Origin: Rhizobium sp. CG5
GTDB taxonomy: Bacteria > Pseudomonadota > Alphaproteobacteria > Rhizobiales > Rhizobiaceae
DNA length: 64,000 nt
Assembly (NCBI RefSeq): GCF_023701945.1
Contig: NZ_JABAEF010000017.1
Location: forward strand, 1 to 64,000
Reading direction: 5' to 3'
The position numbers were made by a program, and so were the translations under genes. Below the pieces are notes generated by a model. The model worked only from the letters and a program-made list of their open reading frames with translations, was not told the origin of the DNA and did not search any database. This document shows, in pieces, positions 1-64,000 of the stretch; positions within the stretch are counted from its first letter, which is position 1, and each line of letters begins with the position of its first letter.

Positions 1-156
1 CCACTTACTTCGTCCGCCGTCGAATTGCGAAACCCTCCGTCCAGTTGTTCGGTGCCACACCATGGTGCTGAAGAATGGCTTGAGCCGGATGCGGGGTGAT
101 CCGCATGTCCGGTTCTTAGGGGGCGGCCGCGCAGCAATGCGCCGCTGCTACCCGAC
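1..156 (+). ncRNA. 3' end of a group II intron (domains V and VI), 5' part outside the window
   Basis: Positions 82-115 form a 34-nt hairpin with the hallmarks of group II domain V: it opens GAGCC and closes GGTTC, has an 8-bp lower stem, a 2-nt TG bulge on the 3' side, a 5-bp upper stem and a GTGA (GNRA) loop. A second GC-rich stem (about 119-150) fits domain VI. The A at 150 is the seventh base from the inferred 3' splice site, where a branch-point A is expected. The splice site is placed after 156 because the sequence from 157 continues an IS110 transposase in frame (Q-V-H-G-I-D). The intron-encoded reverse transcriptase would lie upstream, outside the window. Bases 1-81 hold no ORF I can assign and probably belong to the end of domain IV. 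Confidence 0.85.
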
Positions 157-1140
157 CAGGTACATGGCATTGATGACAGCAATCGTGTCGTGATCGCTCA
201 GAAACTCCGGCGCGCACACCTTCTTGCATTCTTTGCCAAGCTGAAGCCGAGTCTGATCGGCATGGAGGCGTGCGGCTCCGCGCATCACTGGGCGCGCGAA
301 CTGACAGGCATGGGCCATGAGGTCAAGCTGATGGCGCCGGCTTATGTGAAGCCGTACGTGAAGCGGGGGAAGAACGACATGGTGGATGCCGAGGCGATCT
401 GCGAGGCTGTGACCCGGCCGACCATGCGGTTCGTTCCAATCAAAACCGCGTCGCAGCAGTCGATCCTGATGGTGCACAAGTCGCGTGCTCTCCTCATCCG
501 GCAGAGGACCATGCTGGTGAACGCCTTACGAGGCCATCTCACGGAGATCGGCATCGTGGCGCCGGTCGGGATAGAAAGAACGGCAGAGCTCGTCGAGCGG
601 GTGCTCGCACACGAGCCGACCGAGCTGGACGTTCCGCCGCTCGTGGCTGACATTGTCGTATCCTTGGCCAGGCAAATCGACTCCCTGACCGCCGAGGTCA
701 GGACACTTGAAGCCAAGATACGCGAATGGCAACGAACGAGCGAAGCAGGCCGCAGGCTTGCGACGATCCCGGGCGTCGGCGTAATCACTGCCACAGCATT
801 GGCGGCGACGGTGCCTGATGCGTCAGTCTTCAGGTCGGGGCGAGAATTTGCCGCATGGCTCGGGCTGACGCCACGATCGAACTCGTCCGGAGGAAAAGAG
901 CGCCTCGGCAGGATCACGAAGGCCGGGAACCGATATCTGCGAACGCTGCTGATCGTTGGCGCGACAGCCGTCCTCAGGCATGTCAGGCATAAGATGCACG
1001 GGCCGCTCATCGAGTGGGTCAGGAAATTGTTGTTGACGAAGCCCCCGCGCCTGACGACCGTGGCGCTGGCGAACAAGATGGCGCGGATCGCATGGGCCGT
1101 GATGACGCGGCAGACGGTATACACAAACGCCATCGCATAG
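157..1140 (+). pseudogene. IS110-family transposase, 3' exon interrupted by a group II intron
   Basis: Reading from 157 gives QVHGIDD followed by conserved IS110 transposase sequence. The N-terminal RuvC-like DEDD domain lacks only its first strand, the part carrying the first Asp (family pattern GIDLAKNVF), which must lie upstream of the intron. Later motifs are present: NDMVDAEAI with acidic residues, then a C-terminal Transposase_20 domain (IPGVGVITA... FAAWLGLTPR) with the SSGGKERLG serine motif. A GTG at 190 could start a 316-aa protein, but family alignment shows the frame continuing upstream to the splice point. If the intron splices, a full transposase could still be made from RNA; as DNA the gene is interrupted. 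Confidence 0.88.
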
Positions 1141-1684
1141 AAACCGACGCAACAGCGTCACCGAGTTCGGAGGGCCTGCCAGACGATCGTGATGAATACC
1201 GGTTCCGCCGGGGATCAGGACAACCCGTTCGCGAGACTGCATCTGCAGAATGCGCTTTTTTGATTGGGACCATGATCCGCGGATTTCATCAAGGCCCGCG
1301 GCCGTTCGGCCGATCATCAGAGAGGCCGGACATATGCGAGCAGCCAGCCGGGTTCAAAAAGATCAGAAGATAGGCTTGACCGAGGGGGTGTCCACATATG
1401 CCTCGCGAGGAATGGCGGCTAAGCCGACAGGGGAAGAAAACGAGCCGGCCGTTGCGGATGCCGAGCGAGCCGAGCACCGCGAGGCGGTCTTTGGTCAGAC
1501 ATGCCCCATCGAGACCGCAGTGGACTTGGCCTACTGACAGATCAAGTGTTACGACTATGGCATCATCGGGAGGTGCCGAATGGGAGCGGGTTGCATAGTG
1601 GCCACAACTCCCAATCGAATAATCGAAGCGAACGCCCACATGTGAGAGATTGCCGGAACGGGCATTATGCCTCCTCGCTTATGC
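1141..1684. other. Non-coding region downstream of the IS110 transposase
   Basis: About 540 bases with no convincing gene. The sequence is GC-rich with several short open frames but no ribosome binding site or recognisable domain. It probably contains the right end of the IS110-type element; the exact end cannot be fixed because the left end is not in the window. Elements of the IS1111 subgroup carry their guide (bridge/seek) RNA downstream of the transposase, so a structured RNA could lie here. This is inferred only from position. Confidence 0.4.
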
Positions 1685-2617
1685 TCAGACGAGTTCGCCA
1701 AGGTGGTGTCTGACCCATTTCGCCTCCTCCGACGCTGTGCGACCGAAATGTCGCTTAAAGTCTCGGCTGAACTGGGCCGGGCTTGCATAACCGACTGACC
1801 TCGCGACCACCGCAATCGTCTTCTCCTGGCGGGCGATGATCAATCTTGCTTCTTGCAGCCGCATGGCCTTCACGTATTGCATCGGACTGGTGCCAGTCAG
1901 GTCCTTGAAATTCACATGGTAGGACGGCGCGCTCATGCCCACCCTGCCGGCCAGGTCGGCGATGGAGATTTCCGTGCCGTAGTGCTGCCGCAGCCAGGCC
2001 AAGCTCCGGAAGATTTTCCCGTATGGCCCACTGTGCTGAAGCGCGGCAATCATTGCGCCGCCTTGCGGACCGACCAGCACCCGATAGTGCAGTTCGCGCA
2101 GAATACCCGCACCCAGAACGGCACTTTCGACCGGACTGCGAAGCGCCCTCAACAGGCGTAACAGGACGTCCTCGATGTTAGCATCCATCTTGTTCGACAT
2201 CAGACCGCGTGGCGGATGACCTGAAAGCTCGCTGCGCTTTTCGACCTGCAGGGCGATCTCAGCCGCCAACTGCATATCGAATTCGAGATAGACCGCAAGC
2301 AATGGCCTCTCCGGACTGGCGGTCGATTCCATCCGGAAAGGCACGGGGACAGAAACAGCCAGATAGTGGTCTTCATCGTAGCGGAAGATTTCTCCGTCCA
2401 GCATGCCCTGCTTGCTGCCCTGCAGGACGAACACGGCGCCTGGGTTATAGAGGACCGGGACATCGTGGAGCACGGCCTCGGTGCGGAGAATACGAACGCG
2501 ATCGAGCCCGGTCGGATTGTATCCGTGACGCGGAGCTAGACCGCCGGCCAACTCGACCAGCTGGCCTCGCATCGATTGGCGATGTCCATCAATCATAGGA
2601 TTTGGCAACAACTTCAT
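1685..2617 (-). CDS. AraC-family transcriptional regulator
   Basis: A 310-aa protein. Residues about 20-190 match the N-terminal cupin-like AraC_N domain of AraC regulators that control oxidoreductases (segments such as VLYNPGAVFVLQGSKQG and YLEFDMQLAAEI). Residues about 205-305 form two helix-turn-helix motifs of the AraC/XylS DNA-binding domain, ending in the family signature region (VARSVGYASPAQFSRDFKRHFGR). It is transcribed away from the short-chain dehydrogenase starting at 2693, a common pairing for this subfamily, so it probably regulates that gene. The start at 2617 has a weak GCGGAT upstream; an internal Met at 2596 is possible but has no ribosome binding site. The inducer is unknown. 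Confidence 0.9.
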   Translation of the reverse strand: MKLLPNPMIDGHRQSMRGQLVELAGGLAPRHGYNPTGLDRVRILRTEAVLHDVPVLYNPGAVFVLQGSKQGMLDGEIFRYDEDHYLAVSVPVPFRMESTASPERPLLAVYLEFDMQLAAEIALQVEKRSELSGHPPRGLMSNKMDANIEDVLLRLLRALRSPVESAVLGAGILRELHYRVLVGPQGGAMIAALQHSGPYGKIFRSLAWLRQHYGTEISIADLAGRVGMSAPSYHVNFKDLTGTSPMQYVKAMRLQEARLIIARQEKTIAVVARSVGYASPAQFSRDFKRHFGRTASEEAKWVRHHLGELV

Positions 2618-2692
2618 CGGATCCGCAATCGTTCAGCCGGACGATTAATACTATCTGTCAAACGTCTCCTCAATCAAGGAAGTTCGCACATC
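2618..2692. promoter_or_regulatory. Divergent promoter region between the AraC regulator and the SDR gene
   Basis: This 75-base stretch separates two divergent start codons and must carry both promoters. AAGGA at 2676-2680 is the likely ribosome binding site for the SDR start at 2693. I could not identify a clear AraC operator by eye. Confidence 0.5.
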
Positions 2693-3520
2693 ATGTCGAG
2701 AAAGACCTTTTTCATCACCGGCGCAAATTCCGGCTTCGGCTTGGCCATCGCTACGGCTGCTGCTCAGATGGGCCATCAGGTGATCGGCACCGTCCGCTCC
2801 GAGACGGCACGCTCGGCGCTTGCCGCAGCCGTGCCCGCCATTCACCCCGTCCTTTGCGACGTCACCGCGTTCGACCAGATTCCGGATGTCGTCCGTGATA
2901 CGGAAGACAAGTACGGGCCGGTCGATGTGCTCATCAACAATGCGGGTTACGGCCACGAGGGCGTCATCGAAGAATCGCCTCTCGAAGAGATGCGCAGACA
3001 GTTCGACGTGAACGTCTTTGGCGCTGTAGCTGTCGCCAAGGCGTTTATTCCCAGGTTCCGCGAACGGCGCCAGGGTTTCATCGTCAATGTCACGTCGATG
3101 GGCGGCATGATCACCATGCCCGGTATCGGGTATTACTGTGGCAGCAAGTTTGCGCTGCAAGGCATATCGGAAGTGATGCGTTCAGAAATGGCGCCGTTCG
3201 GTGTGCATGTGACGACGTTATGCCCCGGCTCTTTCCGCACAGACTGGGCCGGACGTTCGATGATCCGCACGGAAAGGTCGATCGCGGATTACGATTCCCT
3301 TTTTGATCCGATACGCGAGGCCCGGCAGGCAGTCAGTGGCAAGCAGCTTGGTGATCCAGAGAAACTCGCTGCAGCCGTCTTGATCCTAGTCGAGACCGAT
3401 AACCCGCCACCGCAACTTCTCCTTGGCAGCGACGCTCTCAAGCATGTATCGGCGAGACTCAAGCGTCTCCAAGAAGAGATCGATGCGTGGACCTCCGTGA
3501 CGGTATCGACGGACGGCTGA
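2693..3520 (+). CDS. Short-chain dehydrogenase/reductase (SDR family)
   Basis: A 275-aa classical SDR. It has the nucleotide-binding glycine motif TGANSGFG near the N-terminus, NNAG around residue 80, a catalytic Ser in the segment VTSMGG and the catalytic YxxxK as YYCGSK. The start at 2693 (MSRKTFF) is preferred over an upstream in-frame ATG at 2576, because it is preceded by AAGGA and places the Rossmann motif where SDRs have it. The substrate cannot be read from the sequence. Length and motifs are complete. Divergence from the AraC regulator suggests control by it. Confidence 0.92.
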   Translation: MSRKTFFITGANSGFGLAIATAAAQMGHQVIGTVRSETARSALAAAVPAIHPVLCDVTAFDQIPDVVRDTEDKYGPVDVLINNAGYGHEGVIEESPLEEMRRQFDVNVFGAVAVAKAFIPRFRERRQGFIVNVTSMGGMITMPGIGYYCGSKFALQGISEVMRSEMAPFGVHVTTLCPGSFRTDWAGRSMIRTERSIADYDSLFDPIREARQAVSGKQLGDPEKLAAAVLILVETDNPPPQLLLGSDALKHVSARLKRLQEEIDAWTSVTVSTDG

Positions 3521-3590
3521 CCGGAGAAAGAGGGCGCTCGGACCCTACGGCGCATTTACCCATTTATGATTTTCCTAAATGGGGCCTCAG

Positions 3591-3608
3591 GCGGGGCCGA
3601 AGCCCCGC
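3591..3608 (-). terminator. GC hairpin with a UUCG loop, likely terminator
   Basis: GCGGGGC pairs with GCCCCGC around a 4-base loop that reads TTCG on the minus strand, a very stable tetraloop. It lies 8 bases past the stop of the minus-strand gene ending at 3616 and about 70 bases past the SDR stop, so it may serve both. There is no T-run on either side. Confidence 0.6.
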
Positions 3609-3615
3609 GATCGTC

Positions 3616-4200
3616 CTATTCAAATGCTGCCATCTGGGCCGTCGCGGCCTTTTGGTCGACTGAGTTGGCGGGCTGCTCGACCGTACGCTCGTAGGGCTTC
3701 CAGGTTTCGCCGGTTATGTCCTCGTAAGCCGAGACGGCTCCTTCGGCTGCCATGCGAACCACATGGGCCTGCAGGCCCATGTCGGCTGCGAACTCGCGCT
3801 TTCGCTGGGCGCGGCTGTCGAAGCCTACCGGGCCGTCGAGGTCCTCGTCCCTGGTATCGTTGGAGAGCTTCATGGTGAGATCGCGGGCTTCGGTTACCGC
3901 GCGGCTGTAAAACTGCCCCGCGCCGTAGGCTGAGCCGACGAAGGATCCGACGATGCGCTGCATGTGGATCTGCATGGCCTTTTCGGCAAGGCCGTCCTTC
4001 AGGGCATCGGCGCTTTCGATCAACTGACCGCGGTGGAGGTCGCGGATCCCGTCGCTGTCGATGAGGGCAAGGCCGAAGCTTTCCGAGATGCGCAGTGCCT
4101 GGGCTGTATCGGGGCAGGCGTGCCTGACCATTTCGAGGGTGGTGGCGCGCTGGGATTTGGCTGGGCGGTTTTTCTGGGTGGAGCGGTTGAGCGGTGCCAT
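3616..4200 (-). CDS. Conserved plasmid protein of unknown function
   Basis: A 194-aa, mostly helical, charged protein without a signal peptide or membrane segment. I do not recognise a domain. The start at 4200 (MAPLNRSTQ) is chosen because AAAGGA lies 7 bases upstream; the frame stays open further upstream, but that extension is Pro/Gly-rich and looks like leader sequence. The basic N-terminus (RSTQKNRPAKSQR) could contact nucleic acid, but that is a guess. It is the last gene in the minus-strand backbone block, and its context suggests a plasmid maintenance or transfer-associated role. Confidence 0.65.
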   Translation of the reverse strand: MAPLNRSTQKNRPAKSQRATTLEMVRHACPDTAQALRISESFGLALIDSDGIRDLHRGQLIESADALKDGLAEKAMQIHMQRIVGSFVGSAYGAGQFYSRAVTEARDLTMKLSNDTRDEDLDGPVGFDSRAQRKREFAADMGLQAHVVRMAAEGAVSAYEDITGETWKPYERTVEQPANSVDQKAATAQMAAFE

Positions 4201-4887
4201 GATCGGATCCTTTATGAGCGATGTTTCAGCGAAGCCCGGGGTGCCTGACGTCGTCCGGCTCAGCCCCTCGGGTGCGGGCAAAAGGACATGGGCACCAGCG
4301 GCCCGGCCCAAGGTCAGGGCATCGCCAGGAGGAGCGAGGACGGTTTGCGGATGGTGCTGCCCGCCTCAAGCGGGCTGCGACAGACGCGGGCCTGCCTTGC
4401 GACGAGGCGATGATCCTGCCGCAACGCGGCGCGAAAGCGGCCTTTGACCGGGGCGCGCCCATGTCAGACCGCAGCAAAACCGAGGTGCTGTGCCGGCCGA
4501 CGATCTGGTTTCTCGGCAGCATGACGCAATCGCCATCGCCGATCCGACCGTGGCAACGCCGCTTCACCCACGCAGGCCACTGACAAATCCCGGTCCCATC
4601 ACAGTGTGCCAGGATGGTTGCCGCCAGTTCTCTGGCTCCGCGTTTCGATCAGCGCTCTTACCGTACCTTCGAGTGGCCGGACCCCTCTCACCCGGCTCAG
4701 TTGATATGCATTCTGTGATCAGTGAATGGGCCACGCCGTGCTTTGCATTTCCACCGCGCCTTCGTTTATCGTGTCAGCTCAGCCCGCCGGGAGCGGCAAT
4801 CCTGCTGCCGTGCCCAGATCCTGCGATAGAGCTCGATGAAATCGATTACCTGATTTCGAGGTGGGTCGCAGTCTGTGAGCGCGGCAG
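4201..4887. other. Intergenic leader region with no convincing gene
   Basis: Several frames are open for 100-160 codons because the DNA is GC-rich, but none has a ribosome binding site plus recognisable sequence. The part near 4200 carries the ribosome binding site of the 194-aa gene and a GCGAAGCC motif at 4229-4236 that recurs at the same distance upstream of the DUF1419 gene. The 12-mer CCTGCCTTGCGA at 4391-4402 recurs at 7477-7488 upstream of the ParB-like gene. Confidence 0.5.
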
Positions 4888-5538
4888 TCATTGCCTCGCC
4901 GCCCAGGTCACGAAGCTGGACGGACCGTCATATGGCTGGTGCTTCAGTGGATCAATGACGAAGCCGTGTCGGCCGATCTGGTAGTCGGCGCGTGGAACCA
5001 GGAACCGTCGTTCGCCTGTCTCGCCCCGAAACCCGCCCAGCGTCGCGATGCACTCGACGAAACCCGGTTGGTGATCGGAATTGAGGGCCGCGATGACCAC
5101 CCAGTCATTGCGATGGCGGCTCTCGAATTCCTGCCGGTCCCGCATGTGAGACTGACTGCCGTCCAATGCGACGCCCATGACGCGCTCGTAGGCATCAGGA
5201 TAAGAGTCGCGAAGTGTGCGATCGCCGAGGCGCCGCTCATAGGCGGTGAACAGCTGCGGAAAGGCGTGGGCGATCTTCGCCCATTCACAATCCTCCTCGT
5301 AGAATCCGTTGTCATTACGATAGAGGGGATGGACGACGGCGTTTGCAATTTCATCCAGATGGAAGCCGCCGTGACTGGCGGTCGAATGCAGAACGATACC
5401 GTCGGCATATCGCCGCGAGACCTGTGCCATGCCCCAAGGCGTCGATGCTCCGGCATGTATCGTCGGCCGGTCCAATGCCCTTAGTTCAGCCTCATGCACT
5501 GCTTTTTCTGTGGCCATGTCATCATGGATCTCTGCCAT
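4888..5538 (-). CDS. DUF7007-like plasmid protein
   Basis: A 216-aa soluble protein. The segment GIVLHSTASHGGFHLDE (about residues 48-64) is the signature of a family now called DUF7007, found on rhizobial plasmids and without a known function; I assign it from memory of that motif. The start at 5538 has AAGGAG 8 bases upstream. It sits 82 bases downstream of the ParB-like gene on the same strand and is probably cotranscribed with it. Conserved His, Ser and acidic residues in the signature could be catalytic, but no activity is known to me. Confidence 0.75.
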   Translation of the reverse strand: MAEIHDDMATEKAVHEAELRALDRPTIHAGASTPWGMAQVSRRYADGIVLHSTASHGGFHLDEIANAVVHPLYRNDNGFYEEDCEWAKIAHAFPQLFTAYERRLGDRTLRDSYPDAYERVMGVALDGSQSHMRDRQEFESRHRNDWVVIAALNSDHQPGFVECIATLGGFRGETGERRFLVPRADYQIGRHGFVIDPLKHQPYDGPSSFVTWAARQ

Positions 5539-5620
5539 GACAAACTCCTTCTAACTGTTTGAGACAGAAACGCCGCCGGCATGAGCCAGCGGCGTCGGTT
5601 CAGATCCTGGTGCCTGGCGT

Positions 5621-7336
5621 TTATTCGGCAGCCTCGCGGAAACCTTCGTCCGCCTCTTCCTCGGCCGCAGAATGGTCCACAACCTCACCACCGGAAAGCT
5701 GATCTTCCAGCGTATCGGGAACGTCGTCAGCATCCTCCAATCCGCTGTCGACGCTGGTGTAGCGTTCGACCCACGATCGCACCTCCTCAGTGGATGGCGC
5801 CAGCAGCGCTGCCGGATTCACCAGCCGTCCGTCGGCAAAATGCTCAACCAGAGCCGCGCGGGTATCCTTCACCTTGATCCGACCGGGCACGCCCGCCGTT
5901 TCCGCGGTCGCCTCAAGCGCAGTGCGTGACAGGCATGAGAGGAAGTCTTCCGTCGCCATATTGGGCAGGAACTCATCAGCACCGACAGCGTCGCCGGCAA
6001 TGCGGGCGATCAGGCCGCTATCGGAGCGATTGCGCCGAAGCGATAGGACTTCGATCAGAACCGAGCGTGCAGCCTGCACCAGTGTCTCGCGATCGGAGGA
6101 CAGTTTGCCGTCCTCGCCAATCAGCCTAGCAGCATGCGGGCCGCATTTCGCATGACCATAGGGATTGTCCGATGCGCCGCTGGCAACGCTGACATTCATG
6201 CCGGTGAAGGCGAGAATGAGCAAAGCCATCAGCGTGTCGTCTTCGATCGGCGCACGGGCAAGCGCCTCGTGCAGAGCGTCAGTCCGCAAGTCGCCGATCA
6301 TGTCGAGGCCCTTCTGGGTTACATCGGGCCGTGCTTTCGGTTCCTCGACATCCTCGACAACAGTTTCGACACCATCGGCATCCTTGACCAGCTTGGGCTT
6401 CTTCACGTCGGGCATGCGATAGGCGACCGACTGCACCGAGCCGTCGCGGGCGTTGATGTACCAGCCGGTCAGGTCACCCTTGCCGGCCTTGCCGTAGACC
6501 TGTTGCGCTTTGGCCGGCAGTTTCGCCTGGCCGTATTCATTGGCCTCGATCACCGAGCCACGCTTCGGCAGATTGTTGGAGAGCCATTCCTGCTGCGCAC
6601 CGAGAAACGCCTCGACGTCTGTCGTATAGCGGCTGTCCTCGTCAGCGGGTGCAAACAGGTCCTCGACCCAGGTGATGCCATAAGCCTGCGCCAGTTCGTC
6701 ACCGAAGCTTGCATGCTTGGCGAGCATCCGGGTCGTGGTCAGTGAGCGGGCCACCTCCCACCACGAGACCTGCGGGTCCTGCTTCTTCGGCTTGTACTTC
6801 TTCCAGACCTCGGCCTGCTCGTCCTGGCCGGCGGCGGCGATCGTGCGCAGCTGTTGCTCGTTCGGCATATCGCCCCGCGCCATCTGGTCGAGCATGGCGG
6901 GCAGGATGTTGGCGAGCAGCCGTAGCTTGCGGATCTGCCGGCTCGGAAGTGCCAGCGCCATCGCGATCGACTCTTCGGTCCACCCCAGGGCCACCAGCCG
7001 TTCGATGGCGCGCCATTGATCGACGGGGTTCAGCGGCTCGCGGGCGATGTTCTCCGCAAAGGACTGCATGGCGCCGAGATCGTCGGAGGGATCGGCCAGC
7101 AGCAGCGGAATTTCCAAGAGATCCGCGGCAATCGCCTGGGCGGCGCGGCGATGTCCGAAGACGATGATATAGCTATTGCCGCCATCGGGATCGAGTTTGA
7201 CGATTGGTGGCTGAACGACGCCGATTGCCCTGATCGATGCGCAGAGCAGCGCGTCGGACTGGGGTGAGGATTTCGACTGGCGGGACCGGTCGGGATTGTC
7301 CTTCAGGCTGCGCGGATCGGCTGTAATCAACTGCAT
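5621..7336 (-). CDS. ParB/RepB-like DNA-binding protein
   Basis: A 571-aa protein. The N-terminal 110 residues form a ParB/sulfiredoxin-type nucleotidase fold with the motifs VVQPPIV, FGHRRAAQA and ENIAREPLNP. Residues about 110-160 form the central ParB helix-turn-helix (WTEESIAMALALPSRQIRKL). The remaining 400 residues have no domain I can name and end in an acidic tail. It is much longer than a chromosomal ParB (about 290 aa) and has no ParA beside it, so it is probably not the replicon's main partition protein. The start at 7336 (MQLITADPRS) has AAAGG upstream; the open frame extends to 7624, but that part is low-complexity leader. Downstream on the same strand lies the DUF7007-like gene. 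Confidence 0.88.
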   Translation of the reverse strand: MQLITADPRSLKDNPDRSRQSKSSPQSDALLCASIRAIGVVQPPIVKLDPDGGNSYIIVFGHRRAAQAIAADLLEIPLLLADPSDDLGAMQSFAENIAREPLNPVDQWRAIERLVALGWTEESIAMALALPSRQIRKLRLLANILPAMLDQMARGDMPNEQQLRTIAAAGQDEQAEVWKKYKPKKQDPQVSWWEVARSLTTTRMLAKHASFGDELAQAYGITWVEDLFAPADEDSRYTTDVEAFLGAQQEWLSNNLPKRGSVIEANEYGQAKLPAKAQQVYGKAGKGDLTGWYINARDGSVQSVAYRMPDVKKPKLVKDADGVETVVEDVEEPKARPDVTQKGLDMIGDLRTDALHEALARAPIEDDTLMALLILAFTGMNVSVASGASDNPYGHAKCGPHAARLIGEDGKLSSDRETLVQAARSVLIEVLSLRRNRSDSGLIARIAGDAVGADEFLPNMATEDFLSCLSRTALEATAETAGVPGRIKVKDTRAALVEHFADGRLVNPAALLAPSTEEVRSWVERYTSVDSGLEDADDVPDTLEDQLSGGEVVDHSAAEEEADEGFREAAE

Positions 7337-7657
7337 GGGAATGACCTTTCGGTTTCGGGCGGACGGACTGTCCTTGCCTCCTCGTCTTCTTCTCGAAGAC
7401 ATCTCCCGAACCGCAGGACGGGACGGCGGCTGCAATTGCGCCGGAGCAGACCTGGCTTGCGGGCGAGCGAGGCACACCTGCCTTGCGAGGCAAGCTTGCC
7501 CGGTCTCGGCAACCGGCGCGATTGAGAGAAGCAGCAGCCGTTGGACCGCTCTTGCGAACCGGTTTCCTTCCCCTCCTTCCTCCCCTCCCTCGTCGTCCTC
7601 CCTTCCATTTCCCAGCGATGTCACACGATTTTAAGCAATTGCTGCTGAACTCTGGCC
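7337..7657. other. Intergenic region between divergent ParB-like and ligase genes
   Basis: About 320 bases holding the 5' leaders of both genes. It contains a perfect 12-bp palindrome GGCAAGCTTGCC at 7489-7500, directly after the 12-mer CCTGCCTTGCGA shared with 4391-4402. A pyrimidine-rich run precedes the ligase start. No gene is supported. Confidence 0.5.
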
Positions 7658-8703
7658 ATGACAAAGCCGCCGCGCCAAAAATCCCAGCCGCTTTTGCGGG
7701 AGACGGATCTCCCGATCCGCTCGCGACCGCTTAAAATCCGCGATCCTGCCCAGCCGCAGCTCCCTTTCGATCCGATGCCAGCGCGTATCGAACCGTGCCT
7801 GGCGCTGTTGAAAGCAAAACCGCCAACCGGACCGGACTGGATCTACGAGATCAAATGGGACGGCTATCGTATTGCAGTTCACATCGAGCCGAAAGCGGTG
7901 CGGATCATCACACGTGGCGGTCATGACTGGACCGACAGGTTTCCGGCGATCGCAGGCGCTGCGCGCAAGCTTGACGTCGGGACCGCCATTCTCGATGGGG
8001 AAGCCGTTGTCCTCGATGCCGAGGGCCGCTCGGATTTCGGGGCGCTGCAGCGTTCACTTGGCGGGCGCGGGGGCAGACAAGCCTCTGAGCATGCGATCCT
8101 CTACGCATTCGACCTTTTGTATTTCGACGGGCATGACCTGACGAAGATGGAGTTGTCCGGACGTCGTCACCTGCTGGAAGACCTGATCGGCGAAGGCGAA
8201 GGAGCGATCCGCGTCTCGCAGGAGGTCGAAGCGGATGGCGCGACACTTCTGGCGGCCGCGCGCGAGCACGGCCTGGAAGGCATCATCGCCAAGCACCGCG
8301 ACAGTGCCTACCGCTCGGGTCGGCTCGGCAACTGGCTGAAGATCAAATGCATCCAGAGCGGAAGCTTTATGATTGTCGGATACGAGCCATCCACCGCGGC
8401 GCGCGGTGGGATCGGCAGCTGTTGCTGGCGGCCTACCAGGGTGCCGCGTTCGTCTATGTCGGTTCGGTCGGGACTGGCTTCAAAGAGAAAGACACTATCG
8501 AACTGCGCCGGATGCTGGACACGCTGAAGACCAGGCGTGCTCCAGTTGCGGTTGATAAGAAGGGGGCCGTCTTCGTTCAACCGACATTGATTGCCGAGAT
8601 CGAGTACCGCGCCTGGACCGACGATGGCAAATTGCGGCACGCCTCGTACAAGGGCCTGCGGGAACTGCAGGACAACGCGGCGATCTACAAACTCAGCGAG
8701 TAG
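7658..8703 (+). pseudogene. ATP-dependent DNA ligase (LigD-ligase type), frameshifted
   Basis: The first frame (7658 to about 8419) carries the adenylation domain: motif I EIKWDGYR with the nucleotidyl-accepting Lys, LDGEAVVLD (motif III region), EGIIAKH (motif IV) and WLKIKC (motif V). After GIGS the protein is continued only in the next frame (LLLAAYQGAAFVYVGSVGTGF...), which contains the C-terminal OB-fold and ends at 8703. One missing base, most simply a C between 8419 and 8420, explains the break. An intact product would be about 348 aa, like stand-alone ligases related to the ligase domain of NHEJ protein LigD. No ku gene is seen nearby. It is either a true pseudogene or a sequencing error. 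Confidence 0.9.
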
Positions 8704-8723
8704 GTTTCTAAGGTCTCAAAACG

Positions 8724-8757
8724 AAAGGGCGCTCGACCCTTTCGGGGAGCGCCCTTT
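8724..8757 (+). terminator. Perfect 11-bp hairpin after the ligase gene
   Basis: AAAGGGCGCTC at 8724-8734 is the exact reverse complement of 8747-8757, with a 12-base loop. It lies 20 bases past the ligase stop and about 120 bases before the end of the opposing methylase-helicase gene. A short A/T flank on each side means it could act for both convergent genes. Confidence 0.75.
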
Positions 8758-8880
8758 CCAACCCGGACAGTTTCAAACGCGCGGCAAATCGCCACTGTGA
8801 GGCAAACCATCGAAACGGGTGATGACCGACAGGTGTGTATCGCCCGACCTCGTTTCAAGTGACGGTGGATATACCGCCGT

Positions 8881-11800
8881 TCATGCGGCCTGCTGGCTAT
8901 CCTCCTCTGGTTCATCGGCGGTCGCCGCCAGATCCCTTTCGATCTCGTCCAGTTGGCTCAGCTTGAGTTCAAGCTCAGCTTCGAATGAGAAGCTTTCACC
9001 CAGACGCGGCGTATAGGAGGCGAGGCGACGTTTCGCATCGGCGAGACGATTGCTATGGTTCTCGCGTTCCTGTTCAAACCCGCCAAGCGCGTGCTCGAGC
9101 CGGGAGATGGCACCGATGGGCGTGGTGGTGACGGCCAGGTCGATCTCGTAGTCGCCACCTGTTCGTTGAAGCAGCGTGTCGTACCGGTACCCGTCCTTGC
9201 CGAACCGCTCGCCATGATATGCGAGATCGAAACCGCCGATGGTGGCGATAGTGGCTTCGCCCTCCTGCTGAAGCTGAACCAGCGTCAGGATCTCCTTCAT
9301 CAGCGCGCGGCCGGCGAGCTTGCGCTCGTCAAATTCGGCACTTCCGACCTGCATAGTAAAAGCGTCGCCCATGGTTGGGACCAGACGGTCGATGTCCTTG
9401 CCCACGTCCCCAATGCGGCGGCTGGAAACCTCGATGTCCCGTTCGGCATCGCGGATCTGGCGCCGGATCGCGTGCTGGTCGTCGATATGGGCGGCCCGCA
9501 GCCGATCGAGACGGGCAATCTCGGCTTCCAGCCCCGCCTTCTGCATGAGCCGCTCGTCGCCTGACGCGATGGCCTTGGCCATGCCGAACTGGTTGGCCTG
9601 CCCCTCCCCCATGTCCTCAAGCCGCCGAACGCTGGTGTCACCGGACAGCGCGGCTGCTATGAACCGGGCCTTACGCTCGTTGTTCTGCCACATGGTGGCA
9701 TCGAGGCTCCCAAGCGTGGCATAGGCAAAGACATCGACCTCATCATGCTGATTGCCCTGACGAATAATACGGCCCTCGCGCTGCTCGATCTGCGATGGCA
9801 ACCACGGAACATCGAGATGATGCAGGGCTCTCAAACGGGCCTGAACATTGACGCCGGTGCCCATGGTTTCGGACGAGCCGATCAGCACGCGAACCTTGCC
9901 GGCATTGAAGTCGTTGAACAGCCGCTGCTTTGCGTCCGACTTCTTGTAATCCTGCATGAAGGCGATTTCGGAAGCCGGCACGCCCAATCGGACCAGTTCA
10001 TCGCGGATCCAGCGATAGGCAGAAAAGCCCCGCGTGGCCTCGACATTGATCGTGCCGAGATCGGAGAAGATCAACTGGCCGGCGCCCGGCCGGTCGAACG
10101 GCTTGCCGTCCTTGCGGCAATATTCCGCCTCTCCCGTTTCCTGCCATATCCGGTAGGTGTTGAGAACGAGTGCGTTCAGCTTGTTGGCGGTCTCATTGCC
10201 CATGGCCTGATCGACCAGGCGCAGATCGATCGCGGCGTGACGTCCGTCGGTGATGACCGAGAGCAGGATGTCATCGCCGGGCTTGGTCGGCCCGTCGCGC
10301 ATCTCGATCGCCTTGATCCGCGCGTCAAGTTGCTTCTGGTACGCCCTAAAAGCAGCGGTTGGCTCTGCGGTGACGATCTGGCGCTTGCCGCCGGAGACAT
10401 CGGGGACCTTCACATAGGTTTTCAGATCGACCGGCAGCACGACGTCGGCAAAGGATCGGAACATGGCAATGAGTTCCGGAACGTTGACGAACTGGCTGAA
10501 GCGCGTGACCGGCTTGTATTTACCCGACGGCTGTAATTCGAGTTCCGTCGAGGTGTCGCCGAAGGTCGAGGCCCAGGCGTCGAACTCGTGCAGACCACGT
10601 TCCGACAATGCTGCCGGATCCATCATCCGCTGCGCGGAGAACATCTCGCCGAGCATGTTGGTGATCGGGGTGCCCGATGCCAGCACCAGCGCCCTGCCCG
10701 GGTTCTTCGTCTCGATGAAGCGGGATTTGACGAACAGGTCCCAGGCGCGCTGCGAACCGTTCGGATCGACACCGCGCAGCGTCGACATGTTGGTGGCAAA
10801 GGATAGCTTGCGGAATTCCTGCGCCTCGTCGACGATGATCTGGTCGATCCCGAGCTCCGAGATGGTCAGCAGGTCGTCCTTGCGCGTCGCCAGCGCCTCA
10901 AGCCGTTCCTTGTGACCTTCCTTCATGCGCTCTATGCGCTTGCGCGACAGCCGGTCGTCACGCTCGACCTTGACCAGGAGGTCCTCGTAAAGCTCCAACT
11001 CGTCCTGGATCATCTGTGCTGCAAAAGCCGATGGTACGGATATGAACCGAAACGCCGAATGGCTGATGATGATGGCATCCCAGGTGGCGGTCGCTGCCCG
11101 CGACAGGAAGCGATGGCGCTTTTCCCTGACGAAGTTGGTCTCGTCGGCGACCAGGATCCGCGCATTGGGATAGAGCGCCAGGAATTCACGGGCCGCCTGC
11201 GCCAGGCAATGGCCGGGCACGACGAGCATTGCCTTATTGATCAGACCGAGCCGACGCTGTTCCATGATGGCGGCCACCATGGTCAGCGTCTTTCCAGCAC
11301 CGACGGCGTGCGCGAGGTAGGTGGCGCCGGCGGAGATGATCCTCCAGATGCCACGCTTCTGATGGCCATACAAAGAAAAGGCGCCTGAGGCGCCGGGGAG
11401 CTTGAGATGATCGCCGTTGAAGGATCTCGGCGCGATGTTGTTGAAAGTATCGTTGTAGACCCGCGCCAACCGATCAGTGCGATCCGGATCGGACCAGATC
11501 CAGGACTGGAAGGCCATCTTGATCTTGGCGAGCTTTTCCTTGGCGGCTTCCGTCTCCACCGTGTTCAGCACCCGGCGCTCGGTTTCGCCATCGCGCATCG
11601 TGTCGAAGATCTGCGGTACGGACGAGTTGAGGGCGTCGGATAAAAGCTGTCCGGCATGGCGGCGGTGGGTGCCCCATTCCGTGGTGCCAGCAGCCGACCA
11701 TTCGAGTTGACGGGCATTGGCCGTCCATGTCGCCAGCTCCGGCAGATGGTGGATGGAGATCTCCGCCTTCATGGTCTCCTTGACGAAGGCGACGACATCA

Positions 11801-13968
11801 TCGGCCGGGATCCACGGCGCGCCGAGCCGGGCGGTGATGTCGGAAGGCCTGAGATCGGCAGGCTGGACACGCTCTAGCGCCGCGACGTTTCGCGCGAAGA
11901 CTGGATCAAGCTCGGCCGCCGCCCGGGCAACAGTGAGCTTCGAACGGACCGCGCCGGACAGATAGGCATCAGCCATCTGCCAGTAGCCGTTGGACGGATC
12001 GCGGAAGATCGCCTCGCCCAACTCGCCGATAACATCCTCAACGTCACGATGCAGCAGCTCGGCGATATGATCGGGATCGACATGACCACGTTCGTTCAGC
12101 ACCACGGCAAGCGCATCGAGCGCGGAGGTGATGACGGGTGCCGGCGGCGGCGCGATGACGCGTTCGGTAAAGATCGGACCCGGCTTGGCGGTGTTGGTCT
12201 CCAGATCGTAGTCTTCGATCGAGGCCACCAGCCAGCAATCGGGATCGTCTAGGAACGGCGCTAGGTTCGGCCGGCGGTGGGTTTCTCTGATCTCCCCGGT
12301 TTCCGGGTCTTCCGCGGTCGAGACGCTGGTGAAATTGATCGGGCCGAACTCGCGTACGAAGCTCGACCAGGCGATGCGCAGCGACACTTGCGCCTTTTGC
12401 CATGGCTGATCGCGTTCCTGAAGCTTGAGAATGAGCCGGACCGCATCGCGGATCGGGATCAGCTTTTGGATGATCAGGGCGTGCTTGGCAAAGATGCCAA
12501 CAGTGCTGCGACCCTTCCTGACCTCGACCGGGACAGCAACCCCATCCACAACCTGCATCAGTGCCGCGGCCTTGCCGATGAAATAGCTTCCCTCGCGCAC
12601 CTTGGGATCGTCTGGCCGCTCTGCCATGGCATCGGCGACTTCGTCCTCAAGCGCGAAGTCTATTGTGGAAGGCTCGCCGTCGTAGATGTCGGCTGGTAGC
12701 TGACTGATCGCGGCGTTCAGGCTCGTTTCAAGATCATCACCGATCCGGAGGCAGGTATAGGTCTCGCCGAATGGACCTGAGGTGACCGCATGGCGGCCCA
12801 GCACCATGTCGGGATGATCGACGAACCACCTGTTGATACGGATGCTGTTGCCCTCACCTTCCACCTTTACATCCGCGAGATCGACCCATCTGTCGTCTCC
12901 AGCCTGCTCGTCGACGCGGCGCTTCCGGAAGAAAAGGATATCGACGACAACATCCGTGCCGGCGTCAGCGCGGAAACTGCCTTCGGGAAGGCGGACCGCG
13001 CCAACAAGATCGGCCATGCCGGCGATATGTTCACGGGCGCGGGCGTCAGCCTTGTCCATCGTGCCGGACGAGGTCACAAAGGCGGCAAGCCTGCCGGGCT
13101 TCAGCCGGTGGATGGACTTGGCGATGAAATAGTCATGCAGCCGCAAGCCGAGAGAGCGGAAGGCCGGATCGCTTTTCACCGTACGATCGGAAAACGGCGG
13201 GTTGCCGATCGCAAGGTCGAAATGGTCGGACAGGTCGGTGCGGGCAAAATCGCCGCAGACGATTCTGGCCCGTGGCTGCAGCAGCCGGACGATACGGGCG
13301 GTGACGGGATCAAGCTCGATACCGGTGACATGGCTCACCTTGGAGAGAGTGTCCGGCATCAGCGCCGGAAACATCCCCGTGCCAACACCCGGCTCCAGGA
13401 TCCGGCCACCCTTAAAGCCCATGCGGAGCAGGCCAGACCAGATGGCACGAACGATAAACTCCGGCGTGAAGTGGGCATATTGGGTGCAGCGCGCCAGAGA
13501 CGCGTAATCGCCAGGCGCAACGGCACTTTCGAGATTGCCGCCGAGCTCCTCCCAGCCTTTGCGAAACGCCTCGTCGCCGGGACGCCGGAAAATGCCGTTG
13601 GCCAGGTCCGACGCGCCGAAACCTGTAAAGCGAATAAGCCTGGCCTGCTGGTCAGGTCGGGCCGGTAGACCATGTCGTTCGATCTCGCCCGCCAGCAGGA
13701 TGGCGGCGATATTATCGCGCGCCCGCTCGCGCCACGATTTTGCGAGACCGCGCGAACCCTGCAGCCGGAAATCGACCTTCGTCCGCATCTGCGGTGTGGT
13801 TTTCGGTTCTTTGCGAACCGGAGCGGCTGGCGCCAGTGTCGAGGGGTGCGGGTCAATATCGATATCGGTCCCGAAGTTTGCTGCGAAACCCGGCACACCG
13901 AGATCGAAACCGGATGCGAGAGCTGTATTGCCGAACAGGTCGATGGTGAAAGGATCGTCATGCGCCAT
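8881..13968 (-). CDS. Giant N6-methylase / SNF2-type helicase fusion (DarB-like)
   Basis: A 1695-aa protein. The N-terminal part holds a Rossmann methyltransferase with SAM motif ILEPGVGTG (about residues 190-198) and catalytic motif NPPF (256-259), typical of N6-adenine methylases. A helicase core follows: Walker A GAGKT near 890-894, DEAQ Walker B near 1047-1050, and a C-terminal helicase lobe with GSSETMGTGVNVQ and QREGRIIRQGNQ (motif VI). A charged coiled region forms the last 250 residues. The start at 13968 has AGGAG 9 bases upstream. This arrangement resembles DarB, an antirestriction protein of phage P1, and large proteins common on conjugative rhizobial plasmids. Its role here (antirestriction, DNA modification or plasmid maintenance) is inferred. 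The gene is intact, unlike many neighbours. Confidence 0.88.
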   Translation of the reverse strand: MAHDDPFTIDLFGNTALASGFDLGVPGFAANFGTDIDIDPHPSTLAPAAPVRKEPKTTPQMRTKVDFRLQGSRGLAKSWRERARDNIAAILLAGEIERHGLPARPDQQARLIRFTGFGASDLANGIFRRPGDEAFRKGWEELGGNLESAVAPGDYASLARCTQYAHFTPEFIVRAIWSGLLRMGFKGGRILEPGVGTGMFPALMPDTLSKVSHVTGIELDPVTARIVRLLQPRARIVCGDFARTDLSDHFDLAIGNPPFSDRTVKSDPAFRSLGLRLHDYFIAKSIHRLKPGRLAAFVTSSGTMDKADARAREHIAGMADLVGAVRLPEGSFRADAGTDVVVDILFFRKRRVDEQAGDDRWVDLADVKVEGEGNSIRINRWFVDHPDMVLGRHAVTSGPFGETYTCLRIGDDLETSLNAAISQLPADIYDGEPSTIDFALEDEVADAMAERPDDPKVREGSYFIGKAAALMQVVDGVAVPVEVRKGRSTVGIFAKHALIIQKLIPIRDAVRLILKLQERDQPWQKAQVSLRIAWSSFVREFGPINFTSVSTAEDPETGEIRETHRRPNLAPFLDDPDCWLVASIEDYDLETNTAKPGPIFTERVIAPPPAPVITSALDALAVVLNERGHVDPDHIAELLHRDVEDVIGELGEAIFRDPSNGYWQMADAYLSGAVRSKLTVARAAAELDPVFARNVAALERVQPADLRPSDITARLGAPWIPADDVVAFVKETMKAEISIHHLPELATWTANARQLEWSAAGTTEWGTHRRHAGQLLSDALNSSVPQIFDTMRDGETERRVLNTVETEAAKEKLAKIKMAFQSWIWSDPDRTDRLARVYNDTFNNIAPRSFNGDHLKLPGASGAFSLYGHQKRGIWRIISAGATYLAHAVGAGKTLTMVAAIMEQRRLGLINKAMLVVPGHCLAQAAREFLALYPNARILVADETNFVREKRHRFLSRAATATWDAIIISHSAFRFISVPSAFAAQMIQDELELYEDLLVKVERDDRLSRKRIERMKEGHKERLEALATRKDDLLTISELGIDQIIVDEAQEFRKLSFATNMSTLRGVDPNGSQRAWDLFVKSRFIETKNPGRALVLASGTPITNMLGEMFSAQRMMDPAALSERGLHEFDAWASTFGDTSTELELQPSGKYKPVTRFSQFVNVPELIAMFRSFADVVLPVDLKTYVKVPDVSGGKRQIVTAEPTAAFRAYQKQLDARIKAIEMRDGPTKPGDDILLSVITDGRHAAIDLRLVDQAMGNETANKLNALVLNTYRIWQETGEAEYCRKDGKPFDRPGAGQLIFSDLGTINVEATRGFSAYRWIRDELVRLGVPASEIAFMQDYKKSDAKQRLFNDFNAGKVRVLIGSSETMGTGVNVQARLRALHHLDVPWLPSQIEQREGRIIRQGNQHDEVDVFAYATLGSLDATMWQNNERKARFIAAALSGDTSVRRLEDMGEGQANQFGMAKAIASGDERLMQKAGLEAEIARLDRLRAAHIDDQHAIRRQIRDAERDIEVSSRRIGDVGKDIDRLVPTMGDAFTMQVGSAEFDERKLAGRALMKEILTLVQLQQEGEATIATIGGFDLAYHGERFGKDGYRYDTLLQRTGGDYEIDLAVTTTPIGAISRLEHALGGFEQERENHSNRLADAKRRLASYTPRLGESFSFEAELELKLSQLDEIERDLAATADEPEEDSQQAA

Positions 13969-14067
13969 TGGAAAAACTCCTGTGAGTGGGCGCGCCGAGG
14001 CACACTCGCGGGAAGAAGCGGTGTTGCCAGGCTGCGGATGGTGGAGGTTTGGAAATGAAGGCCGCCG

Positions 14068-14673
14068 TTAGGCAGCGATCGTTTCCGGCAAAAGACGGAA
14101 CTGCACCGGCAGCTTGGCGGCAATCTCCTCGTCGGACAGATCGTCAAGCAGCTTCCAGATCTTGCCTTGAGCCGAGGGATAGACCAGCACGATCTGCCGA
14201 TTGCGTAGATCGGCTGGAAATCTGTTGTCGGCATAGCCGCGGAAATCAGGTCCGGTCGCGCTCCAGATATGATCGAGCTTTTCCTGTCGGCTCATGGCGC
14301 GGACGGGACGGGATTCGCGGGTGATGATTTCGGCACGCATCCGGTTAGGTGACTGACGATCACCCAGGTCGCAATATCCGTGAAACCAACGGGACCGATC
14401 ATCGATCGTCAGTGCGAAAAAGACACTGGTGACGCTGGCGGCCAGAAACTCGCGCATGGCGAACATGTCGCCGCGATAAAACAGCGGAGGGAGGATCTCG
14501 AACATGTGGTCGTGATCGGCTTCGGATATCTCAAACCACTCGCCGACGTAGCGCGTGCCATTCATCCTGTTATCGTCGAATGGCGCCTGGGCGTGGCGGT
14601 TAAACAGGGCGTACATCTCATGGCGGCTGGCGACGCCTTCGAACACTTTACGTATTGCTGGGGAAGCGAACAT
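14068..14673 (-). CDS. DUF1419 protein
   Basis: A 201-aa soluble protein whose N-terminal half (REMYALFNRH-like start, then GTRYVGEWFEISEADHDHMFEILPPLFYRGDMFAMREF) matches the DUF1419 family known from rhizobial plasmids. No function is established. The start at 14673 has AAGGAG upstream. It lies 99 bases upstream of the methylase-helicase on the same strand and belongs to the same backbone block. No catalytic motif is evident, so it could be a structural or regulatory partner. Confidence 0.82.
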   Translation of the reverse strand: MFASPAIRKVFEGVASRHEMYALFNRHAQAPFDDNRMNGTRYVGEWFEISEADHDHMFEILPPLFYRGDMFAMREFLAASVTSVFFALTIDDRSRWFHGYCDLGDRQSPNRMRAEIITRESRPVRAMSRQEKLDHIWSATGPDFRGYADNRFPADLRNRQIVLVYPSAQGKIWKLLDDLSDEEIAAKLPVQFRLLPETIAA

Positions 14674-14803
14674 CTGTGGCTCCTTCGGGGTTACGACTGA
14701 AGCGAAGCCTGGTCGACCTCTCCTTTCAGTCCTTTGATTACCCCTCCTCAGCCGGCGCTTCGCGGGCAGCGGGTCAAGGGCCGCCGTCAGGCGGGCGGCA
14801 GCT

Positions 14804-15739
14804 TCACCCTTGATGCGCTGGCCGCGTATGCGGCAGCTCTCCTTTCTCCCTCCTGTCCTTCAGTTCCTCATTCCAGTCTTCACATCGCGGCCTCAGCCGC
14901 GAGAAATCGCAACCGGCGCGATCTGCCATCTGGCGCAGACGATCGGCAAAAACCTCACCCTGAACATTGTTGTCGGTCGCGGCCACCAGCCACGTGCCTT
15001 CCCCGGACGCTAAGTTTTCCAACGCGAGCGCGGTTAGCGGCGACCACCCGCCGCCGGTGCTGACGTAGAGCGTGTCGGATCGTGTCTGCTCGATTGCGGC
15101 CAGGCTAAGTGCATCGATCGCCGCCTCGGTCACACAAATCCGACGAACGTCGTTCATTCCAAACCGGAAGAGCGCCTTGGCGCCGCCGGTGGAAAACCCG
15201 CGCCACTCAGGGCCGCGCTCTTCCCAGCCAATGACGGCGCCAGTCTCATCGACATGTTTTGCCCACATCGAGCCATAGGGGCCTTCTCGAAGAACGTCCG
15301 CCTCGATCGCCGCAGAGATAACCTGCCATGGCAGCGCCCGGTTGTGTCGAAGATAGCTCCATGTTGCCGATGCTCGCCACGGCCGCTTTCTTTGGTTCCA
15401 GCGGTCAGCAACCGAAGCCCCTGTTTGTGTTTGACGAAGAGGCTTCTCCCAGGTCGCTGCGGTTGGCTGAAACGCGACGAGATCGCCGACCACCGCCAAG
15501 GCCTCGGCAAAGCCGATCCCATGGAGATAGCTTGCGAGCGCGAAAACGTCGCCCTTGGCATCCGAACGAACGTCGAACCAGCCCCTGTCGTCATGGATGA
15601 CGATGATGATGTCGTCGTCGCGCCGGAATTTGACTGCCCGGCGCGTGCTCTCTTTCCTGTCTATCGCGAAGCCCTCATGCTCAAGGACGGCTGCGCAGCC
15701 CACCTGGGTACGCAGCTCTTCGATGTCATTCTTTTCCAT
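14804..15739 (-). CDS. DUF3991 and TOPRIM domain protein
   Basis: A 311-aa protein. Residues about 15-85 resemble a primase-type zinc-finger/CHC2-like region without a clear cysteine set (FRRDDDIIIVIHDDRGWFDVRSDAKGDVFALASYL). Residues about 110-190 fit DUF3991, and about 195-300 form a TOPRIM fold (ICVTEAAIDALSLAAI with the Glu, and VAATDNNVQG with the DxN/D acidic pair). Such proteins accompany relaxases and conjugative plasmid genes and may act in DNA processing. The start at 15739 is preceded by AAGGAAGTGAA. It is on the same strand as the DUF1419 gene, 130 bases away. Confidence 0.85.
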   Translation of the reverse strand: MEKNDIEELRTQVGCAAVLEHEGFAIDRKESTRRAVKFRRDDDIIIVIHDDRGWFDVRSDAKGDVFALASYLHGIGFAEALAVVGDLVAFQPTAATWEKPLRQTQTGASVADRWNQRKRPWRASATWSYLRHNRALPWQVISAAIEADVLREGPYGSMWAKHVDETGAVIGWEERGPEWRGFSTGGAKALFRFGMNDVRRICVTEAAIDALSLAAIEQTRSDTLYVSTGGGWSPLTALALENLASGEGTWLVAATDNNVQGEVFADRLRQMADRAGCDFSRLRPRCEDWNEELKDRREKGELPHTRPAHQG

Positions 15740-15895
15740 TTCACTTCCTTAGCTTTCCTGACTGTTCGGGCTGTCAGCGCCCAGGCCGCGAAGATGGAAG
15801 CGCGCAAGGGCGCGGGTTCGCAATGTGCAGATCTGCCGGGACAAGCTCGCGGCGAAGCCTCCCTTGCGCGGCATCAGCGCAAGCGGCACGCGCTT

Positions 15896-15929
15896 CCCCC
15901 GAAGGGGTGATCGGCTCAATGAGCCGATC
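15896..15929 (-). terminator. Two adjacent hairpins after the 59-aa gene
   Basis: GATCGGCTC (15909-15917) pairs with GAGCCGATC (15921-15929) and overlaps the stop codon of the 59-aa gene. Directly downstream on the minus strand, CCCC-TTCG-GGGG (about 15897-15907) forms a UUCG-capped stem. Together they could terminate or attenuate transcription between the 59-aa gene and the TOPRIM gene. Confidence 0.55.
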
Positions 15930-16095
15930 CGTAAGCAAAGGGATCATAGATATTGATGATGGCGTCCTCGTCGCCGTCATACTCGGCGGAAGTCATGACG
16001 CCGATCTCGCCATCCACCTCGAAGAGGGTGACCGGGACCATCAGGGTCCGGGCAAGATCGAATGCGTGGTTTTGTGCGAGGCTGAGATCCGACAT
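15916..16095 (-). CDS. Small conserved plasmid protein, 59 aa
   Basis: Starts MSDLSLAQNHAFDLARTL and ends in an acidic segment (EYDGDEDAIINIYDPF). The frame extends upstream to 16410, but the start at 16095 has GGAG 6 bases before it and the upstream part reads as leader sequence. I recall similar short proteins ahead of DUF3991/TOPRIM genes on rhizobial plasmids. Function unknown; the size and acidity are consistent with a DNA-mimic or regulator, but nothing proves that. A GCGGGG/CCCCGC hairpin (16114-16130) lies in its leader. Confidence 0.65.
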   Translation of the reverse strand: MSDLSLAQNHAFDLARTLMVPVTLFEVDGEIGVMTSAEYDGDEDAIINIYDPFAYGSAH

Positions 16096-16130
16096 GTGAG
16101 GCTCCATCCGTTGGCGGGGCCAATCCCCGC

Positions 16131-16552
16131 TCAATGGCGCCCGTTCGATCCGGGCCCGGCCGCGGTCACCTCGGCGGCGCAGCCAGAGAGGTCGCAGGAA
16201 CTGCGAACCCCCTGCGGGTTGACCGTCCAAGGACGGGACTGGATTAGGGATGCCAGACAAGAGAGCTGGGTTTGGCAACGCCATTGGCTGGAGCGGATTG
16301 GTATTCGATCTCGCCGCACTGACCTTCGTCCGGATCATCCGGACTGCCATCAACCGGAATGAAGTGAAAATAGGGAACGGCTTGTCTTCCAATGTGAGAC
16401 TTAGGCGCATAGCGTTCGATTTGTCGGACAGGTGTTCATCGATCGCATCATGTGCGACGGCACACAGGGTGAGACTTTGGCATTGCGTTTAAGACGCAAC
16501 GAACGAAGCGCTGCCAACTGGCCCGGTACGCAGCTTCGGGATCTCCTATTCG
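16131..16552. other. Intergenic region upstream of the AbiE pair
   Basis: About 420 bases without a supported gene. The GC-rich part near 16131-16380 belongs to the leader of the minus-strand 59-aa gene. The sequence becomes clearly AT-richer after about 16490, which marks the promoter of the toxin-antitoxin operon and may mark the edge of a separately acquired segment. Confidence 0.45.
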
Positions 16553-16571
16553 TGTCAATTCTGAATTGACA
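16553..16571 (+). promoter_or_regulatory. Palindrome in the AbiE promoter, candidate AbiEi operator
   Basis: TGTCAATT and AATTGACA form a perfect 8-bp inverted repeat around CTG, 52 bases before the abiEi start. TTGACA inside the right arm could be the -35 element. A second, weaker inverted repeat (AAAGT...ACTTT) follows around 16588-16610. AbiEi proteins are known to repress their own promoter through inverted repeats, so autoregulation is likely. Confidence 0.6.
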
Positions 16572-16623
16572 ATCGATAAATGTTTTAAAGTAAACTTGAT
16601 ATTCACTTTGAACTCGTGCCATA

Positions 16624-17478
16624 ATGTCCATTATGAATGAACATCCAACGCCAAAGCTAAAGCACCTTATCCAATCGGTTCCGCCGGGCTTCCTCGTCGA
16701 TTCGGCTTGGACGGCACGCCATGCAATCTCACGGCAATCCGTATCGGCGTATATCAAGCAGGGTTGGCTTGAGCGGATCGCGACAGGCGTCTACCGACGA
16801 CCATTTTCGGCAAGAGAAACGGCGCAAGCCGTCACGGGCTGGAAAATTCCCTTGCTATCCGCGCAGTGGATCATGGGACATGTTTTCCACGTAGGAGGTT
16901 GGACCGCACTTGGATTGCGCGGCCATTCCCACTACCTGCAGCTCGGCGGCGATACGCGCGTCTACCTCTATGGCTCCGATATACCTGACTGGCTTATGAC
17001 ATTGACAACCGATGCCAGGTTCGTCCGACGAGGTCATGGACTGTTCTCCGACGAGAACAACGGCGTCGAGGACAGCGAATTCAGCCTCTCCGATAATCCA
17101 GATGAGGAACTGGCCATGAGCCCGTGGCGATGGCCTATCAAAATGTCATCGGCAGAGCGGGCAATACTGGAGCTTCTAGATGAACTTCCAAAGAACGAGA
17201 GCTTTCACAACATCGACATGGTGTTTGAGGCAATGGTCAATCTGCGCCCGAAAATGTTGACGACGCTGTTGACCCAGTGCCGCAGTGTAAAGGTGAAACG
17301 CCTTTTCTTCGTCTATGCCGACAAGCACGCGCATGCGTGGCTCAAGCATATCGACAGATCGCAAATCGACATGGGACGCGGCGATCGGGCACTTGTCCCA
17401 GGCGGAAGGCTCCACCCGATTTATCGCGTAACGGTCCCTGCCGACCTGCTGCCAAAGGAGAATATCAATGGCGCGTGA
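16624..17478 (+). CDS. AbiEi-type antitoxin of a type IV toxin-antitoxin pair
   Basis: A 284-aa protein. The N-terminal 60 residues form a winged helix (ISRQSVSAYIKQGWLERIATGVYRRP), the DNA-binding domain of AbiEi. The C-terminal part (WRWPIKMSSAERAILELLDELPKNESF...) matches the AbiEi C-terminal domain that opposes the toxin. It lies directly upstream of the AbiEii-type nucleotidyltransferase and overlaps it by 11 bases, the normal order for these systems. The start at 16624 lacks a strong ribosome binding site; a Met at 16633 is an alternative. The family acts in plasmid stability and sometimes in phage-triggered abortive infection. Confidence 0.88.
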   Translation: MSIMNEHPTPKLKHLIQSVPPGFLVDSAWTARHAISRQSVSAYIKQGWLERIATGVYRRPFSARETAQAVTGWKIPLLSAQWIMGHVFHVGGWTALGLRGHSHYLQLGGDTRVYLYGSDIPDWLMTLTTDARFVRRGHGLFSDENNGVEDSEFSLSDNPDEELAMSPWRWPIKMSSAERAILELLDELPKNESFHNIDMVFEAMVNLRPKMLTTLLTQCRSVKVKRLFFVYADKHAHAWLKHIDRSQIDMGRGDRALVPGGRLHPIYRVTVPADLLPKENINGA

Positions 17479-18385
17479 TCGCTATATGCGGCAGGTCGAG
17501 CTGCTCGTTAGGACGTTGCCCTACATCGCTCGGCAGGATGTCTTCGCCCTCAAGGGGGGAACGGCCATCAACCTGTTCTACAGGGATATGCCCCGCTTAT
17601 CGGTCGATATCGACCTCACCTACCTTCCAATCGAGGATCGGGACACCACGCTCAGCGGTATCGACGCCGCGCTTGACCGCATTCGTGAAGACCTGCTGAA
17701 AAATCTGCGCGGCGTCGACGTCCAGCGTATCGCCGGTGGCGGCAACAATGACACGCGAGTGCTCGTCCGGCAGGGCACCACCGAAATCAAGATCGAAATC
17801 TCGCCGGTCGCGCGTGGAACGGTGCATCCTCCGGAACTGCGGACGGTCACGGATGGCGTGGCCGAGGCGTTCGGCTTTGCCGAAATGCAGGTCGTGTCCT
17901 TCGAGGATCTGTTTGGTGGCAAGCTTCATGCCGCCGTGGACCGTCAGCACCCACGCGATCTCTTCGACGTGAAGCTGCTCTATGACAATGAAGGGCTCAC
18001 TGATGCGTTGTTTCGGACCTTTCTCATCTACGTCGCAAGCTCCGGCCGCCCCCCGCATGAGCTGATCAGGCCGTCATTGTCCGAAATCGATGACGCCTTC
18101 GTGAAAGAATTCGAAGGCATGACCATCGAGCCTGTCAGCCTGATCGAACTGAAAGACGCGCGAGTCCGGCTGACAGATGACCTTCGAGCCCGCCTCGACG
18201 ATAAAGCGATGCGATTCCTGCTTACTCTCCATGATACGGAACCGGATTTCGACGCCATCGGGTTGCCACAAGCAGCGGCACTACCGGCAGTACGGTGGAA
18301 ATTGCTCAATTTAGCAAAGCTGAAGCAGCAGAACCCCGAAAAACACGCTACGCAGCGTGGGGAGATTGAGAATATGTTTGCTTGA
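17468..18385 (+). CDS. AbiEii-type nucleotidyltransferase toxin
   Basis: A 305-aa protein of the AbiEii/AbiGii family. The catalytic nucleotidyltransferase signature is intact: GGT at residues 30-32 and the metal-binding pair D47 and D49 in SVDIDL. A later conserved block RQHPRDLFDVKLL also fits the family. Related toxins (MenT type) transfer nucleotides to tRNA ends and block translation; the target here is not known. Overlap with the antitoxin gene indicates translational coupling. The toxin appears intact, so the pair is probably functional. Confidence 0.9.
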   Translation: MARDRYMRQVELLVRTLPYIARQDVFALKGGTAINLFYRDMPRLSVDIDLTYLPIEDRDTTLSGIDAALDRIREDLLKNLRGVDVQRIAGGGNNDTRVLVRQGTTEIKIEISPVARGTVHPPELRTVTDGVAEAFGFAEMQVVSFEDLFGGKLHAAVDRQHPRDLFDVKLLYDNEGLTDALFRTFLIYVASSGRPPHELIRPSLSEIDDAFVKEFEGMTIEPVSLIELKDARVRLTDDLRARLDDKAMRFLLTLHDTEPDFDAIGLPQAAALPAVRWKLLNLAKLKQQNPEKHATQRGEIENMFA

Positions 18386-18672
18386 GCCCACTGCATTCTC
18401 AAGCTCGGCGGGCCGCAGGCTTCTTACTCAGGGGTCGAACCAACGCAGCGGACATTACCGGCATGCGACATCGCGCCACCTGCAGGCGGGCATAGCCCGG
18501 AGCAAAACATAGAAGAGCATCGGAGCTTTCAGCATCGCGCCGGCCGAACAGGGCGGGAAAGCGGGACCGACTGCCCCCGGAAGAAACGTTCCATTCAGTC
18601 TGTCGCGAAGGCGGAGCCAACGTCCGAGTTTCACGACACAGTCCGTGACAACGATCTACTCTTCCCTATCGA

Positions 18673-19434
18673 TTAGTCGGGCCGCCACTCGCCGACCTCG
18701 ATGGAACCGCTCTCGGTCAGTTCGGTACATACGAAGTGTAAAAGCTCATCGTGCGTGATGACGGCGGCGCTCAGCCGGCCAGTCCGGTACGCTCCGGTAT
18801 CCAGTGCTATGCGATTTGAGTAAACTTCGGGCCGCAGCGACTTTGTGATCGTGTGACCGTGTAAAACGACGTGGTCAAGAACGTCCATGTGGTCCAGAAA
18901 ACCGGCCCTGATCCAGCGCAAGTCGTATTCGTCCTGTTTTGCGAGCAGAATGCCGGGACGTATTCCAGCGTGAACAAAACAGAAGCGGCCCATTTCCATG
19001 AACGTATGCGCGTTTTCGAGCAAGTCCACATGATGTGGGAAGACTCGGCGGATATCGGCGGCGATGTTCTCAAAATCTGGCACCGGACGACTGGAATATG
19101 CACTCACTGTCGCGACGCCTCCCCAGTCCATCCAATTGACAGCGTCGTCATAGGTGAGGGCACCGCGAAGGAGCTCACGTAGGTAAAAATCATGATTGCC
19201 GAGAATGAGCCGGGAGCCCGGATAGAGATCGAGTGTCGAGCAGACCTGATCGAGTACCTTCGGACTGTGAGGGCCGCGATCGATCAGATCGCCCAGAAAG
19301 ATCACGACAGGCTTAGATTGATGATTATTCGCATGGGCGGCGATGTATCCAAGCATGGCTTCGAGAAGATCGGCGCGTCCATGGACGTCGGCAATGGCAT
19401 AGACGGTGGATGGTAAGCTCTCGGTCGGTATCAC
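18673..19434 (-). CDS. Metallophosphoesterase (Ser/Thr phosphatase-like)
   Basis: About 253 aa. All metal-binding motifs of the calcineurin-like fold are present: DVHGR, GDLIDRGP, GNHD, a VHAG histidine and a late GH. It resembles bacterial PrpA/PrpB and ApaH-like phosphatases. I prefer the GTG at 19434 as start because AGGAAAAA lies just upstream and the fold begins soon after (TVYAIADVHGR). An open extension to an ATG at 19557 reads as Trp/Pro/Arg-rich leader sequence. It stands alone between the AbiE pair and the dnaE2 remnant; its substrate cannot be inferred. Confidence 0.88.
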   Translation of the reverse strand: MIPTESLPSTVYAIADVHGRADLLEAMLGYIAAHANNHQSKPVVIFLGDLIDRGPHSPKVLDQVCSTLDLYPGSRLILGNHDFYLRELLRGALTYDDAVNWMDWGGVATVSAYSSRPVPDFENIAADIRRVFPHHVDLLENAHTFMEMGRFCFVHAGIRPGILLAKQDEYDLRWIRAGFLDHMDVLDHVVLHGHTITKSLRPEVYSNRIALDTGAYRTGRLSAAVITHDELLHFVCTELTESGSIEVGEWRPD

Positions 19435-19924
19435 TACTTTTTCCTGCAGGCGAAGCCAACGCGTGGCGATCGCCCTTGTGCTTGCAACATGTCGGAGCTT
19501 GGAGCGGCGGGGGCGGGGCCAGGGCCAAACCTCGGCGGTGGCATTCCTATAGGCCATGCCGGCGGTGGCACGCTACCAAAAGTGAGTGTGGCGCGAGATT
19601 TTCCGCCATGCCTATCGCGCGTTCCTGCCATGAACGGGATAGTGCGACCCCATGGGCATCACAACGTCTCCTCAAAAGAGATCAAAGCAAATGTGGCCGG
19701 CACCAGCCACATCTACCGTTATTGCAAACCAGTTTCGACCATCGTCTGCACCATGTCGGCATCACGACGCGGATGACTGAGCATGGCATCCGAGTGGGAC
19801 GAAGGACGCGCACGAAAAATGCGCCTGATCAAGTTGGCATCTCCGTGGGCATTGACCGCGTCAGCGCTGAGTGTCCCTATCGCCTTGCTTTTGAGCGCGT
19901 CGCCTCTGTAGCCGCCCACCGCAC
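19435..19924. other. Intergenic region, nothing recognised
   Basis: About 490 bases between the phosphatase start and the end of dnaE2. A short minus-strand frame (19719-19928) begins with a GTG overlapping the dnaE2 stop but has no recognisable sequence or ribosome binding site, so it is not called. Confidence 0.4.
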
Positions 19925-22900
19925 TCACTGAAAATTCCTACTCTTCACCTTCAGCGTATCGATGTGCAGGTCAGGTACATAAATTTCCCGCGCCTTGATG
20001 CCCATCGGCGGCCGCTCGCGGCTGTCCGGACTGCCCGGTGATCCATGCGCGAACTCATCGCCCCGCCCTGTCGGAACGCGGAAAGTGTTCCGTTCTCCCA
20101 GGCTCGCAAGATCGGTGGTCAGATCGAACATCCGTTGCGCCACCTTCCCGCTGGATCTTGCCGTTGATCGCCATCATTGAGGATCCGAGCACGACGCGAC
20201 GCTGCTTTTCAAAGAGGCTTGGCCAGACAACAATATTGGCAACGCCCGTCTCATCCTCAATGGTCATGAACATCACGCCCTTGGCGCTTCCCGGCTTCTG
20301 ACGTACGAGAACAAGACCCGCCGTCATCAGCCAGCGCCCATCGCGCGCTGATGTCGCCTCGGCGCAGGTGACGATGTTTCGCCGAATGAGATCCTCTCGC
20401 AGGAAGCTGACCGGATGGGCACGCAGCGTCACACCGGTATGGCCATAGTCCTCGACGACATTGGCGCCTTCGGTCATCTGCCGAAGTGCCACGTCCGGTT
20501 CCTGCTGCTCGGCAATCACCGTCCGCTCGCGCTCGGCGGCCGCAGCAAACAGCGGAAGCGGTTCGTCGCGCAAGGCCTTGATCGCCCACAGCGCATCGCG
20601 TCTTTCAAGTTTCAAGTCCGGTCGAAAGGCGTCGGCCTCGGCGAGCTTAACCAGGGTAGCCGACGGCACGCCGCCGCGCCGCCACATATCGTCGATGGAA
20701 ACGAAGGGCTCGTTGCCACGTGCCACTGCAATCTTTGCCGCATCCTGTTCGGGCAGCCCCTTCACCAGACGCATCCCGAGGCGCACGGCATGGCTGTCGG
20801 TTTCCTCGATCTCTTCGAGCGTGCAATCCCACCGCGAGTGATTGATGCAGATTGGCCGGATCGCTATCCCGTGGGCCCGGGCGTCGGTTACGATCTGCGC
20901 TGGCGCGTAGAAGCCCATCGGTTGCGCGTTGATGAGGGCGGCACAGAACACATCAGGATAGTGGCATTTCAGATAGGAAGATGCGTAGGCGATCAGGGCA
21001 AAGGACGCGGCATGGCTTTCCGGAAAGCCATAGGAGCCAAAACCCTCGAGCTGCGAAAACGTCTTCTCTGCGAATTCTGCTGTGTAGCCGTTCTTCACCA
21101 TTCCCTGGACCAACTTGTCCTTGAACTTCGAGACCCCGCCGGTGAACTTGAAGGTCGCCATGGAGCGCCTCAGCGCATCCGCCTCGCCGGCGGTAAAGCC
21201 GGCACAGACGATCGCCACCTTCATCGCACTCTCCTGAAACAGCGGCACGCCCAGCGTCTTACCGAGTATCGCCTCCAGTTCCGGCTTGGGATAGACCACC
21301 GCCTCTTTGCCCTCGCGCCGCCGAAGATAAGGATGGACCATATCGCCCTGGATCGGACCGGGTCGAACGATGGCGACCTGAATGACCAGGTCATAATAGG
21401 TCTGGGGTTTCAGCCGCGGCAGCATCGACATCTGTGCCCGGGATTCGATCTGGAAGGTGCCGAGCGTGTCGGCCTTGCGGATCATCGCGTAAGTGGCCGG
21501 GTCCTCCTGCTCGATGGTGGCGAGATCAAGCTTCACTCCCTTGTGCTCTTCCAGCAAGGCAAAGCCCTTTGCCATGCAGGTGAGCATTCCCAAGGCCAGC
21601 ACATCGACCTTCATGAACTCGAGCGCCTCGATGTCGTCCTTGTCCCATTCAATCGTTTGCCGATCCTCCATCCTCGCCTGCTCGATCGGCACCAGTTCGT
21701 CGAGGCGGTCATCGGTCAGGACGAAGCCGCCGGGGTGCTGACCGAGATGACGAGGTGCGCCCATAAGCTGCTGCGCCAGTTCCAATGTCAGCCGCAGGCG
21801 GCGGTCGGACATGTTCATGTTCAGCTCGTTGACCTGCTTTTCGCCGACGCCCTCCTTGCTCCAGCCCCAGACGCCGGCCGACAGAGCTGTGATCATGTCT
21901 TCAGGCAGGCCGAGCACTTTGCCGACATCACGAAGCGCACCTTTGGCGCGGTAGCGGGTGACGGTGGCGCAAAGGGCGGCCTTCTGCCGACCATAGGTCT
22001 TGTAGATCCACTGGATCACCTCTTCGCGTCTGGCATGTTCGAAATCGACGTCAATGTCGGGCGGCTCGTTGCGCTCTTCCGAGATAAAGCGCTCGAACAA
22101 GAGGTCGTTTGCGGCCGGATCGATCGCAGTAATCCCCAGCACGTAACAGACGGCGGAATTGGCGGCACTTCCGCGACCCTGGCAAAGAATATCCTGAGAT
22201 CGCGCAAAGCGGACGATGCTGTAAACCGTCAGGAAATACGGCGCGTAATCGAGTTTGCGGATCAGGTCGAGTTCGTGATTGAGGGTCTTCACCACGTCGT
22301 CAGGCACCCCCTCGGGGTAGCGGTCGCGAACGCCCTCCCAGGTGAATTTTTCCAACGTCTGCTGCGCCGTCAGCCCGGGGATGATTGCTTCCTCCGGATA
22401 CTGGTAGGTGAGCTCGTTCATGTCGAAACGACAGCGGTCGACAATCTCGCGGGTGCGGGCGAGAGCTTCTGGATAGCGGCTGAACAGCCGGTGCATTTCC
22501 TCCGGCGGCTTGAGAAAACGATCGGCATGCCGTTCGCGCAGGAAGCCGGCCCGGTCGATGGTGGTGCGATGGCGAATGCAGGTGACGACATCCTGCAGCT
22601 GCCGCCTGCCCGGCTCGTGAAACAGCACGTCATTGGTGACAACAGGCCGGACCTTGTGCCGGATCGCCAGTGTGTTGAGCTCATGCAGGCGTAGTTGGTC
22701 GTTCGGCCGCCGGCGCAGCGTCAGCGCCAAATAGGCGCGGTCGCCAAATATCTCCTTCACCTTGCGCAGCTGGATAGCGCATACGTCATCGGCCTCGTCG
22801 GGGATCAGGACGGCGAGCAGTCCCTCCGCATAGAGAGACACATCCGTCAGATCGAGATGCATTTGCCCTTGCCGCCTCGCTCCTTGCCGAGCGACAGAAG

Positions 22901-23170
22901 CCTGCAAAGCCCCGAATAGGCGGCCCGGTCCGTCGGATAGACCAGGATCGACATGCCGTCCGCCAGATCGAGCCTGCAGCCGACGACCAGCCGGACACCG
23001 GTTTCCTTAGCCGCCTCCCAGGCGCGCACGATGCCGGCAAGGCTGTTGCGATCGACGATGCCGAGCGCCGCAATGCCGAGTGCCTTTGCCGTGGCGAACA
23101 GCTCATCGCAACCTGACGCGCCACGCAAGAAGGAAAAATGACTGGTGACCTGGAGCTCGGCGTAGCGCAT
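19925..23170 (-). pseudogene. dnaE2: Error-prone DNA polymerase DnaE2 (ImuC), two frameshifts
   Basis: Three frames together give an almost complete DnaE2, the polymerase of the SOS-induced ImuA-ImuB-DnaE2 mutasome. Frame one runs from ATG 23170 ([22 protein letters not shown] domain) to KGKC near 22860, where one missing base shifts the frame. Frame two (to about 20140) carries most of the polymerase, including the catalytic PDIDVDF motif and the [17 protein letters not shown] block. The end (from [12 protein letters not shown] to the stop at 19925) is in a third frame. At that junction roughly 17 bases corresponding to EVVHL are missing compared with the family. Two independent lesions plus the truncated imuB show that the mutasome is dead. 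Confidence 0.9.
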
Positions 23171-23431
23171 CAGCCATAGATCCCGTGCAGAAACCATTTT
23201 GCCGTTCCGGTCGCGGGATCCACCCCGTCGCCGGAGCGATAGACCCAGAAGCGATTGCCGTCTTCGTCTTCGATCGAATAATAATCCCTGACAGCCTCCA
23301 TCTCGGATGAACGAACCCACCATTCGCCGAATACACGTTCCGGCCCGTCACCACGCTTAATTCGCCGGCGTTTGCCGCGCCAGGTCATTGATGCCGGCGG
23401 GTGGTCGGGTGTGAGCGCAATCACCTCGATC
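23170..23431 (-). pseudogene. imuB: C-terminal fragment of ImuB (Y-family polymerase-like), cut by IS21
   Basis: The frame from about 23431 down to the TGA at 23170-23172 encodes QIEVIALTPDHPPASMTWRGKRRR... and ends FLHGIYG, the typical ImuB C-terminus that binds the other mutasome subunits. The stop overlaps the dnaE2 start (TGATG), the normal imuB-dnaE2 arrangement. The N-terminal 400 or so residues are missing: the frame runs straight into the left end of the IS21-type element, and imuA is not in the window. Confidence 0.85.
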
Positions 23432-23556
23432 TGAGATCGGCGGTGCAAAAGTCTGCCACGGTAACGGCGAGATAGTCTCGCCGTAGGGGCGGAGTAAAAT
23501 CCGGCCACCTATCTTCCTTCTGCGTTGAATGCAGGAGGGATAAGGGGATTTACACC

Positions 23557-25049
23557 GTGGAATTATATCTGAAGGTGCGACTGGCTGTCTCGGAAGGGAT
23601 GAGCCGGCGTCAGGCCGCAAAGCATTTCAACATATCTCGCGACAGCGTTTGCAAGATGGTGTCGTATTCGACGCCGCCCGGCTATCAGCGTCAGTTGCCG
23701 ATCCGGCGGCCGAAGCTGGATGCGTTCGTTTCGACGATCGATCATTGGCTTGATGAGGACGTGAAGGTACCGCGCAAGCAGCGCCATACGGCCAAGCGGG
23801 TATTCGACCGGCTTCGGGACGAGCGCGGGTTTACCGGCGGCTACACGATCATCAAGGATTACATGCGCGAGCGAGATCAGCGTCGCCAGGAGGTGTTCGT
23901 GCCGCTGGCTCATCCGCCGGGCCATGGGCAGGCCGATTTCGGCGAGGCGATGGTGGTGATCGGCGGTGTCGAGCGGAAGGCGCACTTCTTCGTGCTGGAT
24001 CTGCCGCACAGTGACGGCTGCTATGTGCGGGCCTATCCGGCTGCGGTATCGGAAGCCTGGGTGGATGGCCACATCCATGCGTTTGCGTTCTTCGGGGCCG
24101 TGCCGCAGTCGATCGTCTACGACAACGATCGCTGCCTGGTAGCAAAGATCCTTCCCGACGGCACCCGCAAGCGAGCAACACTGTTCAGCGGTTTCCTGTC
24201 CCACTACCTGATCCGTGATCGCTATGGTCGTCCGGGGAAAGGCAACGACAAGGGGAATGTCGAGGGGCTTGTTGGCTACGCCAGGCGCAACTTCATGGTT
24301 CCGATCCCGCAGTTTCCGACATGGGGTGCATTCAATATCTGGCTTGAGGAGCAATGCCGCAAGCGTCAGCGCGACAGACTGCGCGGCGAGAGCGAGACGA
24401 TCGGAGAACGGCTGCAGCGCGATCTGGCTGCCATGCGTTCGTTGCCACTATCGCCCTTCGATGCCTGCGATCAGGCCAGTGCCAAGGTCACGGCTCAGTC
24501 GCTGGTGCGGTAGAAGACCAACGACTATTCCGTCCCGGTCGCCTATGGCCACCAGGATGTCTGGGTCCGGGGCTATGTCGACGAGGTGGTGATCGGCTGC
24601 CGTGGTGAGATTATCGCCTGCCATACCCGAAGCTGGGAACGAGAAGATGTCGTCTTCCTGTGCATTACCTGCCGCTGATCGAACAGAAGATCAATTCGCT
24701 GGATCAGGCAGCACCTCTCCAGGGCTGGGATCTGCCGCAAGAGTTCGCCACGCTGCGCCGTCTTATGGAGGGCCGCATGGCCAAGCACGGCCGGCGTGAG
24801 TATGTGCAGGTCCTGCGTCTGCTGGAGAGCTTCGAGCTTGCCGACCTGCATGCGGCGGTAAAACAGGCCCTCCAGCTCGGCGCGATCGGCTTCGATGCCG
24901 TCAAGCATCTGATCCTGTGCCGGGTGGAACGCCGGCCGCCTCGACTGGACCTGTCCATTTACCCCTACCTGCCGAGGGCGACGGTCGAGACGACGTCGGC
25001 GAAGGCCTACATGCGCCTCCTGTCATCGGATGCGGGAGAAGCGGCATGA
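23557..25049 (+). pseudogene. istA: IS21 transposase IstA, nonsense codon plus frameshift
   Basis: The first 318 codons give an N-terminal helix-turn-helix (GMSRRQAAKHFNISRDSV) and the DDE integrase core (GQADFGEA, SIVYDNDR, KGNVEGLVGYARR). At 24511 a TAG stands where the family has Tyr in a VRYKTNDYSVP-like motif. The same frame continues (KTNDYSVPVAYGHQDVWVRG) to about 24655, where about 4 bases are missing. The rest (HYLPLIEQKINSLDQAAPLQG... to AGEAA) is in another frame ending at 25049. Transposition in cis is therefore unlikely. Confidence 0.9.
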
Positions 25050-25804
25050 GTACCGAAGTGCCAGAGATCCTGCTCTCCCATTATCTCAAGATCCTGAAGC
25101 TTCCGACCTTCCAGCGCGAGTATCAGAAGCTGGCCCGGCTATGTGCCACCGAGGGGGTCGATCATGTCGGATACCTCTTCCGGCTTTCCAAACGGGAGAT
25201 GATCGAACGGGATCGCCGCAAGGTCGAGCGCCGCATCAAAGCGGCCAGGTTCCCTGTCGTCAAAAGCCTCGACAGCTTCGACTTCGCCGCTATCCCCAAG
25301 CTCAACAAGATGCAGGTGCTGGAACTGGCCCGTTGCGAATGGATCGAGCGAAGGGAGAACGTGATAGCCCTGGGTCCCAGCGGCACGGGCAAGACACATG
25401 TGGCACTCGGCCTCGGCCTGGCAGCCTGCCAGAAGGGTATGTCCGTCGGCTTCACCACCGCAGCCGCGCTGGTCAGCGAGATGATGGAGGCACGTGACGA
25501 ACGGCGGCTGCTCCGCTTCCAGAAGCAGATGGCCGCCTACCAGCTTCTCATCATCGATGAGCTGGGCTTCGTGCCGCTTTCCAAAACCGGCGCGGAATTG
25601 CTGTTCGAGCTGATCTCACAACGCTACGAACGGGGTGCCACCCTGATCACCAGCAACCTACCCTTTGACGAATGGACGGAAACCTTGGGCTCCGAGCGTC
25701 TGACCGGGGCTCTGCTCGATCGCGTGACCCACCATGTCAACATCCTTGAGATGAACGGCGACAGCTACCGTCTCGCTCAAAGCCGCGCCCGAAAGGCCAG
25801 CTGA
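25046..25804 (+). CDS. istB: IS21 helper ATPase IstB
   Basis: A 252-aa AAA+ ATPase, complete. Walker A is GPSGTGKT, Walker [10 protein letters not shown], and the sensor region [11 protein letters not shown] is present. It starts at 25046 in an ATGA overlap with the end of istA, the usual IS21 coupling. IstB regulates target choice and assembly of the IstA transposase. It has no functional partner in this copy but could act with another IstA in the cell. Confidence 0.93.
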
Positions 25805-25824
25805 AACCCCTCAAAAAATCGCCA

Positions 25825-25879
25825 CGCACGCATGAGACCCCCGCTCGGGCTACGCCCTCCCGGAGGTCTCATGCGTGCG
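25825..25879 (+). terminator. Perfect 15-bp inverted repeat after istB
   Basis: CGCACGCATGAGACC at 25825-25839 is the exact reverse complement of 25865-25879, with a 25-base loop that is itself partly self-complementary. It lies 20 bases past the istB stop and inside the IS. It is probably a terminator, or a hairpin that blocks transcription entering the element. Confidence 0.7.
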
Positions 25880-25936
25880 CCACAAGTGGCCTGGTTTTAC
25901 TCCGCCGCCTGGCCGGATTTTACTGCGCCGTTGACA

Positions 25937-26598
25937 CCGATGAGACGCGTCTTGCCGGAACCTATCTCAAGGGCCGCATCCTGCTCGCCGGCGATGCCGC
26001 CCATATCCACGCTCCCATGGGCGGACAGGGCATGAATGTCGGACTGCAGGACGCCTTGAACCTCGGCTGGAAACTGGCCGCAGTCCTGAAGGGCGAAGCG
26101 CCCGACAAACTGCTTGGTACCTATGACGAGGAACGGCGACCTATAGGAAAAATTCTCTACACCAATACGCTGGCGCAGGTCGCGCTGGTCACCCGGTTCG
26201 ATCCGGGCACCCTTGCCTTGCGGGAGACGCTAAACCAGCTCCTAAAAATTCCTACAGTCAATCATCTTGCCGGTGAACTTTCTGGTTTCGACGTCGCCTA
26301 TGGCGCCGATGCGAAGGCTGCCGTTACTGCCGGACAGTTGACGGCAGGGGTACGCGTTCCCGATATCGAACTGGTCGGCAAGGCCGGCGTATCGATGTCG
26401 CTCTACAGCCTGCTGGTGGAAGGGCGTTGGCTTCACCTTTCCTTCAAACCAGGCGCATCGGTCTCCGGTCCGGAATGGTTGCGATCCACCAGCGTGCAAT
26501 CCCTGGCGGCAGACCCTTCCGACCACGCGGCCCTACGCCGCGTCCGGGCGCTGCTGGTCAGGCCAGACGGTTACGTCGCCGCTGTCGATCAGGAATAA
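25937..26598 (+). pseudogene. C-terminal part of a class A FAD-dependent monooxygenase
   Basis: The frame enters from the IS21 end and reads [33 protein letters not shown], the second FAD-binding (GD) motif of aromatic-ring hydroxylases of the FAD_binding_3 family. It continues with the helical region and a thioredoxin-like C-terminal domain ([22 protein letters not shown]) and ends at 26598. The first half, with the GxGxxG dinucleotide fold, is missing. An internal ATG at 26017 exists but cannot make an active enzyme. A ridA-like gene follows 11 bases later, indicating a former catabolic operon. Confidence 0.85.
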
Positions 26599-26609
26599 GG
26601 GAGGCATCG

Positions 26610-27014
26610 ATGGAAACTCTCAACCCTTCCTCCCTGACCGATGCCTTCTCGCACCTGATTGCACAAATCGCCATCGCCCCACCTGGCGCGCGCCTCGCCG
26701 CCATCTCGGGCTAGGTCGCGATCGATAGGTCAGGTCAACTCGTCGGTGGAAACGATCATGCCGCCCAGGCAAGGCAATGCTTCGGGAATGTCTTCAACGC
26801 CCTCGCGGCCATAAAGGCGGATCCTAAAGACATCCTGCAAATGAGGATCTACGTAGTCCGGCACACTCCGGATCTCGTCCCGGCGATCTTCGGGGCAGGG
26901 GGTGACATATTCGGTGAAAAATGGCCAGTTTGCGCAAGTACCTGGATCGGCGTTGAAGCACTGGCCATGCCCGAATGGCTTGTCGAGATAGAGGTTCTGG
27001 TCGCCCTGCCATAA
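26610..27014 (+). pseudogene. RidA/YjgF-family protein with an in-frame stop
   Basis: ATG at 26610 with GGGAGG upstream starts METLNPSSLTDAFSHLI... and reads to TAG at 26712. The same frame then continues VAIDRSGQLVGGNDHAAQARQ... to WLVEIEVLVALP and TAA at 27014, an almost full RidA fold of about 134 codons. In homologues the stop position is usually Gln (ISGQVA), so a single C-to-T change (CAG to TAG) explains it. RidA proteins hydrolyse reactive enamines/imines and often accompany monooxygenases of aromatic or amine catabolism, as here. Confidence 0.82.
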
Positions 27015-27179
27015 CGTACAAGGTATTATGAGACGCAGGGCGTCCGGGAGCCGGACACCTTCGTCTCATTTCATGAAGGCAGCACTGTGATCATCACGCT
27101 TTGAACGGATCTGAACTACGACTATCTCCAAATTCACTAAAGCTCGGCGACTAAGATTATTTTTCTATAATCTAGCAAA

Positions 27180-27902
27180 TCAAAGCACCGACCGCAGGAA
27201 ATCCGCCGTTTCAGAACGCTGCGGAGTATCAAATATCTGCTCGGGCGTTCCGATCTCATGGATAAGCCCTTCGCGGAAAAATGCCACGCGATCGGACACC
27301 TCGCGGGCGAACCGCATTTCATGCGTCACCACGATCATGGTCATGCCCTCCTGGGACAGCATGCGCAGCGTGTCCAACACTTCGCCGACCAATTGCGGAT
27401 CCAGAGCGGACGTGACCTCATCAAACAGCATGTAGTCAGGCGACATCGCAAGTGCGCGGGCGATCGCCATTCGCTGCTGCTGTCCGCCCGACAGACGCGA
27501 CGGAAAGGCTTTCAGCTTCTCGCCAAGACCGACATGCTTGAGCTGCTCAACCGCGATCGCCTCGGCCTCCGCCTTTGATTTACCCAGCACCTTTCTGAGC
27601 GCCAGCATCACGTTTTCGAGCACCGTCAGATGAGGGAACGCGTTCCATTGCTGAAACACGATCCCTATCTTTCGGCGCAGTTTGTTGAGATCGGTACTCT
27701 TCGCATGCACGTCTGTGTTATCGACACGAATGGTGCCGCCCTGGATCGGCTCAAGACCGTTGATGCACATCAGCATCGTCGATTTGCCGGAGCCCGACCC
27801 ACCGATCATGGAAAGGACTTCCCCTTTCTGGACGTCCAGGCTCACACCTTTCAAAACATGCAAGGTGCTGAAGTGCTTATGGACATTCTCGATTTCAATC
27901 AT
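27180..27902 (-). CDS. Polar amino-acid ABC transporter, ATP-binding subunit
   Basis: A 240-aa ATPase of the His/Glu/Gln (PAAT) family. Walker [10 protein letters not shown] lies at residues 34-42, signature LSGGQQQR around 140, Walker [12 protein letters not shown] and H-loop THEM. A Val replaces the usual Pro in DEPTSALD. It is the last gene of a minus-strand operon: binding protein, permease, permease, ATPase. The neighbouring racemase-fold enzyme suggests the importer takes up a hydroxyproline- or proline-like compound. Confidence 0.93.
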
Positions 27903-27998
27903 TGTTTCTGCAACCTTTGCTCAAGTCGGATTCTCGGCCTTGCGGGGAGACACTTGCTCCGAAGAGCAAGGATCAGGTCGGCGAATAGCCTTCCGGGT

Positions 27999-28664
27999 TC
28001 AATCATTCTCGCGCCACCTTCTTTCCAGCCGTCCGCCGAAACGCGAGATGGGGAAGCACAGGATGAAATAAGCCAGTCCAACGATACCAAGGACGAACAG
28101 CGGCTCCTGAATCCGTGTCACGATGATCTGCGAGGAGCGAAGCAACTCGACGACGCCAATCCATGAAATGAGCGCCGTGTCCTTCATGACCCCGAGCGTG
28201 AGGCCAATCCAGTTCGGCAATGCGACACGCAGGGCAATAGGAAACACGACCTCCCTCAAATCCTGGCCCCAGGTCATTCCAAGAGACCGGGCGGCGCGCC
28301 GGGTCGTCGGGGGGACGGCCAGAATGCCGGCACGAACCACCTCTGTGCAGAAGGATGCTGTATAGATGGCCAGAACCACACAGCCGACGGTAAAGGCCGA
28401 CCAGTTCAAATCGATGATGGATTTGAATGAATTGGCGAGCACAAACTGGATCAACAGTGGAACCGAGCGGAAGATGTCGAGCACAAAGCCGATTGGTGCG
28501 TTGAGCCACCAAGGTGCGCTGGCACGTCCCAAACCGAGCAACAGCCCGAGTATGGATCCACCAAGCACAGCCCAGAACGTAATCGAGATCGTAACACCGG
28601 CACCTTTGAGCATGAACAAGAAGTCATTGAGGGTCAGGGAGGTGTCGAAAAAGGTCTGCATCAT
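27999..28664 (-). CDS. Amino-acid ABC transporter permease (second)
   Basis: About 221 aa with an N-terminal periplasmic/cytoplasmic stretch, about five membrane segments and the EAA-type loop (VPPTTRRAARSLGMTWGQDLREVVFPIA) that docks on the ATPase. It belongs to the HisM/GlnP permease family. ATG at 28664 (MMQTFFDTSL) is chosen; GAGG lies about 9 bases upstream. An in-frame ATG at 28697 would overlap the upstream gene. It follows the first permease gene after 11 bases. Confidence 0.9.
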   Translation of the reverse strand: MMQTFFDTSLTLNDFLFMLKGAGVTISITFWAVLGGSILGLLLGLGRASAPWWLNAPIGFVLDIFRSVPLLIQFVLANSFKSIIDLNWSAFTVGCVVLAIYTASFCTEVVRAGILAVPPTTRRAARSLGMTWGQDLREVVFPIALRVALPNWIGLTLGVMKDTALISWIGVVELLRSSQIIVTRIQEPLFVLGIVGLAYFILCFPISRFGGRLERRWREND

Positions 28665-28675
28665 AGCGGTGGCCC

Positions 28676-29338
28676 TCAATATCGGAACAGGCGCCACGCC
28701 ATCAGGCGCGCCGAGCCGATGACCAGCTTCGTCATCAAATAATAGAGAACAGCGGCAATCGCGAAGAACTCGAACGTACGGAATGATCTGACATTCAGGT
28801 CCTGTGTCACACCGGTAAGGTCATTTGTCAGGCCCACCACCACGCCGAGGGACGTCATCAGGATCGCCCAGACCATCTGGTTTGTGAGCGGCGGAAAGAC
28901 GACGCGGAACATCTGAGGCAGCACGATGAGGCGAAACGCCTGGAATTGTCCCATACCCAGAGACCGGGCGGCACGCATTTGTGTGCCGGGAACTGCTCGA
29001 AGTCCGCCACGGAAGGTTTCGGCAAGATAACCCGCATTGTTGAATGTAATCGCTGCCAGCAAAGCAAGGAAGCTGTCGAGGAATATCCCCAGTGACCCCA
29101 GACCAAAGTACACCATATAAATCTGGAACAACGCCGGCGTGTTACGGGCCAGCTCTACCCAACTGAGGGAAAGAGCCCGAACTGCGCGAAACCGCGACCC
29201 GGATGCCAGCGCCAACATAATCGCGAGCAACGTGCCAAGCACCATTGACAGCAGGGCGACCTCAAGCGTCACAAGGGCGCCCCAGAGCATATCAGGCAGC
29301 GCTCGAAACGCCGCTCGCCATTGAAAAGTATAGTCCAT
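28676..29338 (-). CDS. Amino-acid ABC transporter permease (first)
   Basis: About 220 aa, HisQ/GlnP-like, with several hydrophobic segments and a conserved loop AVPGTQMRAARSLGMGQFQAFRLIVLP. Start at 29338 (MDYTFQW) is preferred, with GGGAA upstream; an ATG at 29353 is also in frame. With the second permease it forms the heterodimeric membrane channel of the importer. It is transcribed after the binding-protein gene, 121 bases away. Confidence 0.9.
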   Translation of the reverse strand: MDYTFQWRAAFRALPDMLWGALVTLEVALLSMVLGTLLAIMLALASGSRFRAVRALSLSWVELARNTPALFQIYMVYFGLGSLGIFLDSFLALLAAITFNNAGYLAETFRGGLRAVPGTQMRAARSLGMGQFQAFRLIVLPQMFRVVFPPLTNQMVWAILMTSLGVVVGLTNDLTGVTQDLNVRSFRTFEFFAIAAVLYYLMTKLVIGSARLMAWRLFRY

Positions 29339-29459
29339 GGTCGTTCCCGCCATTTGGAAAGGATCGGGGGAAGGAACTCACTTGGAGATCCCGTCACGTC
29401 GAGCTGCGGCGGGCACGACTTCCTGTCCGGGAAAGTCTGCCCGCCGAGGTCGTAATCGA

Positions 29460-30269
29460 TTAGCGGTAGACGCCGGGGATCGTCAGATCGGGTGCGTCAC
29501 CAACGCCGACCCATTTATCCCACAGTTCCTTGTAACGACCCGTACGCACCTGCTGATGGATGAAGAGGTTCAGGTAGTTGATGAGGCCCTGCTCCTGGCG
29601 AAGCGTGACCAGTGCCGTATAGTCGATTTCATAAGGTGTCTCCCCGGCAACCACGACGCCCTTGTATTTGCCATCTTTAACGATCGTCGCGGCAACGGGG
29701 GCCGTGACGACGGTCGCCTCAATCTGCCCTTGGGAAAGCGCGAGAAACACATCGGCCTGGCTCTGGTAAGCTCTGAAGGAACCGCCGCCCCACGCCTTGA
29801 CATCCTTTTCGAGGGCCATTGCCTCATAGCCGCCGGCGACACCGCCGACATTGCGGCCTTTCAGCTTCTCATAGCTATCGATCCCGAGTCCCTCTTTCGC
29901 GAGAACGACTTCTGTCAAGGCGGTGTATGGCATGGTGAAACCGACAGTTTTCGCCCGCTCCAGAGTGTCCGATGTCTGTGCGACGGCGATGTCAGCCCGG
30001 CCGGACACCAGTGCCGGAATACGATCCGGGAAGGTGGTCTCAACGATCTCTGCCGTTACGCCGAGCGCTTTGGCGATGTCATTGCAGTAGTCGACGTCGT
30101 AGCCGGCCGGATTGTTCTCCGCGTCGCGCATGCCCATCGGAGGGTAGTCGAGCACCACCGCGCAACGTAATGTGCCGGAAGCCATGATGTCATCCAGCTT
30201 GTCAGCATGAGCGACCGTCAAAGTTGATGCCACCAGTGTGGTGGCCAGGATAATTGAAGCCATACGCAT
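29460..30269 (-). CDS. Periplasmic amino-acid-binding protein of the ABC importer
   Basis: About 269 aa, SBP_bac_3 family. ATG at 30269 has AGGGG about 10 bases upstream and begins a clear signal peptide (MRMASIILATTLVASTLTVAHA, likely cleaved after AHA). The mature part starts with KLDDIMASGTLRCAVV and contains the fold's DYPPMGMRDAENNPAGYDVD region. First gene of the importer operon; a GntR-type operator lies 63 bases upstream of its start. The ligand is inferred from neighbours to be a hydroxyproline- or proline-like compound. Confidence 0.92.
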   Translation of the reverse strand: MRMASIILATTLVASTLTVAHADKLDDIMASGTLRCAVVLDYPPMGMRDAENNPAGYDVDYCNDIAKALGVTAEIVETTFPDRIPALVSGRADIAVAQTSDTLERAKTVGFTMPYTALTEVVLAKEGLGIDSYEKLKGRNVGGVAGGYEAMALEKDVKAWGGGSFRAYQSQADVFLALSQGQIEATVVTAPVAATIVKDGKYKGVVVAGETPYEIDYTALVTLRQEQGLINYLNLFIHQQVRTGRYKELWDKWVGVGDAPDLTIPGVYR

Positions 30270-30331
30270 TGTTGCATTCCCCTTTTTGTTGATTGGTAGG
30301 ACTTGGAGCACGGATATTATCGAATTTCCAA

Positions 30332-30345
30332 TATCGTATACGTTT
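30332..30345. promoter_or_regulatory. GntR operator 1, upstream of the importer operon
   Basis: TATCGTATACGTTT differs at two positions from the perfect palindrome TATCGTATACGATA seen at 31476-31489. It lies 63 bases upstream of the binding-protein start and is part of a four-site set around the GntR gene. Confidence 0.75.
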
Positions 30346-30399
30346 CTTCCGCGCGGGCTGCAGCTATCGAACGAGACTGCAGCGGCTTAGAAACTGTAA

Positions 30400-31407
30400 T
30401 TATTGAACCAAGAAACCGAACGTAAGCGGGTCTTCCTCATCGATCGTCCAATTTGCAAACCCGCAAATGTAGGCCTTGCCACTGACTTCCGGGATGACCG
30501 CGTCGTAGTCGCCAACCTTTGTCTCGCTCAACACACGTCCCTTGAACACCGTGCCGATGATCGACTCGTTCACCAGTGTTTCCGATGCTGAGAGTTCGCC
30601 ACGAAGATAGAGTTGCGCGATACGGCCGGCGGTTCCGGAGCCTGTCGGTGATCGGTCGATGGCCCTGTCCGCATAGACGCAGCAATTCGCCTGGGTCGAG
30701 CCATCGTGGCGAGGATCGCCGTAGACCATGACGCCATAGACGTCATTGAACTCGGGGATTTCAGGGTGAACCACGGACATCTCGGCATTCACAGCCGTCT
30801 TGATCTCGTATCCAAACTGCTGGATCTTCTGAACATCCTTCTCGCGGATGGCGATATCGAACGGGCGGCCGTCAACGTAGAAATAGGTGGCACCGCCATA
30901 GGCGATATCGCCGGTCACCTTGCCGAAAGTCGGGGTGTCGACCGTCACGTCCCGCATGAAGATGAAGGACGGAACATTCACGAACCGAACGTTCCCTGCC
31001 CGCTTTCCGTCCCACTCGACAAAAGCTTCGATAAAGCCACAGGGCGCATCGATGCCGACGCGGGTTTCGGGCGACTTGCGTTCGACCCAGCCGAGCTCAA
31101 GTGCTGCGGTTGCGAGCGCAATGACGCCATGGCCGCAATGGGGACTGTAGCCCATGTTGTTGAGGAAGATCACGCCGAAATCGGCATCGGCACTGACCGG
31201 CTCCGTGAGGTAGCCGCCATAGAGATCTTTGTGGCCGCGGGGTTCCAACATGACCGCGCGTCGATACTGATCGGCGTTTTCCTGAAGCCAGGCGCGGCGT
31301 TCAACGATGGTCGCTCCGGGAATCTTCGGTAGACCCTGGGTCACAAGGCGGAATGTTTCACCGCACGTGTGCAGCTCGACGGTTGTCAGTGATCTTTCAA
31401 ATTGCAT
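30400..31407 (-). CDS. Proline-racemase family enzyme, predicted trans-3-hydroxy-L-proline dehydratase
   Basis: A 335-aa complete member of the proline racemase fold. Racemases and 4-hydroxyproline epimerases use two catalytic Cys. Here the first is present (C91 in GYSPHCGHG), but the second position is Thr (T255 in DRSPTGSGT). The Cys/Thr pair is the established mark of trans-3-hydroxy-L-proline dehydratase, which makes delta1-pyrroline-2-carboxylate. The nearby Ldh2-type gene (34780) would then reduce that imine to L-proline. It is transcribed on its own promoter, with a perfect GntR operator 69 bases upstream. A 4-hydroxyproline epimerase is less likely given the Thr. Confidence 0.85.
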   Translation of the reverse strand: MQFERSLTTVELHTCGETFRLVTQGLPKIPGATIVERRAWLQENADQYRRAVMLEPRGHKDLYGGYLTEPVSADADFGVIFLNNMGYSPHCGHGVIALATAALELGWVERKSPETRVGIDAPCGFIEAFVEWDGKRAGNVRFVNVPSFIFMRDVTVDTPTFGKVTGDIAYGGATYFYVDGRPFDIAIREKDVQKIQQFGYEIKTAVNAEMSVVHPEIPEFNDVYGVMVYGDPRHDGSTQANCCVYADRAIDRSPTGSGTAGRIAQLYLRGELSASETLVNESIIGTVFKGRVLSETKVGDYDAVIPEVSGKAYICGFANWTIDEEDPLTFGFLVQ

Positions 31408-31475
31408 GCGGACTTCTCCAGGACATCACACCACACAGGCATCAACGGAACCGTCGTCAGGTGGCAATTTTTAGA

Positions 31476-31489
31476 TATCGTATACGATA
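31476..31489. promoter_or_regulatory. GntR operator 2, perfect palindrome
   Basis: TATCGTATACGATA is fully palindromic. It lies 69 bases upstream of the dehydratase gene start and about 170 bases past the end of the GntR gene. It is the reference for the other three sites. Confidence 0.8.
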
Positions 31490-31659
31490 AACGATAATGG
31501 TCAACCGCAAAAATGGAAGAACGGCGCTTTTTCATACAAGCACCATTTTTGTGCAGCGGCGTTCCGAGCCGTCAGTCAACCGAATGGCGCACCGAGTCGC
31601 ACCCGCGATCTTGCGAGCGCAGGTCACACGTGGACGTCCAGCGGCACAGTGGAGTCTGG

Positions 31660-32325
31660 TTATTTCCGGATGTTTGCGAGAAGGGACTCGCAAGCTTTGG
31701 TAATATGCCGCGTCAGCAGCTCAGCGGCCTTCTCAGCGTCGCCCGCCCGACATGCGGCGAGGATCTCGCGATGCTCCCTGTCGTCGACACCCGTTCCTCC
31801 AGACAGCGTCAGCTGAATGCGGAGATAGCGCTCGATACGATCATTGACCGAACGGATGAGGTTGAGAAGGAACGACCGCTCGGCGTCCTCGTAGAGGCAT
31901 GAATGGAACTGCCAGTTCAATTCTGCCCACCTCGCGACATTCGTTTCCCGGGCGAATGCGTCGCAATATTCCTCGGCCCTTTGGAACGTACGTGCCGTCA
32001 TTCTGGGAACGGAGAGTCTGATGGCGTTTGACTCCAGCATGGCGCGAACTTCGAAGATCTGCGCGATTTCCGGCTCGGAAACGCTTGTCACCACCGCGCC
32101 GCGGTTCTTCTGAAACTCGACAAGCCCCTCAGCCTCAAGCCTCTTCAAAGCCTCACGCACGGGGATCTTACTGACATCGAACAGTTTTGCGACGTCGTCC
32201 TGGCGGATCGGCTCGCCCTCGTCAAACTCGCCACTGACGATCGCTTCCCGGATATGCTTGGCAATGATGTCGGATGCCGTGGGGGCGGTTCCAAGCGATG
32301 GCAGATCGGCGGGGTTAAGGGGCAA
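31660..32325 (-). CDS. GntR-family (FCD subgroup) transcriptional regulator
   Basis: A 221-aa protein. Residues about 18-85 form the GntR winged helix (DDVAKLFDVSKIPVREALKRLEAEGLVEF). Residues about 95-215 form the all-helical FCD effector domain with metal-site residues (NWQFHSCLY and DREHREILAACRAGD). It is divergent from the dimethylformamidase-like operon, with an imperfect operator in its own leader, so it probably represses itself and the whole cluster until the substrate or an intermediate binds. Confidence 0.92.
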   Translation of the reverse strand: MPLNPADLPSLGTAPTASDIIAKHIREAIVSGEFDEGEPIRQDDVAKLFDVSKIPVREALKRLEAEGLVEFQKNRGAVVTSVSEPEIAQIFEVRAMLESNAIRLSVPRMTARTFQRAEEYCDAFARETNVARWAELNWQFHSCLYEDAERSFLLNLIRSVNDRIERYLRIQLTLSGGTGVDDREHREILAACRAGDAEKAAELLTRHITKACESLLANIRK

Positions 32326-32367
32326 ATGGAAATCTCCGAGTCTGCAGTCGATGTGGGAGTGATCGAA

Positions 32368-32381
32368 TAACGTATTCGATA
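32368..32381. promoter_or_regulatory. GntR operator 3, in the regulator's own leader
   Basis: TAACGTATTCGATA differs at two positions from the reference palindrome. It lies 43 bases upstream of the GntR start, nested in a longer inverted repeat (ATCGAATA...TATTCGAT, 32362-32380). It suggests autoregulation. Confidence 0.65.
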
Positions 32382-32445
32382 TTAGATCGCAATGTTAGGA
32401 CTTCTTCCCCAATACGCGCCCCGTCGTCGTCAAGATGAATCCGGG

Positions 32446-32475
32446 TTGACACAAACAGATACCGTATACGATATT
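32446..32475 (+). promoter_or_regulatory. Promoter and GntR operator 4 of the dimethylformamidase-like operon
   Basis: TTGACA at 32446-32451 is a consensus -35. TACCGTATACGATA at 32460-32473, one mismatch from the reference operator, covers the spacer and the expected -10 (about 32469-32475). A bound repressor would block RNA polymerase here. The site is 67 bases upstream of the 32541 start. Confidence 0.75.
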
Positions 32476-32540
32476 CTATTTAGTGTGCCGCTCGACGAAT
32501 GTCCACCGGCCCAACAAAACGCCCTCTCACTCGGTGAAAC

Positions 32541-34790
32541 ATGTCTATCCAGGAATACAGACCGCCAAGGGTAATTGGCTACGTCACCCCGCTCAGCGCC
32601 AGGCCGGGTGAACGGCTGGACTTCAAAATCTCATCGCTTGGCGATCGCGCGATAACCGCGAAGGTTGTCAGGTTGGATTGCTGCGATCCGAACCCACTCG
32701 GCCCCGGATTGAAAAGCGAACAGGTGGAATTCGGCTTGTCGGCGGTCTATCCGGCCAGAGAGCAGAAGACCCATCTAGGATCCTGCGCATTCGGGTCGCT
32801 GCCAACCATCCCGGTCACGCAAGACCTGACGGTCGAACTGACAGTCCGCCCAGGCTTTGTCAGTGCCACCGATCAGACGATCTTTTCCTTGCAAGATATT
32901 GCCGGCACGACAGGTGTCGCCTTGATTATCAATGGCGGGCGACTCTTCCTTAAAAATCTGCGGTCACCGGCGCAATCGCAAAGCCTGGATCTTTCCCTCA
33001 AGCTGAATGTGTGGAGCAATCTGGAGGTCTGTTTTTCGGATAATGGCGTGATCGTGCGCGCATCAACCGTGGAGACGTCAAAGGTCGGCGAGTCCAGGTT
33101 AATCGCAGGCTTGGGCGAAGCATTGCGCGATGTCGACCATATCTGCCTTGCGGCATTGTGGAACGGACATCCCAAGGATTGCTTCAACGGTACGATCGAG
33201 GCGCCACGTCTCTCCGTGGCTTCGCCAGAGGCTTTAGAAACCGGCCGCACGATCATCGCCCAATGGACTTTCACCGATAGCGGCAACAGCGAATGGGTGA
33301 GCGACGATATCGACCCATCTCGCGGGCTTCAATTGATCAACCTGCCGATGCGCGCCGTCCGCTCGTCCGCGTGGACCGGGCGACACATGGACTGGAAAGT
33401 CGCACCGGAAGAATACGCGGCAATCACCTTCCATTCAGACGATCTGAGCGACTGCGCATGGGAGACGACGATCGCGCTCGCCGTGCCCGACGGCGTGCCT
33501 TCTGGCGTCTATGGTCTGGTGGTCGAGAATGACATCGCGACCGATACCATCCCGTTCTACGTGCTGCCGGGTCACGGCATGCCACGACAGAAAATCGTCT
33601 TCCTGGCGCCGACCTTCACCTACATGGCCTACGCCAATCACGCCCGCGGAAACTTTGCAGGCCCGCTCGAAGCGCGCGTAAAGGACTGGGGCGCCTATCC
33701 CCATAATCCGGATGTCGTCGGCACCTTCGGCTACTCCACCTACAACCGCCATCCGGACGGAACTGGCGTGACGATATCTTCGCGGCTGCGTCCGATCATG
33801 ACGATGCGCCCTGGATACCTTGTCTACCACGACCCGCACGGCTCGGGCATGCGCGGCTTCCCCTCTGACTCTCACCTGACCGACTGGCTGACCAACAAGG
33901 GTTTTGCATTCGACGTGCTAACCGACGAGGATCTGGATCGTGAAGGGGTCGATGCCCTCTCACCCTACGATGTGGTTCTGACTGGAACGCATCCTGAATA
34001 TCATACCCGCCGCACCATCGAGGCCATCCTCGCCTACCGGCAAGCCGGCGGACGGCTGATGTATCTTGGGGGAAACGGCTTCTACTGGAAGATCGGCCGC
34101 GACCAGACCTTGCCCCACATTCTCGAGCTCCGACGCGCCGAAGGCGGCATGCGCGTCTGGGCCAGCAAGCCCGGTGAATACTATAACCAGCTCGATGGCG
34201 AATATGGAGGGTTGTGGCGACGAAACGGCATCCCTCCCCAGACAGTTGCTGGCGTCGGCTTTACCGCTGAAGGCAATTTCGAAGGGACGTACTATGTCCG
34301 TACGGAAGAGTCGTTTGCCGGAGAGCTGGCTTTCCTCTTTGAGGGCATTCCCGTTGATGAGAGGCTAGGCGACTTCGGCCTATCCGGAGGCGGCGCTGCA
34401 GGATTCGAGATCGACCAGGCCTGCGCGGAACTTGGAACGCCGGAATTCGTAACCGTGGTCGCAGCGTCCGAGGGGCATGGGCCGTCGTTCGAGACCACCT
34501 ATGAGGAACTGCTGACCCCCGGCGTTATCGACGGCGGCCCGCGCCCCTATGGCGGCATGCGCTCGAATATCGTCTACGGCCTCGATGAGAACGGCGGCGG
34601 CCTGTTCTCGGTCGGTTCGATCACCTTTTGCGGCAGCCTTTCCCACAACGGCTACGACAACAATATCTCCCGGCTTCTCGAAAATTGTCTCCGGAAGTTT
34701 CTCTCGACCCCGCGCGGCGGCGGGGGTGCGCACGCTCTGTCGTCGCCCGATACCCCTCCTCCTATTGGCAGCCATTCCTATGACTCATGA
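32541..34790 (+). CDS. N,N-dimethylformamidase large (beta) subunit-like protein
   Basis: A 749-aa protein, close to the length of the large subunit of N,N-dimethylformamidase, an iron-dependent amidohydrolase. The N-terminal part is a lectin-like beta domain (residues about 10-260; segments GYVTPLSARPGERLDFKIS and LNVWSNLEVCFSD). The C-terminal part (from about 330, VFLAPTFTYMAYANHA) is the conserved catalytic region, with HPEYHTRRTIEAILAYRQAGGRLMYLGGNGFYW. No small (alpha) subunit gene is visible. The last 25 or so residues are Gly/Pro-rich and atypical. It is the first gene of the operon under GntR operator 4, and the next gene starts within its last 11 bases. The natural substrate is unknown; an N-substituted amide related to hydroxyproline is my inference. 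Confidence 0.8.
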   Translation: MSIQEYRPPRVIGYVTPLSARPGERLDFKISSLGDRAITAKVVRLDCCDPNPLGPGLKSEQVEFGLSAVYPAREQKTHLGSCAFGSLPTIPVTQDLTVELTVRPGFVSATDQTIFSLQDIAGTTGVALIINGGRLFLKNLRSPAQSQSLDLSLKLNVWSNLEVCFSDNGVIVRASTVETSKVGESRLIAGLGEALRDVDHICLAALWNGHPKDCFNGTIEAPRLSVASPEALETGRTIIAQWTFTDSGNSEWVSDDIDPSRGLQLINLPMRAVRSSAWTGRHMDWKVAPEEYAAITFHSDDLSDCAWETTIALAVPDGVPSGVYGLVVENDIATDTIPFYVLPGHGMPRQKIVFLAPTFTYMAYANHARGNFAGPLEARVKDWGAYPHNPDVVGTFGYSTYNRHPDGTGVTISSRLRPIMTMRPGYLVYHDPHGSGMRGFPSDSHLTDWLTNKGFAFDVLTDEDLDREGVDALSPYDVVLTGTHPEYHTRRTIEAILAYRQAGGRLMYLGGNGFYWKIGRDQTLPHILELRRAEGGMRVWASKPGEYYNQLDGEYGGLWRRNGIPPQTVAGVGFTAEGNFEGTYYVRTEESFAGELAFLFEGIPVDERLGDFGLSGGGAAGFEIDQACAELGTPEFVTVVAASEGHGPSFETTYEELLTPGVIDGGPRPYGGMRSNIVYGLDENGGGLFSVGSITFCGSLSHNGYDNNISRLLENCLRKFLSTPRGGGGAHALSSPDTPPPIGSHSYDS

Positions 34791-35802
34791 ACAACAGCAC
34801 GTCCGCGTCAAATTCTACGCACTGAGATCCTTTCTCGTTCAGATTTTTTTGAACCATGGAACATCCCAGTTCGTCGCCGATATCCTTGCGGCAAACTGTG
34901 CCGGCTGCGAGCGCGATGGCGCGATCAGCCATGGCATCTTTCGTATTCCGGGTTACCTCGCATCGCTCGACACCGGTTGGGTTGATGGAAAAGCAGACCC
35001 CGAAATCTCCATGATCAGCCCGTCGTTCATTCGCATCGATGCTCACAACGGATTTGCCCAGCCCGCACTCGCCGTCGCAGCAGACGCAATCGATGCGGCC
35101 GTAAAGGCGACTGGCATTGCTATTGTGGCGACCCGCAATTCTCATCATTTCAGCGCGCTGTGGCCGGATGTCGAGCCTTTCGCACGCAGAGGCCTGATGG
35201 CGATCACCTTCGTCAACGGTCTGGCGAATGTCGTCCCCCATGGCGGTCGCGCGCCGGTATACGGCACCAACCCGATCGCTTTCGCAACGCCGGTCGCTGG
35301 TGCGGATCCCCTCGTCGTTGATCAGGCGACGAGCGTGATGGCCAACGGCGAGGTCAGGCTACACGCACTGGCGAACCGAAGTCTGCCGGAAGGAACGGGC
35401 GTCGATCGTAACGGAACCCCATCCACCGATCCACACGCGGTGCTGGCCGGCGGCGCACTCAACACATTCGGTGGCTCTAAGGGCTCGTCTATTGCGATGA
35501 TGGTCGAGCTGATGGCAGGCGCGCTGACCGGCGGACAGCTGTCGTTCGAAAACGACTTTGGTGATTGTGTCGGTGCGCAGACACCGAAAGCGGGGCAGCT
35601 GTTGATCGTTATTGACCCGGAGCGTGGCGGCAACAACGACTTTGCCGGGCGGGTTTCGGGTCTTTGCGATCGCCTCATGGAGGTCGGCCAAGAGAGGCTG
35701 CCCGGAGCAAGACGCTACGAGAACCGCCGCCAGTCAACTCTCCTTGGCATTCCCATTTCGGAACACAGGCTTCTCGAACTGCAAACCCTTGCCGGCAACT
35801 GA
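34780..35802 (+). CDS. Ldh2-family NAD(P)H dehydrogenase, predicted delta1-pyrroline-2-carboxylate reductase
   Basis: A 340-aa protein of the malate/L-lactate/ureidoglycolate dehydrogenase family. The conserved catalytic-His motif appears as NSHHFSAL, followed by VNGLANVVPHGG and GTNPIAFATPV. In this family several members reduce delta1-pyrroline-2-carboxylate or delta1-piperideine-2-carboxylate. The trans-3-hydroxyproline dehydratase next door produces exactly the first imine, so reduction to L-proline is the best prediction. The ATG at 34780 overlaps the previous gene (stop 34788-34790); the frame is open upstream only as a shadow. Confidence 0.82.
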   Translation: MTHEQQHVRVKFYALRSFLVQIFLNHGTSQFVADILAANCAGCERDGAISHGIFRIPGYLASLDTGWVDGKADPEISMISPSFIRIDAHNGFAQPALAVAADAIDAAVKATGIAIVATRNSHHFSALWPDVEPFARRGLMAITFVNGLANVVPHGGRAPVYGTNPIAFATPVAGADPLVVDQATSVMANGEVRLHALANRSLPEGTGVDRNGTPSTDPHAVLAGGALNTFGGSKGSSIAMMVELMAGALTGGQLSFENDFGDCVGAQTPKAGQLLIVIDPERGGNNDFAGRVSGLCDRLMEVGQERLPGARRYENRRQSTLLGIPISEHRLLELQTLAGN

Positions 35803-35831
35803 GCATCAACGCACATATCCCAGAGGCGCAC

Positions 35832-36269
35832 ATGAACAAGATCACGCTCGATAAAAGCCGACTGCGGCTGCATCGGTCCTTGAATGACCATCAGGTCGAC
35901 CAGCTGGTGGAATTATTTCAGGCAGAATGGTGGACCAAGGGCCGGACAAAGACCGACGTCGTAAAAGCCTTGGCCTCCGGTGGTCCGGTCTTCGCCTTCA
36001 TTGATCCTGACGGCGACGAGCTCGTTGCGTTCGCTCGCGCAATGACGGACGGCGTCTACAAGGCGATGATCTTCGACATCATCGTAAAGAGCACTTGGCG
36101 CAACACGGGCTTGGGCGGGCTTCTCATGGAAACGGTTATGAACGATCCCGCACTGGCGAACATCAAACACCGGGAACTTTACTGCCTGGCTGAGATGGTG
36201 CCCTTCTATCAGAAGTGGGGGTTCACCGATGAGCTGACCGGCCTGTATTTCATGCGGAAATCCGCCTGA
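35832..36269 (+). CDS. GNAT-family N-acetyltransferase
   Basis: A 145-aa protein with the acetyl-CoA-binding signature RNTGLGGLLM (R-x-x-G-x-G) about residues 92-101, and a typical GNAT end (EMVPFYQKWGFTDELTGLYFMRK). The start at 35832 (MNKITLDKS) is preceded by AGAGG. It lies 29 bases after the Ldh2-type gene in the same operon. It may acetylate an amine intermediate or product of the pathway; the substrate is unknown. Confidence 0.85.
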   Translation: MNKITLDKSRLRLHRSLNDHQVDQLVELFQAEWWTKGRTKTDVVKALASGGPVFAFIDPDGDELVAFARAMTDGVYKAMIFDIIVKSTWRNTGLGGLLMETVMNDPALANIKHRELYCLAEMVPFYQKWGFTDELTGLYFMRKSA

Positions 36270-36320
36270 CGCCGTGACAGTCCCGAGCCAATATTCAACT
36301 GCCGGAGAAGCGACCCACAA

Positions 36321-36606
36321 ATGGATACCCATTCGATCGACTTCGCCGTTATAGGCTTGGGCGCCTTGGGCACAGCGACGCTTTACCAGCTGGCCAAGCT
36401 GGGCGCCAAGGTCGTTGGCATCGATCGCTACTTGCCGCCGCATCCGTTTGGATCGAGCCACGGACGTGCCCGGGTAACCCGCAATGCCGTGGGCGAAGGA
36501 TCTGCCTATGTGCCGCTGGTCAGGCGTTCGCAGGAAATTCTCGGGGAACTCGAGCGGTCCTTCAATGTCGATTTGATGGAACGGAGCGGCACGCTCATTA
36601 TGGCCT
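36321..36606 (+). pseudogene. N-terminus of an FAD-dependent amine oxidase (sarcosine/N-methyltryptophan oxidase type), cut by Tn3
   Basis: ATG at 36321 starts MDTHSIDFAVIGLGALGTATLYQLA, the GxGxxG dinucleotide fold, followed by GSSHGRARVTRNA, a motif of monomeric sarcosine oxidase and N-methyltryptophan oxidase. The protein matches the family to ERSGTLIMAS and then runs into the left terminal repeat of the Tn3 element, stopping at 36638. About three quarters of the enzyme is lost. It was the fourth gene of the operon and implies that the original pathway removed an N-methyl or similar group. Confidence 0.87.
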
Positions 36607-36638
36607 CAGTACATTATTGGGACACAGAACTACGGTAG
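36602..36638 (+). repeat. Left terminal inverted repeat of the Tn3-family element
   Basis: Thirty-seven bases that match the reverse complement of 41664-41700 with five differences. The outer 22 or so bases differ at only one position. The first few bases may partly be host gene sequence. Confidence 0.85.
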
Positions 36639-36641
36639 CGG

Positions 36642-37991
36642 TTACTGGCGCAGATCGCTGACGTCGAGTTCGTGCCACATCCACTCGAAACTGTATGTGG
36701 CCATGGGGTCCGCGGCGTTCGGCTGTTTTGCGGATTGATTTTCGAGATATTTGAGCCATTCGGCGACCTTCTGGCGGCCGGCTGCTGATTTTGCCGCCTG
36801 ACGTGGCGTCTTGTTGCCGAGCATGCCGACCGGCTGGTCGAGGGTTTCACGATATTGGCGGTCCATGAACTGATGGACGATCTGCTCAGCGATTTCGGGC
36901 GGGATATCGGAAGCGGCTTCCTTCTGATCTTGGGCAGGACGTTCAGCCATCATCTGCTCCACGGTGCGGATTTCAGTGAGTGGCGGGCGCACGAGATCAC
37001 CAAGGGTCTGCTGGATCAGGACCATTCCTTTGTCTGCGCGCGCGGCCGAATTGGCGGCCAAATGCAGGAAACGCCCCTTCAGCTCGACATTTCCCAGCAC
37101 ACGCAAACCGTTTTCCATGGTGGTGTCGAGAGAAACCCCGGTGTTCTTCTTGGCTTTGCTTTTCGGCTTACCCTCCAGCCAGTTCCAGAATTTTGCGTTC
37201 TCCTGCGACATGCCGGGAATAGTGTTCACCCGAGCAGTAATGTCCTTCTGGGTTGTGCCGGATGCTAGCGGAAACCTGATATCGTGGAATACGAGATCGT
37301 CCCCGTCGGCATTCTGGAGCGGCGGCATGTCCATCGTTTGCTCAAGCGTGACGAACAGCCATGAAAGGGTGAACATGGAAGTTGCCGCCCGCAGGTCTTC
37401 ATCCCTGATGACCGGTAGCTTCTTCGCATTCTTTTTGCCGAACATCTGGCGCAGGCCATCAAACAGCGCGTCGGTGGCCTGTGGCGTGAACGGCAAAAGG
37501 CCACCGGCAAAGACGTTTCTGCCCATGACGGGCACGATGCGGGCGGCGATCCTGTCCCACTGCTTGAGGGTTTTCGTGGCCGTTCCCTCGCTGACGGCAA
37601 GCGGCTCGCCACCGCGAATAACGTCACGCGCCATGAGCGACTTGCCCGGAACGACCTCGCTGACCTCATACAAGCTCATGATGGAGGTGCGCAGCGCCTT
37701 CATATAGGCTTTCGCCTGGGCGTTCTCCTTCCAGCCGCGACGCTTGAGGTATTCATCGATAATGTTGCCGCCTTCGACCTCGAAGTCCTGGGTCAGAAAG
37801 TCCTCGAAGACGCAACCCCACAGCGTCATGGCCCAGTTGTCGCCGAGGATTTCGGCAATATCCTCGAATTCCATGTCACCTGCATCAAGGACCGGTCCGA
37901 AATGATCCTCAAACACCTCCTCGAAGCACTCGCGCCATTCATCGCGGGCTAGAAACTTCATCAGACCCTTGAGGTCATGGCTGGTCGGCAT
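36642..37991 (-). CDS. Tn3 passenger protein of unknown function, 449 aa
   Basis: ATG at 37991 (MPTSHDLKGLMKFLARDEW) has TGGAGA 8 bases upstream; the frame extends further but only as resolvase shadow. The start lies 17 bases inside the end of the resolvase gene, so the two are translationally coupled, and the stop is only 3 bases from the left terminal repeat. The protein is soluble, acidic at the N-terminus (EVFEDHFGPVLDAGDMEFEDIAEILGDNWA) and predominantly helical. Its C-terminus has a GNKTPRQAAKSAAGRQKVAEWL motif reminiscent of helical segments in MbcA/SEC-C-type proteins. I do not recognise the family. It is intact while the transposase is broken, which suggests selection for it. Confidence 0.75.
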   Translation of the reverse strand: MPTSHDLKGLMKFLARDEWRECFEEVFEDHFGPVLDAGDMEFEDIAEILGDNWAMTLWGCVFEDFLTQDFEVEGGNIIDEYLKRRGWKENAQAKAYMKALRTSIMSLYEVSEVVPGKSLMARDVIRGGEPLAVSEGTATKTLKQWDRIAARIVPVMGRNVFAGGLLPFTPQATDALFDGLRQMFGKKNAKKLPVIRDEDLRAATSMFTLSWLFVTLEQTMDMPPLQNADGDDLVFHDIRFPLASGTTQKDITARVNTIPGMSQENAKFWNWLEGKPKSKAKKNTGVSLDTTMENGLRVLGNVELKGRFLHLAANSAARADKGMVLIQQTLGDLVRPPLTEIRTVEQMMAERPAQDQKEAASDIPPEIAEQIVHQFMDRQYRETLDQPVGMLGNKTPRQAAKSAAGRQKVAEWLKYLENQSAKQPNAADPMATYSFEWMWHELDVSDLRQ

Positions 37992-38565
37992 GGATGGTCT
38001 CCAGGTTCTGACGGTGTTCGGCGACGATGCGTGAGACGGTTGGTTCGCTGACATCGTATAGTCTCGCCATTTCGGTTCCGCTTTTGCGGCCTGACAAGAC
38101 ACTTTCGGCGATTTCCCGGCGTTTCTTCGGGTCAAGTTTCTTGCGGCGCCCCCCGATCCTGCCTTCAGTCCGAGCGTGGGCCAGACCCGTCGTGGTCCGT
38201 TCCCGGATCATGGCGCGCTCGAACTCCGCGAAGGATCCCACCATCTGCATCATCATCCGACCGGCGGCCGTGGTTGTGTCGATCGCTTCCGTGAGCGACC
38301 GGAAACCGGCGCCTGCACTGGTGATCCTGTCCATCAGGTGAAGGACATCCTTCAGCGATCGTGACAGGCGATCCAGCTTCCAGACAACGACGGTGTCGCC
38401 ATCGCGCAGTTGATCGAGCATACGGTGCAATTCGGGCCGGTCCCAACGCCCGCCGGACGCCTTTTCTTCGAACACGCGCTTGCAGCCAGCTTCAGAGAGC
38501 GCGCGCGCCTGCGCCCTGTTCGATTGCTCGTCTCCCTTGCTCACCCGGGCGTAGCCGATCAGCAT
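37975..38565 (-). CDS. tnpR: Serine recombinase, Tn3-type resolvase
   Basis: A 196-aa resolvase/invertase. It starts MLIGYARVSKGDEQSNRAQ, with the catalytic Ser in YARVS, and has conserved KLDRLSRSLKD and GSFAEFERAMIRERT. A C-terminal helix-turn-helix (SGTEMARLYDVSEPTVSRI) binds res. The ATG at 38565 is favoured over an upstream ATG at 38640 because the fold starts here. It resolves cointegrates and usually represses the divergent transposase promoter. Confidence 0.93.
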   Translation of the reverse strand: MLIGYARVSKGDEQSNRAQARALSEAGCKRVFEEKASGGRWDRPELHRMLDQLRDGDTVVVWKLDRLSRSLKDVLHLMDRITSAGAGFRSLTEAIDTTTAAGRMMMQMVGSFAEFERAMIRERTTTGLAHARTEGRIGGRRKKLDPKKRREIAESVLSGRKSGTEMARLYDVSEPTVSRIVAEHRQNLETIHADQP

Positions 38566-38693
38566 CGAGGTCCTTTCATAAACGGTCGTTTGTGCAAGCG
38601 CTCTGGCTACACTGACGAAGCAAGGCGAAATTCCTTTCACAATCCTGTTTCAATATAGCCTCGTAAGGCAAGCGATTTTTGAAAGGATATTCA
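38566..38693. promoter_or_regulatory. Probable res site and divergent tnpR/tnpA promoters
   Basis: The 128-base gap between divergent resolvase and transposase starts is where Tn3 elements place res and both promoters. AAAGGA at about 38681-38686 is the transposase ribosome binding site. I did not resolve individual resolvase-binding subsites. Confidence 0.55.
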
Positions 38694-41651
38694 ATGCCGC
38701 CGCGAATTTCCATGACCAGAAAACAGAGGGATGCACTGCTGATATTGCCGGAGACGGAAGCCGAGGTCTTGCGTTACCATATGCTCGTCCCAGATGATCT
38801 TGCCGCCGTCAATCAATGCCGGACGCCGGAGACCCGGCTGAGCTATGCGCTCCAACTCTGCTGCCTGCGGTTCCCTGGCCGATATCTCAGCCGCGGCGAG
38901 CTGCTGCCAGGTATCATGCTCGATCATATTGCCGATCAGGTTCAGGCCGACGCTGATGTCATCGCGCTGTTTGCCCGCCGCGGCGCAAACGCGATACGAA
39001 CAGTTGACCACAATCAAGCAGCGCCACGGCTTCCGCGATTTGAACCGACCATTGCGGGACGAACTTGCCGCCTGGGCTCAAAACGAAGCTGTCGGTTTGA
39101 CCGATGGCCGGGTGCTTCTCGATCGGCTGATCGAACGGATGCGAGCTGGAAGGATCATCATCCCTGGTATCAGCGTCGTCGAACGTTTGGCCGCCACGGC
39201 GATGCATTCTGCTGATTTCGCGGCGATTGCCGAGATCGGCGCGCTTCTATCTTCACCACAATGCGATCAGATGGACGTGCTTTTATCGGCCAAGGTTCAT
39301 CGCCAGCAAAGTCGCTTGTCGTGGCTGCGTGCGCCGGCTGGGGGAGTAGGCGCACGATCGCTGGCCGAGATTCTCGACAGGCTCGACCTTGTCCGCAGCA
39401 TCGTCGGCGATGTACCGGCACGCTTGCCTCTCCACCTCAATCACCGCATGGCTCAAATGGCGAGAGAAGGAAGCCTCTATACGGCGCAAGCGTTCCAGCA
39501 GATGAACGCACCACGCCGACATGCGATCATGATAGCGACCTTGAGCGAGTTGGCGATTACGTTGACCGATGCAGCGTTGTCGATGTTCCAGTCGCTCGTT
39601 GGGCGTGCCAACCTGCGCGCCAGAAAGCGGCTTGAAGAAACGATCGCCGCATCTGCGGAACAGGGGCGTGTCCGGCTTCTTCGGATCGCCGAGGTGCTTG
39701 AAGCTGTGGTGACTGCCGTGCGAGCCGAAGCCGATGTCACGGCCGCCGTCACTGCGATCGCGCCCTTGGAAACCATCGCAGATGATGCGGCTATCATCCG
39801 GCGAACACTTCGCCCAGGAAGACCGGACGTGCTTGGCGAGCTTGCACCCGAATACCACGTGTTCAAGAAAATCGGCGCCCGGTTCCTGAGCAGCTTTGCG
39901 TTTGAAGGCGGTCGCGCCGTGCAGCCGCTTCTTGCCGCAATCGCGGTGTTGGGCGGGATTGGTGGTGACCGTCGTAAACCGCTACCTGCCGACGTTCCGC
40001 TCGGCCATCTTGAGCGGCGCTGGTCCCGGTATGTCTTCACCGGCAATTCCATTGACCGCTCCTATTACGAACTGGCCACCTACTTCATCCTGGCCAATGC
40101 ACTTGCGAGCGGCGGCGTGTGGGTTGCGACATCGCGAATTCACCGCCCGCTCGAAAAGCTCCTCGCGCCCGCTTCACCGGCAAATCCGGCGCAACCGGTC
40201 GCTCTGGTTCGCGCTTTCAATGCCGAAGATTATCTTGCAGACCGCATGGCTGCGCTCGATGCAGCTCTTCTGAACACCGAATGTCACCTATCTGGCAAGG
40301 ATGCAGCGATATTCGCTGATGGAAAGCTCCGCTTCCCCAAGGAGCCAAGAGGCGAAAACGAGCAGGAACAAACACGTGCCGTCACGGCGAGGTTATACGC
40401 CATGATGCCGCGGGTGCGGATTACCGATCTGCTCGATCAGGTCAACCACTGGACCGACTTCACCGAGCATTTCTCCCATGTCTCCACCGGATTGCCGCCC
40501 GTGGATCAGCGCGCCTTCATGGCTGCATTGATCGCTGAAGCGACCAATCTCGGCCTGTCACGAATGGATGAGATGTGCGGTACGGTGACCCGGCGTGCCT
40601 TGCTACGTATGCAGACATGGCACATGCGTGAGGACACCTTCCGCGCCGCGTTGGCGAGCATGACCGACGCAATTCATGCCGAGCCGCTATCGGTCTGGTT
40701 TGGCGAAGGCTGGCGTGCTTCCGCCGATGGACAGGCCTATTATCTCGGTGGTCCGGGCGAAGCTGGCGGCGCAATCAATGGACACTATGGCCGTGATCCG
40801 ATCGTGAAAATCTACACCACGATCACCGATCGCTATGCGCCGCTTCATCAGAAGGTCATCGCTGGCACCGCTGGTGAAGCCATCCATGCATTGGACGGCA
40901 TTCTCGGCCACGAAAGCAGTGTCGACATCGGGGCGTTGCATGTCGATGGTGGCGGCGTTTCCGATATCGTCTTTGCCATCGCAGCACTGCTGGGCCGCTC
41001 TTCGAGCCCCGAATTCCGCGCCTGTCGGACCGCAAACTCTATGCCTTCGAACCGAAAACAAGATATGGTCGTCTGGCACCGCTGTTCGGACACCGTCTCG
41101 ACGCCAACCTGATCCTGGGGCATGCCGACGATATCGGCAAGGTAATCCGGGCACTCGCCGACAAGGTGGTCACGCCTTCCCTTATCCTGAAGAAGCTATC
41201 CGCCTACCGGCAGCAAAACAGTCTGGCCGCCGCCTTGCGCGAAATAGGGCGCATCGAGCGCACCCTCTTCACCTTACGGTGGTTTGAGGATCCCGCTCTC
41301 CGGCAACTCGTCACCGCAGAACTCAACAAGGGCGAAGCACGAAACACCCTTGCCCGCGCCGTCGCCTTCCATCGCCTGGGGCGCTTTCGGGACCGTAGCC
41401 ATGAAAATCAGACGAGCCGGGCTGCGGCCCTCAATCTCGTCACGGCCGCCATCGTTCTCTTCAATTGCCGCTATCTCGGACGGATCACGGAGGCTTCGCG
41501 CCGACAAGGCAGGCCGTTCGATGAGAAGATCATCTCAAAACTGTCGCCATTGGGATGGGATCATATCAATATTACCGGCGATTATGTGTGGTCTGACGCC
41601 CTGGAGGTCGACCAAGAAGGATTCCTGCCGATTAGGTTGGCACCGTCCTGA
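38694..41651 (+). pseudogene. tnpA: Tn3-family transposase TnpA, two frameshifts
   Basis: Three frames give a nearly full Tn3 transposase (about 985 codons). The N-terminal part (MPPRISMTRKQRDALLILPETEAEVLRYH) ends at ARRG; an extra G near 38985 moves the reading to QTRYEQLTTIKQRHGFRDL. The second frame carries most of the protein, including the catalytic-region sequence ALDGILGHESSVDIGALHVDGGGVSD. Near 40998 one base is missing, and the end (FEPRIPRLSDRKLYAFEPKTRYGRLAPLFGHR to the stop at 41651) is in the third frame. The element would need a transposase from elsewhere. Confidence 0.9.
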
Positions 41652-41663
41652 GCCGAAAATCGC

Positions 41664-41700
41664 CTACCGTATATCCGGGTCCCAATAATGTACTGGGGCC
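41664..41700 (-). repeat. Right terminal inverted repeat of the Tn3-family element
   Basis: Reverse complement of the left repeat at 36602-36638 with five differences in 37 bases. It begins 12 bases after the transposase stop. Confidence 0.85.
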
Positions 41701-41984
41701 AAATAGCCGACCGGCAGCAAGTCAGCCTGCCGCGCGGCAAGCCAGTCACGGCTCGCTTGTCCTTGACACTTTGGGCAATGCCGGTTGCGGCAAGAGTTAT
41801 AGGCAATGCGGAGCGTGTCGCAATCCTGGCCCTGCTGGACATGCCCGCCCAACCGAGAAGTCCGGCACATCTCCACCGCGCTCATCACCCGGCGCTCGAC
41901 GCGCCCGAGATGAGCGTCGTGGGACTGACGATAGCCTTCCCCGTGGCGGCGAAAGATGTCCGCCACCTCCAGTCCCGCCACCAT
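41701..41984 (-). pseudogene. N-terminal fragment of an IS91-family transposase
   Basis: ATG at 41984 starts MVAGLEVADIFRRHG, then the zinc-binding N-terminal domain of IS91-type (Y1/HUH relaxase-like) transposases: CRTSRLGGHVQQGQDCDTLRIAYNSC followed by RNRHCPKCQG. Family similarity stops after ADLLPVGY, exactly where the Tn3 right repeat begins; the HUH and tyrosine part is missing. It follows the tyrosine recombinase gene after 12 bases, the usual int-tnp order of this IS91 subgroup. Confidence 0.85.
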
Positions 41985-41996
41985 GGCAAGACGTCC

Positions 41997-42862
41997 TCAG
42001 CCTGATGGCACCACCTCAAGCCGCAGCCGGTCGAGCGGACTGGTCGTGCTGCGGATCAGGGTATTGGAAACCTTCGTGTAGCGCGCCGTGGTGGAAAGAT
42101 TGTTGTGGCCGAGGAGAACCTGGATGATGCGGATCTCAGTTCCGCTTTCCAGAAGATGGGTGGCAAAGCTGTGGCGAAGCGTATGCACCGTCACCCGTTT
42201 GTCGATGCCGGCGGCAGTGCACGCCGAACGGTAAGCCGAGTGCAAAACCTGGACATCAATGGGCTTGGTCTCGTCGCGCCCCGGAAACAGCCAGAACTGC
42301 GGTCGCGTCAGTTTCCAATACACCCGCAAGATAGCCAACAACTGTGCCGAGAGCATCACGGTTCGGTCCTTGCCGCCCATGCCATGCTCGACGCTGATGA
42401 CACCGCGTTCACTGTCGAATATTGCCGACTTTGAGACTGACGGTCTCCGAGGCACGCAGCCCGCCACATAAGCCGTCGTCAGCGCCGTTCTCGTCTTCTG
42501 GCTTGGTATCGCTTCGAGAAAGCGTACGATCTCGTCGCTATTCAAAATCGGCGGCAGCTTGGCCGGTGTCCGGGCATAGGCAATGCGCTCCGGTATCTCA
42601 TTATGCCCAAGTGTGACGCCGAAGAAGAAGCGGAGAGCACAAACCGTCTGGTTCAAGGCCGGCCACGATAGGCAATTGACACCAGATGCACCTGAAACGC
42701 GCGCACGTCTTCCAGTCCAAGACGGTCTGGCGATCGCCCGAAATAACGCGAGAACTTCGCTACCGCATGCAAATACGATCGTTGCGTCGCCGGCGACAGA
42801 TTGCGGATCGTCATGTCTTCTATCATCCGCCGCCGCAGCGGGATCATCTCCATCATCGTCAT
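41997..42862 (-). pseudogene. IS91-associated tyrosine recombinase, frameshifted
   Basis: The N-terminal core-binding domain (from ATG 42862: MIPLRRRMIEDMTIRNLSPATQRSYLHAVAKFSRYFG) is in one frame up to about 42660. The rest (SWPALNQTVCALRFFFGVTLGHNEIP... to the stop at 41997) is in another. A further local disturbance appears around AYVAGCVPRRPSVSKSAIF, where the family reads AYAAGLRASETVSLKVADI. The catalytic C-terminal motifs HTLRHSFATHLLE, LLGH and Tyr in TTARYTKV remain. Confidence 0.82.
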
Positions 42863-43013
42863 CTCCTACTTTGAAAGTTGGGCAAACATCCAATCCTTCA
42901 AAACAGCAGCGATATTGGCAATCAGCCGCCAAATATGCCGCGCAAGCGGCTTCGTTCAATCCCCACGACTCCGGTTTCAGACAAAATGCTCTAGCTCGGC
43001 AAAACAATGTCGT

Positions 43014-43428
43014 CAGACGGCTGATGCCGGTTCTGGTCTCGGCGCTATCACTGCGCTCGGCTTCGCTGCAACCATTGATGACCCGACACGCTTCAAACGA
43101 TCATCCAGCGCCGGTGCTTATCTTGGGCTGACACCTCGCATCTACGCATCCGGTGAGAAGATGAGATCCGGGCGGGTGTCGAAACGGGGCGATGACTTCT
43201 TCGACGCAGCCTTTATGAGGCAGCCAATGCGCTGCTGACACATATTCCACAGTTCTCCCCTTTGAAGAGCTGGGGATTACGCATCGCCCGGCGTGGCGGC
43301 TATCGAAAAGCTAAGCTGGCTGTCGCCCGAAAGCTCGCCGTGATCCTTCACGCGATGTGGATTTCGGGGAACCCTTCCGCTGGTCATCGCAAGAGCCGAG
43401 CGAGCTGGCATGTCGGCATGGATCATTA
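43014..43428 (+). pseudogene. C-terminal remnant of a second IS110-family transposase
   Basis: Frames in this stretch give GAITALGFAATIDDPTRFKRSSSAGAYLGLTPR, SGRVSKRGDDFF and, after a frame change, ANALLTHIPQFSPLKSWGLRIARRGGYRKAKLAVARKLAVILHAMW, which together form the Transposase_20 C-terminal domain. The N-terminal catalytic domain is absent. It differs from the IS110 copy at 157-1140, so it comes from another element. Confidence 0.8.
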
Positions 43429-45216
43429 AAACTCCTCCCAGCTCGCCTCTTTGGTCGCCAACGCCGCCAAGCCTCGCATCGCCACCGGCGAGGTCGCTAT
43501 TCTCGTGGCACGGGGAGTGGTGGAAGCCACGGAGGGTGTCGAAACGCCGCGGGAAGATCCTACAATACGGGGCGTATCTTGGAATTTGAACTGTTCAAGG
43601 AGTTCGAACAGTGCCGTCGCCTCCTGCGCAAGCCCATGACTTGCGGCTGTCTGTTCCTCGACCATGGCGGCGTTTTGTTGCGTGCCCTGATCGACCGTAT
43701 TGATCGCCTGATTGATCTCGCCAAGGGCAATCGATTGTTCTCGTGAGGCTTCAACGATGGCCACGACATTCGAGTTGATATCGTGGACCTGAGTTGCGAT
43801 CTCCTGCAAGGCGGAGCCGGCCTTTGTGACAAGCGACACCCCATTTTGCACGTGTCCGCCTGATGCCGTTATCAAGGTCTTGATCTCTTTGGCGGCCTTA
43901 GCTGAGCGCTGCGCGAGTTCACGCACCTCTTGCGCAACCACCGCGAAACCCTTGCCGGCGTCCCCTGCCCGCGCGGCTTCGACCCCGGCATTGAGGGCAA
44001 GCAAGTTCGTCTGGAAGGCGATCTCGTCGATGACGCCGATTATATTGGAAATCTCGCGTGACGAGGTTTCAATCTGATCCATGGCACTGATGGCGTCACG
44101 CACGACCTGGCCGGAATGCTCGGCATGTTCCCGAGTATGTCCGACGAGCTTCCCGGCTTCTTCTGCACGGCGACTCGAGTCCGTCACCGTCGTCGTGATC
44201 TCCTCGAGCGCAGCGGCCGTCTCCTCAACTGAAGCGGCCTGCTGCTCGGTCCGCTTTGCCAACTCGTCAGCCGCGGTCCGAATCTCGCTTGAACCCGACG
44301 CAATCGCACGGGCATTGTCGGCAACCGTAGCCATTGCGTGCTTGAGCTTCGTGGTTGCGGCATTGAAATCTGACCGGAGCCGTTCCAGCGACGGGATGAA
44401 CGGGTTCTCTATCTTCTGCGACAGGTCGCCGTTTGCGAGGTTGGTGAGACATCCGGCGAGCGTGTCGACATTTTCGACGCGACCGGTCACGTCGGTCGCG
44501 AACTTCACCACCTTGAAGACTTTTCCGTTCATGTCGAAAATCGGGTTGTAGGAAGCTTGTATATGAATCTTGCGACCGCCCTTGCCGACCCGCATGAATT
44601 CGTCCGCCGCCAGCTCACCTCCAGAAAGTTTCTTCCAGAACTCGCGATAGGCGGTTGATGAAGTGTAGGAAGGATCGCAAAACAGGGAATGGTGCTTGCC
44701 TTGAATTTCAGAGAGCGAGTAGCCGAGGGTAGAAAGGAAGTTTTCATTGGCGGTCACGATTTCGCCGGTAGGGGTGAACTCAATAATCGCTTGGGCGCGC
44801 GACAGCGCCTCCATCTTGCCGGCATCCTCGGCCGCCTTCAGCCTCTGCGCCGTTATGTCCGTGGCAATCTTGATCACCTTAACGGCTTTACCGCGACGGA
44901 TCACCGGGTTATAGGACGCTTCGATCCAGACTTCCTTGCCGCCTTTACCGATGCGTTTGTATTGCTGTTGGTCGAATCGTCCAGCCGCAAGCTTTGACCA
45001 GAATGCTTTGTAGTCTGCCGACCGCGCATATTCCGGATCGACGAACATAGTGTGCTGCTTACCAATAATTTCGGCAAGGTCGTAGCCGAGGGCTCGGCAG
45101 AAATTTTCGTTCGCTGTCAATATCTTGCCGGATAGATCGAACTCGATCATGGCCTGCGATTTAGAAAGCGCGGCAAGAACCGCGACAGCATTGGCACCAC
45201 GATCGAGAATATTCAC
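43426..45216 (-). CDS. Soluble methyl-accepting chemotaxis protein with two PAS domains
   Basis: About 596 aa. Two PAS domains come first (about residues 15-125 and 140-245; each has ANENF and a conserved ASYNP segment followed by KVxKxATD). A HAMP-like linker follows, then a long coiled signalling domain with the receptor tip ([42 protein letters not shown]). There is no membrane segment, so it senses internally, perhaps redox or a bound cofactor. It ends ASWEEF, a C-terminal tether (WxxF) for CheR/CheB. I prefer the GTG at 45216 because GGAGG lies 7 bases upstream; ATGs at 45243 and 45279 lack one. It is separate from the chemosensory operon at 56.6 kb. Confidence 0.9.
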   Translation of the reverse strand: MNILDRGANAVAVLAALSKSQAMIEFDLSGKILTANENFCRALGYDLAEIIGKQHTMFVDPEYARSADYKAFWSKLAAGRFDQQQYKRIGKGGKEVWIEASYNPVIRRGKAVKVIKIATDITAQRLKAAEDAGKMEALSRAQAIIEFTPTGEIVTANENFLSTLGYSLSEIQGKHHSLFCDPSYTSSTAYREFWKKLSGGELAADEFMRVGKGGRKIHIQASYNPIFDMNGKVFKVVKFATDVTGRVENVDTLAGCLTNLANGDLSQKIENPFIPSLERLRSDFNAATTKLKHAMATVADNARAIASGSSEIRTAADELAKRTEQQAASVEETAAALEEITTTVTDSSRRAEEAGKLVGHTREHAEHSGQVVRDAISAMDQIETSSREISNIIGVIDEIAFQTNLLALNAGVEAARAGDAGKGFAVVAQEVRELAQRSAKAAKEIKTLITASGGHVQNGVSLVTKAGSALQEIATQVHDINSNVVAIVEASREQSIALGEINQAINTVDQGTQQNAAMVEEQTAASHGLAQEATALFELLEQFKFQDTPRIVGSSRGVSTPSVASTTPRATRIATSPVAMRGLAALATKEASWEEF

Positions 45217-45583
45217 GACATTTCCTCCGGCGAAATCTTGCATGGCGATAAGATGAGCCAAGTAAGTATATTCGCACATGCATATTAATCAGGATTTAAT
45301 TATAATTTTAACGTTCAGCAGGTTAGACTGGGAGCACAGATTCGAAGCAATGGAGCAATCAAAATGCGATCACCAGACCTCGACGAGCGCGGCCATATGG
45401 TTAATCCGCCGCTTCGCGAACGCATGTCGATCGGTTTGACAGCAGGGATCTCTCTCGGATGACTGGGAGTCCGATGGACGGACAATGCTCAGCTACACAT
45501 ACAAGCCCGTCATCTCTTTAGTGTAGGCTCAAAACGACGAATTTCTGCGTTCGGCTGACCGACAACAAAACGGAAAGTGAAAA
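45217..45583. other. Intergenic region upstream of the PAS chemoreceptor
   Basis: About 370 bases, AT-rich near 45270-45330, where the chemoreceptor promoter probably lies. No gene is supported. The right part is the former leader of the degraded flavin reductase gene. Confidence 0.4.
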
Positions 45584-46562
45584 TGGAAAGAAGCAAGCGT
45601 CTGGAACCGTTCGTGTTCGGCAACATGATCGAACTGCGCAACCGCATCGTCATGGCGCCGATGACCACCTGGGCCGGCAATGACGACGGCACGGTATCTG
45701 CCGATGAAGAGACTTACTACCGCGTGCGGGTCTAGGACGTCGGGCTTGTGATCACGGGCTGCACCCATGTTCAGGAAAGGGCATCGGGTTCACCGGTGAG
45801 TTTGCCGCTTACGATGACAAATTTGCTCCAAGCCTGAAGCGACTGCCGGCGACTTGGAAAAGCGGTGGCGCGCCGGCGATCTTGCAGATCTTCCATGCCG
45901 GCGTCAAAACACTGCGCGCGCGCTCACCGACGAAGAAGGCCTGGGCGTTGTGCGTGATTTTGGCGAGGCGACGCGGCGGGCCATCGACTGGCATTTACGG
46001 TGTCGAGCTGCATGGCGCTCACGGATTCCCACTACAAAATTTCTCCTTGCCCCATTTCAACAGGCGCACAGATCACGGGGGTGGGTCGCCTGAAGGCCGC
46101 ATGCGATTCTAGCTTGCAGTGGTCGATGCGATTCGCCAGCGGTCGCTGGTCACGCTGCCCGACCTTTTTTGCTGCTACCAGATCTCGCCGGAGGAGCCCA
46201 ATGAGGGCGGTTTGCGCATCGCTGACTCACTTGCGCTGATCGACCGCCTGGTTCCAATGGGATCGATTACCTCGTGTCGCTGAGCAACGCGCCTTGCGGC
46301 GCGCGTTCCCCTCATCGCTGCGGGGCAGGTCCGGACAACGGACCAGGCCGAACATGCAATCGCAGCCGGTATGTCACTTGTCGCTATCGGTCAGGGATTG
46401 GTGATGAACCCGGAACTGGGCGTCGTTTGCGGGTGAGGAAAGGACTGGTGCGATCGCTCTTGATCTTGCCGCTGCCGACGTGCCGCGGCTCGGCATTTCA
46501 ACTAAGCTGTGACCGTCATCGAAAACACTGCAGGATGGTTCAAAAATCGCAAAGCAGCGTAA
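45584..46562 (+). pseudogene. Old yellow enzyme-type NADH:flavin oxidoreductase, heavily degraded
   Basis: ATG at 45584 starts MERSKRLEPFVFGNMIELRNRIVMAPMTTWAGNDDG, the start of an FMN-binding TIM barrel. A TAG at about 45734 and several frame changes follow. Later pieces remain readable in different frames: GGAPAILQIFHAGVKT, YGVELHGAHGFPLQNF with the catalytic-region HGAHG, SPHFNRRTD-like sequence, and AAGQVRTTDQAEHAIAAGMSLVAIGQGLVMNPE. The end is near TVIENTAGWFK with TAA at 46560-46562. Too many lesions for sequencing error alone. Confidence 0.82.
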
Positions 46563-46961
46563 GCGACCGATATCGCGGCGCGCGCCAGAATCCCCAAATT
46601 ACACGTACTCATCCGCCGTGACTACTGCTTCTGTGGTGGCGATCGCCTGGAACATTGACAACAATGGCCGCAGCTCTCGATCCCGCGCAGCCGCTCTTTT
46701 CAAGACCTCCCTCGTCACGATCACCAGCCAGTCAAATGCTTGTCGCGCATCGGAATATGCGCGTTTTCGCAATGAAGGCCTGAAGATCTCGCAAAACCAG
46801 TGCCATTGATTACTTCCGGCGCCGAGAGCACATTCTAAGACGGTGTCAGGCCGAAGCGCAGTGGCACCCCGCTTCGGCAATAACGGTCAGAAATTGCTTC
46901 AGCATTCTGCCACCCAACTGGCTACTCATGAGACGCCGGCCCATTACGGCATCTAGGACGG
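46563..46961. other. Unassigned region with gene debris
   Basis: About 400 bases. A minus-strand frame of 93 codons (46599-46880) reads like protein in places (FDWLVIVTREVLKRAAARDREL) but has no ribosome binding site and no family I recognise. It is probably a remnant. Confidence 0.35.
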
Positions 46962-47086
46962 TCGATCGACGATGTGCCGACCGTTTGCGTCGCGGAAGAT
47001 GGATCGCTGTTGGCCGTCTACCCCACCACCATTGGCAGCAATGACACGGCCTCACCAACCGGCATGCATAAGGTCAAGGGCGTCTC
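46962..47086 (+). pseudogene. Fragment resembling an L,D-transpeptidase (YkuD/ErfK type)
   Basis: The frame reads SIDDVPTVCVAEDGSLLAVYPTTIGSNDTASPTGMHKVKG, which resembles the segment of YkuD-family proteins that precedes the catalytic HGT/CG region. No catalytic Cys region follows and no start is visible, so this is a short remnant. The match is from memory of the motif (AVYP.TIGS.DTPSPTG.H.V). Confidence 0.4.
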
Positions 47087-47096
47087 CTGTTTTTGG

Positions 47097-47339
47097 CTAT
47101 GCAGAGATCGCCGATGGGCGACTGCCCTGAACTGTGGGAGAGAAGCATTGCGGCTGCATTACAGGATTGGCCACCCGGCGCCGCTTCAACACGTGGGTGC
47201 AGTGAGGGCGAACTACTGTATGAAGCGGCGCGATAGCATTAAGGAGGATAATCGGACCGCCGAGCAGCGCAGCGAACAGGATCGCGGAAAAGAGCAGGCG
47301 GCTGACAATGCGGGTAATCGATTTGCGGTTTATTGACAT
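47097..47339 (-). CDS. Small hydrophobic protein coupled to the RND pump gene
   Basis: Eighty aa. The ATG at 47339 overlaps the stop of the RND pump gene (ATGTCAATAA), so it is translationally coupled. Residues about 11-36 (ISRLLFSAILFAALLGGPIILLNAIA, read loosely) form one membrane segment; the rest is basic and low in recognisable sequence. It may be a genuine small membrane protein of the efflux operon or the truncated start of a lost gene, since the following DNA is debris. Confidence 0.45.
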   Translation of the reverse strand: MSINRKSITRIVSRLLFSAILFAALLGGPIILLNAIAPLHTVVRPHCTHVLKRRRVANPVMQPQCFSPTVQGSRPSAISA

Positions 47340-50300
47340 TGTCCTACTTCGCCGGTTGCGAACGGAGTTGGCGCAATGATGCGAGGCGGGCCCTTCACTT
47401 TCCGAATCAAGCTGTCGATGCAGGAAATGATCACCGGGATAACGATCAGACTGAGAACTGTGGAGCTTATAAGCCCACCGATAACCGCATGTGCCATGGG
47501 AGCCCTCTGTGCGCCGGCCCCGGAAGTTTCCAAGGCAAGGGGCATCATGCCGCAGATCATCGCAAGCGTTGTCATCACGATCGGGCGAAAGCGGACAGCG
47601 CCGGCATTTGCTATGGCCTCGGCAACGGGCAGTCCGCGTTGGCGCTCCCGGTTCGCGAAGTCGACCAGCAATATGCCGTTCTTCGTGACGAGCCCCATCA
47701 ACATGATAAAGCCGATCATCGAGAACATGTTGATGGTGCTTCCGGCAGCCAACAGCCCGATCAACACACCCATCAGCGACAGAGGAAGTGCCGCCATGAT
47801 GGCAAGCGGTTGCAAGAAACTTCCGAACTGCGACGCAAGCACGACGTAGATGAAGATCACTGCCATGATCAGGGCCTTAAGCAGGCTCGCAGCTGCTTTC
47901 TCAACGTCTTCGGCGTCGCCCCCAAATTTGATCCGGTATCCTGCAGGGAGTTCCTGTTTGGCTATGATGGCCTCGAGATCGGCCGTGACGTCACCCATGG
48001 CACGACCCGATATATCGGCGGAGATCAGAACTTCACGTGACTGGTCCAGGCGGCGGATTTCCGATGCAGCCGGAACCAGATCGATGTCAGCAATCTGGTC
48101 GAGCCTCACCATGCGTGGACTTTCACTGTTGGCGGTATCTGGCAATTTGATCAATAAATCGCGGATAGCGGAGACGCTGTCTCGTTGATCCACGGGGAGT
48201 CGAACCACCAAATCGTAAGTTTGACCAAGCGGATCGGACCAGGTTCCGACCTCTTCGCCATCGACGAATGGTGAGAGCATCGCGGAAAGCTCGCGGACGC
48301 CAACACCAAGGTCACCGGCTTGCTCGCGCTTCAGCCGTACCGAGAAAAGCAATTTCCCATCGCTGGCGCTTGAATTGACATCCACTACTCCTGGGATCCG
48401 GCGCATGCCCGCAATCAGCTCTGCTGCGGCTTTTTCCAAGACCGCACGATCATCGCCGAGCAAGCTCAGTTGGATCGGGCTTGCACCGCCACCGAGACCG
48501 GCTTGAATGATGGCGATGTTGATCCCGGGGATCACTGAAAGGCGCTTGCGGATCGGGTCAGCCAGCGTCACGGGAGTTCGATGGCGTTCTTGTTGAGGCA
48601 CAAGACTAAGAATCAATGTCGCGTTGTGTTTGCCTGGATTGCCGCCCGTATTGATCGTCGAATAGGTGGAGGTCAACTCGGGAAATTCACGCAAAGCGGC
48701 TTCAACCTGCTGAAGTTTTGCAGTGGTGTAATCCAGCGATGAGCCCGCTGGAGCGGTTATGTTGATCTGAAACTGTCCCTCGTCCGAAGTCGAAACAAAC
48801 TCAACGCCCACAAGTGGAACCATGAAAATGCTCGCAATGAACACCGCTGTTGTGAGCAAGAGCGTGACCAGGCGATAGCGCAGCGCCCAGCGGATCATCT
48901 TCCGGTAGATGGCGACAATCACCTCAAAACCATTATCGAAGCGCGCGATGGTACGGCCAATCGGGCCGCCAACCGCATTAAGCTCAGCATCTGGGTCATG
49001 CCATATGCTGGAGAGCATGGGGTCGAGCGTAAACGCCACGAACAGCGAAATCATCACCGCTGCGGAGACGGTAACGCCGAACTCATAGAAGAAGCGACCG
49101 ACCATGCCGTCCATGAAGGCAACCGGCAGGAAAACGGCAACAATTGCCGCTGTGGTTGCCATTACGGCAAGCCCGATTTCGTTTGTGCCATCGAGTGCCG
49201 CCTGGAAATGCGACTTACCCATGCGCAGGTGACGGGTAATATTTTCACGGACGACAATGGCGTCATCGACCAGGATGCCGATCGAAAGCGTCAGGGCAAG
49301 CAAACTGAGCATGTTGAGGGTAAAACCCAGGAGATCAATGACAGCGAGTGTGCCGATCATCGAGATTGGCAATGTCAGCGCGGTGATGACGGTGCTTCGC
49401 CACGAATTGAGGAAGAGGAAGACAATGGCGACTGCCAGCGCCGCCCCTTCGATCAAGGTCGATTGAACTTCACTGAGCGACTCCACAATGGGTTTGGATG
49501 CATCCTTGATGATTTGAAACTGCACATCCTTCGGACCCAGGACGACGGTGAGCTGATCAAGCCGTTTGCGCAGCTCGCTTACCACCTGCACGGTGTTTGC
49601 GTCCTGAATCTTAACGAGGTCAATCGCCAACGCCGTCTCACCATCGTACATGGCCCGGCTTTCCAGATCCGCCGGGCCGGTTCTTACCGAGGCCACGTCC
49701 GAAAGGTAAACAGGGAGCCCACCGCGGCGGGCAATCACCAGATCAAGTAATTCCTTGGGCTCCGAGAGCCGACCCTGGATCTGAATAGTGCGTTCGGAGA
49801 GGTCGCTGATGATGCTTCCGGCCGGCCGGTTCCTGTTGCTGCTCTTGATTGCTTCGATCACTTCGTCGGCGCCTACACTAAGAGCGGTCAACCGCGTTTC
49901 GTCGATTTGAATATCGATCTGCTGTTTCTGGCCGCCAACCAGTGTTGCCTGCCCAACGCCGGACACGGTCGCGAGCTCGCGGATCACGCGCTCCTGAACA
50001 AGATTGGTCAATTCGGGCACGCCCAGGGTTGCGGACGTGACGGCAATCGAGAGGATCGGCTCGTCCAACGGATTGAAGCGCGAGACGATGGGCTTGTCGG
50101 CCTCTTCCGGGAACTCTGCGTCAAGGGCTGCGACCTTGTCACGGACGTCTTGCGCCGCGACCGGGCTTTGCACCTCGAGTTGAAAACTCGCCACGACGAC
50201 GGATCGACCTTCGTAGGATGTTGAAGTTACGTCCTCGATACCGCTGATCGTGTTGAGCGCCTCCTCGATCGGCTTGGTTACGTCCATCTCGACAGCTTCG

Positions 50301-50467
50301 GGCGTGGCGCCAGGGTAAGTGGTGGTGACGACCACCACTGGAACATCGACATTTGGAAACTGATCGACCCCCAGCCGATCATACGAGAAGGCGCCGATCA
50401 CCAGCAGAACCACCATCATCATGGTGGCAAAAACCGGATTACCGATGGAAATGCGGGTGAGAAACAT
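47330..50467 (-). CDS. RND-family efflux pump inner-membrane transporter (AcrB/MexB type)
   Basis: About 1045 aa, the normal length for the HAE1/AcrB family. The start at 50467 (MFLTRISIGNPVFATMMMVVLLVIG) opens with the first membrane helix. TM4 contains SIGILVDDAIVVREN with the two proton-relay Asp, and TM10 contains MLMGLVTKNGILLVDFAN with the conserved Lys. The duplicated periplasmic loops carry DQFPNVDVPVVVV and the second-repeat equivalents. It starts 4 bases after the membrane-fusion-protein gene. It exports hydrophobic compounds across both membranes, using an outer-membrane factor not encoded here. Confidence 0.95.
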   Translation of the reverse strand: MFLTRISIGNPVFATMMMVVLLVIGAFSYDRLGVDQFPNVDVPVVVVTTTYPGATPEAVEMDVTKPIEEALNTISGIEDVTSTSYEGRSVVVASFQLEVQSPVAAQDVRDKVAALDAEFPEEADKPIVSRFNPLDEPILSIAVTSATLGVPELTNLVQERVIRELATVSGVGQATLVGGQKQQIDIQIDETRLTALSVGADEVIEAIKSSNRNRPAGSIISDLSERTIQIQGRLSEPKELLDLVIARRGGLPVYLSDVASVRTGPADLESRAMYDGETALAIDLVKIQDANTVQVVSELRKRLDQLTVVLGPKDVQFQIIKDASKPIVESLSEVQSTLIEGAALAVAIVFLFLNSWRSTVITALTLPISMIGTLAVIDLLGFTLNMLSLLALTLSIGILVDDAIVVRENITRHLRMGKSHFQAALDGTNEIGLAVMATTAAIVAVFLPVAFMDGMVGRFFYEFGVTVSAAVMISLFVAFTLDPMLSSIWHDPDAELNAVGGPIGRTIARFDNGFEVIVAIYRKMIRWALRYRLVTLLLTTAVFIASIFMVPLVGVEFVSTSDEGQFQINITAPAGSSLDYTTAKLQQVEAALREFPELTSTYSTINTGGNPGKHNATLILSLVPQQERHRTPVTLADPIRKRLSVIPGINIAIIQAGLGGGASPIQLSLLGDDRAVLEKAAAELIAGMRRIPGVVDVNSSASDGKLLFSVRLKREQAGDLGVGVRELSAMLSPFVDGEEVGTWSDPLGQTYDLVVRLPVDQRDSVSAIRDLLIKLPDTANSESPRMVRLDQIADIDLVPAASEIRRLDQSREVLISADISGRAMGDVTADLEAIIAKQELPAGYRIKFGGDAEDVEKAAASLLKALIMAVIFIYVVLASQFGSFLQPLAIMAALPLSLMGVLIGLLAAGSTINMFSMIGFIMLMGLVTKNGILLVDFANRERQRGLPVAEAIANAGAVRFRPIVMTTLAMICGMMPLALETSGAGAQRAPMAHAVIGGLISSTVLSLIVIPVIISCIDSLIRKVKGPPRIIAPTPFATGEVGQCQ

Positions 50468-50471
50468 GAAC

Positions 50472-51728
50472 TTATTCCATCTTCGCGACTGTGACGACAA
50501 GGCCCGGCTGCAGCTCGGCAAGTGGCGCCCTTACGATCATGTCGCCGGGCGCAAGACCAGAGACCTCGGCCATCTGGTTGTCATCCCACCTTGAGATGAT
50601 GCTCACCGGCTGGCGGATGAGAATGCCGTCCACGAGTTTGAGAACGTGAGCGTCTTTATCGTCTCCCCGAAATGAGGCGACAGGAATGGCAATTGCGTCT
50701 TCGGTCTGCCGGACCAGGATTGAGCCGTGGACAAACATGCCTCCCTTGAAGTGGTAGCCATTGCCTGAAAGACGAATATGGACAGCCACCGAGCGGCTAC
50801 CGTCGTCGGCGACCGGACTGATCCGAGCGACCTTTCCCCTGATCACCTGATTTTGGACGCCATCGACCTGAAGCTCCACGACCTGTCCTTCAGCGACACG
50901 AGTAACCTCTTGCGTCGAAATCAGAACCCTGGCTTCCATATCGCTCACGTCGACAAGGGTGAGAAGTTCCGCGTCTGCCGCGATTTGCGCACCCTGATTG
51001 ACCGAAAGCTTGGATATCACGCCGTCAAAGGGGGCAAGGATCTCGGCATTCTGCAAAGCTGTTCGCGCTATTTCGACGTAGGCGGCAAGGCTATCCAGCC
51101 GGGCTTTTCTTGCCGCAACCTCACTACGTGCTTTGTCGAGCTGCTCTTGGCTTGTAATATGTTTGCTCGATAGCCGCTCAATCCGGTTGAGCGACTGCAT
51201 TGCAAGGATCATTTCGGCCATTGCGCCTTCCTGGTCCGCCTCTTTTTGTTTCAGAGCGGCCTGAAGGTCGGCTGACTCAAACCCGATCAAAACTTCACCC
51301 GCCCTTACGGACTGTCCTTCTCGAATGCTCGAATGGGTAACCCTGCCCCCACTGATGGCGCGCAGTTCTACAAGACGGGAGGGACGAAGTTCGCCCGTTA
51401 CCCTGAGCCGCTCAACAAGCGCGGCCGGCTGAATCTCAGCGACTTCCATTGCCGAGAGTTCGAACGATGATGGCGTGCCACGGATATGCGCGGCCACCAC
51501 CACCTTTTGCAGTCGTTCGTTAGGTCCGCTCGTTCCCCGTGCAGGGCCGATCAAAGCGACGGAGCAATAGACGCTACCAAAAAGCGCCGCTGCTATTATG
51601 AATATTTTCTTCCGTTGGGATGCCATGAAGTCGACCTCTTGTGATAGGGCACCGCGTATCAAGCCGTCTGCTACCGCGTCTGTAGGTGGACGATGAGGTT
51701 CGACAATTGCAGCAGCATTAACCGCCAT
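50472..51728 (-). CDS. RND efflux membrane-fusion (adaptor) protein
   Basis: About 418 aa. The N-terminal 40 residues are cytoplasmic, followed by one membrane anchor (KIFIIAAALFGSVYCSVALI). Then come the lipoyl/barrel-sandwich domain split around an alpha-hairpin (SIREGQSVRAGEVLIGFESADLQAALKQKEAD ... AEILAPFDGVISKLSVNQGAQI) and the beta-barrel and membrane-proximal domains. The start at 51728 (MAVNAAAIVEPH) has GAGG upstream. It is first in the pump operon and divergent from the two-component system at 51799, which probably controls it. Confidence 0.92.
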   Translation of the reverse strand: MAVNAAAIVEPHRPPTDAVADGLIRGALSQEVDFMASQRKKIFIIAAALFGSVYCSVALIGPARGTSGPNERLQKVVVAAHIRGTPSSFELSAMEVAEIQPAALVERLRVTGELRPSRLVELRAISGGRVTHSSIREGQSVRAGEVLIGFESADLQAALKQKEADQEGAMAEMILAMQSLNRIERLSSKHITSQEQLDKARSEVAARKARLDSLAAYVEIARTALQNAEILAPFDGVISKLSVNQGAQIAADAELLTLVDVSDMEARVLISTQEVTRVAEGQVVELQVDGVQNQVIRGKVARISPVADDGSRSVAVHIRLSGNGYHFKGGMFVHGSILVRQTEDAIAIPVASFRGDDKDAHVLKLVDGILIRQPVSIISRWDDNQMAEVSGLAPGDMIVRAPLAELQPGLVVTVAKME

Positions 51729-51798
51729 CTTTTTATCCTCGTAATACTGCTGCAATGTTCCTGGTGACATTGCTGCAAGGACAGGATGCGGGGCTACG
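51729..51798. promoter_or_regulatory. Divergent promoter region between the efflux operon and its two-component system
   Basis: TGCTGCAA occurs as a direct repeat at 51748-51755 and 51771-51778. GCAATGT (51752-51758) pairs with ACATTGC (51767-51773) as an inverted repeat. Direct repeats of this kind suit an OmpR-type regulator, so this is the likely binding site for the response regulator encoded at 51799. Confidence 0.6.
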
Positions 51799-52470
51799 AT
51801 GAGACTTCTGTTGATCGAGGATGAAAGGGAACTGGCGACAGCGCTATCGGCTGCGCTGTCAAAGCACGGGATCGTTACCGATCACACGATGTACCTCGCC
51901 GATGCCCATGAGCTCGTTCTGCAAAATGACTACGACGCCATCCTTCTGGATCGGCGTTTGCCGGACGGAGAGGGACTGACATTCATCCCGATATTAAGGC
52001 GTGCAGGCAATGATACGCCAATCATCGTACTCACTGCCCGAAACGAGCCAATGGAACGGGTTGCGGGCCTCGATTTCGGTGCGGACGATTATCTTGGAAA
52101 ACCGTTTCTGGTTGAGGAGTTGATGGCGCGTGTCCGTGCGCTACTGCGAAGGCCGTCTGGCGTGATCGATCAAGATATCAAGGTTGGACGATTGGCGATC
52201 GACCCATTGAACCTCACTGTCAGAATTGGAAGCGTTACGCTCGAGATCCCGCGCCGGGAGCTTTTGGTTCTCCAGGCGCTTGCAAAACGCAAGGGCAAAA
52301 CCGTTCTTCGGGCCACGCTCGAACAGGCGGTCTATAATTACGAAGAAGAGATACAATCAAACGCACTGGATGCGCACATTTCCAGGCTGCGCAAGAGATT
52401 ATCGGATGTCGATGCGGGCACGACGATTCACAACATCCGCGGTGTCGGCTATCTCCTGAAGGAAGAATAA
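51799..52470 (+). CDS. OmpR-family response regulator
   Basis: A 223-aa protein. The receiver domain (1-115) has the acidic pair E7/D8, phospho-acceptor D51 (DAILLDRRLPDGEG), Thr in VLTAR and Lys in GKPF. The winged-helix DNA-binding domain (about 125-222) ends RLRKRLSDVDAGTTIHNIRGVGYLL. Its stop overlaps the start of the kinase gene (TAATG). It most likely regulates the divergent efflux operon. Confidence 0.94.
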   Translation: MRLLLIEDERELATALSAALSKHGIVTDHTMYLADAHELVLQNDYDAILLDRRLPDGEGLTFIPILRRAGNDTPIIVLTARNEPMERVAGLDFGADDYLGKPFLVEELMARVRALLRRPSGVIDQDIKVGRLAIDPLNLTVRIGSVTLEIPRRELLVLQALAKRKGKTVLRATLEQAVYNYEEEIQSNALDAHISRLRKRLSDVDAGTTIHNIRGVGYLLKEE

Positions 52471-53807
52471 TGGGTGCATACCGATCGACAAACCCATCAC
52501 TTTGGTGGCGCCTAAGCTGGCAACTCAGCCTGGTGATCAGCGCGGTAATCGGTGGTGTGATCGTTGGGCTATCGGCGTACGGCACGATGGTGATGTCGCC
52601 CAACATAGCGATGGAGAGCGAGGTCAAGAACGCTGTTGCCGAATCGATCAGGCGAAATGGCGGCGGCCAGCTTGAACTCGAAGACACCCTCTTAATGCGG
52701 GCGCTGATGGAGGAGAACAGTCATCTGTGGTTTGTAGCGGCCACTGCCGACGGTACCTTCGTCTCTCGGGGAGCTATACCCGCACCATATGTTGCGATCG
52801 TTCCTTTAACCTACCTGTTTGATTCCGCGGATATCCGCGAGGCAGACGGAATAGACGAAATCGCATCGATCGATGATGTTGCGACGCCCCTGGGTGAAGT
52901 GCGCGTATTATTTGGAGGCATAGCCAGCAAAGGCTCGCCGGTGCTTGCGGTGCTCGGGCAAGCCTATCCGATTTATGTATCGCTGCTTGCGATGGCATTG
53001 CCCGCCATATTTATTGCTGTCCCATGGATCGTTCGAAGCGCCCTTGCAAGGATCAGTGATGTTGCGGACAGAGCATCGCAAATTGACCCGCATCGTCAGG
53101 GCAGCCGTCTTCCTGTCGAAGGGATTCCGGGCGAAGTCGCTCCGCTCGTCGCGGCGTTCAACGGCACTCTCGAGAGGCTTGAGACTGAATTCAAAAAACG
53201 CCAGCGGTTCTTGATCGACGCTGCTCATGAGCTCAGAACACCCATCGCCATTATGCAAACGCGCATCGACGGCATGTCAGATGGCCAGGAGCGCACACGC
53301 ATGTTGCAAGATGTGGCGCGCCTCGCCGACACGGCGGAACAGTTGCTTGACTTCGAACGCAACGATCAAGCGGTAGACCTTGATGAAGAGGTCGATCTCG
53401 TTACGATCGCGCGTGCCGTCGTGGCTGACTTTGCGCCTCTCGCGATCGCAGCCGGCTATGAAATTTCATTTCAAAGCGAGGTTGAAGCTCTCCCCCGCAG
53501 GGGCAACAGCATTGCGTTGACCAGGGCGATCGGCAACTTGGTCCGCAATGCGATCGACCATTGCGATGGAAGAGGAACGATTGAGGTCTCGGTCTCCGCG
53601 TCTGGTGAGATCACCGTCGGCGATGAGGGACCTGGCATACCAGTCGAACATCAGGAACTGGTATTCCAACCATTCTACCGCGTTACCCCGAGAAGCCGGG
53701 GCGCGGGGCTTGGTCTAAGCCTAGTGAAGCAGATCGTCAGCAATCATGGCGGACAAGTTAGCATCCAGAGTCATTCAAGCGGCACGAGAGTTACCGTCCG
53801 CCTTTGA
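52470..53807 (+). CDS. Sensor histidine kinase, partner of the response regulator
   Basis: A 445-aa membrane kinase. Two membrane segments (about 18-42 and 165-187) enclose a periplasmic sensor of about 120 residues. A HAMP-like region follows, then the HisKA dimerisation domain with H253 in DAAHELRTPI and an ATP-binding domain with N-box NLVRNAIDHC, G1 DEGPGIP and G2 GAGLGLSLV. The start ATG at 52470 overlaps the regulator stop. The periplasmic sensor position suggests it detects an envelope or drug signal for the RND pump. Confidence 0.93.
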   Translation: MGAYRSTNPSLWWRLSWQLSLVISAVIGGVIVGLSAYGTMVMSPNIAMESEVKNAVAESIRRNGGGQLELEDTLLMRALMEENSHLWFVAATADGTFVSRGAIPAPYVAIVPLTYLFDSADIREADGIDEIASIDDVATPLGEVRVLFGGIASKGSPVLAVLGQAYPIYVSLLAMALPAIFIAVPWIVRSALARISDVADRASQIDPHRQGSRLPVEGIPGEVAPLVAAFNGTLERLETEFKKRQRFLIDAAHELRTPIAIMQTRIDGMSDGQERTRMLQDVARLADTAEQLLDFERNDQAVDLDEEVDLVTIARAVVADFAPLAIAAGYEISFQSEVEALPRRGNSIALTRAIGNLVRNAIDHCDGRGTIEVSVSASGEITVGDEGPGIPVEHQELVFQPFYRVTPRSRGAGLGLSLVKQIVSNHGGQVSIQSHSSGTRVTVRL

Positions 53808-53965
53808 TATGGGCTGGTTCCTTGCTATCTTATCGCTCCCATCACGTTTGCTTCGACATTCGCTCCCGGACGCCCGAAAACTTGCAGGACGATCGCATCT
53901 TGTAATGCTGCCGCAATCCTCGGCTCCGACTGTTATTCCAACATCAATGTTGGAGGCCCGTGAGC

Positions 53966-54862
53966 GTGCAAATCTACAATCAGTTCTTCCGTCGTTTGCT
54001 CGACGCTCTATCAAAGGGCGTTATTTCTGCTCTTCTGACACTCTCCATGACAGTTGCAGTGGCCGGCTGTACATCCGTGCCACTGACGGAAAGTGGAACG
54101 CTGACCTCCTACAGCAATCTGAGCCCTCCCAAGGGCAACTTTGGCAAGAAACGACGGCTTTACGTCGATGGCAAACAATTGGCCCAGATAAAGACGGTTC
54201 GGATCATTCCAACCAGCTTCTCCTTCAATGCTGCATCTCGTATCAAGTTGGAGACCGACCGTGCCCTAGTATCCAATGCGCTGGACCGCGCCCTTTGCGT
54301 CGCATTGAGCGACAAATATGAAATTGTGCCGGCCGGCCAACGAGCGGACCTGACAATCCGTTCTGTCGTTACCGATATTGTGCCGACCAACAAAGGTGTT
54401 GCGGCTGCGGCGACTGTTGCAAGCGTTGGCGGTGGTTTCATGATCCCAAGCGACATTCCTCTTGTCGGCATTCCACGGATACCCATCGGCCTCGGCGGTC
54501 TTGCAGTCGAGGCGGAAGCAACCGATAGTTCCAATGTTCAACGTGCGGCGATGATGTGGAGCCGCGGCGCCAACTTCCTCCAGGACAAGCCGCGCTACTC
54601 GGAGGTCGGCGACGCCTACGGCCTTGCAACCAGATTCGCCAGTGACTTCTCGCGGACATTGATTACAGGCAAGGAACCGAAGATGTTGGATATCTCAGTC
54701 CCTTCGAGAAACCGGATCCAGTCCTGGCTCGGCGGCAAACCGAAATATGCGGCATGCGATGCGTTCGGCCGAGCCCCCGGCATCGTTGGCAAGGTTGCCG
54801 GCAATTACGGCCTTCCGCCGCAATGGACCGACAAGAAACCGAAAAACGTCCCTGCATATTGA
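53966..54862 (+). CDS. DUF3313-like lipoprotein
   Basis: About 298 aa. The signal peptide ends in the lipobox VAGC (Cys about residue 36), so the mature protein is lipid-anchored. The following sequence (SVPLTESGTLTSYSNLSPPKG ... RLYVDGKQLAQIKTVRII ... LTIRSVVTDIVPTNKG) matches DUF3313, an envelope family of unknown function. A GTG at 53960 is only 3 bases from GGAGG; the GTG at 53966 has the better spacing and is preferred. It follows the sensor kinase on the same strand, 158 bases away. The protein may be an envelope factor linked to stress or efflux. Confidence 0.78.
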   Translation: MQIYNQFFRRLLDALSKGVISALLTLSMTVAVAGCTSVPLTESGTLTSYSNLSPPKGNFGKKRRLYVDGKQLAQIKTVRIIPTSFSFNAASRIKLETDRALVSNALDRALCVALSDKYEIVPAGQRADLTIRSVVTDIVPTNKGVAAAATVASVGGGFMIPSDIPLVGIPRIPIGLGGLAVEAEATDSSNVQRAAMMWSRGANFLQDKPRYSEVGDAYGLATRFASDFSRTLITGKEPKMLDISVPSRNRIQSWLGGKPKYAACDAFGRAPGIVGKVAGNYGLPPQWTDKKPKNVPAY

Positions 54863-55277
54863 TCCATCAAATGATGGTCGATTGTCTCGGACCAGCCCGC
54901 TGATAAATCCGCCGAGCAGATTGGCTCTTCATACGGGCTAGGGGCGAAGCAGCGGCCAAATCTTCAGCCAACTTCGCCCACCGTATCTCATGCTGCAGCA
55001 GAGCTCGGATTGAGCCTGCGGCTTCAATAGTGCATCACGCATATTGCATGTAACGCTCCTGTAATTCTCCAAGAGGATCGTTCCAGAAGAAAGAGAATCG
55101 TCTTCGGACAACGGAAAGGAACAAGGATATTACCGCCGATGACAAGCATTTTTGGATCAGGATTATTTCAACTCTACTATCGACAGCGATCATGGCTCTG
55201 GTTCCATCCGCCTTGCTGCCAGACATGGATGATTGTCGAGCTACGTTGCGCAGCATGCGTTTCTGGAGGTTCTGGTC
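54863..55277. other. Intergenic region, nothing recognised
   Basis: About 415 bases. An open frame on the minus strand (55035-55325) has no protein-like sequence and crosses into the Cys-rich gene on the other strand, so it is not called. The stretch probably carries the promoter of the Cys-rich gene. Confidence 0.4.
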
Positions 55278-55718
55278 ATGACGGAGCAGGCAGCCATACG
55301 AAAGGAATCCTCTTCGCCAGCCCAAAGCCTGTTTGACATGCCGAGGCTTGCAGCCCCATTTCTAACGGGCAGGCATTTGCTTCGGTCGATATCATTAACC
55401 CTCAGCCTTACTGTGGGATCCCAAGCTGTTTTGGCAGCTCCCCTATCTCCCGCTGTAAAGGAACAGTGCGGAGTTGAGATCCGATCTAAGTGCCTTCGGC
55501 CATGACGGCTCACCCCTGATGCTATCTCAACATGCGTTGAAGAGAACAAATCAAGCCTGTCGCCGACATGCCAGGCATTCTGGGTCACCGCCCATATGTG
55601 CCAGGTAGAAATGAAGCAGGTTTGCAACGGGTTGAATCCCCTGACCATCAAAGGCTGCTTGAGGAACTCCAGGCAGAAATTCTCTCTGACCTGCCAGGAA
55701 ACGCTAGGCCTTCAGTAA
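55278..55718 (+). pseudogene. Secreted Cys-rich-repeat protein with an in-frame TGA
   Basis: From ATG 55278 the frame encodes an N-terminal extension, a signal peptide (LLRSISLTLSLTVGSQAVLAAP) and a first Cys-rich repeat start (EQCGVEIRSKCLRP). A TGA stands at 55503-55505. The same frame then continues RLTPDAISTCVEENKSSLSPTCQAFW and VTAHMCQVEMKQVCNG... to TAA at 55718. The CxxxIxxxC...CLxxNxxxLSxxC pattern matches the Cys-rich repeat family (PF00839) of small periplasmic proteins. The likely lesion is one base change, for example CGA to TGA. Readthrough cannot be excluded but nothing supports it. Confidence 0.75.
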
Positions 55719-55865
55719 GTCTGCTATCACAGCCAGCGCTGGCGCAGCACTGCGAGTCCTGACGCCGGAGATGTCGGTTAAGTTTATACGTCTTCCGGGG
55801 ATCCCGCCAGGGTAAAGCCGCACCGGTATGTTTTGGGCATCAATTTAGGAGACCTGGAATGAAGA

Positions 55866-56229
55866 ATGGAAAATCAGTCTATGGCGAGGCGAACAATTCT
55901 TGCCCAGTTTTTTGCATACGCCGGCTTCCTCAAGCTGAGCCGGACACCAGAGGCCCTTGCCGCCCTAGGCTGGCACTGGACCGTCGATGTTCCACCCTCG
56001 CTTATCACCTTCATCGGAATCATGGAGGTGTTGCCATCGGCAACATTTCCCGGCAGCATTGCGTATACTGCCATGGCTTACGACTCTCGCCGCGGCAGGC
56101 ATGGTACTCTTGCAATTGGCGGCTGTGGCCTTGCATCTTTCTCGCGGGGAAACGAGAGTGCTTTGGCTCAATGCAATTTTGGTCTTCGTCGCCGGAGCAG
56201 TTGTCTGGGTCGGCGGTTTCACGGCGTAG
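55866..56229 (+). pseudogene. DoxX-like membrane protein, frameshifted
   Basis: The first frame (ATG 55866 or 55881) reads ARRTILAQFFAYAGFLKLSRTPEALAALGW and SLITFIGIMEVL, typical of DoxX-like proteins. After about 56030 the homology moves to another frame (FPAALRILPWLTTLAAAGMVLLQLAAVALHLSRGE... GAVVWVGGFTA, stop 56229). Four hydrophobic segments would be expected in the intact protein of about 120 aa. At least one indel between 56028 and 56060 disrupts it. Confidence 0.78.
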
Positions 56230-56576
56230 CAATTAATGCCATCATGTGGATCGAAACGGACCGACCAGTCGTACGCCGTGAACGCCAACGTGACAGCTTT
56301 TCAGTTCCATGAACGAGATGACATCGGACAACGGGTCCATTTTAGACGATCCCCAAGGATTATTGGACGGCATAGCATAGATCGTCTCCGCGGCGCGGCG
56401 CTCTAAATGCCACCTGGCGTCGTTCTCGTCCCGTTCCTTTAATCGTTGGCGATCTTGGATGTCCTGTGCATGACGAAAGGTTTGCGTTATGCCGTCGTTT
56501 GCGCCATAGACTGTATGATCAAGGGCAATTCCTTGCGTTGCAGGCTCAGCTCATAAGTTCACGAGATTGGAAACGC
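56230..56576. other. Region upstream of the chemosensory operon
   Basis: About 350 bases before the receptor gene. An open frame reaches back to 56466, but the 37 extra residues ([19 protein letters not shown]...) are not receptor-like. The operon promoter should lie here; no consensus element stands out. Confidence 0.45.
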
Positions 56577-58508
56577 ATGGCACTGGTGAAAACCTCTCAG
56601 TTAGGCGCAAAGACAAATCCTCCGAAGGCCGGCCAGACGGGAGCTGTGGCGGAGCCAAACACAAGATCCGTCAGCCGACGATCGCAGGATCGTTCGCGCG
56701 TGCGGCAACAGCAGGCGGCCGAGCGAATCGGGGCTGCGACGGAACAACTTGCGACGGGCGTGTCGGAAGCCGCGGCAGCCGCAGAAGAGTTGCGCCGGGC
56801 GCTTGAGCAGATCGCCAGCGGGGCCGAAGAAGCAGCAGGAGCGGCGCATGAGTCTTTGTCCGCCACCACCCACCTTTCGGCGCGGTTCTCCGAGGCTAGG
56901 ACGGAAGCGGAAGCCGCGCGCAGGCGCACCGAGGAACTTCAGACCTCTGTCTTCGAATCCGCTGCGCAGATCGATACGTCGATCTCCGCAATCGATGCGA
57001 ATGCTTCACGCCAGATCGCTTCCGTTGCCGTCATCGACAGGCTGCAATCCCAGGCGGAAAGCATCGGCGCTACGACCGTCGCGGTTGCCGATATCTCGGA
57101 CCGCACCAATCTGCTCGCGCTCAATGCGGCGATCGAGGCGGCGCGGGCCGGTGACGAAGGCCGTGGATTTGCGGTCGTCGCCGACGAGGTGCGGTCGCTG
57201 GCGGAAATTGCCGAGCGAAGCTCCCGCGATGTCAGCCAGCATGCCGAGACGGTCGTCGATGGCGTTCGCCGGATTGCCGATCGCATCCGGTCCGCTGCCG
57301 CCAAGGCGCAGGAGCAGACGGCTTCGGGTCGGACGGTGTCCGAGGAACTACATGCCATCCGCTCGGGCCTCACCGCCCTGTCGCAGAACAGCCAGGTGAT
57401 CCTGATCGCTGCGGTCGAAGCGGAAGTCGCAACGCGCGAGGCCCAGAAGGGTGCCGAAGCTGTTGCGGCAGCGGCCGAAGAGCAATCCGCGGCTGCGACC
57501 GAGGCGCAACGCGCGGTCCAGCAACAGAGCGCGGCGTTAGAGGAAAGCCAGCAGACGGCGCAATCTCTGGCCACACTTGCCGATGAGCTGATGAACGAAA
57601 GCGGCCGGGCCTCGCGGACGGAAGAGCTGAGTTCTGCAGCAGAAGAGCTGTCCGCCACCGTTCAGGAGCTTTCCGGTGCGGCTGGTGAAATTCTCATTGC
57701 GATCGAGCAGATCAGCCGCGGGGCGGAAGCGCAGGCAGCTGCCACGCAGCAGGCCAATGCGGCCATGACTCAGATCGAAAAGAGCGCTTCCCAGACGCAG
57801 GAGAGTGCCGAGCAGGCAAGCCAGCGCGCCGAGGAGATCAAGACGTTCCTCGGCAGAAACAAGGCCGGCCTGGATGCGATCGCGGCGGGTGTTTCCGATG
57901 CTCTCGGCGAAACGCGGAACGCTTTGACGGATCTGAATTCGCTCGGCGAGATCGGTTTTCAGATCGAGCGCACGGTGGACCGGATCGTGCTCGTCGCGGT
58001 GCAGACCAGCATGCTCGCGGTCAGCGGTTCGGTGGAAGCGGCAAGGGCCGGCGAGGCGGGCCGTGGTTTTGCGATCGTTTCGACCGATATCCGCAAACTC
58101 GCCCAGGATGCCGCCGAGAATATCGACGGCGTCAAGGACATCGTGCGGCAGATCCAAGTGCAGATCGCCGCCGTGCAGCGGGAACTGGAAATGATCGTCG
58201 TGGCCTCCGAGGCCGAGATCGCCAAGAACAAGCAGATCGTCGATCGGCTGATCGCGGCGGAAGCCGATGTGGACCTGATGGTGCGCGGCAACGCATCGAT
58301 CCTCAATGCGACGCAGGCGATCCTCGTCGCCGCCAAGCAGGTTCAGGCCGGAACGCAGCAGATTGCCTCTGTGGCGCAGGAGGCGAGTGCCGCCTCCGAG
58401 CAGGCGGCGACCGCGGCAAGGCAGCAGTCCCGCGGGGCGGAGGACCTAGCGGCGGCGGTCGAGGAAATCGCATCGCTGGCCGACGAACTCCAGATGTCCG
58501 GAAACTGA
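56577..58508 (+). CDS. Soluble chemoreceptor with two signalling tips
   Basis: About 643 aa, no membrane segment and no recognisable sensor domain; Ala/Glu/Gln-rich coiled coil throughout. It has two separate MCP hairpin tips: [36 protein letters not shown] near residues 175-210, and [37 protein letters not shown] near 475-510. The second is divergent (TSMLAVSGS for TNLLALNAA). Most receptors have one tip, so each polypeptide may hold two kinase-coupling sites. It starts the che operon; the next gene begins 4 bases after its stop. With no sensor domain, input probably comes through a partner protein. Confidence 0.88.
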
Positions 58509-58512
58509 AGCC

Positions 58513-59934
58513 ATGGCAGGGTTACCCTCCCCGGCGGATGTCGATCGGCGGCGGCTGGTATTCCGGGTCGGAGAGCAGAGCCACGAGATCGACGCGGGCC
58601 TTGTGATCGAGGTCGTGAGGGTGCCGTATATCACCCGAGTTCCGCATGGGCCCGAGGCGCTGGCCGGCATCGCCAATCTCCGCGGTAAGCCGGTCCCGGT
58701 CCTGTCAATGGGCAAGGTCCTGAACGGCAGCCACAATGCGCGCCCGGATGGCAAGATCATCGTTTACGATCACGGTGGCGCCGTCGGCCTTCTCGTCGAT
58801 GACGTGTTGCGACTTTCGGCGGATGCGACGGCCGCACCGCTTCAGGATCTGAATGGCCTGCTGGATGCCGCGTTCAAGGTGACGAGGCGCGCGCCGTCTG
58901 AACGGACCGCCCATGGCGACCGTGGTAAAGAGGTGGAGGCGAGCGCTCAGCTCATCGCCTTGCTGTCGTTTCGCGTCGCCGGGCAGCTCTATGGCCTGCC
59001 GCTCGACGATATCCGCGAGGTCGCGATGTTGACCGGCGATATCGCGGTCATTCCGAATGCGGCGTCGGCGGTGGTCGGTCTCATTCCGATGCGCGACAGT
59101 GTTCTGCCCTTGGTGTCGCTGGCATCGCTTCTCGGCCTCGAAGGCGTGCATTCGGCGGTCGAGGGCTCCCGGATCATCGTCGTCGAGCACGAGGGTGATC
59201 TGGTGGGTCTGGTCGTCGATGGCATGGATGTGATCCGCCGACTGCCCGAGGATGCCATCGGTACGGTCCCAGCCGTTCTGCAGCGCGGGCGCGGCGATGC
59301 GCACATCGAGGCGATCGGCCGGATTGCCGATGGCGGACTGCTGATTTCCATCCTGTCGCCGCAAAAACTGTTTGGTCACCACGCCGTCACCCAGGCGATC
59401 GGCCAGAATACAGGAGCCAAACCGATGGGAACGACACGTGAGAGGCAAGAGACGGTCGAACAGTTCCTGATTTTCCAGCTCGGCGACGAGAATTACGGTC
59501 TGCCCATCGGTTCGGTCGACGAAGTCGTGCGGGTTCCAAGCGAAGTCACCCGCATGCCCCGCGCGCCAGCCTTCGTGATGGGCGTCATCAACCTGCGCGG
59601 CAAGGCTATCCCGCTGATAGACCAGCGCACCCGTTTCGACACGTTGGCTTTGGCGCAGACGGCCAAGGCGCGCGCCATCATCGTGACGCTCGGCACGTTG
59701 CAGGCCGGTTTTGTGGTGGATGGCGTATCGGAAGTGAAGGCTGTTTCCTCGGCCGCATTGTCGGCCGCACCCGAGTTTTCTTCCGACCGGACGGAGGTCT
59801 TCGATCGCATCGCCCATATCGAATCCGACGGCCGGATGATCCTGCTCGTCGATCCAAAGGAGCTTCTGAGCCGGGCGGAGCGGGATATCGTGGCGGCGAT
59901 CACCGAAGACAAGCCGGCGGTGGCTGTTCCGTGA
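58513..59934 (+). CDS. Triple-domain CheW coupling protein
   Basis: A 473-aa protein made of three CheW folds in tandem: about residues 12-130 (LVFRVGEQSHEIDAGLVIEVVRVP, IANLRGKPVPVLSM), about 146-285 (LLSFRVAGQLYGLPLDDIREV, VGLIPMRDSVLPLV) and about 316-455 (FLIFQLGDENYGLPIGSVDEVVRVP, VINLRGKAIPLID). A single CheW links receptors to CheA, so this protein may act as a scaffold joining several receptors or kinases. The second domain lacks the usual NLRG (it has IPMRD), suggesting a different partner. Its stop overlaps the cheB start (GTGA). Confidence 0.93.
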   Translation: MAGLPSPADVDRRRLVFRVGEQSHEIDAGLVIEVVRVPYITRVPHGPEALAGIANLRGKPVPVLSMGKVLNGSHNARPDGKIIVYDHGGAVGLLVDDVLRLSADATAAPLQDLNGLLDAAFKVTRRAPSERTAHGDRGKEVEASAQLIALLSFRVAGQLYGLPLDDIREVAMLTGDIAVIPNAASAVVGLIPMRDSVLPLVSLASLLGLEGVHSAVEGSRIIVVEHEGDLVGLVVDGMDVIRRLPEDAIGTVPAVLQRGRGDAHIEAIGRIADGGLLISILSPQKLFGHHAVTQAIGQNTGAKPMGTTRERQETVEQFLIFQLGDENYGLPIGSVDEVVRVPSEVTRMPRAPAFVMGVINLRGKAIPLIDQRTRFDTLALAQTAKARAIIVTLGTLQAGFVVDGVSEVKAVSSAALSAAPEFSSDRTEVFDRIAHIESDGRMILLVDPKELLSRAERDIVAAITEDKPAVAVP

Positions 59935-61016
59935 TCCGTCTTCTCATCGTTGAGGATTCTGCGTTGATGCGGAAGGTTCTGGGCCAGATTTTCAGCGCGG
60001 AAGGGGATTTCGAGATCGAATTCGCCCGCGACGGTGTCGAGGCTCTGAAGGCTGTTTCGAGCTTCCAGCCCCATGTGGTGACCCTCGATATCCACATGCC
60101 TTTGATGGATGGGCTCGCCTGTCTCGATCGCATCATGCTCGAACATCCGTGCCCAGTGGTGATGGTGTCGTCACTAACGGAGGAGGGCGCGGAGGAGACG
60201 TTGACTGCGCTGGAGATCGGCGCGGTCGATTTCATCGCCAAGCCTGGCGGCGCGATTTCACTTTCGATCAATGAACTGACCCCACGTCTTGTCGAAAAGG
60301 TGCGGATGGCAGCGACAGTGCGGATCCGTCGCAGCCGGCGGCTCGCCGAGCGCGTCCGGCTGACGCAGGTCGTTCCATCGCAAACCATAATCCCGTCTCG
60401 CGGTCGCGGGGCCGCCCCCCAACGACCGGTCCGGGATTCAAGTCGAGCCGGTCTCGTGCTGATCGGCACATCCACCGGCGGGCCGCCGGCGCTCGACGCG
60501 GTGCTCGCCCATCTGCCCGCGAACTTTGGCTGGCCGGTGGTCGTGGCGCAGCACATGCCGGCCTCGTTTACCGGACCTCTGGCCCGGCGGCTGGACAAGC
60601 TCTGCGCTTTGACCGTCAGCGAGGTCAGCCAGCAGACCAAACTGGAGCCGGGCAACATCTATATCGCCAAGGGGGATGCGGATATCGTCATCTCCTCGCG
60701 CGCCGGATCGCTGGTGGCGATGGCCGCTCCGAGCGCTCAGGCCTATCGGTGGCATCCGAGCGTCGACCGGATGGTGCGCTCGGCGATGAAACATGCGCCG
60801 GCAACCGATCTCGTCGGCATCCTGATGACCGGCATGGGGAATGACGGCGCCGCCGCCATGGCCGAGCTGCAGGCCGCCGGCGGTTACACGATCGCCGAAT
60901 CCGAAGAGACGGCCGTCGTTTGGGGCATGCCGGGAGAGCTGGTGCGCCTGAATGGCGCGAGCGAGATTAGACGCGTCGAAGACATCGGGGCTTCATTGCT
61001 GGATCGGGTCTGCTGA
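59931..61016 (+). CDS. cheB: Chemotaxis methylesterase CheB
   Basis: A 361-aa protein with a GTG start in a 4-base overlap with the previous gene. The receiver domain has phospho-acceptor D53 in VVTLDIHMP. The C-terminal methylesterase has catalytic S181 (GTSTGGP), H208 (AQHMPASFT) and D305 (MTGMGNDGA). All are present, so the enzyme should be active in demethylating/deamidating receptors. It forms the adaptation pair with the adjacent CheR. Confidence 0.95.
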   Translation: MIRLLIVEDSALMRKVLGQIFSAEGDFEIEFARDGVEALKAVSSFQPHVVTLDIHMPLMDGLACLDRIMLEHPCPVVMVSSLTEEGAEETLTALEIGAVDFIAKPGGAISLSINELTPRLVEKVRMAATVRIRRSRRLAERVRLTQVVPSQTIIPSRGRGAAPQRPVRDSSRAGLVLIGTSTGGPPALDAVLAHLPANFGWPVVVAQHMPASFTGPLARRLDKLCALTVSEVSQQTKLEPGNIYIAKGDADIVISSRAGSLVAMAAPSAQAYRWHPSVDRMVRSAMKHAPATDLVGILMTGMGNDGAAAMAELQAAGGYTIAESEETAVVWGMPGELVRLNGASEIRRVEDIGASLLDRVC

Positions 61017-61882
61017 TGGTGATCCCTCCGGCCAATTCGGGAAATTTTGGTGCGGACCCGCTTTCGGGCGCCGATCTCGAGGAGATCTGCGCGATCATCT
61101 ATCAGCGCAGCGGCATGGTGTTCGGCGAGACCAAGCGTTATTATATCGAGCGTCGCGTCACCGACCTGATCAGCCAGCGCAAGGCCCAATCGGCCAAAAA
61201 CTACATTTCTATCCTGCGCGGTGACCTGCGCGAGACCGAGTTGCTGATCAACAGCTTCACCGTCAACGAGACCTATTTCTATCGCGAGCAGCACCAGCTC
61301 GCCTGCCTCAGCAATTCCATCCTGCCCGATGTGATCAAAGCAAAAGGTCCGGGCGATCGTATCCGTATCTGGTCCATGCCCTGTTCGAGCGGCGAGGAGC
61401 CCTATTCTATCGCCATCTGGCTGCTCGAAAACTGGCCTCTGGTGGATGCCTATAATATCGAGATTACCGGCTCGGATATCGATACCGCCATCCTGCGGCA
61501 GGCGGTGGACGGATACTACGGGCAGCGATCGCTTTCGAAGATCCCGAAAGATATCCTTGACCGGTATTTCGAACCGGAAAAGGATCAGCAACGTCGGCTG
61601 ATCGGCGATTTGCGGGAATCCGTCACCTTTGCTAAGGGCAATATCGTCGATCGGCCAAGCCTAGCGTCACTCGGGCGTTTCGATGTGATATTCTGCCGCA
61701 ACCTGCTGATCTATTTTGACGAGGCGGCCCGCGAAATCGCCGCCCGCAATATTCATGAACTGCTCTATCCCGGCGGCTATATCTGCCTCGGCCATACGGA
61801 ATCCATGTCACGCATTTCGGAGACTTTCGAGCCGGTCCGCTTTTCCGACGCCATCGTCTACCGAGAGGCGGGAGACAAATGA
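61016..61882 (+). CDS. cheR: Chemotaxis methyltransferase CheR
   Basis: A 288-aa protein. The N-terminal helical domain has the R-rich receptor-contact region (YYIERRVTDLISQRKAQ) and the family motif NETYFYRE. The SAM-binding fold contains RIWSMPCSSGEEPYSIAI, and near the C-terminus FDVIFCRNLLIYFD. The ATG overlaps the cheB stop (TGATG). It methylates receptor glutamates. Confidence 0.95.
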   Translation: MVIPPANSGNFGADPLSGADLEEICAIIYQRSGMVFGETKRYYIERRVTDLISQRKAQSAKNYISILRGDLRETELLINSFTVNETYFYREQHQLACLSNSILPDVIKAKGPGDRIRIWSMPCSSGEEPYSIAIWLLENWPLVDAYNIEITGSDIDTAILRQAVDGYYGQRSLSKIPKDILDRYFEPEKDQQRRLIGDLRESVTFAKGNIVDRPSLASLGRFDVIFCRNLLIYFDEAAREIAARNIHELLYPGGYICLGHTESMSRISETFEPVRFSDAIVYREAGDK

Positions 61883-63844
61883 ATGGATGAATTGATCGCC
61901 CAATTCGCCATCGAGGCGCGCGAACTGGTCCAGCAGGCCTCGGAAGACCTGCTGTCGCTGGAGGCCAATCCGCGCCAACGGGAAAGCCTGGAAAGCGCCT
62001 TCCGGGCGATCCACACGCTGAAGGGCTCGGTCGGCCTTTTCGACTTCGGTCCGATGCTCAAAATATTGCACCAGGCGGAAGATCTTCTGTCGCAAGCACG
62101 CGCCGGCAAGATCGTCGTGGACGCGACGCTCATCGATCCGCTTTTCGCGGTGATCGAATGGGTTGACAGCAGCATAGAAGGCATCACCGAGACAGGGCGT
62201 CTTTCCGAAGCGCAGGAGAAGCAGGCGCCGAGGTTGGTGAGGCTGGTGAGCGGCGAAATGACCGAGCGCAACGCCGGGGAGACTGCCCTTGCACCCACGG
62301 CAGTTCCGGACTGGGCGCTGTCTCTGCATCACAAGGTTCCCACGACGGATGCGGCAGGAACCTTGATTGCCATCCGTTACGAGCCGCATCCCGAATGTTT
62401 CTTCAATGGCGACGATCCGCTGGCGACGATATCGCGGCTTTCTGACCTCAGGCATCTGGCTCTTTCGCTCAAGGAACCCCGGCCGGCGCCGCAGGATTAC
62501 GATCCGTTCCGTTGCCATCTGCTGATCGAAGCCGTTTCGGGCGGTTCGCTGGCGGAGGCGGAAGGCGTGTTCCGCCTGATCCCCGATCAGGTCAAGCTTT
62601 TCACCTTGCCCGGATCAGCCGGTGAACGGGCAACCGCCCAGCCGGAGGTCGCGGCATACCGCTCGACGGATCGTCAATCGACCACCATGCGGGTCGATTC
62701 CGCGCGTATCGACAAGCTGGTCGAGATTGCCGGCGAGCTGATCACCGCCAAGAACGGCCTCGTGCCGCTGGCGGATGAAGCACGAAGCCACGGCAATGTC
62801 CAGCTCGCGAGACGCATCCTTTCTAACCACCACGCGATCGATCGTCTGGTCGCCTCGCTCTATAGCGCCGTCACCCAGGCGCGGATGATCCCGCTCGAAC
62901 ACACGTTTCGCCGTTTTCCGCGGCTGGTGCGGGAGACATCGGCAACTCTCGGCAAGGCGCTCGACCTGATTATCGAGGGAGAGGCCGTCGAGGCCGATCG
63001 GGAAATCGTCGAGAACCTGTTCGAACCCCTACTGCATCTCATACGAAACGGTCTCGACCATGGCATCGAGCCGGAAGCCGACCGGCTGCAGCAGTCCAAG
63101 CCCGCCAGAGGTCGTCTCCTGTTGCGCGCCCGGCAGCGTGGCGACCAGATCGAGATCGAAGTGGCCGATGATGGCCGCGGCATAGATCCGCAACGCATCC
63201 GGGCGACAACGATGGATCGCGGTCTAATATCGGAAGGCCAGGCGTCGGCTCTCTCCGACCGGGACGTTCTGCAATTCGTCTTCGCGCCCGGCTTTTCCAC
63301 CGCATCCTCGGTCTCCGACCTGTCCGGCCGCGGGGTCGGCCTCGACGCTGTTCAGAGTTCCGTCAAAAGGCTTGGCGGGACGCTCGAGCTGCAAAGCACG
63401 GTCGGACGCGGCACATCCTTCGTCCTGAAGCTGCCGATCAGCTTTTCGATGACGCAGCTCATGGTCGTTCAGGTCGGCGATGAGCGTTATGGCATCCCCA
63501 TTTCGGATGTCATCGAGACACACAAGCTGCCGGCGAGCGCCGTCCAGTCCGTGCGGGCGGGCAAGGCCTTCGTGCGGCGCAACCGGACGATCCCTTTGCT
63601 GCATCTCGGCGAACTCCTGCAGGTGCAATCGCCGAGCGCGCATTCCAGCGATCTCAAGGTGCTGATCGTGCAGGCTGGGGAAGACGAGATCGGGGTCGCC
63701 GTCGATGAGATTGCCGAGCGTGCCGAGACAATGACGCGGCCGCTGGTGGGCCTGCTGCAGGGCGTGCCCGGGATTGCAGGAACGACTCTGCTGGGGGATG
63801 GAAAGGTCCTGCTGGTCGTGAATATAGAGGAGTTGGTGCCATGA
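61883..63844 (+). CDS. cheA: Chemotaxis histidine kinase CheA
   Basis: A 653-aa protein, starting directly after the cheR stop. The P1 domain has phosphorylated H44 (AIHTLKGSVG). A middle region (about 170-255) may be a divergent P2. P3 dimerisation (MRVDSARIDKLVEIAGELITAKN) is followed by the P4 kinase with N-box HLIRNGLDHGIE, G1 DDGRGIDP and G2 SGRGVGLDAV, then the CheW-like P5 (MVVQVGDERYGIPISDVIETH). No C-terminal receiver is fused. It is the centre of the signalling complex. Confidence 0.96.
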   Translation: MDELIAQFAIEARELVQQASEDLLSLEANPRQRESLESAFRAIHTLKGSVGLFDFGPMLKILHQAEDLLSQARAGKIVVDATLIDPLFAVIEWVDSSIEGITETGRLSEAQEKQAPRLVRLVSGEMTERNAGETALAPTAVPDWALSLHHKVPTTDAAGTLIAIRYEPHPECFFNGDDPLATISRLSDLRHLALSLKEPRPAPQDYDPFRCHLLIEAVSGGSLAEAEGVFRLIPDQVKLFTLPGSAGERATAQPEVAAYRSTDRQSTTMRVDSARIDKLVEIAGELITAKNGLVPLADEARSHGNVQLARRILSNHHAIDRLVASLYSAVTQARMIPLEHTFRRFPRLVRETSATLGKALDLIIEGEAVEADREIVENLFEPLLHLIRNGLDHGIEPEADRLQQSKPARGRLLLRARQRGDQIEIEVADDGRGIDPQRIRATTMDRGLISEGQASALSDRDVLQFVFAPGFSTASSVSDLSGRGVGLDAVQSSVKRLGGTLELQSTVGRGTSFVLKLPISFSMTQLMVVQVGDERYGIPISDVIETHKLPASAVQSVRAGKAFVRRNRTIPLLHLGELLQVQSPSAHSSDLKVLIVQAGEDEIGVAVDEIAERAETMTRPLVGLLQGVPGIAGTTLLGDGKVLLVVNIEELVP

Positions 63845-64000
63845 CAGTGGCCCTTGGCAATGGTACAATCGTCCTCTCTGGAAAATGTGGTATCGAAGAA
63901 GCGGAGACGCTCGTCAGCTATCTGGAAAATCACCGCGACCTTGCCGTCGATGTGGCGGCAGCAACCGAAATTCACACGGCTCTATGGCAAGCACTACTAT
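63841..64000 (+). CDS. STAS-like protein, partial, runs off the window
   Basis: ATG at 63841 in a 4-base overlap with cheA (ATGA). The first 53 residues (MTVALGNGTIVLSGKCGIEEAE...LAVDVAAATEIHTALWQALL) resemble a STAS/anti-anti-sigma fold: an early beta-strand pair, an E-rich helix, then the strand with DVAAATEIHTA in the position of the usual phospho-acceptor loop (DxxxTxxIDSA). Such genes follow cheA in some alphaproteobacterial chemosensory operons. The rest lies outside the window. Confidence 0.65.
   Translation, partial: MTVALGNGTIVLSGKCGIEEAETLVSYLENHRDLAVDVAAATEIHTALWQALL

Follow-up and report, generated by a model that had tools for sequence, protein, structure and literature searches.

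The stretch of DNA analysed here (hereafter the window) is 64,000 nucleotides long and corresponds to positions 1-64000 of contig NZ_JABAEF010000017.1 (C8, 135,111 bases) of Rhizobium sp. CG5 (GCF_023701945.1). Its last part encodes most of a block of nine genes that begins with a DosM-like chemoreceptor, continues with a triple CheW protein (CheW3) and runs past the window end to a histidine kinase. Beyond the window end, positions are given as window-equivalent coordinates, i.e. the position in locus L017 plus 54000. The genes of the block, and the three domains of CheW3, are the following:

56577..58508, + strand: DosM-like soluble receptor, 643 aa, with two MCP signalling tips 300 residues apart
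58513..59934, + strand: CheW3, three fused CheW domains, 473 aa (Pfam, whole-protein E 3.5e-75)
58555-58812, + strand: CheW domain 1, with NLRG, shortened by about 28 residues in its C-terminal part relative to 14 of 35 relatives
58960-59376, + strand: CheW domain 2, PMRD in place of NLRG, equivalents of E. coli E38 and R62 kept
59461-59877, + strand: CheW domain 3, complete, with NLRG and the lowest variability among the three domains
59931..61016, + strand: CheB, receiver and methylesterase (Pfam)
61016..61882, + strand: CheR methyltransferase (Pfam)
61883..63844, + strand: CheA, 653 aa, with Hpt, dimerisation, ATPase and one CheW domain, without receiver
63841-64101, + strand: 86-aa protein crossing the window end, STAS-like fold predicted for a close relative
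64191-64574 (window-equivalent): CheY-like receiver protein, beginning 191 bases past the window end
64571-65200 (window-equivalent): CheX-like protein, with matches to the CheC and CheX families
65215-66735 (window-equivalent): PAS-PAS-histidine kinase, 506 codons, without receiver

All nine frames of the block, from DosM to the PAS kinase, are open, and the CheW3 gene starts 4 bases past the stop of the DosM gene. The start of DosM was taken as the ATG at 56577, which is shared with relatives (e.g. L036); the ORF list also offers an upstream GTG at 56466. The first-pass annotation had described an ORF with three CheW domains, an adjoining two-tip receptor and a middle CheW domain without NLRG, and this description was borne out. 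Indeed, the ORF has exactly the coordinates 58513-59934, two MCPsignal stretches were found by Pfam within 56577-58508, and the loops of CheW domains 1, 2 and 3 read NLRG, PMRD and NLRG, respectively. All three CheW stretches lie above the Pfam family cut-off, and chance or noise as their source was rejected. The trimming of domain 1, whose Pfam match ends at model position 90 of 138, is an addition to that description. It had also been stated that no CheY or motility gene is present in the window. No free-standing CheY is encoded inside it, but a CheY-like gene lies just outside, at 64191-64574; since the window ends before 64191, the absence is a window-edge effect. Extending the sequence past 64 kb thus revealed CheY-like, CheX-like and PAS histidine kinase genes in succession, and a system devoid of CheY was rejected. 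On the whole contig C8, receiver domains (PF00072) were matched only at 51808 (OmpR-type regulator), 59943 (CheB) and 64203 (the CheY-like protein). Upstream of the cluster, at 47330-53807 of the window, an RND efflux pump gene is accompanied by the genes of a response regulator/HAMP kinase pair and of an adaptor-like protein (identified by eye); they are found also in L085. Just downstream of the PAS kinase, a PAS-GGDEF-EAL type protein apparently split into two frames (L017:13332-14594 and 12890-13366, - strand) was identified by eye. Mobile elements are located near the cluster.

DosM is cytoplasmic and without sensory domain as far as Pfam (E 0.001) and hydropathy indicate: no further Pfam family was matched at that threshold (scan from 56586), and its highest 19-residue hydropathy mean is 1.57, versus 2.42 in a membrane MCP encoded on contig C53 of the same genome. 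The tip motif is present at residues 187 and 487, and the tip-to-tip distance is exactly 300 residues in 35 out of 35 DosM proteins, those of L071 and L072 included. The two tips are unlike in sequence, and in most proteins the second one reads T[SN]MLAV[SN]G[SA][VI]EAARAG. From the second tip to the C-terminus there are 157 residues (about 22 heptads), which, together with the 300 residues between the tips, would be compatible with the receptor length class 44H ascribed to F9. Directly upstream of DosM, a small ORF is present in 12 of 19 named Rhizobiales loci (e.g. L036:6495-6977), and the one that was scanned is a receiver protein; no small upstream ORF of that group was found at the window's own locus. 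A second receptor (43426-45279, - strand) is encoded in the window. It is soluble, with two PAS domains, one tip and no obvious membrane helix, a make-up shared with VC1406 and VCA0864, which are proposed as F9 partner receptors in PMC7534058. Its arm behind the tip counts about 133 residues versus 157 in DosM, i.e. about 24 fewer, and it was set aside as a partner of DosM.

A double-signalling-domain receptor (DosM) and a concatenated triple CheW (CheW3) are presented, in PMC9321776, as architectures unique to chemosensory class F9. According to the same text, 64 of 2781 species have a full F9 gene cluster and 8 have a partial set, horizontal transfer has occurred many times, and 98% of DosM proteins have no sensory domain. 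Because both signature components, the tandem receptor and the adjacent CheW3, are present in the window, the cluster can be assigned to class F9, as a distinct subtype, with a probability that we put at about 0.85. In agreement with this assignment, its CheA groups with other CheW3-linked CheAs, apart from the CheAs of contigs C16 and C22 of its own genome (100/99), in a 22-row tree; this tree comprises 20 of 34 CheW3-linked CheAs and two outgroup CheAs, and contains several long branches, with a program warning that long branches meet. The first-pass annotation had proposed a purpose-built array, possibly not for flagellar motility. Both parts of this proposal fit the published class, but the multiplicity of tips and CheW domains is the signature of the class and is not peculiar to this operon. 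Likewise, comparison with other che clusters showed that the pairing recurs (35 CheW3/DosM loci were compared), but as a pair already published as F9: the DosM/CheW3 pair is real and already known. The window cluster shares with cluster I of Vibrio cholerae (DosM = VC1403, CheW3 = VC1402, CheA = VC1397) the two-tip cytoplasmic receptor adjoining a triple CheW, and a CheA; the pair is described in PMC7534058 as well. No published experiment on a system of the window type was found.

The genome contains a second F9 cluster, on contig C53 (L019), which encodes a two-tip receptor, a triple CheW, a HEAT-repeat protein and a 906-aa CheA. A CheY and a membrane receptor are located upstream (scanned; hydropathy). 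CheB, CheR, a ParA-like protein and additional CheY-like proteins were recognised by similarity or by eye, the receivers being confirmed (PF00072). This cluster has DosM, CheW3, CheB, CheR, CheA and the 300-residue tip spacing in common with the window. However, it follows the usual F9-like layout, with HEAT, CheY, ParA-like protein and membrane MCP, and its CheW3 is only 34% identical to that of the window. Indeed, the usual layout (L019, L071, L072; in L071 and L072, CheB-HEAT-CheR-CheY-CheA-ParA-CheY-MCP) has a HEAT-repeat gene, ParA and an extra MCP, whereas the window type has none of the three. Its CheA measures 820-948 aa, versus 648-653 aa in the window type, and it differs from the window type in the CheX, the PAS kinase and the shortened first CheW domain that characterise the latter.

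The gene order DosM-CheW3-CheB-CheR-CheA-86aa-CheY-CheX-PAS kinase is shared by all 19 named Rhizobiales loci (the search returned 20, of which the Spirochaetaceae locus L054 was set aside). CheX is encoded in these 19 loci, in L068, L069, L070 and L073 and in the window's own cluster, and was not found in L019, L067, L071, L072 and L076-L080. A PAS kinase follows CheX in L068, L069, L070 and L073 as well. HEAT-repeat genes are present in 12 loci, none of them of the window type, and ParA-like genes in 6; L074 and L075 are on short contigs, so that gene absence there is uninformative. In the CheA tree, all CheX-bearing systems sampled (six of the window type, L068, L069, L070 and L073) form one group (98/99), within which L069, whose CheA (533 aa) is probably mis-started, has a long branch. 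L068, L069 and L073 stand between the two layouts, since they combine HEAT and CheX with a full first CheW domain.

Among 199 genomes of the same family, 10 have a match at E 1e-20 or better among the best 8 candidates per genome: the window's genome (G000) with both types, G157, G075, G175 and G178 with the window type, G009, G052, G153 and G169 with the C53-like type (HEAT without CheX), and G125 with a single CheW domain only. A profile of four CheW3 sequences, applied at E 1e-60 to the best 4 candidates per genome, was matched in 5 genomes out of 385 from the class and in 8 out of 398 from the phylum; both sets include the window's own genome and G481. Nine plasmid records carry a CheW3 relative at E 1e-40, and six of these plasmids are typed as conjugative. 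Plasmid pRvVAR0630b of A. vitis carries all nine genes by annotation, with a CheW3 98.7% identical to that of the window, and shares 66% of a 25 kb query at 95.4%. Plasmid pSA2 of Novosphingobium resinovorum (L086) is annotated with MCP-CheW-CheB-CheR-CheA-hypothetical-response regulator-CheX-PAS hybrid kinase, which is the gene order of the window type, but its CheW3 is only 37% identical and the annotation of its kinase includes a response regulator part. The C53-like layout with HEAT and ParA was seen on one Methylobacterium and one Methylosinus plasmid. RepC was matched on four other contigs of the genome and not on C8. No description of the CheX/PAS-kinase gene order was found in the literature searched; it may be contained in tables S5/S6 of PMC9321776 (72 species), in Briegel 2016 or in Wuichet and Zhulin 2010.

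The three domains of CheW3 were compared in 35 proteins (the window, L019, the 19 named Rhizobiales loci and 14 further loci); L081-L084 were dropped as duplicates of L040, L047, L046 and L053, and L054 (Spirochaetaceae, partial match) and G125 (one CheW domain) are outside the counts. An exact NLRG is present in 29, 1 and 30 of the 35 proteins in domains 1, 2 and 3, respectively, and its last glycine in 35, 7 and 35. The glutamate aligned with Glu38 of E. coli CheW is kept in 34, 34 and 34 proteins, and the arginine aligned with Arg62 in 32, 34 and 35. In PMC3828127, a salt bridge between Glu38 and Arg62 is described as keeping the receptor and kinase sites aligned, and Ile55-Val68 of CheW is proposed as a CheA-binding site; the R of NLRG corresponds to Arg62, which places the NLRG loop inside that proposed site. 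The middle domain therefore seems to retain a working CheW fold in which the loop facing CheA has changed. The altered NLRG loop is general among the 35 CheW3 proteins; it was not found in print within the literature searched. Domain 1 is shorter by about 28 residues of its C-terminal part in the CheW3 of the window, of the 19 named Rhizobiales loci and of L070, which makes 21 of the 35 proteins, while the 14 others have these residues. Domain 3, the only one that is both complete and canonical in the window's CheW3, has a mean column entropy of 1.34, versus 1.71 and 1.69 for domains 1 and 2. A tree was built from the domains of 18 of the 35 CheW3 proteins together with six single CheWs encoded in the genome. 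In this tree, each of domains 1, 2 and 3 is set apart by a single branch (supports 88/84, 83/78 and 75/76, respectively; not starred by the program), as expected from a single triple fusion before these systems parted. A predicted model of CheW3 (mean pLDDT 72.6) gave matches to single CheW folds and CheA domains only, and no domain arrangement. Beyond what is known of F9, the additions that were not found in print are thus the CheX/PAS-kinase subtype, the trimmed first CheW domain and the class-wide change of the middle domain.

In the CheY-like protein, the receiver residues D9, D10, D55, T83 and K104 are invariant in 20 sequences. The CheX-like protein contains two E-x-x-N motifs, invariant in 24 sequences, which we take to be the phosphatase motif of CheC and CheX. 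In L068, a second CheX-like gene (L068:19107-19733), 58% identical to the window's CheX, is located after the hybrid kinase. The PAS kinase occurs in two forms: it has 782-811 codons in 16 of the 19 named loci and 505-509 in three (L035, L040 and L042), the window's kinase having 506. The long form (scanned in L036 and L051) consists of PAS, kinase and receiver, while the short form (scanned in L042 and at the window's own locus) has no receiver. The 86-aa protein is encoded next to cheA, and M1, T2, G14, C16, E20, D37, H45, T46 and Q50 are invariant in 18 aligned sequences; a similar frame is present in 8 of 15 other loci (L067, L069-L073, L078 and L080). For the L035 relative of this protein, the best of five AlphaFold2 models (pLDDT 83, the other four 57-67) predicts a mixed strand-helix fold. 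Foldseek ranks STAS proteins first for this model in the PDB, its top eight matches being RsbV and further anti-sigma-factor antagonists, together with a subunit of MlaFEDB; the best E is only 0.025, with a probability of 0.99. A family profile (18 of 20 window-type sequences) gave no significant match to PDB sequences or Pfam, STAS families included, and the 86-aa protein has no significant sequence similarity to the genome's own CheS-like protein. CheS, encoded in the che operon of Sinorhizobium and Agrobacterium, is likewise a small protein encoded beside cheA; according to PMC12654446, the STAS protein CheS of Sinorhizobium binds CheA and assists it in telling two CheYs apart. Despite the absence of significant sequence similarity between the two, the predicted STAS-like fold would make CheS the natural model for the 86-aa protein.

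Flagellar genes are present in the genome, on other contigs. Indeed, contig C22 carries an operon of rhizobial flagellar-che layout, in which a receptor, CheW and FliF were scanned and CheS-, CheY-, CheA-, CheR-, CheB- and CheD-like frames were recognised by eye; Flg_bb_rod has five matches on C22 and one on C14. Pfam FliM (PF02154) has no match in the genome, which probably reflects a limit of the FliM model in this lineage, given that FliMN_C has two matches on C22. The position noted for this in genome G000 is C22:297036-297938. The window block could represent a second flagellar chemotaxis pathway, whose CheY, at 64191, would bind the motor and whose CheX would end the signal. The conserved receiver residues of this CheY, the membership of CheX in a chemotaxis phosphatase family and the complete flagellar set reported for 97% of F9-bearing species (PMC9321776) speak in its favour. 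However, FliMN_C and Flg_bb_rod, the flagellar families searched, have no match on C8, and to judge by these families the window cluster does not adjoin flagellar genes, the arrangement by which a che operon is recognised in Rhizobiaceae. Thus, of the CheY and downstream flagellar genes that, for the first-pass annotation, would have told against a non-flagellar role, the CheY was found downstream and the flagellar genes were not. Moreover, the block ends with the PAS kinase in all 19 named relatives, and PMC7534058 reports no detectable phenotype for a V. cholerae F9 cheA deletion under standard conditions. A second flagellar pathway is therefore improbable, and the main output is likely something other than the flagellar motor.

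The peculiarities of CheW3 could also mean that the cluster is decaying, with CheW3 degenerating (trimmed domain 1, altered domain 2) and signalling lost. Domain 1 is indeed short by about 28 residues, the window's kinase is without the receiver found in the scanned longer relatives, and mobile elements are nearby. In contrast, the nine open frames, the presence of the trimmed domain 1 in proteins down to 44% identity (L070), the retention of the Glu/Arg pair and of the active-site residues, and the block order conserved in every named relative all argue for a functional system, and decay is very improbable.

On the observed gene content, gene order, domain make-up, spacing and conservation, a scheme can be proposed for the preferred reading, an F9 system of a distinct subtype. 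In V. cholerae, PMC7534058 describes the F9 array as purely cytoplasmic, double-layered and 35 nm high, and seen under starvation in late stationary phase. By analogy, the window system may form a two-layered cytoplasmic array: DosM dimers would be rods that reach from one CheA/CheW3 base plate to a second, parallel one, with a tip in each, and would fix the interlayer distance. The constant 300-residue spacing is consistent with a rod that bridges two base plates held at constant separation; however, a straight 300-residue helix would measure about 45 nm, exceeding the height reported for V. cholerae, which counts against this geometry. CheW3 could give three ring positions per chain, with domain 3 as the complete coupling domain and domain 1 trimmed in this lineage. 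Domain 2 would probably occupy a ring position beside other CheW domains and not beside CheA, since it has lost the conserved loop within the proposed CheA-binding stretch yet kept the Glu/Arg pair. As gene content suggests, the receptors would be adapted by CheR and CheB, CheA would phosphorylate CheB and CheY (64191-64574), and CheX would remove the phosphate. The predicted STAS-like 86-aa protein may tune the CheA-CheY step, as CheS does in Sinorhizobium, and the downstream PAS kinase could provide cytoplasmic (redox or ligand) input to, or read output from, the same CheY.

For class F9 as a whole, it is tentatively suggested, at somewhat less than even odds, that it comprises two stable machines, of which one is the usual type and the other a CheX type, carried mostly on plasmids, with a short CheA, CheX and a PAS kinase; the HEAT-less branch of the CheX type also has a trimmed first CheW domain. 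The double-layered cytoplasmic array of the CheX type would feed a two-component kinase relay rather than the flagellar motor, with tasks divided among the three CheW domains and the two unlike tips. In every named Rhizobiales relative examined, the array genes are accompanied by those of a CheX phosphatase and a PAS kinase, which provides candidates for input and output and makes the output of F9, whose arrays have been imaged in V. cholerae, accessible to testing. In addition, the unequal CheW domains and tips lead to specific predictions for how a concatenated scaffold may be placed in a hexagonal lattice.
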